DNA of 64,000 nucleotides from Fragum whitleyi. Taxonomy: Eukaryota > Mollusca > Bivalvia > Cardiida > Cardiidae. The number at the start of each line of letters is the position of its first letter. The stretch's first letter is position 1. The translations under genes were made by a program, and so were the position numbers. The stretch spans positions 58,404,187 to 58,468,186 of the forward strand of contig OX411555.1 of assembly GCA_948146395.1 (NCBI GenBank), in the 5' to 3' direction. This document shows positions 1-64,000 of this stretch, one piece after another. Under the pieces are notes generated by a model that worked only from the letters and a program-made list of their open reading frames with translations, did no database searches and was not told the origin of the DNA.

Positions 1-949
1 CCAAACCCTCGATCTGGTGTTTCTCTTTTGAAACATTATGTAAACCATTCAGGATGAGAGAGTGAGATACTGCATTGTAAAATTCTAAGCCATTTTCCAA
101 TTTAAGACTTTTGCTGTATTGTGATAGGTTCGAAAGCTACTCTCAAAAATGAGCACATCGTCAGTGTTGTGCTAAAATCTGGTAGAAAATCGACGACATT
201 TTGTGTGTGAATTGTTAAAGAAAAATAGAAAAATTGTTAATGTACTGAATGAATTTTTGGCAAATTTGCAGTTACAAACAAGAAGGTTGCTTTAAAAGGT
301 TGTAATTGAAATGGGTCTTGTCTAGTATGCTATATATAGTTCTGGCAGTTTTGTAGCACCAAATTTAGTAACCTGCGGTAAATGGATATATGCACTTAGA
401 AATCTTACCTTCTCTTATGAATCCTCTAAACATAAACCAAGAGCATGTCATACTAAAACTAAAAAATTCCTATTCTTTCAGGTGGTATGAACCAAGATCT
501 GTCTGGGCATTATGTGCATTCACATACTTTAGCCAAATTAGGTCCTTTGATAATCATTCATCTCTCAAAAGAATTTTATTCAATATGGCAAGGATTAGAA
601 GGTTTTTATATATGCCTGTTAAAAGACGAGAGGTATTTTGTGATCACCAATGGCATCAGTTGTCTGTGAGGGTGGTGGGTGGCCCACTGGGCAACATCTA
701 CTTCTTTGTTTAGAACACAACTCTGACACTGTTAGTCTGATTGAATTGTAATTTGGCAGTTATATTCCTCTTATGAATCCATAGTGCAGTGGACAAGAAC
801 CATAACTCTACCTAGTTTATTTTTTTGATTTATTGCCATTTGTTGTTTTTGATCAAGCTGTGTGACAGGCATATCATGTGACAATAAGCCAAATTGTTTA
901 TTATTAAGGTAATGGAGCCATATTAGTTTTACAACATTTCAGATTTGGT

Positions 950-1069
950 GATCTTTCACAATGTTGACCGAGGTTTCCTAATGAAAATCATTAGGAAACC
1001 GTGATTGACACTGTGTAAGTTCATTACTTCTGGAACATTGCAGAACTATTACAGGACCACTACCTTAAG
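950..1069 (+). repeat. Hairpin-containing dispersed repeat, copy 1
   Basis: About 120 bp with an internal palindrome (GTTTCCTAATG / CATTAGGAAAC) following 'acaatgttgaccgag' and ending in 'ccactaccttaa'. A second copy in the same orientation lies 450 bp downstream. Confidence 0.6.
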
Positions 1070-1405
1070 CTAAAGAAATTAAAGATATGTATAAGATGGC
1101 AAATGGTTATATTGTAAGGTAGTGTTTGTTAACAAAATTTGAAATGCAAATGAAATATATAATTTCATAGCAATAAAAATTATCGTCATTGTAATATTCT
1201 GCTCTTTTCCCTAGAAGGTAATTGTATCAGGTGGCGGACTTGTTTGCCTTTCTTTCAATCACACACACATGACTATTATGTTAAAAAGGACCACCTCCGT
1301 GTGCTGTGATATAAAGCCATAAACTGAGGAATATATATAAGGGCCTTGTGATTCAAACTTTCAGGTAGTTGACCCTTAAAAGTTTGAAATTATTTCGGAA
1401 CTCTG

Positions 1406-1514
1406 GATCTTTTACAATGTTGACCGAGGTTTCCCAATGAAATCATTAGGAAACCTGGCATGACACTGTTAAGGTTCATGACTTCAGAACTATTACAGGT
1501 CCACTACCTTAACC
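1406..1514 (+). repeat. Hairpin-containing dispersed repeat, copy 2
   Basis: Same repeat as 950-1069, with the same start (tttacaatgttgaccgagg), hairpin and ending (ccactaccttaa), and a few substitutions and small deletions. Nature unknown; a short MITE-like unit is likely. Confidence 0.6.
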
Positions 1515-2093
1515 TGGTATTATATACTTTCCACTGGGCAATGCAGGGTGCCATAGTTTTGGTGTTTTGAGGTAGGATTGGTCAGGATGCAGTCTTTTTC
1601 CTGATCTTGTGAAACATAATTGGTCATTTTACATTAATATACTTTGTTCAATTTCCAAAATATTAGCTCTGGTTGGCCTCCAATAAATCCAACACCTTTT
1701 TAAATTTTTGTTTCAGTGTTGATAGATGGTGCCTTTTTGATTGACTTATAGAATATGTTAATGAATATGATACATGTATTATCTGCCTACAGTATAATTG
1801 ATATTTGCATTTCCACTATGATGATCCTGATCGCGCAAATCCTGCTTTTTCACAATCCTTAACTTCGTGTTTGATAATGATTAATGCTTTAGGCTAAAAC
1901 ACAAAACAGTGTTGAAATGCTTGCCTTTAATAATAACATTTTTCTTATGTAAGGAAAGAACAATAATTTTTAAGTTTTATTAATTCAAAGAAATTATCTA
2001 CAACCTAACAATATGGACATGTCTAAGATTCAATTGTTGAGTCATTGGTAACCCACATATGTTGCATACGTCAAAAGAGACTGATATTTTTGA

Positions 2094-10107
<8,014 letters not shown>

Positions 10108-10437
10108 CACCAGCTTATCTGTGTTGTGATTTATGTGTTCATTAGTGAATAATTTGATGGTTTTGTGCAACACAGTTTGTAGTACAAATATTTATATAGG
10201 CACTTATCATTTCTCATGATGTTCATGGTATTAACCTGCTCTACATAATGCATTTACTGACAGTACAGACCAAGATCAGCCTGCACAGATGTGCAGTCTG
10301 ATCTTAGTCTTAACTGCCTGCTTTCTACTTTATCCTTGTGGGGAAAACATGACCAAGACTGGTTGAAATATCCCCAAAATTGTTTGAATTCAAATTTAAA
10401 TTTTGGAGGATAATAAGAGGTTATTTAACATTATCAA

Positions 10438-10566
10438 GTACAATACTGAATTCTATTGGATGAGTACCCTACAGAACTAGTCTATATTTGACGAGGCGAT
10501 AGCCGAGTCAAAATATAGACTGGTTCTGCAGGGTACAAATCCAATGAATTCAGTATTGTACTCGAT
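10438..10566. repeat. Near-perfect long palindrome
   Basis: Arms of about 60 bp: 'gtacaatactgaattc...ccctacagaactagtctata' is inverted as 'tatagactggttctgcaggg...gaattcagtattgtac'. The centre is TTTGACGAGGCGATAGCCGAG. The CGAGGCGATAGCCGAG core resembles the centres of other foldbacks in the window. No gene. Confidence 0.85.
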
Positions 10567-11370
10567 CATATTAAATGACATCTTTATTTCACACCATAAC
10601 CTGAAAGTTCCACAATTTACGACACTTGAGAGAGACAAAAGGAATAGATCCAAAATTATATGGAAAAGGGTGTCAAATGCAAGTCACAATGAACATGATG
10701 AAATTGAAACAAACACTTGTTCTAAAAATAGAAACCCACGTAAAATATTTATTTCAAGTGTCAAGTCGGTGCTTATTATGATTATAATACATGTATGTAA
10801 TTGACATAAAACAGATTGACTAACCGCGGTTGATTGAAATCTACATTTTCATGTGAACAAAAGATATTCTAGACACAACATCATGTGAACAAACAATATT
10901 CTAGACACAACATCAGTTTTGTGACTCTCTATGTCACTTGTATTCTTCCTTTACTTACTAGACAATGTAACAAATGAAGAAGTCAGGAATCTTAAAAAGA
11001 TCAAACTTATTTTAATACCTCCGAACAGCGGGTTTGATAAATTTGAAGAGCTATGAAAATAGGTGATATAGATATTCGGGACTGCAGCCTCACTTTCATC
11101 GTACAATATAGCTTGCCTCACTTTCATCGTACAATATAGGTTGCCTTGTTTTGGAATAAAATCTGTATTGCACAGTAGCCTCGTTCTAGTTGTACAATAT
11201 GGATTTAGATATTTCACTCTCACATGATGCAAAATAAATGATGTCATTGGTCTGAATTATTTAGGTGTGAAATAATGGTTGATACTGTGTTGGACTAAGA
11301 CATCAATTTGTGTTTGTTATAGTTGTCATTCACTGCAAATCACAAGTATCTTAACTTATCTCAAAATCTT
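10567..11370. other. Intergenic sequence
   Basis: No supported gene. Contains a short direct duplication 'tgcctcactttcatcgtaca' (11084-11130) and 'tgtgaacaaa.atattctaga' twice near 10850-10905. The small open frames are not supported. Confidence 0.5.
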
Positions 11371-11573
11371 AACCCTTGTCATGCTGATCCAGGAATATTC
11401 ATGCTGTAGCACTAGGTATAGATTTAGATCAGCCTGTACATATGTGCGGTCTTTACTATTTAACTTTTTTTTAAACCAGAAAATATTACAAATTATATTT
11501 TAAGAAGAAGTGCCTTCAGCACTTTGATTTTTAAGGAATTTAGCCAAAGATTTTATTCAGCATGACAAGGGTT
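11371..11573. mobile_element. MITE with 17-bp TIRs (AACCCTTGTCATGCTGA)
   Basis: AACCCTTGTCATGCTGA at 11371-11387 is exactly inverted at 11557-11573. The 203-bp interior includes 'gatcagcctgtacatatgtg'. Relatives: 31639-31880, 37737-37949, a partial copy near 33690-33808 and an end near 46595. Confidence 0.8.
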
Positions 11574-11902
11574 ATAGTACATAAATGAATATTTTGACCT
11601 GTTATGCTAACATTTTCCCACGAAACAAATTTTATGCACTGAAAATTATTAAGAGGGAAAACATTGCGTAAAAAGCAGAAATTACTTTTCTCAATGTTTT
11701 CTACATTATTTTACAGTCTCTTTTCAATTTTTATGCTCACTGAATCAACCTTTGCAAATTCTTTGAAACTGGATAATTCTAATATTGATTGGTTTGTAGT
11801 ATTTGGGTTAGACAACTAAAATTGAAAAGTGAATCATTTTGGCAGATTTTCCTGGACAACAGATCAGTTTCATTTAGTCAATTGCATGCTAAACATTCTT
11901 TG

Positions 11903-12802
11903 TTAGCTCACCTGAGCACAAAGTGCTCAAGGTGAGCTATTGTGATCACTCACCATCCGTCGTCCGTCCGTCCGTCAACAATTTCTTTAAACATCTTCTC
12001 CTCCTAAACTGAAGCCGAAAATGGCTGAAAATACAAGAAAAAATTCTTCTCCTCCTAAACCACAAGGCCAATCAAGCTGAAACTTGGCTGGGATGATCCT
12101 TTGGTGAAGCTTTTCCAAAGTTGAAAGAACAATTTAATTTCATTTCTCTGGTTGCCAGGGTAACGGATTGCCTGAAAAATGGCCGAAAGTGGCTAAAAAT
12201 ATTAGAAAAAATTATTCTCCCAAACCACTAGGCCAATCAAGCTGAAACTTGGCAGGGATGATCTTTGGGTAAAGTTCTTCAAAAGTTGTTAAAAGAAATT
12301 AATTCCATCAAAAACATTGGTTGCCATGGTAACGGAATGTCTGAAAAATGGCGGAAATGGCTGAAAATCTTAGAAAAAATTCTTTACCTCCTAAACCACA
12401 CAGCCAATCAACTCAAACTTGGCAGGGATGATCCTTGGGTGAAGCCCGAAAAGTTGTTAAAATAATTTCATTTCTTCAAAAATTCTTGTTTCCATGGTAA
12501 AGGAAAAATTGCATTAATTACCAAAAATCTTAAAACAAATTCTTTTTCTCCTAAACCACGAGGCCAATCAATTTTAAACTAAGCATGGATGTTATTTACA
12601 TGTAGGTCTACAAAAGTTGTTAAATGAATTTGCCATGGCAAGAGAAAACTTGAAAATTTACGAAAATTAAAAAAAATCAAATTGCAGTTGGACAAAATTT
12701 AACCACCATAAATGTAACAAATTCTGGTATTCATAACATGGATGACAAGTTATGAGTGACTTACTCAGGTGAGCAATATAGGACCATCATGGTCCTGTTG
12801 TT
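11903..12802 (+). mobile_element. Tandem-core element, complete head and tail
   Basis: Head palindrome 'agctcacctgagcacaaagt', continuing to 'gctcaaggtgagct', then CGTCGTCCGTCCGTCCGTC. About four units of ~165 bp follow ('ccaatcaagctgaaacttgg', 'ggttgccatggtaacgga', 'atggctgaaaatctt'). Tail 'caggtgagcaatataggacc' then 'atcatggtcctgttgtt'. This is the best-preserved member of the agctcacc family. Confidence 0.75.
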
Positions 12803-12823
12803 ATCCCCCGCCGAAGAAATCTT

Positions 12824-12859
<36 letters not shown>

Positions 12860-13600
12860 ATTGTTTTTGCCATGTCCGTCCATCTGTCCATCCCTCTGTC
12901 CGACATTCGTTTCCGCGCTATTTCTTGAAAAATATAGACTGGATTTCAATGAAACTTGGCACACAGCTTCACTACAATGAGGACATGTGCATATCGTCGG
13001 GGTTACCCGGTTCGACCATCGAATTTAGAGTAACTGGCCCTGACTGTTTAAGCAATAAACATACATAGTGATATTCGTTTCTGTGCTATTTCTTGAAAAC
13101 GATAGACTGGATTTCAATGAAACTTGGCACACAGCTTCACTACAATGAGGACATGTGCATATCATCGGGGATACCCATTTTACTGTCAAATTTAGAGTTA
13201 CTGCCCCTGACTGTTTAAGCCATATACATACAGAGTGATATTCGTTTCGCGCTATTTCCTGAAAACTATAGACCGGATTTCAATGAGACTTGGCACACAG
13301 CTTCACTACAATGAGGACATGCGCATATCGTCGGGGTTACCCGGTTCGACCGTCAAATTTAGAGTTACTGCCCCCTGACTGTTTAAGCCATAGTGATATT
13401 CGTTTCCGCGCTATTTCTTGAAAACTATAGACTGGATTTCAATGAAACTTGGCACATAGCTTCACTACAAAGAGGACATGCGCATATCGTGGGGATTACC
13501 CGGTTCGACGTCGAAATTTAGACTGTTTAAGCCATATACATACAGAGTGATATTTGTATCCGCGCTATTTCTTGAAAACTATAGGTTGATGTAGATAAAA
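12803..13600 (+). mobile_element. Tandem-core element with long poly-G run
   Basis: Begins 'atcccccgccgaagaaatct', then 34 G's (12825-12858), 'tgtccgtccatctgtccatc', then about five units of ~155-169 bp ('cgctatttcttgaaaactat', 'ttggcacacagcttcactac', 'gaggacatgcgcatatcg'). It directly abuts the tail of 11903-12802. The open frames around the poly-G run are artefacts. Confidence 0.7.
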
Positions 13601-14571
13601 GATAACCTGTACCTAAGTTTGATATTAACTCCATTGACATTGAAAATATCAATTCAACGAATTTGCTTGTTTTTTTTGTATTCAAACAGGAAGGCTAGCA
13701 AAATTTCAGCCACTAAAAGAAATGTTTTGTTAAGCATTCCCCAATAAATGAAAAGAATATCTTTCTTGCTTTCATTGAGGTATGAAACTTAAAACTTAAT
13801 TGTAAAATTGGAAGAAGCAGACTCAGACATTGGTACACAGTAGCGCATACATCATTGACACCCACTCATCCCGGAATTCACCTTTTCTCTTAATATGTAC
13901 ATTATTGCATGAAATGTATGTTTTCAGGTCGTTATAGTTATGTTATCAAACAAAACCTGGGTGTAAACAGGAGAGAACATAGTTTTATAAGTAAATTCAT
14001 CTACATGTACTGTTAAAGTCTGGCTTTTGTTAATCAAATATCCTCGGTCAGGGTCTAAATGAATAAACCAGAAAATATTACAAATTATATTTTAAGGAAA
14101 AGTGTCTTCAGCACTTTGATTTTAAATATAAAGCATAAGTAAAGACGTAGATACAATTATTGCATTAAATTTTGTGACATCATAAATTTACCACGCAACG
14201 CAAGTTAAAACAAAAGTAACTGCGATGCATAACATAATTTTTCTGGCACACTCGTGGGATTGAGGCTATTTTTAAACCATTCAAATGAATCATTTTCAAT
14301 CTCTGTTTAGAAAAATACTTCAGTCTTTCTTTGTTATGCAATATATCGCCAATTCTCTTTTTTTCGGGAATAAACATTTTCAGAAACCCTCAAAAAACGT
14401 TAAAGACCTCGTGCTTTGCACTTGGATGTTCAACTTCTCTAGTCTCTGCAAATGTTTAAGCCTGAAAAAAAAGGAATAATGATATATTCAGAAAATCCTC
14501 ATAATTATGATGTAAAGACTTATATTTAGTTTGCCTCACTTTCTGTCCAGGAGTGGTACCACAGATCAATC
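13601..14571. other. Intergenic sequence
   Basis: No supported gene. A MITE fragment lies near 13765-13900 ('gaggtatgaaacttaaaac'), and 'aaaccagaaaatattacaaa' at 14069 repeats part of the 11371-11573 MITE interior. Short open frames at 14180-14479 are not supported. Confidence 0.45.
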
Positions 14572-14639
14572 GCTCAGGGCAAAACAGTTGTAACTGCCAT
14601 AAACATATAGGCAGTTACAACTGTTTCGTGCTTAGCCAT
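14572..14639. repeat. Short palindrome, GGCTCAGCACAAAACAGTTG family
   Basis: Arms 'aaaacagttgtaactgcc' and 'ggcagttacaactgtttcg' around a TA-rich loop, with outer arms 'gctcagggc' / 'gtgcttagc'. Relatives: 41572-41629, 44597-44671, 45870-45938, 60741-60812, 61207-61287. Confidence 0.85.
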
Positions 14640-14660
14640 CGACATGCTATAATTCCTTTT

Positions 14661-16021
14661 TTAGCTCCACTGGCTGAAAGCCACTGGGGCTATTGTCATG
14701 GCGTTGTGTCTGTCGTGCGTCCGTCCGTCCGTGCGTGCGGTCGTAAACTTTTTCTTTAAAAATCTTCTCCTCAGAAACTACTGGATGGATTTCAACCAAA
14801 CTTCACAGGAATGATCCTTGGGTGACCCTCTTTCAAAGTTGTTCAAGAAATTTTGATCCAATGAAAAACATGGATTTAATGGGCGTGGCTAATTTCCAAA
14901 TATGGTAAAAAGTGATTTTCCTCAGGTTCTAATTGATGGATACTGATTAAATTTTACATGAATGATCCTTGGGTGGCCCTTTATCAGTCTACCAAAAATT
15001 ATTGTGATTGGATGAAAAATATGTATTTTATGGGCAGAGGTCATTTCTCTATATGTTATATAGTGGAAAATTTGCAAATCGTTTTCTCAGAATCTAACTG
15101 AAAGATATCAAGCAAACTTTACATGAATGATCCTTGGGTGACCCTTTATCAGTCTACAAAAAAATATTGTGATCAGATTAAAAATATGTATTTTATGGGC
15201 AGAGGTCATTTCTCTATATGTTATATAGTAGAAACTTTGAAAATCATTTTCTCAGAAGGTAACCAATAGATATCAACCAAACTTTACATGAATGATCCTG
15301 GGGTGACCCTTTTACTGTCTACCAAAAATTATTGTGATTGGATGAAAAATATGTATTTTATGGGCGGAGGTCATTTCTCTATATGTTATAATAGTGGAAA
15401 CTTTGCAAATCGTTTTCTCAGAATCTAACTGATAGATATCAACCAAACTTTACATGAATGATCCTTGGGTGACCCTTTATCAGTCTACAAAAAAATATTG
15501 TGATCAGATGAAAAATATGTATTTTATGGGCGGAGGTCATTTCTCTATATGTTATAATAGTAGAAACTTTGAAAATCATTTTCTCAGAATGTAACCGATA
15601 GATATTAACCAAATTTTACATGAATGATCCTTGGGTGACCCTTTATCAGTCTACCAAAAGTTATTGTGATTGGATGAAAAATATGTATTTTATGGGTGGA
15701 GGTCATTTCTCTATATGTTATATAGTGGATACTTTGAAAATCATTTTCTCAGAATGTAACTGATAGATATCAATTAAACTTCATTAGTATGATCCTTCGG
15801 TGATCCTGTATCATTCAGCCAAAAATTATTGTGATTTGAAGAAAAGTATGTCTTTTATGGGTGGAGGTCATTTCTCTATATGTTATAATAGTGGAAACTT
15901 TGAAACTCATTTCAACATCAGTAGAAGCCAAAATTTTTAAAAATCTAGTCAAAACTTAGATTTTCTATTACAAGAAATTCAAGCCTGTGGAGCGACACAA
16001 GCCATTCATGGCTTTCTAGTA
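14661..16021 (+). mobile_element. Tandem-core element, ~163-bp units
   Basis: Head 'agctccactggctgaaagcc', continuing to 'actggggctattgtcatgg', then GTCGTGCGTCCGTCCGTCCG. Seven to eight units follow ('catgaatgatccttgggtga', 'gaggtcatttctctatatgt'). It ends 'gtggagcgacacaagccatt'. A fragment of the same family abuts IDUA exon 23178-23302. Confidence 0.75.
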
Positions 16022-16850
16022 TGTAAGAGGTCCTATTTTAATTGTTGGAATATCTACTTAGATTTTAGTTTGCCTGTCAATTGCTGTATATATTTTGCTT
16101 CTTAAAAGATTAATATATGTGGGTGTATTTATTATTTGTTATTTGAATATGTGCATGTTATTGAAGAATTCACCAAATGAATTAAAACTATGGAGAAATA
16201 TCAATTATCTTGTTCTAGATTTGTGAGACCCAAACAAGATAAATTACTTTGGGATAATTTTGCATTGTCATGTTTTTAACCAAAAGTAGTGGAGATTTTT
16301 TGTGCATGGGTGGCGAAAATAAGACACACCAAATTCAAGTATCATTCAAATGTCAGTTTTTTTAGCTTGCCAAGAATGATAGTCTCCGAAGAGCTATTGT
16401 CATACCATTGGATGTTGGCGTCTGCATTAGGTTAAAGACTTTTTTATTTTTCACAATACATGTATTAAACCTAAAGGCTTTACATTCTATAGAAACCTTC
16501 AGCAGAGAAAAGTAACAAAGGTCCTAGAAAAATTGATCTCAACCTTTTATGTACTTATAAAATCTTCAACCCCAAAATCTTAAACTTTGCTTATATTTTC
16601 TAAAGACTTCTGATATTTCAGAAACTTGATTGCTATTATCACAAAATAAAGATTGAACTTTGTGAAACAAGACCCCTTTTCCTGTTTTCTGACAGATTGC
16701 CCCCATTTTTAATAGTGACAATCCCTGTAGCCCTATAATCATTCTGTGAAAGTTTCAAGAGAACCATAATATTTGTGGACTTAATAGCGAAAAAAAGATT
16801 TCACTTTGGAAACTAGAACTGTCACAGGGAAGACTGTCACAGGGCAGACT
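16022..16850. other. Intergenic sequence
   Basis: No supported gene. 'gccaagaatgatagtctccgaagagctattgtcat' near 16371 hints at another decayed tandem-core head, but no clear cores were seen. Confidence 0.4.
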
Positions 16851-17178
16851 TATACCCCCCACAAGCACTTTGTCAAAATGTAAGTGCTATTAGTGCAGGA
16901 TGTGTTTGGAACAAATATTGAGGTCATATGCAGCATTTGCATGAAGTTTCATGATTCTAGGACGCTTGGTTCTTGAGTTAGAGTCCGGATATGAAAATTG
17001 AAAAAAAAAAGATTGACAGTGACCTTGACCTTTGACTTATGCGACCCAAAAAACAATAGGGCAAGTCCTTGAGTCATAAGCAACATTTGCATAAAGTTTC
17101 ATGATTCTGGTCGGCCGGATGGACAGACAGACATGGTGAAACCAATATACCCCCTTTACTTCGTAGGTTGGGGGTATA
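16851..17178 (+). mobile_element. Short tandem-core element (TATACCCCCC ends)
   Basis: TATACCCCCCA at 16851 is inverted at the right end as TGGGGGTATA. Two units contain 'aagtttcatgattct'; 'ggccggatggacagacagac' lies near the right end. Same general design as the larger pearl-like elements. Confidence 0.6.
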
Positions 17179-18499
17179 ATTATCTTCCTCATAATCGTAA
17201 GCAACAATCCCTACTATACTGAACATCAAAAATAACGCATCACCTTTCAGTGATAAATAGTTTTGCCCTGAAATAGAGAGATTTGCAAAATAGCTTTACA
17301 TGATTTTGACCGGCCACTTGATACATTTGTGGTAGAATTTATACCCGAACTCTTACTCTCTGGAGCAGAGACACTTGAATATGATAAACATGTTTTCTGC
17401 TTGTTCAACCTATGGAATGCATCATACGAAACTAAAGTTGGTCAAGTTTTACAGCATATAAAGGGGTAAGCAAAAAGTTGAATTTGGAAACAGTTTCGCG
17501 AATGGTAATACTTCACAGATTTATTTACGTCATTAAAATCAAAGACACTTGTACATCTCGTGGGGTATCATAACTCGACTAATGTATGGTTAATACAGCA
17601 ATTTTAACAACTCTCAGAACTGTAAATTGGGTGCAAACAGGATAGGATCGGAAATTTCATTACTCTCTAAGTTACAGTTTTTCAGGTTTTCGTTGACTAT
17701 TGATGACAACGAACTACAAAATAAAGTTTCTCAGCCGAGTATCAACTTCCTCATTTGCAAGAACCATAGGTAACACCCATTAGCAACTCAATATAATGGT
17801 CCATTGATCCCATGCCATTATGGACTGCCTTTGCAAACACCTTAAAGTTGTACCAATACCTACTAACGGACTTATTTAAAAAAAACACCAAACTTTAGAT
17901 TATGGAAAAAGTTACATCTAAAAATTTAAGTTATATGTTATTTTTGTTCTTCAGTATATTATGCTATAAAAGTTCCAAGAGGGCCCAAATTATTTTTGGA
18001 CTTTAAAAAATAAACAATATGTTTTCCACAGGATCAACCCCATATTTGAAAGTAATTATCCTTTTAATACTTCAATCATCTTGTGAAAGTTTCATGAGAA
18101 TCCAATAATATAAAATTTATAATATTTATGGACTTTATCATGTGAACAAGATTGAATTAATTAACGGTCCTTAAGATTTGATGAACTTTATTGCATGTTC
18201 CAGAATGCACTAGTTGAAATTCCTAAGTGAAATTCTATTTGGCCACTTTTCCTTTGTTTTCTGTGGGGTTGTCCTAATTTTCATAAGCAACAAACCTTAC
18301 GATCCTACAATCTTGTAAATGTTAAATGAGAATCTGATTATTGTTGTTGACTTTAATGTATAAACAAGATTGCATTAAGCGATATTCTTAAGTGAAATTC
18401 AATTAGTCCTATTTTCCTGAGTTTTCCTAAGGATCATCCCCATTTTTGAAGGCAGGATCCTTATGATGCTTCAATCATCTTGTGAAAGGCTGAAGAGAA

Positions 18500-19125
18500 T
18501 CTGATTTTCTTTAATGCTGTTTGGTGGTTTATCGAGAAATAATGGTAGATTATCACATGATTATCTCACCGCAAAAGCAGTGACAATATGAAAAACTTAT
18601 ACCCTGCTTTTGTGCATTTCATCCTATCTGACATCATCTATGCGGGGCGAAATAAGTGACGTTACAATGAACGTTGCATAGCCATCACGCGCAAAATGAC
18701 GCGCTTTACGAAAATATGCCCTAGAAATAGGGGACTGCAATGGAAATAAGAGATATCCTATCTCTTTTTTGCGTTATCCCAGGTTTGGATGTGGCAGACA
18801 TGGTATGAAAAACGCACTGTGATATATTCATTTTTATATGTGTTTTCTTAATATTTTACCATGTACTGTCATTTCCTATTTTACCTGAATAAAATCTATC
18901 TATCTATCTAAATGTCACATTTTGTCTCATTTTTGCATTAAAGAAATAGAATAATTGTTTGTTTTTTGTGTAAGATCGATGGATATTTCATTTTGTGAAC
19001 ATTATAAGCTATATTTTCACTCGTGGCTCTGCCACTCGTGAAAATATAGCTTTTGATGTTCACTCAATGAAATATAAATCGATCTTACACTGAAAAAAAC
19101 GATTATCCTCTATATATTTGTGGAC
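18500..19125. mobile_element. Foldback MITE (CACTCGTGGCTCTGCCACTCG), interrupted by a LINE tail
   Basis: Left part: 'tttctttaatgctg', 'agattatcacatgattatct', 'ctgcttttgtgcatttcatc', 'aaatgacgcgctttacg'. Right part: a long palindrome centred on 'actcgtggctctgccactcg' with arms ending 'tttgttttttgtgtaagatc' / 'gatcttacactgaaaaaaac'. The copies at 29394-29812 and 43966-44390 lack the middle insertion (18726-18905), which dates that insertion as later. Confidence 0.7.
18726..18905 (+). mobile_element. 3' fragment of a LINE with (ATCT)n tail
   Basis: Sits inside the foldback MITE. Ends 'acctgaataaaatctatctatctatcta' style, i.e. an AATAAA-like site and ATCT repeats, typical of non-LTR 3' ends. 'aaat' flanks both sides as a possible short target duplication. 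Confidence 0.55.
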
Positions 19126-19799
19126 TATCTCATAAACATGCCATCATTATAGATAGCTATGCTGACATTCTGTCAGTAGAGCTAAATATTGTTTTCTTTG
19201 AAAAATACTAATAGATAAAAGCAAATGTTATCTGCAAAAACTTTTGTAGTGATCAGATCTAAAATTTTGATAAACAAATAAGGATTGAAAAGGAAACAAC
19301 GCTGTTTATTTGTTTGTTGAACTATTCTCATTAGATCAAGAATCCACAGGACTCTCAATCTACAAAGTTAATGAGTCTTACTAGAAAATAAATCTCAGAC
19401 TTCCAGACTCCCCATACTGTTCAATGGATTGACTTAGAGAAGGAAACAATTTGCACAGATTAATCATGTTAACAATCATGTCTTGCTTAATGCTCTTGGG
19501 CTTGACAAAATGATAACTATACCTTATTTCTTTATTGTACGATCAACCAAGGTTTTATGGTAAAAGGTATAAGATAAAGAAACAAAATTTTAAAGACGAA
19601 GATAATCATGTATAATATTTATTAAAATAATTTTGATTGTCATATAATACATATCAAAAATATATTTATTCCTGTTACAAAACCACACCGGTTATCTTAA
19701 ACTTTACACAAAAACATAAACATGTATAATATACAATATTGCACTTATCTTTTTGGTATAGTAAAATGCTCATAATTATCTTGAGGATAATCATTTGTA

Positions 19800-20155
19800 T
19801 AGGTGTATTATCAATTTATATTTCATTGAGTGAATAACAAATGCTATATTTTCAAGAGTGGCAGAGCAACAAGTGAAAATAAAGCTTTATTTTTCACCAA
19901 ATGAAATATTAATAAATCTTACACAAAAAACTAACTCTTTAAGAAAGTTTGTCTCAAAATAATCACACTTCTATCAACTTTTGCATAAAAGAAATAGAAT
20001 AATTGTTTGTTTTCGTGTAAGATTATTAAATCTTTAATTTTTTGAACAATAAAAGCCTTTAGTTTCACTTGTGGTTTTGCCACTCACTTGTGTTGTTCAC
20101 CCAGTAAAAGATTATTCTACCTTACACTGAAAGAAACAATTATCCTCCATATATT
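19800..20155. mobile_element. Decayed foldback MITE remnants (two partial copies)
   Basis: 'attttcaagagtggcagagc' with its inverted arm, then a second arm pair around 'cacttgtggttttgccactc'. Same family as 18500-19125. They end just before the 3' end of IDUA. Confidence 0.5.
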
Positions 20156-20163
20156 CCATCACA

Positions 20164-20169
20164 TTTATT
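20164..20169 (-). terminator. Possible polyadenylation signal AATAAA for IDUA
   Basis: AATAAA on the minus strand about 250 nt past the IDUA stop codon. Common by chance in AT-rich DNA, so weak. Confidence 0.25.
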
Positions 20170-20416
20170 TTAGAAAGAAAACAGTAAAAATACTTGTAGT
20201 AAAAAGGTGGTCAAGAGAAAAGAGGACATAACTTTTAACTAGCAATTTCTCCTGTGCCTACAATATCATTACTTTTAGCACAGCAGCATTTTCACATTTG
20301 CCCATGGGCAACCAAAACCACATAACTTAACCCTTATTACGCTATTGCTAGAAGCTTCAAGTCCCCAACTGGTTATATGCCCAATCAAATGGTAATTAGT
20401 AAATATTTCAATTATT

Positions 20417-20562
20417 CTATGAATTTTCACATGTGTTTGTAAACTTTCTCTTCTCCCTATCATCAGGGTATTTTGCTGGTAAAGAATATCCCCCGTAGTT
20501 AGAAAAGTAGTCCACAGCTCGTACTTTATAATATCCAGTAACTAGGTCATCTAGCAATGTTC
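20417..20562 (-). CDS. IDUA: IDUA terminal coding exon
   Basis: Acceptor 'caatgtatttcag' ends at 20563; starts in phase 1 (two bases complete a Gly codon). Encodes [19 protein letters not shown], the beta-sandwich C-terminus matching human SGSYRVRALDYW, then a polar tail and TAG at 20419-20417. Confidence 0.93.
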
Positions 20563-23500
20563 CTGAAATACATTGCGTAATTGATAATTGATCCAGCAAT
20601 ATAAATCAAATATAAAGAATTGTAGTTAAATATACGAAGGACAACAACCACCAATTAGTGTTAGTTCCTATTTGTATTCACATCCTTGAGAGAAAATACA
20701 TAAAACTCACTGCTACCCATTTCAACACAATGAAGGATACATTATCCTATTATTACAAAATACAATTTTTATTTCCCCAAATCCTGAAGGACAAACTAAC
20801 GCTCATACACAGACTTGTCATAGTGTAATCTATGTCTTGCTCACCCCAAGCAGGCTCGACAATAAACATTGAATATAATAAAGAAATTGCTTGTGATAAG
20901 CAATTTCTTGTTTTTCAGTTATTTTTTCCAAAGCTTTTTTGTGATGGGCATAAGAAATAGTGACTGTGACAATCAGAGGTACAGATAGGAGGTCAAAAAG
21001 GAGGCGGTAAAGCCAGCCTTAAATCTTTATTTCTCTATGAAACCCTATGCTGTAGCTACTCATTTGATTAGTCTTCATGAGACTATTCCAATGAGTACCA
21101 ACAACATAGGGTTTATGCTACAGTTATTGAAATACTTTGGTCTGAAATCCAAATTACTCCCTCTAGTGGAAGTGTGCTGAGCCCATAACCCAGAGGTCTG
21201 AGGATTGGAACCTCGCTCTGCTACCATTGATGAACTTGCTCTAAACAACACTAGACACTAATTTTTGGTTTAAACTTTATTCAGTTCACTTATTCAAGTT
21301 GCCTCCATTCACATTGTTATTGCCAATAAGAAGAGTATTCAAACCCTGAAACTCAAGCGGAAATAATAATGATGACCTCAGTAGTTACTTCCCTTACTAT
21401 GGTTTTACATTAACATGTTCAACAGCTTACCTAACACTGGCTTTGGAGCATACGCATATGAGGTTGTGTGTTTGAATCTGTTATGTTCAACAGCTTACCT
21501 AACACTGGCTGTGGAGCATACACATATAAGGTTGTGTGTTTGAATCTGTTATGTTATGTTCAATAGATTACCTAACACTGGCTGTGGAGCATACACATAT
21601 GAGGCTGTGTGTTTGAATCTTTTATGTTATGTTCAACAGCTTACCTAACACTAGCTGTGGAGCATACACATATGAGGCTGTGTGTTTGAATCTTTTATGT
21701 TATGTTCAACAGCTTACCTAACACTAGCTGTGGAGCATACACATAGGAGGTTGTGTGTTTGAATCTGTTATGTTATGTTCAAAAGCTTACCTAACACTGG
21801 CTGTGGAGCATACACATATGCGGTTGCGTGTTTGAATCTGTTATGTTTTGTTCAATAGCATACCTAACATTGGCTGTGGAGCATACACATATGAGGTTGC
21901 GTGTTTGAATCTGTTATGTTTTGTTCAATAGCTTACCTAACACTTGCTGTGGAGCATACACATATGAGGTTGCGTGTTTGAATCTGTTATGTTTTGTTCA
22001 ATAGCATACCTAACACTGGCTGTGGAGCATACACATATGAGGTTGCGTGTTTGAATCTGTTATGTTATGTTCAACAGCTTACCTAACACTGGCTGTGGAG
22101 AATACACATATGCGGTTGCGTGTTTGAATATGTTATGTTATGTTTAATAGCTTACCTAACACTGGCTGTGAGGCATACACATATGAGGTTGCGTGTTTGA
22201 ATCTGTTATGTTATGTTTAATAGCTTACCTAACACTGGCTGTGGAGCATACACATATGAGGTTGCGTGTTTGAATCTGTTATGTTATGTTCAATAGCTTA
22301 CCTAACACTGGCTGTGGAGCATACACATATGAGGTTGCGTGTTTGAATCTGTTATGTTATGTTCAACAGCTTACCTAACACTGGCTGTGGAGCATACACA
22401 TATGAGGTTGGGTGTTTGGATCTGTTATGTAATGTTCAACAGCTTACCTAACACTGGCTTTGGAGCAAACACATATGAGGTTGTGTGTTTGGATCTGTTA
22501 TGTAATGTTCAACAGCTTACCTAACACTGGCTGTGGAGCATACACATATGAGGTTATGTGTTTGGATCTGTTATGTAATGTTCAACAGGTTACCTAACAC
22601 TGGCTGTGGAGCATACACATATGAGGTTGTGTGTTTGAATCTGTTATGTTATGTTCAACAGCTTACCTAACACTTGCTGTGGAGCATACACATACGAGGT
22701 TGCATGTCTGAATCTGTTATGTCATGTTCAATAGCTTACCTAACACTGGCTTTGGAGCATACACATAGGAGGTTGTGTGTTTGAATCTGTTATGTTATGT
22801 TCAATAGCTTACCTAACACTGGCTGTGGAGCAAACACATAGGAGGTTGCGTGTTTGAATCTGTTATGTTATGTTCAATAGCTTACCTAACACTGGCTGTG
22901 GAGCATACACATATGAGGTTTTGTGTTTGAATCTGTTATGTTATGTTCAACAGCTTACCTAACACTTACTGTGGAGCATACACATACGAGGTTGTGTGTC
23001 TGAATCTGTTATGTTATGTTCAATAGCTTACCTAACACTGGCTTTGGAGCAAACACATAGGAGGTTGCATGTTTGAATCTTTTATGTTATGTTCAATAGC
23101 TTACCTAACACTGGCTTTGGAGCAAACACATAGGAGGTTGCGTGTTTGAATCTGTTATGTTATGTTCAATAGCTTACCTATCACCGGCTGTGGAGCATAC
23201 ACATATGAGGTTGCGTGTTTGAATCTGTTGACAGACGTAACGGTCTGGTATGAACCTGCATCTCCACTTTTGGAGAAAATTACTTCATAGGTTAAAATAC
23301 ACCTGTTAAAATACAGAAAAATTTGATTGGAATCCATCCAGTACTTTATGAGGAGAAGATTTGTAAAGTAAAAGTTTACGGACGGACAGACGCTTGCACG
23401 AATGGACGCACAGACGACGGACACCCCGCCATGACAATAGCCCGCTGGCCTTTCGGCAAAAGGAGCTAAAAATTACTCACACTTTCAATGAATTAGTGAA

Positions 23501-26500
23501 AGTATCGTAAATTTCAAATTTAAGTGGTTTTTAGAGTCCAAAAGTGGTGTTTTTACAATTTCTTCATTTTTTACAATATTTTCTCAAATATAAAGATCAC
23601 AGGAATGTGAAAATCCCAGGATGGTACAAGAAAAAGTTAAATAGGTGATGAAACATTGCGTTATACTTGTAACTTCAAAAATGAGCTAAAATATGTGTCA
23701 ACACCTTTTGTTTGCCATGAAAATGAAGCCATTATTGACCTAATGATTCACATACACTAAAATGTATATGTGGGACCTATATCTTACTTTTTATACACCC
23801 AAGGGGTCATATTATGTTATCGTCTGTCCGTCTGTCTGTCCGTCTGTCAGTCCGTAAGCAAATTCGTGTCCGGTCCATAACTTTCAAACTATAAGGCCTA
23901 TGGTCTTGATACTTCACAGGTGTATAGATCTCATACTTAGGGTGTGCAAAGCGCAAGAACCACAACTCTACCATTTGTAAATTTTTGAGTTATTGCCCTT
24001 TGTTTGATTCATTCAGCAAATTCGTGTCCGGTCCATAACTTTGAAACTATAAGGCCTATGGTCTTGAAACTTCACAGGTGTATAGATCTCATAGCTAGGG
24101 TGTGCAGAACATAAGAACCACAACTCTACCATTAGTAATTTTTGAGTTATTGCCCTTTGTTTGATTCAGTTAGCAAATTTGTGTCTGGTCCATAACTTTG
24201 AAACTATAAGGCCTATGGTCTTGAAACTTCACAGGTGTATAGATCTCATAGCTGGGGTAAAAAGCTCAAAACATCACTAATTTATTTCTGAGCTTCGGGC
24301 AATAATGCCACACCCAGTGTTGCTCTTGTTAAAAGAAGGATAAACATCATCATGAGCAGGGCTCCCTGAGACAGAAAGTTAGCCAAGTCCAGTTAAAATT
24401 TTGAAAGGACTGCTAAATTGCTACAAATGTTTCAAAACAACCAAATTTGTAACATCTGCCACCATCAACAACCAATTTAAGACATTACTACATAAGGGTG
24501 TGCCTACAAATTATACACAGTAATTCATGTGTAAAATAAATGATATATAAAAATATATATATTTATTATTGGTAAGTGATCAAAACAAAGTAACTACAGC
24601 TTGACAAAGCTGCAGTTAGGTTGTAATGATCAATCACCAATACATAAAATATCATTTTTATTAAACCCATGTTTTTTGTGGGTAATTGAAAGGCAACCCA
24701 TCACCACATATCTCATGATTTTACACATAACTACAAATTATCAAAATCGTCGCAAGGTATCCGATAACTAGCATATCTCTACTGTCCAGTTCTTCAACAG
24801 TACAGGTGAGTGTATAAATCATAAAGCAGTAAAGTTCTGCTATTGATACACATTAGAAACCAATTCAAATTATTATATTTCAGGAGCCCTGATCATGAGT
24901 ATATAAAGATAATGCTGCATTGTATAAAATTTTGGTGCTTCAATATAAAACCATAATGTATTTGTGGCCTATCACACAAAAAGGGACCATATGGATAGTG
25001 CGTTAATTGTCAACCCTAGCTAGTCAAACTGTTTGGCTTTGCAGACTGACAAGGGTTGAAACTTTCAAAGTTAAATTTTCTGCATCTAGAATGATCAATT
25101 TGCCTTCCTGTGAAAGAATATTTGAAATGCAACCTCTGATTGACCTGTACTAGAACCAATCCATTTTTCAAATATTTATTTTACAGATCTCCCAGATAGT
25201 CCCTTTTTGGCATGATGGGTCACATCTTTAAACGTTGTGCATGGACTTAACATTTCCAACAATTTAAAATGTGTAAAATATTAAAGGATCATTTATGGTC
25301 CCTACAAGAAACATCTCGTAAGTTCCAAAAAAACTATCATCAACATAATATTCTGAATAATATCCAACTACAGGGTTTGACACTAAGGGGAGTCTGGGAG
25401 TCTGAGACTCATTATTTTCCAGACAGGACTCCTTTATTTTGCAATTTAGGGGTCAAATGGTCTCCTTGGGAATATTGTGACAAAGATATGAGTAGAGCCA
25501 TTTCATTTTTGCTTTTATGGATAATGTTTGTCTGCATGAACTGGTAACTTTGAAAGAAAACCATCTTATACTTGGCAAGGAAATATTGTGGAAAAGAAGA
25601 AAAAGAAGAAATTGCTTGTGACTAAACTGTGGCAAAGAGGACTAAGAATTAATAATAATTGTTGGATTTGTTATTCATAACAGAGCTACAGATAGAGGCG
25701 TATTTTGGATTCAAAATAAAATTATTTCAACATTTCTTGCACAAATCATATATTGTGGGTAATCACTGGAATTGTCTCATCAAGACAATTCAATTGAGTA
25801 CCAACTACATAGATTTTAAATGAGAAAGAAAGCTGTTAGACTAGGAAAACCCCTTTATTCTGTAACTCCGCATAGGATTAGATAGCTACCTAGAGTTTAT
25901 ACAGTTATCTGACCAAGTTAGCAGTATCTGACCAGATGTTATGTTGTATATAGTAACACCATTCACCTAAAAAATAAAAGTGCATACATTATTTAGTGAA
26001 TTTTTAGCTTTCTAGTCAAGTTAGCAATATCGCCAACAATGTAATGTGGTTTGGAGAAATATCATTGACCTCTATTATAAAGTGCATTAATAGTTGAATG
26101 AATATCTAGATATTCTAGATATATAGTGTTATTTTCAGAATTGAAAATAACATGGATTATTTTTGCGATGTGCGTGGCTGGTTTCCTTGACGACGATTGC
26201 CGAGTGAAATCGTCAATCTCCGTAATCCGTGACCCGTATGTCGTCTGCTATATAAACCCGTGCATCGACGAAATCATTCTCTTTTTACTAACACGCGATA
26301 CAAGATATTAACCCACCCACCCATTCCCAAATAATAATTTTTGGCAAATTTCACAATAAGGCAATGATTAATTCAATAATATCTATAGAACATGTTTGCT
26401 CTCGATTTCTGTATCGTTTCAGGTACAACCGTCGCCATTGTTGTTTAGGAGAAAACTATCGAGCTCTCGGATGCTGGTGGTGCTGTTATCTGAAAAGAGA

Positions 26501-29500
26501 CTTATGACTAATTGATTGTTTTATTTCATTTTAATGTCGCGGTAGGGAGATAGATATTATATGACACGTCACTGAGAGATCTGGGCTCGTTTGGCAACTT
26601 GGGCTACTGGCATCTCCTTTTGTCAAGCAAGCAAAACATTCATCGGTAACGCTTACGTGCAACTCCTTTTACTAATGAATGAGCGTGAACGTAGTATGGC
26701 TGCATTATATGACGGGAATAGAAAGTTCGGTACTAGCATTAAGCGGTGAACTGCACACAGCATGAACTCCTCTGTTTATTAGAAATCGGCGAATGGTCAC
26801 ACCGAGTAATATTTTCATGCAAACCGGACCTTTGGTGTCCAGTGTAACGAGTTATGTTTATGCATCCAGAGTCTCAGGTGCTCTGGCTCTGCATATGTAT
26901 TGTTTTGGCTAAAATGATGCTCTGTATTCTGCACACAATTGGTTTTTAAGCGACCAAGAATTATCGGTCTGCATGAATACAAGTAATATGTGGTGTCTAA
27001 GGTGCACCGTGTCCTGGTGTCTAAGGTTCACCGTATGTTTTGTGTGCCGTGCATCCTGAGTCCCAGGTGCTCTGGCCCTGCACGGCTATGGTCTTGGTTT
27101 AAGAGTGGACTGTATTCTTGAAAGATTTGTCTTGAGAAAACCGTGAAATAGTTCTTGGCCATCATGAATACAGGGAATGTATTGGTGTCTATGGTACACA
27201 AGGTCCTGGTGTCTAAGGTTCACCGTTGCTCATTTAGTGTGACGTGCATCCTGAGTCTGAGGTGCTCTGGCCCTGCATGTCAGTGGTTTTGTTTAATAAT
27301 GCTCTGTCTTCATGCAGATGATGAATTATGAGTGGCCAATACATAAGGTAAGCATGAATACAAGCTACAAGTGTCAAAGGTACATAGTCCTGGCGTCCAA
27401 GGTATGCCATACGTAGGTCTGCAGTTCACCCCTCAATACATGTATATAATGATGTCTACTAAACTAGCTGTGGTTTTGTAAGGTATATCTATCATGAAAA
27501 CAAGTCATACATAAGAAGGTTCACAACGCTTGGCTTTCAGTGCCATTCATTTGTCTAACAAGCCTAGTACCGTTCATTCCATACCTTTTGCAGCTATTGC
27601 ACAACTATTAAGTTAATTCGTATCCGATAATTTCAAGTAATCAAAATTCATATGCAAAGATCAAGTACTCACAATCATGGGCGGAAAATTCTTCGTTAAA
27701 TTATCTCAATAAGTAATCGACGATGTTTGGGTATTGTATAGCAGCGATGTCGGTCACACAAAAGCAGTATCGTCTGGGTGCTTAAATGCACAGCTCCGTT
27801 CATACTGCTCTAATCTCCCTACCGCGATCTTTCGCCAATTTTGAAATTCCATGTACATATGAGTCAAGCCCATAGTCCATGGGCTATATTATATGAATAT
27901 ATGACACACTGTGTTGTGTTTTGAATTCGTCATAAAATAATCACTAATTCCTGTATCCAGGATGACAAAACAGTGCAAACTGTTTGCAAATTATACTCCT
28001 CTTTGTATGTAAACTTACATGCTAAGCGGGGTATAATTTGTGAATAGTTTGCACAGTTCTGTCATGCTGAAAGCGGGCCATGTTAACAATTCCTGCCCAG
28101 CCCATTCTTCAGAATGGCCAAGCGATGCCAACTGTTTGCAAATTTCTGCCCCACCCTGCACATGAACCTGCATACAAAGGGTTGTATAATTTGCAAACAG
28201 TTTACACCATTTTGTCATCCTGAACACAGGGAATGTTGACAGTATCTACCAAAATTTTACTAGGTACACTTATGTGGCCCATCATCATGGGAAAAGGGAC
28301 CATCTGGAAACTCTGTACAATTAATATTTGTAAAACAGATTGATTCTTCTACAGGTCAACCAGAGGTCGCATTTAAAACATTCTTTCACAGGAAGGTAGA
28401 TTGATCATTTGAGATTCAGTGAACTATTAAAATGCAAAAAGTTTGAACCATAGTCAGTCAGCGCAGTCTGACTAGGGTCGACACTTTACACTAATCCCTC
28501 ATTGTACCTTTTTTTCATGACAGGTCACATATAGTATCATCATTCACCCATAAAATAAAGTGCATAAATTATTGAGTGTTTACTAATTTATATCACATAA
28601 AGTGCATCAATTAAGTGTTTATTAAGTTATATGACCAAGTAAGCAGTATTTTCCCAATTTTTTTTTATAGTTTTTATCACCATAAGTCACCTATAAATAA
28701 ATACACAAATTGATTAGTCTGTATCTATTTATCAGCTATATTAGTTATATATGTGCCAATGTAATGCTATATATGGTGATATCAGTCATCAGTTAGAATA
28801 AAGTGCATCATCAAATATGTATATACAAGTATCTATCAGTTAAAGTTGGTCTCTGTCGCTATGTTCAATCGTTTTGTATCCAGGAGTTTTCTACAGAGGG
28901 GAAGCCCCCTCAATTGGATTTGAAAAACAGGGGTTGATAGCAGAGTTTATGATAATTATTCCATTCTTTTCAACTGATTATTCTTATTGTATTAATAATG
29001 ATATAATTGTAACTCAAGCACTCTGCATAAAAAAAGAACTTCATTTCCAATAGGCCAGAAGAAACAGAAAGAATTTACTGCACATACTCTGCCAATCAGT
29101 TCCCTACATATTTTTACATGGACACTTGAAACTGGGGATCACTTTAAGATACTTGCTATGATCATGGTTATAAATAAAGATGAAAGAAGCTACTTTTACC
29201 AAGAGCAGTACTTTAAACAAGCTTATTTCTCTAATATTCATTCTTCTTTTTAAATTTTTCTTCAACTCCATCCATACTAATTTTGGAAGGCATCCGATCC
29301 ATAAGCTAGCTTGAGAACCAAACAATTTAGAAGACTTGGGCCTGTTTTGCTTAGATCAAAAATTAAACTTGCTTCTACAGTAGTAATTAAATAGAGGATA
29401 ATCGTTTGTTTCCGTGTAAGATCGATTTATATTTCATTGAGTGAACAACAAAAGCCATATTTTCACGAGTGGCAGAGCCACGAGTGAAAATATAGCTTTT

Positions 29501-32500
29501 GTTTTTCACGAAATGAAATATTAATCGATCTTACTCGAAAACAAACGATTATTCTATTTCTTTAATGCATAAATGAGACAAAATGTGAAATTTCTAGGAC
29601 ATATTTTCGTAAAGCGCGTCATTTTGCACGTGATTGTTATGCAACGTTCATTGTGACGTCACTTATTTCGCCCTGCATAATTAGGATGAGATGCACAAAA
29701 GCAGGGTATAAGTTTTTGATAATTTCACTGCTTTTGCAGTGAGATTATCAAGTGATAATCTACCAATATTTCTCGATAAACCACCGAAAATCATTAAAGA
29801 AATATGACAATTCTAATGAGATATTGCTTGGCAGAATCTAACAATGAGTGAAAACACTAAGTACGATTTGTGATTTTGACTTACAATAATTTTTTCTTAA
29901 GAAGTTTAATGAAACAGGCCCCAGATTGTTAAATAGAAAGTTTTGATCAAATCCTGATAATTGCAATTAACCAGAAGTTCATGTCAAAAGGTGATATCAA
30001 TTCAATAAATATGATCCGCTTTGCAAAAAAGGGACCATCTTGATAGTGCCTAAAGTGTCAACCCTAGTCGTACAGTGCAGATTGACTGGGGTCGAAACAT
30101 TTTTTCACACTACTAATATTCTGAATCTAAAATGATCAATTTACCTTTCTGTGAAAGAATCTTTGAGATTCGACTCCTGGTCGATCTGCACTAAAACCAA
30201 TCTCTTTTTAAATTATTTTTTTAAAGGAGTTTGCAGATGGTCCCTTATTAAGTGATGGGTCATAAATATATTATTGTAACAATAAGCCTGCTGGATGAAG
30301 GAGTGAATTGCTCTAATCAGGATTGCAACATATAGTTAGTTACCAGACTTTGATATAGCCTACCTGGTTTGGAGGAAATGCAGGTTTTGAACATCCATGT
30401 ACCAATAATACACTTGGCTCATTCAAGGCTATACTTGCTATTTGGCCTGTACCCGCTGTTTGTTTTTGTACATACAGTAACTTGGCACCCTATAAATAGA
30501 AGATAATGAAAATTTGGACATTTAATGCAAGTTTAATTTAATTTTCAGTATGATCATGAAAGTTTAATTTCATTGCTCAATGGAAGCAATTTTGAGTTCA
30601 AAGCCATTTTGTTAGCATACATACAAAGTTGTTCCAAAAGAAATCTGTCTCTATATTGATAAATCTTTGCACTTTTTATTCATGAGATTAAATTACAAGA
30701 TATGAAGAGACTCATTGTTGATTCCATTGAGTTCTGAAACTCAAAACATATCACTGTAATATATGAATTTGCTTCCCAAATTCATTCAGTGTGATTAGAT
30801 TTTTAGTTTCATATATCCATGAAATCAACAAATACTCTCTTCATCTCTCTAAATGAAATGTAGGTTTAGAACATGAACATACAATAAATGAATCAATAAT
30901 TTGTTTTTGTACCTAACAATCAAGTGTAGGACCAATGTTTAAAGTAACATAATGTGTTTGGTTGCCTTTTTCATAAATGTTCAACATAATTATAAGGCAT
31001 TGAAAAATGCCCTTGACTGATGACCTTTAAAGTGGTTCTAACAGAAAGGTCTTTTAATACTACTCATGTAAAATATGAAGGCTCTATCCCTTACCAATAG
31101 CCAAAGCTAAAGTTTTTTTTGAAACAAACAGAAAGGTTATAAAGAATATCCCCATGATCCATCAATGTTTGGGGCATACAAATATATAGTTTGTAACAAA
31201 TATGTCAATATAAGAAGTTTTTCATAATGTTCAAGGATGATGACATACAATGTAGTTGTTGGATGAATGTAAGATTGATAAGTTCTTCATTATTTTAACA
31301 AAAGAGTTATTGTTCTTGTGCACTGCACTCGTAATCTTGAGAGGAATATAACTGCCATGTTTCAAGCCAATAAGACCTAAAATACAGAGTTATCCTCCTG
31401 ACTAAGAATTGGACCCTCAGCCTCGTCGGACCTCAGACCTTGTATTTGGCATGTGATTGCATAATAAGTCCCGTGGACAGGGCTGTAGAAATAAATGATT
31501 ATGCTATAATTTTAATGCAAAAATGAGATAAAAAGTGGGGTTTTTAAGTAAAATGCTATACAAGCATAAAATTTCTTACATGATTGCCAAGATTTTTTAT
31601 GGACTTGTGGGTATAATGGGCCCTGCTAATATGATGTTAACCCTTGTCATGCTGAATAAATTTTAGCTAAAAATTTGCATCAAAATCAAAGGGCAAAAAG
31701 CACTGAAAGTACCAACTGTAGGTCAATTTTTATTTGAAAACTAAATCTTTTGACAATTCTGGTTTGAAAGTGAGAAACGGGTGGTGTAGACTAACATCAG
31801 ACTGCACATATGTGCAGGCTGATGTTTGTCTATAGCTCCTGCCAAAGGAGGAATATTCCGGGTTCAGCATGACAACGGTTAAAAATGGTGACCTAAGAAA
31901 GCTAGGTTAATCTTTTGGTAATTACACTGGTTTTGAGGTGAGATAACTGAGACATAATCCTTTGAAAAATCAGGAAAATTTGCTGAAATGCATTAAAGAA
32001 AATACTCAAAACTTTGTTTAAACAATCAAGCTAAATTAAAAGTGAGCCTATGTGAGACATTTCCAACAATTTGAAATGTGTGCGAGGTCCAAACATTGAG
32101 CAGCCTAGACAGCCACATACTGTAAATATGAAATTACCTGATGGTCTCCTGATACTTTGAGACCTTATTTATTTACTAAATGCATAGTGAAGACTCTGGT
32201 CAGACTGTGCGGATGCACAGGCTGGTCAGAGTCTTTGCTTTGCGCATATTTGAAATTGTTGGAAATGACACCCACAAGTAAGATCTAACCTCCTGTGCTC
32301 TCATCAACTCCATCAGGTTTCTATCTGGGTATGGGGGTTTGCCTGCCCTCAACCACAGTCCATAGGGGTTGGAAATGTAATTATCACACAACCAAAATGC
32401 CACCATAAAATCTTCAAAATATAAACAATTAAAATTATTATTAATGGGCAAGGAAAACCCCATAACTAAAACATGAATAAAGTTAGGAGGATTAAGTTTC

Positions 32501-35500
32501 CCAACAACATTTGTACTTTGTTTTTTCTGCATTCTACAATAAATCATAACAATTGGAGATGTAATTATCACACAACTAAAATGTTAGCATAAGTCTACAC
32601 AAACATTTTACAAAACATTTTGACATAATAATGGCTTTCCTACTCTCAACTACAATCCAAAGGGATAGGAGATTTTATCATCACAACAAATTTGCACAAT
32701 ACAAGTTGCAATGTTTTACAAATTCTCTTAAAAATCGTAATTATGATCTGTACAATACCAGTTGGAGCTACAGATAGAGGGGGTATTTTGGATTTCAAAT
32801 AAAATTACTTCAATATTACCAGTACAAAACCTATATTGAGGGTAGTCATTGGAATCATCTCCTTGAGACAATTCAAATGAGTACCAACAACATAGGTTTT
32901 AAATGAGAAAGAAAGATGTTAGACTGGAAATACCCCCTCTTATCTGCACCTCTGGTTCATTTTGGGTTTTACGCCAAACAACTTGCCATCAAAGCCCCCA
33001 GTTGATCATCCCACTGATTTATCATTCACCTATAGGTCCTGACAAGTTTAAATGGACAGACAAAAAGACACACTCTTGCACATACACCACACTGTAATCT
33101 TGATATGTTTGTTGCAACATGAAGGCTTGACGAAAATGCTTTATCACTTAAAGCCAAAATGTATCTACCAAAATATTTGTCTCTAGATATACCATACATG
33201 TTTATTAAATTCTCTAGCTTCTTTGTAATTTCTATGGATAGCTTGTTTGTATTTTATATGAAAAGATATTGTGATACTGGGAGATATTGCTTGCGAAAAA
33301 ATTGTTGTCCTTTTATGGCAATGATTTGTATCCTATATAGCTTCTTTTCTAAATTTAACTGACTTTGAATTTTCATCTGTTCCTTATTTCAATTAGGATC
33401 AATCAACTACAATTTTATTGTCTGAGAGCAGTATATACCTTTTGAGACCCACTCTGGAGGTTGGATGTCAGCAAATATGTCCAGTTTTATCACTCCAGTA
33501 TTGGAAGCTGTGTCATTGCTAAAGTACACCAGTGTAGAGAACTGCCAACTGAAAGGAAATACAATACTTTTTTGTTGAGCCTTTGCATGTTGGATAAAAG
33601 TCTTTGTAAAAATTGCATAAAAATCAAACTACTGAAAGCACTGCATGTGCTAATTGTGACTCCGTCTTTCTTTTAAAAATGTATTTGTCTGAGCATTCAA
33701 CTTAATAAGGAATTCCAAATTGTAAAGACTAAGATATGTGCAGGCTGATCTTTGTCCAAACCTCCTGCCAAAGCAGGAATGTAATCTGGGTTCATTATGA
33801 CAAGGGTGCTAGATAGTGGATAAAAATCTAAGTTGATAAAGGGGCATAATTAGCACAAAATGCATGTACAGTTACCCTTCGTGATATTACAGGTTGCTCT
33901 GCTGTTTTGCTTTAGATACATATCATAAATCATTGAAGTTTTGCATGATGCTGACCTCAGGTTTTCTTAGTAAACAGCCAAGCTTAAAATGGGAAAGTCT
34001 CTCTATTATGCAGTTAAGAAGATAATTTATGTTCCCTTTCAGTTTGTAGAAAATGTATCGATCCTCTATAGTATTTGGAATACTAAAATGCTATCTTGTA
34101 TCAAATGTAAAGGAATTACCTATCTGCTGTATTATTTGTATCAGGTACATGAATGCTACCAAGGGCATCCATCTGTTTGGTATATAGACTCAGACCTGAT
34201 GTAAATAATATAATTCTGTATGAGATCAATGCAATAGAATTAAAACACAATTACAACAATCTAATTGTTATCATTTCAGGATAAAATTGACCATCCCGAT
34301 GTCTTTATGTTCAACTAGATTGTATTCATGTCAGATTGAAATCTAGCCAGATTCAGAACTGGACTAGTTGAATTTTGAGTCTGACTTTTGTCTAGACTGA
34401 TCTGGAATCTTTCAAGTCAAAATTTGATTTGGAAAAGCCTGAATCTGGATCTAGTTAGATTTCAATCTGGACTTTGACATCTATTTGGTAAAAACTTCAC
34501 TCTCACTTAATTAAAAAAAAAGAGTTTCCTCTAAAGATCACAAAAGGAAATTCTAAGACTGACCCCTTGATCTAATTTCTGAACCCACTTGACCCAACTT
34601 CTCACTTGCCTGACACATCATGAACACAAACACTCATACCAAGTTCATAGACTTTTGAGCCCAAAATGTTGCCTGGGGCACACAAGGTTGTTCTAAGATT
34701 TCAACCAAGACTGATATTTTAAAGTGGGCAAAGATTCTGACCAAGTTTCAAACTATTTGAGCATGGGGACTCTAGTATGCACTAAAGGATTTTCTATGAT
34801 TTGACCTCTTCAACTTATTTTTACCCTTCTTAATCCATTTTCAAACTCATCAAAGATTTTGTTTAGACAAACAATTTGACCAAATTCCAAGGATTTTGAG
34901 CCCAAAATGTGGTTACTAGAGTGCAAACAAGTTTTTTTCTAAGATTTGACCTCTTAACCCCATTTTGACACCACTTGACCCATTTTCAAAGTCATTCAAG
35001 ATATTAAGTAAACATATTACATAGACATACATTGTGACCAAGTTTCAAGACATTTGAGCCAAATATGTGGCCTCTAGAGTGCACACAAGATGTTGGTGAA
35101 CAAAGGACAGGGAGGCTGGATGCAAAAGTGTGATCCTAAAAGCTCCAAACTTGCATTGAAAATGCTCAAATCATCCATTTCATTTGCTGGTGTTGATCTG
35201 GCAGCATATGAAAGTCAATGGAGACAATTCAATCGTTTTAAAGAAAAGAACATCATTTAATCAGAAGAAAGTAATATAAAATCAACTATTTAATCCAAAT
35301 TGCTCATATCTTCAAAAACCCTCTAATCCCATCTATCTAATATTATTTCAAAATAATCCCAAATTGATTACCCTTGTAAATTTTAAGATTGTAGTATACT
35401 GAACAAGATAATTTATTTCCTTTTTACAAAAATGAAAATGAGAAAATTCCAGTTATCATAAAGCATTTATACTAAAAGATTTCAATGCCCATGGCATTTA

Positions 35501-38500
35501 TTCAGAATAAAGTCAGAGCTACACTTCAAAACCCAAAGCTGTCCTTAACAACCATTGGTATGAATGACCATATCTTGGTCAGCCTTAGGCTAGTTCCTTA
35601 AGAAAGTTTTACCTTCAAATTTAGTCTTCATCTCCATTTCTCCTAGCAATGCCAACATCCCCATAACAGCATGGACTGGTTTTTGAAAATACTGTGTATG
35701 AGGTGGACTGGTTGTGTTAATCTGAAATCTGGCTAGAAGGGTTCTCTGTGTAAACTGATGTGGGTACCAGCTCAAAAATGCATTGTCATTACTGAGGAGT
35801 GCATAGTTTTGTATAGCAGGGCTGGAATCCGATATGAAAGCTTTCTGGTGTTGAGTAATTATCTGTGATAAAATTAAAATAATGAAATGAGAAATGAATA
35901 TAACACTTCCACATTACACTACATAACACAACAAATACAGCCCTGCATTCGGGATGATGAAAAGGGAGCAAAAAGTTTGCCAATTATATTCCTCTTTGCA
36001 CACAAGTGCATGTGCAGAGCGGGATATAATTGAAAATTGTTCAAACCATTTTGTCATCCTGAATGCAGGGCTGGACACATTTTATATCTCTATGGATGTT
36101 TTCGGTAGTTAAAGGAAACAAGAGGGCCAGAATGGCCCTAAATTGCTCACATGAATTTTATTGGTCCAGTGAAACCGATCCGGGAAACTTCCTATCATAA
36201 TTTCATTCACATTTGCCTAATTGTTGAAGAGGAGATGTTATTCCAAGAATTTAAAGTGAAAATAGACCCTGTCCACCCATGCCATTCATTACTGAGTAAA
36301 CGCAAAATAAGCCTCACCCTGTCACAACCATATTTATAGGCCAATCAAAATTTTGAAAACAAATCTTGAAGAAGGTCATCAAAGGAACATTCTGGTAAAG
36401 TTTTATTGAAATCAGCCAAGTGGTTCAGGAGGAGATGTCGTTCAAAGTTTTGGGGTTCAAAATAAGCCATGCCCTGCCACACCCATATCTATGGACCAAT
36501 CAATATTTCAGGAACAATTTTTGAAAAGCTTCCCCCAAGGAACATTCTGGTAAAGTTTCAATGAAATCAGCTCAGTGGTTCAGGAGGAGATGTTGTTCAA
36601 AGAATTCAAAGTGAAAAATGCCCTGCCCTGTCACCCCTATATTATGGGCCAATCAGAATTTTGCTAACAATTTTTTAAAGAAGGTCATCCAAGGATCATT
36701 CTGGCAAAGTTTCATTGAAATTGGCCCAGGAGAAGATGAAGTTTTCATGATTGTTGACGACGGACAATGGATGACACATGACACACAACAGACAACGCAC
36801 AACAGTCTCAGGGTTATCTTAAAAACTCCCCTTGAGCAAGTTTTGCTCAGGTGAGCTTAACAGTCCCTACATAAAAATTTTCTTATTTTTTCATACATGT
36901 TTTTTTTTTAAAAATTCAATGACGAGGACCAAAATACAATAATATGGTACCGGAAAAGTAAACAGTGACTAAACATCCTGCTTCTTTGAAAAGGCTAAAA
37001 TGTTAAATCGATTCAAGAGGTTGTTATTTCAAACTGGAAAAAGATTTATAGCTATTTCTAAAAACTCTAATAAGCAATTTCTATTGGACAAGTATAGTCT
37101 GGCTGGGAAATGTCAACTGTTCTATAGCAAGACAAAAATTTTTCATTGTGTTGTAATGATATTCAGAAATAAGAATGCGTTTTTGTTGGTCCCCCCATAA
37201 GTTTAGTTCTCTGTACCCATATTTCTTCAACCTTATATAACCTACCTTGGCCACTATTGCAGCATATGTAGCATCAGCTCTCCAGCCTTCATCTCTAGAC
37301 CAATGAACAAGTGGATCTGCTTCACTGTATAGGAAATTATAAAGGACACATCTAAGTACTTATAAACTTTTAGTCAGGGTTTATAATAAATACTTTTTGT
37401 TTAAACAAGATGCATTAGTTTAACACCAATGCTCCTACCACTGCCATTTTTCAGAAACAGTAGTTTGATGTGATTTGGTAATCATCAGCAAAATTTTAAT
37501 TTCAATTCTGTAATCAACGGCAAATCTTTATTTAGTTTTGAAAACTTCCTTTACAAAAACTTCTCAGCCTCCTCAACCAATCTTGATATGCTTCCTAGAG
37601 ACAATTTCTTCTTTATTTTTTGTTAAGACTGAAAAGGGGGGATTGTCTTTGCCAATATGACTCAAATAATATTGAAAATAGTATTTAACTGTGTACAAAT
37701 ACTTTGTTATAACATAAGATTCTAAAAAAAAGAGTTAACCCTTGTCATGCTGAACCTAGAATAATGCTATTTTGTATGTGTGCGGCCTGATCTAAATGTA
37801 TACCTTCTGATTTTGATTTTTTAAACCAGAAGAGTTAGAAAATTGCTTTTAACAAATATATACAGGATCACAATTATCGCACCCAGTTCTTTTTTCACTT
37901 TGTTTTAATGCAATTTTATGCAGATTTTTATTGCACATGACAAGGATTAAGGTTATGAACACTTACTCATTGTAGAATGGTTTATCAGCAAGTGAAGGGT
38001 AGGCAAGTTTGATAAGTTTCATCAACTCTATCTCATCTCTAATTATTCTGTCAGATGTTCCCCCACCCTAAAAATAAAGATATTCAATATGTGAGGACAA
38101 CCTCGTTCAATTGCAGGGCTTGTGCTAGCTTTTAAAATTTGGGAGTCATTGACCCCTTGAACATAAAATTCTGGGGGTATAAAGCTGTTTTGTAGGGATA
38201 AAAAGAGAGCAAAACATGAAAACTTATCAGTCTCAAAAGTAATCTATATAACTGACACAACATAAACAATAAAATGTAGACACACTTTATTGTTTATGTT
38301 GTTTCATTTATATAGATCTTTTGCAATAGTATGAAGAAAACAATTGATCTGTATAATCTTTTATTCTGTTTAGGTTAGACCAATGGAAATTCAATGGGTC
38401 AAATGACCCCCTGAAGGAAATTTTTGATTGTCAAGATGGGATTTTGCAATTCCACAAAATATTAAGATATTTGTTTTCTTCTAATAGTACAAGAAGCCTC

Positions 38501-41500
38501 CTCTATGATTAAGCCTCAAATTGAGAAAGCCTCTTTTTCAGCAAAGCCTTTTCTACAACTCTTTTTCAAACATGTGGCTAACTATAGGAATTAGTGGCCT
38601 TGACTGAATGCAAGACATAGTATGAAAAGCAAAAGAAAGAAAGCTCTGCTGGGTGGTCATTCAACTTTTTCCGCTTTTCTTAACTTCCATTTGGATAACA
38701 ATCATAAATGATCCCAATGTAAGCTATCAAAAGGATATAAACCACCTTTGTTTGTGTATATCTTTATGTTTTATTTCTTTAATCTTGATAATCTAGATGT
38801 TTGAAAACTCGAACTTTCATCGCATTTGCAAGTTTTCTTCAAAGCAACTAGGTAGTAAACAGATTATTTGAATGAAGGCATACTTTGTATCTATAGGAAA
38901 CAACTAATTTTTTGTGCGGATGTCAGTGAAAAGCTTCTTTATATAAAAGTTCTTTCGTTATAAAATTTGAATATTCACAAAACCAAAAGAGGTTAAAAAT
39001 CTTTAAAAATGTATGTCGAGAATAAATTTTTACAGCCACTGACAGACGTCTACAATCAGCATAGTAATTGTAGGATTTACTTTCTTTGCCGAAAATGTTA
39101 AGTCAATGTTAAGTATACCAATCAAACTTCATAAATTACTGGCAATTTTATTTTGGGATTTATTCGGAAACAATAGTAACAATACATAAAGGTGTTAATT
39201 TTACAAAACAAGGATTGCAAACTGTTGAAATTTATAAGTACATTGTGTTAACTTAAAGAATAGTTTTACTAAAATTGATTGACTATATAAACTAATCTGT
39301 TGATGAACATAAGATCGTAACTACAGCTTCCATTAACTGGAGTTAGGTTGTTTTGTTGATAAAACCTTTTCCACCTGTGGTACACATATTTGAAATAAGC
39401 CTGAACATACAAATTTACCGTAGCGTGTTTTGTTTCGCGGCTTTCACGGGTAGTTATAATCCACGAATTTAAATAGACGCGATGACGGCGGCACTCATTC
39501 TTTCCGACTATTTGTCTCTCACCAATGGGTTGATAATCGTAAACCTATGTGAGATAGCGGCTGGAGGCTAGGAAAGAATCTGGTGGTTGTACTGGTGAGA
39601 GAAATACCAGGGATCCATTGTTAGGTGCTCCAGCCGCCGCGATATAACTGAAATAATGTTGAAAGCGGCGTTAAACTCCATTCAATCAATCAATCATTAA
39701 ATAGACGCGAAAAAGTCTGATATTACGAAAACGCAAACATTTCTAGCAGCGAACTTTTCTAGGTTTACAGTAATTGTAGAGGCCCATATGGAAGACTGGG
39801 TTAACCCAACTGTGTTGCCTCTTTAAATAAAGTCTTTATTATTATTACATACTTAATCTCAGCAGCATGCTTGTGGTATAATTAAAATATATGCAGACTG
39901 TCTTAGAGGACTATTGGTACAGGCACTTCTCATGACTTGAAGGTCATGAGCCCCGACATTATGGGGTTGTATTTAAGGGCAAATTGATAAATATCATTGT
40001 ATCCATCAGAATTAGTGCATTCTGATAGGCTCAAAAGATGGTTTCAACTCTCAATAAAAACAATTTTGAGTATGCAGCTATTTTGTAAGTTTGTCCACAA
40101 AGAAGTCCCATATCAAATTTGTGCTTTTTTTTGATAAATCTTTACACTTTTGCTTCATGATATTAAATAATGAGATATATAAAAAGAATATTTGTTGATT
40201 CCATGGATGTATGAAACTAAAAACCTAATAACATTCGTGTATGAAACTGCTTTGCATATTCATACATTGTGATAAGGATTTAAGTTTCATACATCCATGA
40301 AACCAACAAATACCCTCTTCATCTTATAAAAAAAAACAATTCTTAGCTAGCCACATGCTACCCAGCTGCTAAATTTGGTAGCACCAGTTTTAAGTCACTG
40401 CCTCTCTGTCAGGGACATAAAAACATTTGGATTGAGTGTTTGAGAGAGCACTATAAGCTTAAGCTTTCATCACAATCAAATTCAATTAAATTGGTATTAA
40501 CTAAAAATATGTGCATAGTTATAGATAACAAAGATATGACCACAAATTAATGTTTGCCATGCAAAGATGGCCAACAACCACATTAACCGCAAGGCACATG
40601 CCACATTGTGGTCTTTTATTCATTTCAATTTAAAAAGCCTAAAGTTTCTTTGGATAAAATAAAGGACAGAACAGGAAAAGGTTTATAACCACTCTAACCT
40701 TTCTATGAAAAGAGATGAAGTCCAGTCTGACTCCTTTTTGACCCGTAAAATAATTCACCCCCTCTACCACATGACGTAGCAAGGCATCAGCATATTTAGT
40801 ACTTTTACATCCATCCCCTGGACCACCAAACTTGAGTAACGGAGAAACAGACAGGAGTCCCTCAGAGCAGGCATCATAGTAATTCAGGAATCCTGGAATA
40901 GTGTAATAAAGATCATATAAACATAATAATTACAGGAAAGTAATGCTTTAACTCATTACCAGAGGTCAGCACTAACACCAGTCCTCGGGTCAGAGACCTG
41001 TGGATTTTAAGGAGGACTGTTAGAAGTAACCATGTTGCAGGTCCTTCAGGCCTGTAAGTAATGGTCATATCATTTCTAATCCATCTATTTCTTCTTCTTT
41101 TCAGTTGCCTTTCTAATAATAATGTTTTCATTAACTTATAGAAATCATTTTGGGAAAAGAAGAAATTGCTTGTCCCAAGCAATTTCTTTTTTCCCGTAAT
41201 ATTTTTCTTAATATTCCCTTCTAGATTGCTAAATAATATCCATAGTTTTCATGGAGGACCTGTTTTCATCAGGGAGGACCTGTGATTTTAAAGGCAAACA
41301 GGTCCTTCAGGCTTGTGGCAAAAACTTGTTAGTGTTGAACCATGATTACCAGGTGACAACATTTTAGATTGATCCATTTCAGATAATATTTAATTGATAA
41401 AAATTTAAAAGTTTGATAGTTATTGAATATTTTAAAATGCATGGATAAGATTTTAATGTCTCGTCAAAACCCTATATTGTGGGTAATCATTTGGTTTTTC

Positions 41501-44500
41501 TGTATAAGATGATTCTCATTAGTACATAAAACAAAGGCTTTTTACTGATATTGTTGATATGTCAATGGCTGTGCATGCAACAGTTGTAACTGCCTATAAA
41601 CATATAAGTTACAAATTTTTCAAGCAGAGCCATCAATATCTTTTTTTTAATTTACAATACTGTTTCTTTGGAATAAATATTTATCAAAGAGTCAACACAA
41701 AACTATTGTAAGTGCCTTTACAATTATAGGCACTTACAATAGGTTTGAGCTGATTTGTCTGAATGGGTTTTATGCCGTTTTCAACAACCTTTCAGTGATA
41801 TCTAGCTCCTAACAATGGATTCCTGATATTTCTCATGCCAAAAAATCCTTTCCAAGTCTCCAGCTGCTATCCCACATAGGAATACCATTATCAACCCATT
41901 GGTGGAAGACATAGTCAGAAAGGTTGAGTGCCACCATCAGGAATCAACCTTCCTGGGACCCTTTGAATGACAGACACACTACCAACTGAGCTATGACATT
42001 GACTATAGCATTGGGCTGTACCCCCTATATACCTACCCTGTACAGAAATGAGTAGATCATCAAAGTCATGACAATGGCTGTAGTTTTGTGATGTACCCTC
42101 TATATACCTACCCTGTACAGAAATGTGTAGATGATCAAAGTCATGACAATGGGTATAGTTTTGTGCTGTACCCTCCAGATACCTACCCTGTACAGAAATA
42201 TGTAGATCATCAAAATCATATCAATGGCTGTAGTTTTATGCTGTACCCTCTAGATACCTTCCCTGTACAGAAATGTGTATATCATCAAAGTCATAACAAT
42301 AGCTGTAGTTTTGTGCTGTACCCTACATATACCTACCCTGTACAGAAATGTGTAGATCATCAAAGTCATGACAATGGCTGTAGTTTTATGCTGTACCCTA
42401 CAAATACCTACCCTGTACAGAAATGTGTAGATCATCAAAGTCATGACAATTGCTGTAGTTTTGTGCTGTACCCTACAAATACCTACCCTGTACAGAAATG
42501 TGTAGATCATCAAAGTCATGACAATTGCTGTAGTTTTGTGCTGTACCCTACATATACCTACCCTGTATGGAAATTTGTAGATGATCAAAGTCATGACAAT
42601 GGCTGTAGTTTTATGCTGTACCCTCTAGATACCTTCCCTGTACAGAAATGTGTAGATCATCAAATTCATGACAATGGCTGTAGTTTTGTGCTGTACCCTC
42701 TAGATACCTACCCTGTACAGAAATGTGTAGATCATCAAAGTCATGACAATGGCTGTAGTTTTGTGCTCTACCCACCAGATACCTACCCTGTACAGAAATG
42801 TGTAGATCATCAAAGTCATGACAATGGCTGTAGTTTTGAGGTGTACCCACCATATACCTACCCTGTACAGAAATGTTGAGATGATCAAAGTCATGACAAT
42901 GACTGTAGTTTTGTGCTGTACCCACCATATACATATCCTGTACAGAAATGTGTAGATCATCAAAGTCATGACAATGGCTGTAGTTTTGTGCTGTACCCTC
43001 TAGATACCTACCCTGTACAGAAATGTGTAGATGATCAAAGTCGTGGCAATGGCTGTAGTTTTATGCTCTACCTTCTAGATACCTACCCTGTACAGAAATG
43101 TGTAGATGATCAAAGTCGTGGCAATCAGGTTCATTCCATGTCTCAAAGTTCCATTCTGACACATAACCTAGTCCATACTGATCTGAAAATTACACAGAGA
43201 GGATTGTATGACCTTCCCTCTCCCCTCAACTTATTATACTCTTTTACACTTTTCTCTTCCCTTTAATCCCCGTATCAAATTTACTTTCTAACAGAATTAG
43301 AAAAAATATCTACTTTATAATGATATGATCATTTCTTTGCAGCATTATATATGGCAAAAGTGTGAAATATGTTTTCAATATTTCTGAATTTATTTACAAA
43401 CACTTTCATTATTTAATCTATTATTTCTACCTTAATATAATTGGTACAAAACTTCAAAAGACAATTGTTATAAATTGATTCATACATTACCACTTTGAAA
43501 CCCTCATTTTCATACAATGAGAGAAAATAGATTCACATAACATTGTTTGAAAAGGTGAACTTGTTTATAACTTTTCCTCAAACATATTTACAATCCGAGA
43601 TGAGATATTTGCCTACCCACATATCTTTGGGCCACCTGTGTCACCAAGTCTTTCCACAACGCCACATCATTGTGAAGATCAAAATTTGTAAAAATTCCTC
43701 CTGGATTGCCCATGAACTCAAATCCTGGCTTGAGCCCGTTCTCATAGACAAGATCTAGGAGATTATCAAGGGCTGTAAAGTTATAAATGGGGGTACCATT
43801 CACAAATCTGTAATAGAAGCAATTAAAACAGGTTACAGCAAATGCTGATTTTTTTCAAATCTTCTGGTTACTCTACTTGTCACTTTCTTATTTTTCTTTG
43901 TTTTGTCCTTAACAATAAACCTAGAAATGTGACCTGAACCATGATAAGCTAGAATTGTGTCACAGATATTGATTTCTTTAATGCTTTTTGATGGTTTATC
44001 GAGACATAAAAGTAGATTATCACTTGATAATCTCACCACAAAAGCAGTGAAATTATCAAAAACTTATACCCTGCTTTTGTGCATTTCATCCTATCTGACG
44101 TCACCTATGCAGGGCGAAAAAAGTGACGTCACGATGAACGTTGCATAGTAATCACGTGCTGACGCGCTTTACAAAAATATGTCCCTGAAATTTCACATTT
44201 TGTCTCATTTTTGCATGAAAGAAATAGAATAATCCTTTGTTTTCGAGTAAGATCAATTTATATTTCATTTTGTGAACAACAAAAGCTATATTTTCACTCG
44301 TGGCTCCACCACTCATGAAAATATAGCTTGTGTTGTTCACTCATGAAATATAAATCAATCTTACACTTAAACAAACGATTATCCTCTATATCTCTGCAAA
44401 TATTGCCTAACAAACTTTTCAGATTACAACAGAACTTATTTAGGGCAACAGCTGTCCAAAAATCCAGACCAAACCAGTTTTATTGTTTGACAATCATCTG

Positions 44501-47201
44501 AGAAATTGACCTTGGGGGTATCCAAACAAACAAATTTAAACAAATATCCAAACAAATTCTTCAAATGACACAAGTACTTATCAAGGAATACATCTCAATG
44601 GCTCAGCATAAATCAGTTGTAACTGCCTGTATGTTTTATATAGGCAGTTACAATTTTTTCACACTGAGCCATCAGTCTGTGCTAATTTATGTTGAAATCC
44701 ATTCCTACACACATCAGACCAATTCTACCTGAAACCATTTAACCCTTTACTGTTTAATCCCTGCTTTTTAGGTGCCTGTGATTTTGTGTTTGAGAAAACA
44801 TTGTGAAAAAAGAAGAAATTGCTTCTGACAAGCAATTTCTTCTTTATCCACACTATTTTCTACCCTACTGAATGGTTATTTTTCGAATTAAATCCACTTT
44901 AAATTTTCATCTGCAAAACCTTTGAATTTGGACAGGTCCAAAATTTTGAAAAACAGGAAAGGGTTAAAGGGAGATTAGTTGCAGTGGATATGCAAATTAG
45001 AGACTTGCCTTAAGATAATTGGCTAATAGTAGTTTGACCTTGAGCAGTCACCTTGACATTGGATGTATCCAGACTAACTCTTTGCATGAAACAAGTACAA
45101 ATGTAGAGAAACAACTGTGCTAAGCTATTTTGAAATTCATTCATAAATGTTTGATCAATTGACCTTAGGCTATGACATTGACCTTGGGTGAATCTGAACA
45201 AACTCTTTGCATGACACTAGTCTTGTACTCATTAGGGTAATAACTGTGGCAAGTTATTTTGAAAGTCATTGCTAAACATAGATAGAAGATATGCTTAGGA
45301 CAAGAATTTGTCACTTTAAGTCTTAGTAACAGGTACTATAAATACCACATATTATAATAGTAATAAAGTCTTCATTAAAAGAGACAACACAGCTGGTCTT
45401 TACTAAATAAATAGGACATATGGCCAATGCTAATACAGGACCACAGAAATTTTAAATGCTTACTTGTCAACTTTGATGAGTTCCAATAACCAGTGTATTC
45501 TGACTTGTTGAATGCCACTCTGTGGAACAGAACCAATCAAAGCCAGGTTTTGTATCATATCATCTCCAAGATCAAACCCTGCTGAGGCATTATGTGGTAA
45601 TGGTGGGCTGTTAACAACAAGTGTTTAAACTTCTCATTCAGATCACAACAATTGCATGCTGAAGTCAGCAAGTATTTAAATGCTTCTCATATTGATCATT
45701 ATCCTGCCGTTCACAAAGATTTAGCAGATATTTTAGACTAAGAACAGCAGGGGTCATTTCTGGGGGAGATATTGAGAGATTCTCTCATTTTTTTTGCCTG
45801 AAATTTCATTGAACAGGTTTAATAAGAGAATAATCTCAAAGCAAAATTAATTTATGAAGGATTTTGTTGGCTCAGTGCAAAACAGTTGTAACTGCCTATA
45901 GTTATATAGGCAGTAACAACTGTTTCATGCTGAGCTATTGCTAAAATTTCTCACCAAGTTCCTTATAATTTCTCATAACAGTTGGCGAAATGAGATATTT
46001 TTGCACATGCTATTCGGAATTATCCCTGGAACAGATTCCACAGATGTGCAGAATAATATTGGCCCACAATGGCACATTTATACATATTCATTGCGGGAAA
46101 ACTTGAACCAAACTGATTTTAATGTACAAAACTTGACATTTATTTCATACCAAAAATATAAATTCAATAGGATAAGGGTTTCCAAAGACCAGCCTACATA
46201 GAAGATCTGCTGTCTTACCATAGCCTACAGATGAGCTTGTGTGTGACATTTCCAACAATTTGACATCTGCTTGAGGTGTAACTATTTAACAGCCCAGACA
46301 GCTACATAGAGTAATAAAATAATGTTTGGTTGTCTACAGATACTTGGAGACCTTTTTTACCTACAAATTGCATAGTGAAGACTCTTGTACGACTGTGTGG
46401 ATGCACAGACTGACCAGAGTCTTTCCCTAGAGCATTTTTGAAATTGTTGGAAATTTCACATATTGGCTCAGATAAAAACATTATGAAAGTGACAAGGTGA
46501 ATGATTTTAGAATACATTTCAATGAATAAGCTAAGAAAGTTTGCATAATTTAAATGACCAGATTGTTTTTGTTTTTTGTTTTTTACTTTTTCCATGCTGA
46601 ACCCTGAATATTCCTGCTTTGGCAGGAGCTATAGAAAAAAATAAGCAAGTACTAATGTGCAACCTGATATTAGCGCTATATCACCTGATTTTCCTTTTTA
46701 ACTCAGAAGTTCATACATATCAGACATCACAAATCAAGATCAGACAACAAATTTATGAAATGTTAACATAGAATTAAAATAAGTTGTTGAGTGCTTTGAG
46801 GGTCACTACTTGTTCAGCTCAGAAGCTCAGACCTTTGAAAAAGCTATCAAGTTTAAATTTACATTTTTTGTTTACAAAAGCATGCATAATTGTAAATCAA
46901 AAGCATGATTTTTATTTTCAAAACATTGCCTTCATCTGTTTTTACAGATTATCAGTGATAGTTTCACTGAATTGTCAGTGAAATTATCAATTGATAATTG
47001 ATCTATCAATCTAAAAGCATTAAGAAAAGAGTGTTGTTAATCATACCAAAATCCTGTTGATTTCCAGAAATGACGTAGTTCTCCAACTTTTGCTGCTGTG
47101 TCTGTATTTATGTATAACTTTACATCAGCTGCCTCTAACAGGAAGACTCCAAAACTTGCCATAAAAATAACGAGGTGAATCGTGATTTGATTCCCAGTCA
47201 T
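20417..47201 (-). CDS. IDUA: Alpha-L-iduronidase (GH39), 14 of about 15 coding exons placed
   Basis: Lysosomal glycoside hydrolase that removes terminal iduronic acid from dermatan and heparan sulfate. Coding exons in order: 47201-47047, 45607-45464, 43807-43617, 43182-43087, 40892-40699, 38067-37967, 37324-37246, 35862-35613, 34195-34120, 33548-33439, 32411-32290, 30489-30364, (one missing), 23302-23178, 20562-20417. All junctions are AG/GT with compatible phases. Exon 1 has a signal peptide (hydrophobic residues about 7-22). The acid/base Glu lies in NFETWNEPD and the nucleophile Glu in NDEADP, matching human E182 and E299. Sequons NFT and NTT match known glycosylation sites. Expected length is about 665 residues (human 653). 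A small exon of ~80 nt (phase 0 to 2) between 30364 and 23302 was not found. The introns hold exon-derived minisatellites. Confidence 0.95.
21415..23177 (-). repeat. Minisatellite made of IDUA exon 3' end plus its splice donor (~72 bp x ~24)
   Basis: Read on the minus strand, each unit is ~50 nt of exon 23178-23302 (AACAGATTCAAACACGCAAC... ending CAGTGTTAG), then the donor GTAAGC, then ~22 nt of intron (TATTGAACATAACAT). About 24 units, mostly 72-73 bp, the two farthest 68 bp, run directly downstream of the real exon. Units read Q-P-V-L where the exon reads Q-P-V-I, with other scattered changes. The array fills most of the 2.6-kb last intron and presents about 24 decoy GTAAGC donors. Confidence 0.93.
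23178..23302 (-). CDS. IDUA: IDUA penultimate coding exon
   Basis: 125 nt: 1 + 41 codons + 1. Acceptor 'tctgtattttaacag' ends at 23303; donor 'ATAG|GTAAGC' at 23177. Encodes [14 protein letters not shown] and [10 protein letters not shown], matching human CLWTYEIQFSQDG and LFVFSP. Its 5' phase demands a previous exon ending in two bases, which shows that one more small exon exists upstream. A transposon fragment ends about 18 nt upstream of its acceptor, and the minisatellite begins directly after its donor. Confidence 0.92.
23322..23475 (-). mobile_element. Truncated tandem-core element abutting an IDUA exon
   Basis: Minus-strand read: 'agctccttttgccgaaaggc', 'gcgggctattgtcatgg', a CGTCTGTCCGTCCG-type run, then 'cttctcctcataaagtactg' and 'gatggattccaatcaaa'. 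This matches the first ~130 bp of 14661-16021. The match stops at about 23322, so the region expected to hold the branch point of the adjacent exon is element-derived. Confidence 0.7.
23795..24335 (+). mobile_element. Tandem-core element, 158-bp units
   Basis: Head 'tatacacccaaggggtcata' then GTCTGTCCGTCTGTCTGTCC, then nearly three units of ~158 bp ('gcaaattcgtgtccggtcca' at 23858, 24016, 24173). Ends near 'gagcttcgggcaataatg' and 'gttgctcttgttaaaag'. Related to 50625-51955 by head sequence 'gtcatattatgttat'. Confidence 0.7.
24586..24622. repeat. Short palindrome, AACTGCAGCTTGATCAAAGC family
   Basis: 'gtaactacagcttgacaaagctgcagttag'-type hairpin. Relatives at 39308-39350 and 63372-63405 (best copy). 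Confidence 0.6.
24964..25225 (+). mobile_element. ~260-bp MITE with GTGGCCCATCA...AAAAGGGACCAT ends, copy 1
   Basis: 'aaaaagggaccatatgg' at the left end is inverted at the right as 'cagatagtccctttttgg', followed by 'catgatgggtcacat'. The interior has 'ttgtcaaccctag' and 'cctgtgaaagaatatttgaa'. Copies: 28272-28530 (inverted) and 30011-30264. Confidence 0.75.
25683..25885 (+). repeat. Dispersed ~200-bp repeat ('agctacagatagagg...gagtaccaac')
   Basis: Contains 'agctacagatagaggcgtat', 'caattgagtaccaactacat' and 'aatgagaaagaaag.tgttagact'. Relatives: 20979-21190, 32766-32950 and a fragment at 41468-41550. MITE-like; the ends are not sharply defined. Confidence 0.55.
26537..27827. mobile_element. 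DNA transposon-like element with 15-bp perfect TIRs and internal repeats
   Basis: TCGCGGTAGGGAGAT (26537-26551) is perfectly inverted as ATCTCCCTACCGCGA (27813-27827). The 1.29-kb interior has three rough repeats: 'gcatccagagtctcaggtgc', 'gcatcctgagtcccaggtgc', 'gcatcctgagtctgaggtgc', each followed by 'tctggc.ctgca', and several 'gtgtctaaggttcaccgt'. GC is higher than its surroundings. No transposase frame, so non-autonomous. Lies in an IDUA intron. Confidence 0.75.
27945..28235. repeat. Double palindrome 'gcaaactgtttgcaaattat' repeat
   Basis: Outer arms 'ccaggatgacaaaacagtgcaaactgttt'-type and inverted 'aaacagtttacaccattttgtcatcctg'. Inside are two more hairpins, each with 'gtttgcaaat'. A simpler relative lies at 35937-36075. 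Confidence 0.65.
28272..28530 (-). mobile_element. ~260-bp MITE (GTGGCCCATCA ends), copy 2
   Basis: Inverted copy of the 24964-25225 element: 'atgtggcccatcatcatggg', 'aaaagggaccatctgg', 'ctttcacaggaaggtag', and right end 'catgacaggtcacat'. Confidence 0.75.
29394..29812 (-). mobile_element. Foldback MITE (CACGAGTGGCAGAGCCACGAG), uninterrupted copy
   Basis: A strong palindrome centred on 'cacgagtggcagagccacga' has ~65-bp arms from 'aatcgtttgtttccgtgtaa' to 'ctcgaaaacaaacgattatt'. A unique half follows (aatgagacaaaatgtgaaat, 'gcgcgtcattttgcacgtga', 'gtgacgtcacttatttcgcc'), ending 'aatcattaaagaaat'. Confidence 0.75.
30011..30264 (+). mobile_element. ~260-bp MITE (GTGGCCCATCA ends), copy 3
   Basis: Same family as 24964-25225: 'aaaaaagggaccatcttgat', 'gtgtcaaccctagtcg', 'ctgtgaaagaatctttgaga', ending 'atggtcccttatt' and 'gtgatgggtcat'. 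More decayed ends. Confidence 0.7.
30364..30489 (-). CDS. IDUA: IDUA coding exon 12 (by order here)
   Basis: 126 nt, 42 codons, phase 0 at both ends. Acceptor 'ttctatttatag', donor 'CAG|GTAGGC'. Encodes [20 protein letters not shown], matching human LPSLLLVHVCARPEKPPGQ. Confidence 0.93.
30655..30850 (-). mobile_element. MITE-like repeat, relative of 2276-2460
   Basis: 'tgatttcattga'-type inverted arms ('cattgttgattccattgag' / 'ccatgaaatcaacaaatact') and 'gataaatctttgcac' at one end. Confidence 0.5.
31639..31880. mobile_element. MITE with AACCCTTGTCATGCTGAA ends
   Basis: Left TIR 'aacccttgtcatgctgaata', right TIR 'gttcagcatgacaacggtt'. The interior has a small palindrome 'acatcagactgcacatatgt...gcaggctgatgt'. 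Family of 11371-11573. Confidence 0.75.
32051..32270. mobile_element. ~220-bp MITE 18 nt from an IDUA donor
   Basis: Left end 'gacatttccaacaatttgaa', right end 'tttgaaattgttggaaatg', with an internal hairpin 'gaagactctggtcagactgt' / 'ggctggtcagagtcttt'. A relative lies at 46240-46459; the hairpin part alone occurs at 9765-9815. Its right edge is only about 18 nt past the donor of exon 32290-32411. Confidence 0.7.
32290..32411 (-). CDS. IDUA: IDUA coding exon 11
   Basis: 122 nt: 2 + 40 codons. Acceptor 'gtttatattttgaag', donor 'GAG|GTTAGA'. Encodes [18 protein letters not shown], matching human YLDNGLCSPDGEWRRLGRP, then [10 protein letters not shown] for human EQFRRMRAAE. Confidence 0.88.
32527..32700 (-). 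repeat. Two decayed partial copies of IDUA exon 11
   Basis: At ~32545-32595 'tggagatgtaattatcacac' + 'aactaaaatg' repeats exon sequence 'tggaaatgtaattatcacac' + 'aaccaaaatg'. At ~32635-32690 'ctctcaactacaatccaaag' + 'ggataggagattttatcatc' matches exon 'ccctcaaccacagtccatag' + 'gggttggaaatgtaattatc'. Both lie upstream of the exon in gene orientation and carry indels, so they are not usable exons. Confidence 0.6.
32766..32950 (+). repeat. Dispersed repeat, relative of 25683-25885
   Basis: 'gagctacagatagagggggt', 'ttcaaatgagtaccaacaac', 'gatgttagactggaaatacc'. Confidence 0.55.
33439..33548 (-). CDS. IDUA: IDUA coding exon 10
   Basis: 110 nt: 1 + 36 codons + 1. Acceptor 'gtatttcctttcag', donor 'AAAG|GTATAT'. 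Encodes [13 protein letters not shown] and [14 protein letters not shown], matching human WRAAVLIYASDDT and VAVTLRLRGVPP. Confidence 0.92.
34120..34195 (-). CDS. IDUA: IDUA coding exon 9
   Basis: 76 nt: 2 + 24 codons + 2. Acceptor 'tttacatcag', donor 'GATAG|GTAATT'. Encodes [16 protein letters not shown], matching human VGVLASAHRPQGPAD. Phases fit exons 8 and 10. Confidence 0.85.
34330..34475. repeat. Inverted repeat 'cagattgaaatctag'
   Basis: 'cagattgaaatctagccaga' is inverted as 'ctagttagatttcaatctg'; the interior is made of further 'ctagac/tctgga' short inverted blocks. MITE-like. Confidence 0.5.
34550..35115 (-). mobile_element. Decayed tandem-core element (~165-bp units)
   Basis: About three units share 'ttttgagcccaaaatgtggc', 'ttctaagatttgacctcttc' and 'ccaagtttcaa'. 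It ends 'acacaagatgttggtgaaca'. No clear head; older than the others. Confidence 0.55.
35613..35862 (-). CDS. IDUA: IDUA coding exon 8
   Basis: 250 nt: 83 codons + 1. Acceptor 'attttatcacag', donor 'GAAG|GTAAAA'. Encodes [20 protein letters not shown] and [16 protein letters not shown], matching human [35 protein letters not shown] (read in two parts). The sequon NTT is kept at the human glycan site. Confidence 0.95.
35937..36075. repeat. Palindromic repeat 'ccctgcattcgggatga'
   Basis: Arms 'ccctgcattcgggatgatga' and 'ttgtcatcctgaatgcaggg' with an inner 'caattatattcctctttgca' / 'gcagagcgggatataattg'. Relative of 27945-28235. Confidence 0.7.
36123..36857 (-). mobile_element. Tandem-core element of the agctcacctgag family
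   Basis: Minus-strand head 'aagctcacctgagcaaaact' then 'tgctcaaggggag' at ~36857. Three to four units of ~160 bp follow ('ggaacattctggtaaagttt' on the plus strand). The tail 'gggccagaatggccct' / 'gagcaattt' lies at ~36123-36155. In an IDUA intron. Confidence 0.7.
37246..37324 (-). CDS. IDUA: IDUA coding exon 7 with catalytic nucleophile
   Basis: 79 nt: 1 + 26 codons. Acceptor 'atttcctatacag', donor 'AAG|GTAGGT'. The split codon gives Asp, then EADPLVHW and [14 protein letters not shown], matching human NDEADPLVGW and WRADVTYAAMVVK. The Glu of D-E-A-D aligns with human nucleophile E299. Confidence 0.95.
37737..37949. mobile_element. MITE with AACCCTTGTCATGCTGAA ends
   Basis: Left 'aacccttgtcatgctgaacc', right 'ttgcacatgacaaggatt'. 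Family of 11371-11573. It ends 18 bp before the 3' edge of IDUA exon 37967-38067 in window coordinates. Confidence 0.7.
37967..38067 (-). CDS. IDUA: IDUA coding exon 6
   Basis: 101 nt: 33 codons + 2. Acceptor 'ctttatttttag', donor 'AATGA|GTAAGT'. Encodes [20 protein letters not shown], matching human QQIRQLFPKFADTPIYN just before the nucleophile. Confidence 0.92.
39483..39696 (+). mobile_element. 5'-truncated tRNA-SINE with perfect 14-bp target duplication
   Basis: TTAAATAGACGCGA at 39469-39482 is repeated at 39697-39710. The SINE starts just past the B box (acggcggcactcattctttc) and ends 'gatataactgaaataatgtt', 'gaaagcggcgttaaactcc' and CAAT repeats. The truncation and target duplication show LINE-type retroposition. 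Confidence 0.9.
39770..39848 (+). mobile_element. LINE 3' fragment with (ATT)n tail
   Basis: 'ggaagactgggttaacccaa', 'ttgcctctttaaataaagtc', then TTATTATTATT. Matches the end of the nested LINE at 59640-59718. Confidence 0.65.
40125..40330 (-). mobile_element. MITE-like repeat, relative of 2276-2460
   Basis: 'atttgttgattccatggatg' and inverted 'catccatgaaaccaacaaat'; one end has 'gataaatctttacac'. Confidence 0.5.
40699..40892 (-). CDS. IDUA: IDUA coding exon 5
   Basis: 194 nt: 2 + 64 codons. Acceptor 'cactattccag', donor 'AAAG|GTTAGA'. Encodes [39 protein letters not shown], matching human [20 protein letters not shown] and FFTGEAGVRLDYISLHRK. Its first two bases complete the Gly codon begun by exon 4, which proves the exon 4 donor choice. 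Confidence 0.95.
41156..41194. repeat. Short palindrome, AAGAAGAAATTGCTTGT family
   Basis: 'aagaagaaattgcttgtccc' + 'aagcaatttcttttttc'. Other copies: 20878-20920, 44808-44855; half copy at 25596-25622. Confidence 0.75.
41572..41629. repeat. Decayed palindrome, GGCTCAGCACAAAACAGTTG family
   Basis: 'gcaacagttgtaactgccta' and inverted 'ataagttacaaatttttc' + 'agagccat'. See 14572-14639. Confidence 0.6.
41689..41754. repeat. Short palindrome, GTCAGCACAACACTATTGTAA family
   Basis: 'caacacaaaactattgtaag' + 'tgcc' inverted as 'ggcacttacaataggtttga'. Relatives: 59093-59156 and the outer palindrome at 61167-61314. Confidence 0.75.
41764..42001 (-). mobile_element. Diverged tRNA-derived SINE
   Basis: Minus-strand head 'aatgtcatagctcagttggt' with a degraded B-box region, body 'accaatgggttgat', tail 'gatatcactgaaaggttgtt' and 'gaaaacggcataaaaccc'. 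Older than 3508-3755. Confidence 0.75.
42010..43086 (-). repeat. Minisatellite made of IDUA exon 4 3' end plus its splice donor (75 bp x ~14)
   Basis: Minus-strand unit: ~39 nt of exon 4 (TTGTCATGACTTTGATGATC, ending TTTCTGTACAGG), donor GTAGGT, then ~30 nt of intron (ATCTAGAGGGTACAGC, ACAAAACTACAGCCA). 'ccctgtacag' recurs every 75 bp from ~42036 to 43011, and the real exon supplies the next one at 43081-43090. The unit next to the exon shares its private 'gtcgtggcaat' variant. In the exon frame this first unit has TAA, so read-through stops there. The long open frames on both strands are by-products of the 3-divisible period. Confidence 0.95.
43087..43182 (-). CDS. IDUA: IDUA coding exon 4 with catalytic acid/base
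   Basis: 96 nt: 2 + 31 codons + 1. Acceptor 'gtgtaattttcag', donor 'CAGG|GTAGGT'. Encodes [19 protein letters not shown], then [12 protein letters not shown], matching human [18 protein letters not shown] and HHDFDDVSMTMQ. The Glu in N-E-P-D is the GH39 acid/base (human E182). Its 3' end seeds the adjacent minisatellite. Confidence 0.96.
43617..43807 (-). CDS. IDUA: IDUA coding exon 3
   Basis: 191 nt: 1 + 63 codons + 1. Acceptor 'cttctattacag', donor 'GTGG|GTAGGC'. Encodes [26 protein letters not shown] and [13 protein letters not shown], matching human [26 protein letters not shown] and WKDLVSSLARRYI. Sequon NFT equals human N110. Confidence 0.96.
43966..44390 (+). mobile_element. Foldback MITE, third copy
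   Basis: 'tttctttaatgctttttgat', 'agattatcacttgataatct', 'gtgacgtcacgatgaacgtt', then a palindrome around 'actcgtggctccaccactca'. Uninterrupted, unlike 18500-19125. In an IDUA intron. Confidence 0.75.
44597..44671. repeat. Short palindrome, GGCTCAGCACAAAACAGTTG family
   Basis: 'ggctcagcataaatcagttg' + 'taactgcc' inverted as 'ggcagttacaattttttcac' + 'actgagcc'. Confidence 0.8.
44808..44855. repeat. Short palindrome, AAGAAGAAATTGCTTGT family
   Basis: 'aaagaagaaattgcttctga' + 'caagcaatttcttcttt'. Nearly perfect. Confidence 0.8.
45464..45607 (-). CDS. IDUA: IDUA coding exon 2
   Basis: 144 nt: 1 + 47 codons + 2. Acceptor 'cacttgttgttaacag', donor 'GACAA|GTAAGC'. Encodes [16 protein letters not shown] and [15 protein letters not shown], matching human PPLPHSQADQYVLSWD and KQVRTHWLLELVTTR. 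Its first base completes Cys as in human GFC-PPLPH. Confidence 0.95.
45870..45938. repeat. Short palindrome, GGCTCAGCACAAAACAGTTG family
   Basis: 'ggctcagtgcaaaacagttg' + 'taactgcctata' inverted as 'tataggcagtaacaactgtt' + 'tcatgctgagc'. Confidence 0.85.
46240..46459. mobile_element. ~220-bp MITE, relative of 32051-32270
   Basis: Left 'gtgacatttccaacaatttg', right 'tttgaaattgttggaaattt', inner hairpin 'gaagactcttgtacgactgt' / 'gactgaccagagtcttt'. Confidence 0.7.
47047..47201 (-). CDS. IDUA: IDUA first coding exon, signal peptide
   Basis: 155 nt: 51 codons + 2. ATG at 47201-47199 is chosen because a hydrophobic stretch ([19 protein letters not shown]) follows at once, as expected for a lysosomal enzyme. 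The open frame continues upstream to 47396 but with non-signal, basic sequence. Ends [11 protein letters not shown] plus two bases, matching human LRRFWRSTGFC. Donor 'TTTTG|GTATGA'. Confidence 0.9.
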
Positions 47202-48615
47202 AACTTCTACAAACTCTGAAATTATAGAGAAATAATTCTGGTAGGAAAATTGAAGTACTATATTTCCTCTAATATTAGCCCCCACCCTCATAGACGCACC
47301 CCTACCTTTTTTACTAAAAAAACCCACTTCAAATACCTCAATTTTAGGAGCATTTGAAACTTCTTCTCTAATTTGAGATGAATTTCCTCTAAACAATCAT
47401 TTAACGTCACTAGAGCCTTTCATTTGACCTTTAAATATTCGACAAAAGGAAAATCACAAGATTTTCGTAAAAATCAATAATAGGCAAGCTATCTAACACT
47501 TGTTTCCTTTGCTAGTCACCTTGTGACACTACTTGCTGATTACCACAAACGCCCAAAGCAAGCACAACATTCAGGATAGGAAAGGAGGAAAGCCCTCGCT
47601 AACATTCGCTAGAGCTTTGCTTTCCTGAACAGATCGATGGATTAGTATTATTGTGACAGACGATTTCTTTAGGGTATGAAGGTCACCAAACATAGAGGTC
47701 ATGACCCTGGGTGTGAAGCCAAAAGGTGATGAGTGGAAACAGTAATCAAGTAACAGGAGGGTCTTGAGGTGGTCGATCAGCTGGCGTGATGTGCTCACGG
47801 TGCATACAAGACAGGAGTCACTCCAAACTACAACTATAGCAGACAACCTCTGAAGGACAGGTTCCATGCTGCCCCAGAACTGGAAGCAATTACAGCAAAC
47901 CACTCAGTATTTCTGGTGAATGAACATTCGTTAAACTAGTGTTACTACCTAAAGAACACCCTGTAGCTTCTTAATAGCTTCAAATTAAAGTAGTACCCTT
48001 TAAGGTTCAATATATTTCTCAAGACTTCTCTTCTCAAAATCACTGTGGATTTCGTTCATGGCGCGATACTAGAATTCTTTAACATGTGAAGAATATACAA
48101 AATTCCCATTTAAAGTATAAAATGAAGTTAAAATTTTCAATTGGGCAAAAAGATGATCCACGTAAGCTTATCGAGAGTTTAGAGCAAAAACAAAGTTTGT
48201 GTCTATACACTGTATAGACCCATACTATGTTTTCGATCTAGGCCCTAGCAATTGCAACTTTTAGTAATTGGCCGGAAATATATGTGTCTCTAGGTCGTGA
48301 CCTCCTGACCTTGTTTTTACCCGTACATATCTATACAAGTGGTAAGCATTAGAAATGGTAACCAGTCTAGTGACATCTGTGGTTTATGCAATAAACGTTA
48401 TCTTTTGCTCGTATCTTTTCTGTACATCGAATCAATTTCAAGGTCCAATTACCATTGTTTGTGTGCATTCACACTTCTATATGACGAACCCCGACTTTGA
48501 ATGATGAAAATTGCAAACACTTCAGTTGGTCACACCTTCGACCTGTCAACTACAATAAATGCAGTGTTCCCACTGCTTCTTCAAAATAGGGGGATGAGGG
48601 ACCCCATTCAGGTCA
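47202..48615. other. Divergent IDUA/SDHD intergenic region, left part
   Basis: It should hold the IDUA promoter and 5' UTR, but no motif is clear. An open stretch on the minus strand at 47571-47903 is richer in GC than its surroundings and Ser/Leu-rich; I recognise no domain and do not call it a gene. 'tgtctatacactgtatagac' at ~48201 is a small palindrome. Confidence 0.4.
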
Positions 48616-49171
48616 TTAAAGCTGCTCTTTCACAGATTTTCATAGAAAAATATAAAACTTGTTCTTATATGTAGAAATGTGTGTATTGTTAGACGATTAT
48701 GAATGGTCCAAGGCCATTGGCACTAAAACTAACATATTTCATTGATTTTGAAACTTATTATTTCGAAGCGGCAAGATCAGTAAGGGGTCCAGTCTATTTA
48801 ATTCGAGTCTATAAATTACAAAATCATTACTTTCCGTGAATAATCTTTCATTTTTGCTTGTAATGATATGAAGTTTCCAGCTGTCAAATACTTTTACCAT
48901 TATCTTTGATTGAACAAGACAAACACGCAGAATTCACATGCATAAATAGTTCGCTCGAAATTGAAGAATAATTATTAAGGCGTTAGTAGTTGCTTTACTT
49001 TTTCAGAATGATTTTCGCTTAATTCAAGAATATCAGCCTTTCTTTCAATGCATTATCAGATTGAATCTCATTATTTTCAAGGTTTCAACATGATGAGGTC
49101 ATTACTTCCAGTTAATTTTACAAAAATTTTCAAAAAGCACATTTTCCCGATCTGTGAAAGAGCAGCTTTAA
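48616..49171. mobile_element. 556-bp MITE with ~22-bp perfect TIRs
   Basis: TTAAAGCTGCTCTTTCACAG at 48616 is perfectly inverted at 49171 (CTGTGAAAGAGCAGCTTTAA). TTAA at both tips may be part of the target site. The interior has no transposase frame. It lies between the divergent IDUA and SDHD starts. Confidence 0.8.
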
Positions 49172-49952
49172 AGTTCAAGAGGCCTTACAGATTATGTTTC
49201 ATAGTCAAAATGCAGAAAGACTGCAGTTTAATCTGGTAAAATATGGGTTCAGCATGTTGGAAATGAATTACCTTTCAGACTGCTTTTTTCGAGTCAAGAA
49301 AGAAATTATGTTTAGACATTAAAGAAGCACAACACTGCCACTCGGAGCATAATAATGAAAAAAATTATAAAATTCAGCAAATGATATCAAATTCCATTTG
49401 TATTATGAACCGAAACGTAGATTAAAACAACAGCAACAAAACCTAAACAAAATCACACTATGTTTCCCGTCAAGTGGTCTTTGGTTTTTTTTTTTTTTTT
49501 TATTGTAATATCTGAGAACATATTCAACATGCAAAACAAATTTGATTTTATAGCGAGATTTGCCAAAATTTTGTCGAGACACTTCCCCTAATAATTTGTG
49601 CATATATAATGTCTCTTTTTTTTAATGAATGCCATCAGACACGTTATCCATTAATGCTTTCAGTGCTTTGATTTTTAGTATGATCGAAACTTTCTAAGTA
49701 CGAAACAAGTCATATGATGATTTTACGTCTGCGAAAGATCTTGTAAATTGACAGATTTAAAAGTTATCATTATAGAGGTCATTAAAAATAGAAAAGTAAA
49801 ATAACAATAAATGACTTAACTTACACGAATTCATTAATTGATTAGACAAACAAATCTTAGCAGACGCAACCAAACGCCTATGCGATTAAGATTTTAATCC
49901 GACCTTGACATTTTGGGCGATAAATGCCGAGTTTGCCGAACGATCTTAAAAA

Positions 49953-49989
49953 ATGGCGACGTCTGCACTCCTGCGCAATTTCAACAAAG
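49953..49989 (+). CDS. SDHD: SDHD exon 1 (start codon)
   Basis: ATG in 'aaaaaATGGCG', then [12 protein letters not shown] and one base; donor 'AAAG|GTTATT'. Short presequence exon ending in phase 1, as in the human gene. The phase and position fit exon 2, but the assignment rests on presequence character, not on conserved residues. Confidence 0.85.
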
Positions 49990-52900
49990 GTTATTTACTT
50001 GTTTTCCTCTTGTTAGGCCATAACATCTGTTGTATTCTTAAAATCTTGTTCCTGTGATAATAGATTTTAGTTAAAGTTGAGTTTTATCTTTTGATTTTTG
50101 AGATTAGAGAGAGGATTTTGCATCATTAGTTGGAAGGTCAAAATTTTGGCTTTCATGCCACTGAATCTTTAATATGAAATAAGGCAAAGCCTTAAAAGCG
50201 TTCGCAGCAGATCTGAAAAAATGTTTGTTACAAGAGAGAGAGAGGGGGGAGAGAGAAAAAAAAGAAAGAGAGAATAAGAGAGAGGGGTTGCGCATGCGTG
50301 AACTATCGGAGGCCTTTCTCCTCCTCGGACCACAGGCACTTGGATTCAGGATTTGATAACAACCTTATATCACTATAATAAATAATAGACAAGGTAGTGC
50401 AGTCGCCATTTTCTAAGGGAACGGATGTTTTTACAAGCATTTTGGTTCTCGATTCTCACGAGTAAACACGTCCTGTGACGGAAGCCAACGATGCTTGTAA
50501 AAAACATCCGTTCTCTTAAACATGGCGGCTGCACTACCTTGTCTATTATTTATTATAGAGAGATATGAAAGTAGTGAAATCCTGAATGAAAGTGCCTGTG
50601 CCTCGGACCGAAAAATTTCTTATTTTTATACGCCTGAAGGGTCGTATTATGTTATGGCCTTGGTCGTCCGTCTGTCCGTCCGTCCGTCTGTCCGTCCGTT
50701 AGCAATTTTTTGTGTGCGCTACTCCTCCTAAACTATCAATGGGAATAAGCTGAAACTACACACAATTACTCCCTATGATGTCTAGTTGTGCATAAGACCT
50801 TTGAAATTCAAATCGCTCCAGTCATTCCTGAGAAATCTTGAATTTTCTGCCCTTGAATATAACAAAAATCACTGTTTTTTGTGTGCGCAACTCCTCCTAA
50901 AGTATCAATGGGAATAAGCTGAAACTACACACAATTACTCCCTATGATGTCTAGTTGTGCATAAGACCTTTGAAATTCAAATCGCTCCAGTCATTCCTGA
51001 GAAATCTTGAATTATCTGCCCTTGAATATAACAAAAATCACTGTTTTTTGTGTGCGCAACTCCTCCTAAACTATCAATGGGAATAAGCTGAAACTACACA
51101 CAATTACTCCCTATGATGTCTAGTTGTGCATAAGACCTTTGAAATTCAAATCGCTCCAGTCATTCCTGAGAAATCTTGAATTATCTGCCCTTGAATATAA
51201 CAAAAATCACTGTTTTTTGTGTGCGCAACTCCTCCTAAAGTATCAATGGGAATAAGCTGAAACTAAACACAATTACTCCCTATGATGTCTAGTTGTGCAA
51301 AAGACCTTTGAAATTCAAATTGCTCCTGTCATTCCTGAGAAATCTTGAATTATCTGCCCTTGAATTTAATGAAAATCACTATTTTTTGTGTGCGCAACTC
51401 CTCCTTAACTATCAATGGGAATGAGTTGAAACTAGACACATTTACTTCCTATGATGTCTAAGCATAAGACCTTTGAAATTCAAATCGCTCTAGTCAATCC
51501 TGAGAAATCTTGAATTATCTGCCCTTGAATTAAACGAAAATCACTGTATTTTGTGTGCAACTCCTTCTTAACTATTAATTGAAATGAGCTGAAACTAGAC
51601 ACAATTACTCTCTGATGTCTAGTTTTGCATAAAACTTTTCAATTCAAAATGCTCCAGTTATTCTAGAGTTATCTTGGATTATCTGCCCTTGAGTTGATGA
51701 AAAACAAAATTTCTTGTCAGCTCATTTTCTCCTACATTATGGATGGGAATGAAAGGAAACTTGCCATAATGACTCTGTAGGTTGTCTTTTTGTGCTTAGG
51801 ACTAAATACATTTTCATATTTAAATGTTATGGCACCAGTTGTCTGTCTGTCTGTTTGTAATATTTTTAGCTATCATTCAAGCTCACGTTACTGACAAGCC
51901 AAGGTTACTGACAAGCCCCTTCGGGCGTATATGCGCCGCTCTGCGAAGCTCTTGTTCTATTTCTTCTTTCTCATGCTGAACCGATGTTGATGTAAATAGA
52001 CAACATGTACTAGAGGGAACCCCTAGTACCCAACGAGCGAGTGATTTCTGTCTAGATTATAAAGAAAATCTACTTTTCAAAAAGTTACCAGAGTGTCACC
52101 ATCTTTCAACTTCCGGCGGGAAAACTAAAAAGAAACGACAGTAAGAATAAATACCGATGAGTGATAAATAAAGCCAACAAGTAAGTCACCAACTCCCAAA
52201 TATGATAATCCTGCACCATTTATTTGTCCTCCTTGGCATTATTGCTTATCTACAACCGGTGAAACACCCTGTCAAAACAGACTGTCCTGTGCTACAAGCA
52301 ATCCGTGCAGACTCCCAAAACTGCTGCAACGCACACTCCTACCAAACTGGACTGGCACTCCTATCCCTAAATAAAAAGTTAGTTTGTGTTAACCAAAAGT
52401 TTAGGAAAGAAGGACTTCTACTCTACCTAGCGCTACTTCTCCTATCCACATCAAACGATATTGAACTAAATCCTGGACCTGTGAACAGAAACGATCCTAA
52501 AAGCACAACATATCTTTGTGGAACATGTGATCACCCAGTTATGTGGGATGACCGTGCTATTATCTGTGATACATGTGATCAGTGGTATCACATCAGTTGT
52601 CAAGATGTACACACTGGCTCCTACAGTATCCTTAATAGTGATAGTGACATAAGATGGGATTGTAAAATCTGCAACAACCAAAATCATAACACTGTATGCT
52701 ATGAGTACCACTCAAAAACAACCAATCAAACAAGCTTCATGTCTATATCAGCCAGCAGTCTCCCTAGTCCAGAGCAAACCAAAACCATCAAACCAATTCA
52801 TGCTTCCACACCCCTGAGAAAGCAAAAGACAACAAACCCCAACGAGCAACAAACACCCCTCCGAATACTGAATATAAACTGTCAGTCATTAAAGAAAAAA

Positions 52901-55900
52901 CAAGAACTTCTTGAAAATATAATAGATAGTGTTAAACCTGATGTAGTGATTGCAACAGAAACTTGGCTGGACAATAGCATAACAAATAATCAAATCTTCC
53001 CGGCAAACTACACAGTATGGAGAAAAGATAGACAAACAGCCAAGGGAGGTGGAGTTCTCATTGCAATCAGAAATGTGTACCATTCAATCGAAGTCCCAGA
53101 GCTACAGACAGATTGCGAAATTATCTGGATAAAACTAAACCTAAACGATCAGAAAAAGCTATACATATGTTCATACTACAACCCTAGAACATCAGATGAA
53201 AACAGCTTAAACAAATTTGATGAATCCCTAACTCGAGCAGCTGGAATTAAAGATGCTATTCTATTAATTGGCGGCGACTTCAACCTGCCGGGATGGGACT
53301 GGAAATCACAAGTACTCAAACCAAACACAACAAATATGAAAAATCACATGAAACTTATAGACTCTTTGAACGAAAACGGACTCACGCAACTTGTGGATGA
53401 ACCCACAAGGAATGAAAACACACTAGACCTGTTAATAACAAACCTTCCAAACAAAATACACATGATCACCACCATTCCAGGAATATCGGATCACGATGCA
53501 GTATTTGCTGAAATGGACATACATAGTGAAACACAAACAAAGCCAAAGAGAGATACCGATATACAAGTCAGCCAAATGGAAGAACATTCAAAACGACTTG
53601 GAGATGCTCCTTATACGAATCAAAGAAATGTCACTCAGCAGACCCAATATAAACAATATCTGGAAGACCTTTACTGATTCCTTACATGATAGCATCAAGA
53701 AAAACATCCCGCATAAGATAACTAAACCAAAAGACAAACTCCCATGGATTACCAATGAAATAAAGAAATTAATAAAGAAAAGAGACAGATTATACAAACA
53801 AAAGAAAAAATCAAACACCCAAAGAGACTCAGAATCCTTTAAAAAAGTGAAACAAAAAGTGCAAAGAGAACTTAGACGTTCATACTGGAAATATGTGGAA
53901 GGAGTTATAAACGTAGAAAAGAAGGAACAAACCCCAAATGGGAAGGCGAACACTAAACGATTCTGGACATTTATAAAACACAAGAAAAAGGACAACACCA
54001 ACATCCCAGGTCTTAAAGAGCGCGGCCAACTATACACTGACCCCCAGAAAATGTCAGATATTCTAAACAGACAATTCCAATCCGCCTTCTCAGAAGCAGA
54101 AACCATAAGCAAGGACGCATTCTTAGAAGGAAATTATATGAGGTCAAGACAATCGATAGCAGCACCAGACATTGACTTCAAAACAAGAGGAATACAAAAG
54201 CTCTTAGAAAGACTCGATCCACACAAAGCAGCTGGACCAGACAACATAACCCCAAAAATACTAAAAGAACTTGCCACACACATTGCTCCTATACTTACCA
54301 TCATCTTCAAAACATCATATGAGACGGGCACTATTCCAGATGAATGGAGAAATGCACTTGTAACTCCAATCTTTAAAAAAGGTAACAAATACGACGCAAT
54401 CAATTACCGGCCAATATCCCTGATGTGCATTTGTTGTAAAATCATGGAGCATGTGATCACCAGCCACATAATGAACTACGGAGAGGAAAGTAATATCCTA
54501 TACCCACTACAACATGGTTTCCGACGTGGCCGTTCATGCGAGACCCAGCTTTTAGAATTTGCTGATGATATAACCAAAAATCTTGAAAATGGCAGCCAAA
54601 CAGATGTTCTGGTAATGGACTTTTCCAAAGCCTTTGATAAAGTCAGTCACAGCCTACTACTTCATAAACTTGACCATTATGGCATTCAGGGAAAAACCAA
54701 CAGATGGATAGAAGCCTTCCTATCAAATAGAAGCCAGTCTGTAGTACTAGAAGGACACAAGTCACACCCTGTCACTGTCGAATCAGGAGTACCTCAAGGC
54801 TCGGTGTTAGGCCCCAGTCTATTCCTATACTACATTAATGATATACATGAAGACCTGAATGCTAAAGTGCGCCTGTTTGCTGACGACACCATAGCCTACA
54901 TAGCCATCAAATCTGATAAAGACTGCTCAAAACTCCAAGACGACCTCAACAAGCTTGCTACGTGGGAAGAAAAATGGAAAATGCAGTTCCACCCAGACAA
55001 ATGTCAAGTCTTAACTATTAGTAACAAGAAGAGAACAACATTTTTCAATTACACTCTCCACGGACATATGTTTGAACATGTAAAATCAACGAAATACCTT
55101 GGCTGTACTATCAATAACCACTTAGACTGGGACCAACACATATCGGAGATCACATCTAAAGCAAATAGGACCCTAGGCTTTCTTAGAAGGAACCTTAACA
55201 TCTCCTCAATAAAGACCAAAGAAACAGCATACAAAAGTATAGTAAGACCAACTCTAGAATATGGCAGCACCATTTGGGACCCATACGAAAAGACTGACAT
55301 CTCCAAACTGGAAAAAGTACAGAGAAGAGCTGCACGATTTGTAAAAAATAGATATCACAACCGCTCAAGTGTAGATAGCATGCTGGAAGATCTAAATTGG
55401 AAACCACTAGAGGAACGAAGACAAACTGCAAGATTAATAATGTATTACAAGATAACAACAAACAGAGTAGCTATCGATCCAAACCAATACCTTCAAAGAC
55501 CATCCAGACAATCAAGAAATACCGGACAAGACAGCTACAGCATCCCATACTGTAAAACGTCAACCAGGAAAAACTCATTCTTCCCCCGTACCACAAAAGA
55601 CTGGAACCAACTCCCTCCAGACATACGGTCAGCGGGCTCAGTTGACGCCTTCAAGGCTCAACTAGCCGCACATCTTTACTAATCTCTGTCTTACTCTTTT
55701 AACTTTCACTGTAAATACTCTCACTTTTAACTTTTCTTAAACTTTTCTAAGCGCAAACCCCCTGGCAAAATAATCATCCGGTTGATTGTGGCCAGTACCA
55801 GGAAGAAGAAGAAGAAGAGAGACATTGAGAGAGGGAGAGAGAGGGGGGGCATATGTAATTTATAGTTTAGAGCTAATGTATTGAGTAGATTTATGTTTCT

Positions 55901-58900
55901 GATGCGCATGCAGTCTATTCTTTCGATACTTTGTGATCCTTCCATTATTTAAGAGATGGAGAGATTTTTTCTTAAATTCATCGATGTATGACACTCAAAA
56001 ACTAATCACGCTGTATGAGTATGTGATGCAGATTCTCACACAATTTTAATTGGGGTTTGAGTTTTACACCTCTATGAAATCAAGACATAACTTATAGATA
56101 ACCTCAGATTTATTCGCAAATACGTGAAGATTTATCAATAAAAGTAGAAATTCTTTATGGGGCGCCGAAATAAATTTTTCAGCCAATAAGAATGCATAAA
56201 CCTTTTTAACATGACTGGAATTTAGAAATAAAGGCTTTTGGTGATGGGTCCTTGTAAGCTTACCCAACATTAAAATACACACAAAATAATATAAACTTTA
56301 CAAACAAGCATTTCCTTCTTTCTAGTAATGCTTTCTCATGACCTGAAAATCAACTAATTGCTACATTTCTTGTTTTGGATGTAATAGACAACTTGGGTTA
56401 CCATTTCCATATTGAGCTTGTTGAAAATCGCAAGAACAGTGTTGCATGTATTAACAAGTCCTCTAGATTATGATTGAAATGTTTAAAGTTCTAGACTTTA
56501 GTATTCTTGACGTCATTAGCCATCATTGATGACGTCAAAAACATTTGTTGTCATTTTAATCGAAACATGCATGCATCCGTAATCATACTGAGGTTTGAAA
56601 CGTATTCCAGGCCGTATGTGTGTAAAGAATAAAGGTAGGGATGTTGAAATTAGCATTGTTATTCTGTATAGCGAGAACTAAAAACAATTTTGTGGAAATT
56701 TCCGAGCTAATTGCTTTGGTCGGCCCCGATTTTGGCTTTGTTTATGTTGTTTCCGTTAGAAAATAAAAATTTCATAGAAACATCATTTTTTGGGGATAGC
56801 TTAAATTAATTTTCAATTTTTATGCCCCCGCATCGATAGATCGGGGGCATATTGTTTTACCGTTGTCGTCTGTCCTTCTGTCTGTCCATCCGTCCGTCTG
56901 TCTGTCTGCAAAAGTTAACCAAAAAACTTAACATTGCCAATATCTTCAAGCCTATTCAAGATACAAGGCTAATATTTGGCATGATGATAGATCTCAATGA
57001 TCCACATCCACTGGTACCAAAGTCAAGGTCATGTGACAAGGTCAAGGTCATCTGTCAAGGTCAAATAACTCAAAAAGTTAACCAAAAAACTTAACATTGC
57101 CAATATCTTCAAGCCTATTCAAGATACAAGGCTCATATTTGGCATGATGATAGATCTCAATGATCCACATCTGCTGGTACCAAAGTTAAGGTCATGTGAC
57201 AAGGTCAAGGTCATCTGTCAAGGTCAAACTTTGAAAAAAATGCTGTTACGGGGGCATTCGTGTTTCACAAACACATCTTGTTTAATCTTTCATTTTACAA
57301 AGGATTCGTTAAGGTGTTTTTTCTATACAATTTTAAACCTTTTTTTGGTCCTACAAGTGAGTTCACTGCGGGTGGAAAACGACATGGTTGTTTCGTTTGT
57401 CAGTAGAATAGAATAACACAAGTTACCATAAACGCTTGCTTCGCTCTCACGGCCTTCGGCCGTTCGCAAGCTGCGCTCTCTAATAAAAAATATTTCATTT
57501 GATCATAGTATTGAATTGACTTGTTTTTGCCTAGTTAACGATTGTCATTTGGGGTGGCTCAATGTGTTTTTACAAGTAGCTGTTACTTTATCTATTTCTT
57601 TCTATCTCTATCCATGTACTAAAGAAAATATATCCTAAACAAACAACTTGAATCAGTCTTTTCTCGGCCCCAACCTCTCCGACTAGCACAACTAGCAAAA
57701 AGTTTCACACACAAACTTACTTTACCCCAAATCAACACCAATCCAAATCCAAATATCAAATGCTTGGGAACACAAACTCTTAACTGGTCTAAACCCAAGT
57801 AAGGCTTCCGAACCCGATGAGCTATTTCCGAGATTCCTTAAAGAGCTCCATGCAGAAATTGCCCCAATGTAAACCCACATCTTTCAGCTTTCACTCGACT
57901 CTGGTATCGTCCTGGATGACTGGCGCCATGCTATCATCTCCCCAGTCTACAAGAAAGGTGAAAAAACAAAAGCTAGAAACCAGCCGCCCATATCCCTAAC
58001 GTGCATAGCTTGTAAATTAATTGAACACATTATGGTCTCCAACATCATGTCATACTTTGATATCCACAACATCTTAAGCCCTAAGCAAAACGGATTCAGG
58101 ACCAAGGTCAACAAACTGATGTCATTGTTATGGACTTCAGTAAAGCCTTCAACAAGGTTGATCAGCTAGTCCATAAACTCCACCACCTTGGTCTCGATCC
58201 CAAAGTTACTGGCTAGGTCAAGTCCTTCCTGAACAATAGATCCCAACAAGTGGTAGTTGAAGGCAAATTCTCCGACAGCTTAACTGTACTGTCAGGGGTC
58301 CCCCAGCCCCCAGGGCTCAGTCCTGGACCCCTGCCTCTTTCTTGCCTATATTAACAACCTGCCTAGGAGTGTCAAAATTAGGGTACAGTTATTTGCAGAC
58401 AACACAATTATTTGTCTTACTATCACTTCTCAATAATCAGCAGAAAAACTCCAGGAAGACCTTTTTTTCTTTAGAATTTATTATGGGAACAGGATTGGGC
58501 TATGGAGTTTACTACCTAAGCCACGGATAGAATTTTTTAGAAAATCAATTGTATATTCAGGACCAAAAATTTGGAATCAAACACCCTTACATATCAGAAA
58601 TACTGACACTATCAATAAGTTTAAACCAGCTTTCTTGAATTGGTGGCACTCTGGTGGGAAAAACTCAATGAATATTTTAATTATTTCCTGAATCAAAAAT
58701 ACTACCACTTTCTTTTTTTGTATATAATTATCAAACTGTAACCACTTTGTTTTCTGCTGCTGTGCTTTAACTTGTAAATATAGTTTTGTAGAGTGGATAA
58801 TATTTGACAACTTGTATTGGACTACTCTTCTATTACTCAAAATAAATTAATCTTTGGGTTGCAGAAACCCTTTAACTACAGATAATTCAAGCTGAGGATG

Positions 58901-59687
58901 AAGTATTTTGATTATCCATCATTGGCATGTTCAATGCATTATAATCATTTTAAAGATTAAATGTTAGACTTAGCCAAACGGGAAATAGATCATTATATTT
59001 TAGATTATGAAATTGAAAAAAAAATAATTGGACTAAAAGTTATAGGTAAGAAAAGTTTCTACTTGTCATCAACAGTTCATTCAAGGGACTAGTGCAACAC
59101 TATTGTAAGTGCATGTAAATATATAGGCACTTGCAGTGGTGTTGCACTGACCCCTTGATTTGTCTCTTCTGTTTCCTGCAAGTTGTATTATGAGATTGAA
59201 TGAGTGAAATCAAGATTTCTTCTTTTTTAAAATAATGAAGACTGGTCAAAATTTTAGATTGAATTCATTTGATTATTAACTTAAGCCTATTTGTAATTCA
59301 ATCAAGGGAAAATTGAGGTAAAGGGAGCAACACTTGTTATCAGCATTTTCTCCTTTAATCAATATTTTCCCAGTTACATTTACTCCCCAGTTCTACAGAA
59401 TGCAGGATAGTCTATACTGTATAGACTTGCAATAAAGAGTTGGTGATCGAGGGTCAATTTTGTCTATACAGGTATAGACAGAATTGACCTTTGATCACTC
59501 ACATAAATTAAATTAAAATTGTGGATCTATATATCAGTCTCAATTCTTTAATAATTGGTATCTCATCTGTTGAAATGTATCATAGAACTGTTTGTTGTTT
59601 AATCATTGTATTTGATTTGTAAATATTTGTAGATGCCTACAGGGAAGACTCGGTTATCCCAACTGTACTGCCTCATTAAATAAAGTC

Positions 59688-59720
<33 letters not shown>

Positions 59721-62700
59721 ATCCTGACAAATGTGAGGTCCTTCGTATCCACAGGAAAACGCAGACCATTCCTGTTCCCCTTCATAACATCAAAATTAAG
59801 TCCACGGACCAAGCCAAATATCTTGGTGTCAACATCAGTAAGGACCTCAACTGGGCCCCCACACATAAACACTATCACATCGAAAGCTAACCAAACTCTC
59901 AGGTTTATCAAAAGAAATATTAAAACAAAAAATGCCGGGGTCAAGGAAGCAGCTTACAAAACTTATGTCCGCCCCCAAGTCGAATACTGTGCTACACAGT
60001 CTGGTGCCCCTGGCAGAAATATCTCATTGACAAATAGAAATGGTCCAAAGATCAGCTGCTCTCTATGTTCTCAATGATTATGACTTAACACACAGTGTCT
60101 CAGATATGGTTAACTCACTAAATTGGCAAACCCTTGAACACAGAAGGAACATAGATTTGCTTACAATGTTATACAAAATAGGGTCAAACCAAGCAGCTGT
60201 CGACTATCACCACTTCTCCTCAACCAGAAATCTCCAACTGAACATCCCACACTCTAAGACAAATTATCATGCAAGCTCTTTTTTCCCCAGAACAATAAGA
60301 CTTTGGAATGGCTGAGGGGCTGGTGCCAGCAATTCAAACGAAAAACCTATTTGACGCCATTCTGTGGGAAAGGCCTAATTAAACAAAAAAACAAGAAAAA
60401 TGTCAAAGTGCTTTATAGTGAACAATCAACCAAAAATAAACATAACAATTGCTTCAACACCATAAACTGCAAAAATGACCAATTGAAAAATTTATTTATG
60501 AAGTGCTTTTTTTTCCCGAGGTAGTTTTGCATGTCACTTGCTTCTTCTTTTGTTGTTCTGGTAATATTAAAGTGCATCAGAGTTGATTAAAAAAATAACT
60601 TGCTATCTTTTTTGACATTACCTGAAAAGGTTTGTCTGAATAAGAGTTTTTCTATTGAAAAATGGAACAGACAAAAAACACATTTGAAAAGATGAAAACT
60701 CTTGACAGGTCCACATAGCACAGAACCAAAGCAGCTTCAATGGCTCAGCACAAAACAGTTGTAACTTCCCATAAATATATAAGAAGGTACAACAGTTTCG
60801 CACTGAGCCATCAACATGTTTGTATGTCTACCTGCTAGGTACAGATAACAATTAAAAAATAACTCAAGTCAATTTTATCTCAAATTCCACTTCTGATCAT
60901 TTTACACTGATTTGGTATTTCTTTTAGGTTCCCAGCTATTACTGAAGACAAAGTTAGGTAGTGGACAGATATCCTGTATTTTGAAACCCAGACTAAATTC
61001 ACAGCCCTTCAGTGTTACCCCAGTAGCTACAAGAGTATGGGTACCAGACTTCTTGAGGGCAAGGAGAGGACCTTTTACCCCAGGTACATAGCAAGGAGTT
61101 GGCGCAGTACATTTTTTATTTGAGCACACGCATAACATTTAAGGCAATCTCACATGTGTACAAGGGGTCAACACAGTACTATTGTAAGTACCCATTCATA
61201 TTTTGATGGCTCAGCACAAAACCGTTGTAAATCCCCTAATGCTAATAGGGAGTTACAACCATTTTGTGTTGAGCCATTGATTTTGGCACTTACAATAGTA
61301 TTGTGCTGACCTCTCCATATGTTATTTGAGCAAATGTATGACATTTCCATTTAACAAGCACATGATTGACAAGAATATTTGCTGACCATTTAGAAAGGGG
61401 GTAAATTGTGAATTTTGAATATAAAATAGTTCATTTTCAATTGTTCATCAAGATGTGTGCATTTTGATAGGCTGAAAAAATTGTTTCATTCATCAACTAA
61501 AACAATTTAAATATGCAGCTGTTTTGTAAGCTTGGAAACAATTTAGTCCCATAAGAAATCTGCCTCATAAAGGATAAATCTTAACATTTTTAGCTCAAGT
61601 GTTTTCTGAGAAAATAAATAGCTTACCCTTGGTGTTGTTATTCAATAATTGGCATTCACACAGAACTTGGTACACATGTTTGCCTAAAGTGTGGTTTTAT
61701 TGAACCAAATCTGACCCCTGCTATTTAGATAAATAAATTGTTCCTACTCCGATGTGCGCATGCTTTCATTGGAATATGAATAACAGATTGTTTTGAATGT
61801 AATATATATTTTGTTAATTGATGAAATATGTTAATAATTTTTATCTAAGCATTTTTTCCACAGAGGTCAAATTCGAATCAAATAAACCAAGGTACAAAAA
61901 AGGACAATCTGTACTATCAAAGGAGGTAACTCTGGATGCAATCTTTATATCAATAAGATCCAAGTCATATTCTTTTACCGTTTTTCCAGCTGCAAAAACT
62001 AAAAACCTTAACCTTTTCATGTATGAATCCCAGGTATGATTTGCCTTCTCGACAAAATAAAAAGAAAATAACTCCTTTATCTCTTAGAAAACAGCCTTAT
62101 ACTCAATATACTTTCTTCTTTATTTCAGCTGAGAAGCAGGGAAACCACATGATGTTTACGTCGACACACTGGAAGATTGAACGTGTTCTGGCCGTCAGTA
62201 TGATCGGCATCATGCCTGCAGCTCTTTTTGTACAAGGTCCTATCATGGATTTCGTATTAACAACTTCCGTTTTCTTACATGGCTTCTGGTAAGTATATCC
62301 AATTCCAAAAAAAAAAGCAGTTGTCACAGCCCATTGGTAGCTTGTTGGACTATCATTCAAAAGGTTCAGGGTTAGATTCCCATCAGCAGCACTCATCCTT
62401 TCCGGCTATTTGTCTATTAATCATAGTTCTACCTGGGATAGCAGCTGGATACTAGGAAAGGATTGGTGTGAGATATACCAGGAATCAATTGTAAGGTTCC
62501 ACAATATAACTGAAAGATTGTTGAAAGCGGCATAAAGTCCCATTTAAACAATAAATCATGAAAAACCAAGACTCAGTTTTCAGACCTTTTAAAATGTGGA
62601 TTGCATGAAGTCTGTATAAGTAAATTCAGAGGACCTTTTATACACCCCAAGAAAGACTGGATGTATTATAGGATCACTTGTGGCGTCTGGCGGGTGGAAG

Positions 62701-63917
62701 GTTTCACTTCTTTTTCTCGAGCATATCTCTGTCCCCTTATGACCAATTGACTTGATACTTGGCAATTATTTGCCTCTCATGACTATGGATTGCAGTATGC
62801 AAGAACCATAACTCTACCTTGCTTATTAATTAGTGATTTCCCTTTGTTGTTTTTCATACTAGGGCATCAAGCACTCAAAAGGGCATATCTTGTGACAGTT
62901 TGCTACCTTGTTGTTTCTGGACAATAACACTATAACAAATTTTTATCTTTCATGTGTGTATTGCTGGTGAATAAACCAGTATAGAATTTGCATAAAGATC
63001 ATCATTCAAGATCATTTTTCAAGGGCAATTCTGTGTGAATTAAAACCTTAACATTACCCATAACTATTGAATGGTGAGAAAAATATGTTCTTCATATTCC
63101 AATGTATGCTGCTTATGGCAAGGCCTTGCTGTTGTTACCAAAGCCAGGGTTATTGGTCAAGGTCAACTTCATATTTTCAAGGTGACTTACTATCAAGATA
63201 AGAACTTTTTCATTTGCCTTATCCTTTGAATGGTAATGGATGTAGTCTTCATATTTCACATGTGTGTTTCAGATTATGACTCACTTGATAATAAAATTCC
63301 AGTAAGTTTCTGCTACATAAGGTTTTAGCAACCACTAACTACATGTTATATTATATCTCTGTTATTCTAAAACTTTGTAACTGCAGCTTGATCAAAGCTG
63401 CAGTTATGGGGTATAAGAATTACCTTGACGATTTATAAAGTTAAATCATTTTATCTATCATAGACTCTGGTCCTTCATAGACATTCAACATCAGGGCCAG
63501 TGGTTATAAAACTTTTCTCAGGCTCAGACTCAATTTTCTCAAATTTCAGTTTGAGATTAAAGCCGTAATTCTGTTTCATACTCATTTAAATGTATAAACG
63601 TAAAAGATGATATTAGTAAGTTGTTATAAATAACAACTTATTAATATTATCTTTTATTTTCATACATCTATTTTAATTTGAAATTTGAGAAAATTAAGCC
63701 TGAGCCTGAGAAAAGTTTAACAACCTCGGGCCAAGATTCTTTTTGATATCTTTGCAGGGGCCTAGACCATATTTTATCCGATTATCTACAGAAGTTCATC
63801 CCATTTATTCATTATATTTGGTACATTATTTCCATCGTCGCTTTTGCTGGACTCATGCATTTTAATTACAACGATGTTGGTGTGTGTAAAGCTGTAGAAA
63901 TGGTGTGGAAAGTGTAA
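49953..63917 (+). CDS. SDHD: Succinate dehydrogenase cytochrome b small subunit, complete, 4 exons
   Basis: Membrane anchor of respiratory complex II in the mitochondrial inner membrane; with SDHC it binds haem b and ubiquinone. Exons 49953-49989, 60928-61083, 62129-62288, 63758-63917 join to 170 codons plus TAA (human 159). Intron phases are 1, 1, 2, as I recall for human SDHD. Residues 1-60 are basic with one acid ([30 protein letters not shown]), a mitochondrial presequence. Three membrane segments follow: about 82-99 ([16 protein letters not shown]), 104-118 ([15 protein letters not shown]) and 137-155 ([19 protein letters not shown]). His115 in FLHGFW is the expected haem ligand. SDY (125-127) matches human TDY with D92. 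The C-terminus [17 protein letters not shown] is diagnostic. Intron 1 is ~10.9 kb and carries a LINE. Confidence 0.96.
50328..50610. repeat. Large foldback (about 125-bp arms) in SDHD intron 1
   Basis: Left arm 'cggaccacaggcacttggat', 'ataataaataatagacaagg', 'gtagtgcagtcgccattttc', 'aacggatgtttttacaagca' is inverted on the right. Loop around 50450-50490. The right arm contains 'aacatggcggctgcactacc', which opens a short, unsupported frame. Confidence 0.8.
50625..51955 (+). mobile_element. Tandem-core element, 169-bp units
   Basis: Head 'atacgcctgaagggtcgtat' is inverted near the end as 'ccccttcgggcgtatatg'. GTCCGTCCGTCCGTCTGTCC follows the head. About six units of 169 bp ('tgtgtgcgcaactcctccta' at ~50876, 51045, 51214, 51383), very alike in the first four. 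End 'gctctgcgaagctcttgttc'. The LINE begins just beyond it. Confidence 0.75.
52202..53677 (+). CDS. LINE ORF: 2A-like peptide, PHD finger, apurinic-type endonuclease
   Basis: 491 residues. Residues 1-20 are hydrophobic and signal-like. Residues 71-82 ([12 protein letters not shown]) lead into DIELNPGP at 86-93, a full 2A-like motif, so the ribosome would be expected to skip between Gly92 and Pro93. A C4HC3 PHD finger spans 106-157 (C106, C109, C122, C125, H130, C133, C154, C157). The endonuclease runs from ~220 (RILNINCQS) through [18 protein letters not shown] and ISDHDAV (~430). After ~450 the frame leaves the conserved path (a one-base shift near 53548) and runs on to an unrelated stop. 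Upstream start context: ATG after 'ctcccaaat'. Confidence 0.88.
   Translation: MIILHHLFVLLGIIAYLQPVKHPVKTDCPVLQAIRADSQNCCNAHSYQTGLALLSLNKKLVCVNQKFRKEGLLLYLALLLLSTSNDIELNPGPVNRNDPKSTTYLCGTCDHPVMWDDRAIICDTCDQWYHISCQDVHTGSYSILNSDSDIRWDCKICNNQNHNTVCYEYHSKTTNQTSFMSISASSLPSPEQTKTIKPIHASTPLRKQKTTNPNEQQTPLRILNINCQSLKKKQELLENIIDSVKPDVVIATETWLDNSITNNQIFPANYTVWRKDRQTAKGGGVLIAIRNVYHSIEVPELQTDCEIIWIKLNLNDQKKLYICSYYNPRTSDENSLNKFDESLTRAAGIKDAILLIGGDFNLPGWDWKSQVLKPNTTNMKNHMKLIDSLNENGLTQLVDEPTRNENTLDLLITNLPNKIHMITTIPGISDHDAVFAEMDIHSETQTKPKRDTDIQVSQMEEHSKRLGDAPYTNQRNVTQQTQYKQYLEDLY
53549..55682 (+). CDS. LINE reverse transcriptase region (shifted frame)
   Basis: The conserved frame resumes near 53549 ([16 protein letters not shown]) one base out of register with the endonuclease ORF; the open frame itself extends back to 53496. 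Connector [22 protein letters not shown] motifs [55 protein letters not shown] (catalytic Asp), [14 protein letters not shown] and FADDT (catalytic Asp pair). The C-terminal domain has [29 protein letters not shown] and [16 protein letters not shown]. In related elements endonuclease and RT are one ORF, so the shift is probably a mutation of this copy. Confidence 0.9.
55960..56150. mobile_element. MITE-like repeat, relative of 2276-2460
   Basis: 'cttaaattcatcgatgtatg', 'acaccttatgaaatcaag'-type inverted arm, and 'gaagatttatcaataaaagt' at one end. Diverged. Confidence 0.4.
56821..57285 (+). mobile_element. Tandem-core element, two ~150-bp units
   Basis: Head 'tatgcccccgcatcgataga' + 'tcgggggcat' is itself a hairpin. 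GTCTGTCCATCCGTCCGTCT follows, then two units sharing 'aacttaacattgccaatatc', 'tggcatgatgatagatctca' and 'ggtcaaggtcatctgtcaag'. End 'acgggggcattcgtgtttca'. Confidence 0.7.
57750..58470 (+). pseudogene. Decayed LINE reverse transcriptase, first half
   Basis: Broken [22 protein letters not shown], an in-frame stop, [34 protein letters not shown], then frameshifts through 'atggacttcagtaaagcctt' (the DFSKAF region) and 'cagggctcagtcctggaccc' (QGSVLGP), to a stop-ridden ADNT segment. Clearly the same domain as 53549-55682 but an older and different family member. Interrupted at ~58470. Confidence 0.8.
58471..59718 (+). mobile_element. Second LINE 3' region nested in the first
   Basis: Contains RT C-terminal coding remnants at ~58527-58645 ([28 protein letters not shown]), then non-coding sequence including a short palindrome (59093-59156). 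It ends 'cctcattaaataaagtcttt' plus (ATT)n at 59690-59718. The host RT resumes immediately after. The 5' junction is not sharp and some host sequence seems lost. Confidence 0.65.
59093..59156. repeat. Short palindrome, GTCAGCACAACACTATTGTAA family
   Basis: 'tgcaacactattgtaagtgc' inverted as 'gcacttgcagtggtgttgca', flanked by 'aaggga' / 'ccccttg'. Confidence 0.8.
59717..60320 (+). pseudogene. Decayed LINE reverse transcriptase, second half
   Basis: Resumes with [11 protein letters not shown], then [16 protein letters not shown], a frameshift, [16 protein letters not shown], another shift, [40 protein letters not shown] and [13 protein letters not shown]. Continues the domain order of 57750-58470 exactly, so both are halves of one old LINE. 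Confidence 0.82.
60741..60812. repeat. Short palindrome, GGCTCAGCACAAAACAGTTG family
   Basis: 'atggctcagcacaaaacagt' + 'tgtaacttcc' inverted as 'ggtacaacagtttcgcactg' + 'agccat'. Confidence 0.8.
60928..61083 (+). CDS. SDHD: SDHD exon 2
   Basis: 156 nt: 2 + 51 codons + 1. Acceptor 'ttggtatttcttttag', donor 'CCAG|GTACAT'. Encodes a basic presequence ([27 protein letters not shown]). Phases 1 and 1 match its neighbours. Confidence 0.88.
61167..61314. repeat. Palindrome nested in the loop of another palindrome
   Basis: The outer hairpin (ggggtcaacacagtactatt / aatagtattgtgctgacctc) belongs to the 41689 and 59093 family. Its loop holds a complete copy of the other family at 61207-61287 (atggctcagcacaaaaccgt / accattttgtgttgagccat). 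In SDHD intron 2. Confidence 0.9.
62129..62288 (+). CDS. SDHD: SDHD exon 3
   Basis: 160 nt: 2 + 52 codons + 2. Acceptor 'cttctttatttcag', donor 'TTCTG|GTAAGT'. Encodes [20 protein letters not shown] and [14 protein letters not shown], matching human [20 protein letters not shown] and MDYSLAAALTLHGH. Carries the haem-ligand His. Confidence 0.96.
62320..62565 (+). mobile_element. tRNA-derived SINE in SDHD intron 3
   Basis: Head 'gttgtcacagcccattggta' with a weakened B box 'ggttagattcccatc', body 'catcctttccggctatttgt', tail 'atataactgaaagattgttg' and 'aaagcggcataaagtccc'. It starts about 30 bp after the exon 3 donor. Confidence 0.75.
62640..63310 (+). mobile_element. Decayed tandem-core element
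   Basis: 'tatacaccccaagaaagact' resembles the head of 23795. The cores are diverged ('gcaagaaccataactctacc', 'ggtcaaggtcaacttc', 'tggtaatggatgtagtcttc'). No CCGT run or tail left. Confidence 0.45.
63372..63405. repeat. Short palindrome, AACTGCAGCTTGATCAAAGC family
   Basis: 'gtaactgcagcttgatcaaa' + 'gctgcagttatg' is nearly perfect. Relatives: 24586-24622, 39308-39350. Confidence 0.8.
63503..63725. mobile_element. Foldback MITE just upstream of SDHD exon 4
   Basis: Arms of ~45 bp: 'aaacttttctcaggctcaga', 'aattttctcaaatttca' is inverted at the right. An inner palindrome 'taagttgttataaataacaa' + 'cttatta' sits at the centre. It ends about 33 nt before the exon 4 boundary, so the branch-point zone is at its edge. 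Confidence 0.8.
63758..63917 (+). CDS. SDHD: SDHD exon 4 (stop codon)
   Basis: 160 nt. Acceptor 'gatatctttgcag'. Encodes [30 protein letters not shown] and [17 protein letters not shown], then TAA at 63915-63917, matching human [32 protein letters not shown] and MLWKL. Confidence 0.96.
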
Positions 63918-64000
63918 AGTGAATCTGTAAAAAAACAAACTCCGGGTATCATATATAGCCTCAGCTAAAACTTTGAATCCAGGGCAGTCAACATATTGTG

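Follow-up and report, generated by a model that had tools for sequence, protein, structure and literature searches.

The last intron of the gene for the enzyme alpha-L-iduronidase (IDUA) studied here contains 24 tandem copies of the junction between exon 14 and intron 14. This array, called array B, is very probably a mirage, that is, a minisatellite lying over an exon-intron boundary. It is likely to have grown through tandem duplication over the splice site, and splicing is predicted to take it out in one piece via the first donor. The finding is confirmed and its kind, the mirage, is a known one; what is added is scale, as donor and acceptor arrays occur on several genes of one genome of 1.22 Gb.

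Two donor arrays in the IDUA gene

The window, by which we mean the whole 64-kb stretch of DNA analysed, carries a gene that a sequence-only reading had named IDUA, and the name stands: the seven best matches show 58-62% identity and cover 70-76% of a partial query, and the four named ones among them are all bivalve (Mactra, Mercenaria, Mya and Dreissena). These relatives suggest a heterodont bivalve as the source. Four IDUA relatives, three of the named ones and one other, were matched to the window exon by exon with tblastn. In the resulting model exon 9 (34195-34120) was placed via frame and splice sites, and a second, shorter placement is also open. The features concerned, all on the minus strand, are as follows.

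20417..47162, minus strand: IDUA gene, 15-exon model of 650 aa plus stop (tblastn of four relatives and splice-site joining)
20417..20562, minus strand: IDUA exon 15, the last, phase-matched to exon 14 (tblastn and splice-site joining)
21415..23229, minus strand: array B, donor-spanning minisatellite of 73 bp in 25 copies, one of them within the exon and 24 intronic (TRF and unit cutting)
21415..21545, minus strand: the two most distal copies of array B, the 68-bp one lacking one AACAT pentamer, followed by native intron (unit cutting)
23172..23177, minus strand: authentic, exon-proximal donor of intron 14, GTAAGC (gene model; U1 duplex -9.4 kcal/mol)
23178..23302, minus strand: IDUA exon 14 of 15, the penultimate, 125 nt, its 3' end repeated (homology of ...PQPVIG to relatives; flanks AG and GTAAGC)
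41993..43125, minus strand: array A, donor-spanning minisatellite of 75 bp with donor GTAGGT, 15 copies, 14 intronic plus the exon's own (TRF and unit cutting)
42999..43050, minus strand: 52-nt tract identical to the end of exon 4, spanning array A's first intronic copy together with the preceding 8 nt (sequence comparison)
43087..43182, minus strand: IDUA exon 4, source of array A (homology to relatives)

TRF called array B at 21415-23229 with a period of 73, 24.9 copies, 93% matches and a score of 3007, and cutting the units at ATTCAAAC-like starts gave 25 copies. The 1.8-kb donor array of about 24 units that had been claimed behind the exon at 23178-23302 is thus real, 24 of the copies being intronic and one the exon's own. 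In the range first given for it, 21415..23302, the array part is right, but the range takes in the whole 125-nt exon. Each unit takes in 47 nt of the exon 14 end and, past the boundary, the donor with some 20 nt of intron; the make-up proposed earlier (exon end, GTAAGC, intron) was correct, while its sizes of ~72 bp for the unit and ~50 nt for the exon part needed small adjustment. Full 73-bp copies contain about 26 nt of the intron start, donor included. The spacing is 73 bp in 23 of 24 cases and 68 bp in the most distal one. Similarity to the exon is not restricted to one or two units, which would have told against this build: the exon end recurs in every one of the 24 intronic copies, with 40-45 of its 47 bases identical to the exon, and the exact nonamer TAGGTAAGC (TAG followed by GTAAGC) is kept in 20 of them. 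When the copy within exon 14 is set against the consensus of the 24, two sites differ, which read as a synonymous CCG/CCA change and as Ile/Leu. As had been supposed, the array forms most of the last intron (intron 14, 23177-20563), namely 1,763 of its 2,615 nt.

It is extremely unlikely that collapsed or falsely repeated reads created the array in the assembly. The basis is a single assembly, which leaves some room for such an error, but the copies differ from one another (82 of 1,737 cells depart from the consensus) with local relatedness, the assembly has 38 contigs, and arrays of other sequence lie in other genes. A dispersed transposable element with internal repeats was rejected, since all 7 exact matches of a 28-mer from the unit in 1.22 Gb lie inside array B, and the unit thus does not have the look of a dispersed element; within the 64-kb window no diverged copy of the unit stood out. 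It is likewise extremely unlikely that the array represents a tandem duplication of the exon that provides alternative or mutually exclusive exons. Each copy does hold exon sequence, a donor and AG dinucleotides, but the whole exon was not duplicated, 47 of its 125 nt being copied without its acceptor, and retained copies run into a stop. Moreover, no array-sized insertion is present at the exon 14/15 junction in the 17 relatives aligned, of which three come from 2.2-2.3-kb contigs resembling transcripts.

Array A behind exon 4 takes up 1,094 nt of intron 4, which is 2,194 nt long. Both arrays have the same build with differing breakpoints and unrelated sequence, the periods being 73 and 75, and the earlier view that they are separate holds; comparison of the two unit consensuses gave no meaningful similarity (best match 11 nt, E about 0.3).

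Arrays of this build have been described in amphioxus, where minisatellites called mirages lie over exon-intron boundaries in Adh3, in the globins BflGb6 and BflGb9 and in PGBD5, and where splicing was apparently unharmed by RT-PCR and length instability was reported (PMC3087553, PMC3902484). The IDUA arrays are like them in having tandem boundary copies with AG/GT signals in many of them. In array B, 24 of 24 intronic units combine sequence from both sides of one splice site, exon and intron, GT is found in 24 of 24 intronic copies of array B and 11 of 14 of array A, the units of 73 and 75 bp fall within the 10-160 bp of the amphioxus mirages, and neighbouring units are alike in array B. The amphioxus mirages occur at donors and acceptors, and both edges are likewise involved in the present genome. 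The numbers of copies differ, the BflGb6 haplotypes described having 6 and 3 whereas here there are 24 intronic copies in IDUA and 30 donors in alpha-actinin. Amphioxus is a cephalochordate, whereas the present animal is likely a bivalve, with two donor arrays in one gene and further arrays sampled genome-wide, all known from DNA alone.

The tandem repeats of human F7 intron 7, which begin at the donor, also resemble the IDUA arrays. Internal tandem repeats of human segmental duplications are comparable in that some lie at exon-intron boundaries and alter intron length or splicing (PMC2812944). The gene-modifying ones described there have units of 30 bp on average in 4 copies and belong to recent paralogs, whereas the IDUA arrays have units of 73 and 75 bp in 24 and 14 intronic copies. 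The available portions of a paper on earthworm metallothionein with intron minisatellites (PMC12783039) and of one on gastropod hemocyanin (PMC7931591) contain no boundary-spanning repeats. No mirage of a mollusc or bivalve was found among the open-licence papers listed, and absence from print is not claimed.

Donor choice and its predicted consequences

Most of the copied donors are predicted to be as good as the original. In array B 20 of the 24 intronic donors have a predicted U1 duplex of -9.4 kcal/mol, the same as the authentic donor, and in array A 11 of 14 reach -11.6 kcal/mol. The IDUA frame of 650 aa is open in the gene model only when the exon-proximal donor of each array is used. 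On the other hand, use of any downstream donor in silico leads to a premature stop (24 of 24 in array B, 14 of 14 in array A). For array B the distance from this stop to the last junction, which follows it, is 50 nt if donor 2 is used, 123 nt for donor 3 and 1,724 nt for the most distal donor. The period of 75 in array A keeps the reading frame, yet its first unit has a TAA, and so the downstream donors still give a stop. Since every downstream donor does so, IDUA mRNA can work only if the first donor is chosen or the copies are skipped in some other way. Splicing would use the first, exon-proximal donor, with predicted removal of the whole array. Against this stands the behaviour of model constructs with identical competing donors, in which a downstream one is often preferred. 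Each array can be considered a natural experiment in which the spliceosome chooses one among up to 30 near-identical, regularly spaced donors, and in IDUA any choice except the first would ruin the protein.

A comparable case in human is IFI6 (6-16), where a minisatellite repeats the splice donor beside an exon, as in IDUA, and so provides multiple splice donors (Turri et al. 1995, cited in PMC4526556). In IFI6 two of the downstream units reportedly serve as donors and give rise to isoforms (PMC4526556), whereas in IDUA every downstream donor gives a stop in silico. The arrays thus differ in what a downstream choice would produce. The IFI6 unit is also said to be short.

The stops could suggest that array B is functional, its 24 decoy donors tuning IDUA output via premature stop and nonsense-mediated decay, and the fact that all downstream donors of both arrays give a stop would fit such a role. 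This is nevertheless very unlikely. The stop arises from ordinary intron sequence, unrelated genes hold arrays of the same build, and conservation is not clearly higher in the donor columns than elsewhere in the unit. Departures from the consensus in the donor columns amount to 4 of 216 cells in array B and 4 of 126 in array A, and column windows that vary as little as the donor 9-mer or less number 8 of 65 and 18 of 67, respectively. The 9-mer is neither unusually conserved nor eroded, and there is no clear sign in these columns of selection keeping or purging the intronic donors. Such unremarkable variation is what would be expected of neutral copies.

Likely growth and turnover of the copies

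We propose that a short tandem duplication spanning the splice site would be the founding step of such an array, and that unequal exchange or slippage among the copies could then make it grow. With the exon-proximal donor used, the mRNA would be unchanged and the array near-neutral. A duplication across the boundary alters no codon if the exon-proximal site is used, and hence exon edges can hold arrays while exon interiors cannot; as the mRNA is left unchanged, such arrays can grow. The exon copy, held by selection, may in addition reseed the neighbouring copies.

Growth by exchange among copies is consistent with their order in array B. Neighbouring copies differ by a mean of 4.33 sites, a value reached in 1 in 10,000 order shuffles, and this likeness of neighbours would be expected from unequal exchange or slippage. 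Hairpin-driven growth was considered and rejected: one copy per array, folded on both strands, folds no better than shuffles (z -0.01 to 0.81).

The evidence on reseeding is divided. In array A the 8 nt before the first intronic copy read ATTGCCAC, as in exon 4, whereas the 14 other tails differ from it and read ATTGTCAT or a further variant. Because the 52-nt tract with ATTGCCAC is common to exon 4 and the first copy, exon 4 is the likely source of that stretch in the adjoining copy. The most exon-like copy of array B is not the one next to the exon, which has 67 of 73 positions in common with it as against 71 of 73 for a mid-array copy, and this speaks against simple reseeding. Among 15 arrays genome-wide the exon-distance gradient is negative in 13; RGS7 and Alg6/8 (only two measured copies each), CSE1 (no TRF call) and L054 are outside this test. 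After dropping the distal copy, 7 gradients are negative and 6 positive in the 13 arrays still long enough. The gradient, which thus vanishes and is carried by the degenerate far end, was therefore discarded as proof of reseeding. In 11 of the 15 arrays the copy nearest the exon resembles it more than the middle copies do (Wilcoxon p 0.026, post hoc and uncorrected). As the neighbouring copy of array B is not especially exon-like and the gradient is due to the far end, reseeding by the exon copy is suggested only weakly.

Arrays of the same build across the genome

The whole assembly (1,224,646,155 bases in 38 contigs) was searched for arrays with repeated splice motifs. The donor motif triple AGGTAAGT gave 167 matches as compared to 65 for the reversed motif, the places examined being those listed first, on C1-C9. 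A dispersed 57-bp satellite, present at L045 (G000:C2:93260500-93269500) and many other places on C1-C9, dominates these matches. The count was for this reason rejected as proof of donor enrichment, and the arrays were read one by one. A second donor triple, CAGGTAAG, gave 63 matches, which represent 14 arrays. With the 57-bp satellite set aside, the two scans yielded at least 19 distinct donor arrays. In 4 of these 19 the array's first copy runs on from an exon whose homology is clear.

Donor array: alpha-actinin exon, E 7e-11, 30 donors at exactly 60-bp spacing
Donor array: RGS7 exon, 3e-10
Donor array: ropporin-1-like exon, 4e-14
Donor array: tousled-like kinase 2 (TLK2) exon, 1e-16

One more is weakly similar to a monocarboxylate transporter (NCBIfam 1.4e-3, far below the curated score), and 4 of the 19 (L041, L050, L053 and L054) are exon-like by acceptor and frame only. 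No PDB match was found for L043, L050 and L088, and no Pfam match for L041, L043, L050, L055, L056 and L088, L053 having weak ones only.

The alpha-actinin array (L038, G000:C2:1724500-1733500, minus strand) lies at 1727148-1728895 on a CH-domain exon and has 98% matches by TRF. Its 20-codon unit is open in frame, and downstream donors would therefore add 20-aa repeats and not a stop; a regex search of the 9 kb of L038 found no neighbouring actinin exons. L053 and L054 (G000:C9, near 43.54 and 43.69 Mb) are related donor arrays of about 60 bp on coiled-coil-like exons some 150 kb apart, and either one array was carried along by gene duplication or these are two separate arrays.

The acceptor triple TTTTNCAGG gave 59 matches, falling into 23 arrays, as against 38 matches of the reversed motif. 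Exon homology at the 3' edge was seen in 5 of the 23.

Acceptor array: dynamin exon, 2.5e-15
Acceptor array: M49 peptidase exon of DPP3 type, 1.1e-16
Acceptor array: ankyrin exon, 1.2e-7
Acceptor array: PARP exon, 2.9e-7
Acceptor array: Alg6/Alg8 exon, 8e-6

Two further acceptor arrays are weaker, those of CSE1 (4.2e-4, below the Pfam cut-off) and GDE1 C2 (0.015), and in another (L079) the exon was recognised by eye only. Raw counts are not striking, either for these acceptor matches or for the donor motif, with 14 arrays as compared to 9 for its reverse. Since like arrays are present in other genes, the two in IDUA give the impression of having arisen separately through a single process that runs genome-wide and appears to act at both exon edges.

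Minisatellites could also arise anywhere in the genome and touch exon ends by chance, exon edges being nothing special. In favour of such chance contact, there is no or an unclear exon in 10 of the 19 donor arrays and in 15 of the 23 acceptor arrays (one of the latter covered only in part). A sample drawn with motifs unrelated to splicing bears on the same question. Two such motifs gave 9 and 7 arrays, i.e. 16; the first was chosen as the donor motif reversed, and the 40 matches obtained on reversing the second are outside the sample. The period is 50 or more in 8 of the 16 arrays and less in the other 8. Four arrays are mirages, all with periods of 72-81 bp and thus 4 of the 8 with a period of 50 or more.

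Neutral-sample donor array: FIBP exon, Pfam 1.3e-6
Neutral-sample donor array: laminin-EGF exon, 1.2e-7
Neutral-sample acceptor array: F5/8 type C exon, 1.4e-5, a value short of the cut-off set by Pfam
Neutral-sample acceptor array: last copy runs into an open exon with no database match

The remaining 12 of the 16 are not mirages, which again fits chance; 11 of them were judged via frame and by eye, and L081 also via Pfam. L081 (G000:C1:89075700-89077000), a 78-bp, 12-copy array within one long open frame with no useful Pfam match, is probably a protein-coding repeat and no mirage. Against chance, 4 mirages in 16 exceed the 7.6% share of unit-length junction zones in the IDUA gene (one-sided binomial p 0.03) and an assumed genome share of 3.5% (p 0.002), in a reading that was not blind and had a small n of 16. 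Chance contact alone is, on this evidence, unlikely.

A broader proposal, the mirage genome, is that a large share, perhaps half, of the minisatellites of 50-100 bp are born at donor or acceptor exon boundaries, where splicing would hide them and the exon copy would reseed them. We advance it tentatively, rating it slightly below an even chance; it would supply the cause of the arrays' apparent concentration at exon edges. If true, exon edges would be places where minisatellites and decoy splice sites continually originate and from which introns grow. A preference for exon edges would also offer a simple rule for how introns grow, how decoy sites arise and perhaps how new introns originate.

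The window contains other repeats. Arrays with units of 155-170 bp lie at 5699-6825, 14949-15912, 50706-51692 and elsewhere. The one at 5699-6825 (160 bp) was considered as a further mirage and rejected, its context being repeat-element-like with no exon seen. The 4 kb at 52000-56000 have a strongly positive AT skew (0.19 to 0.39) and may represent a mobile element.
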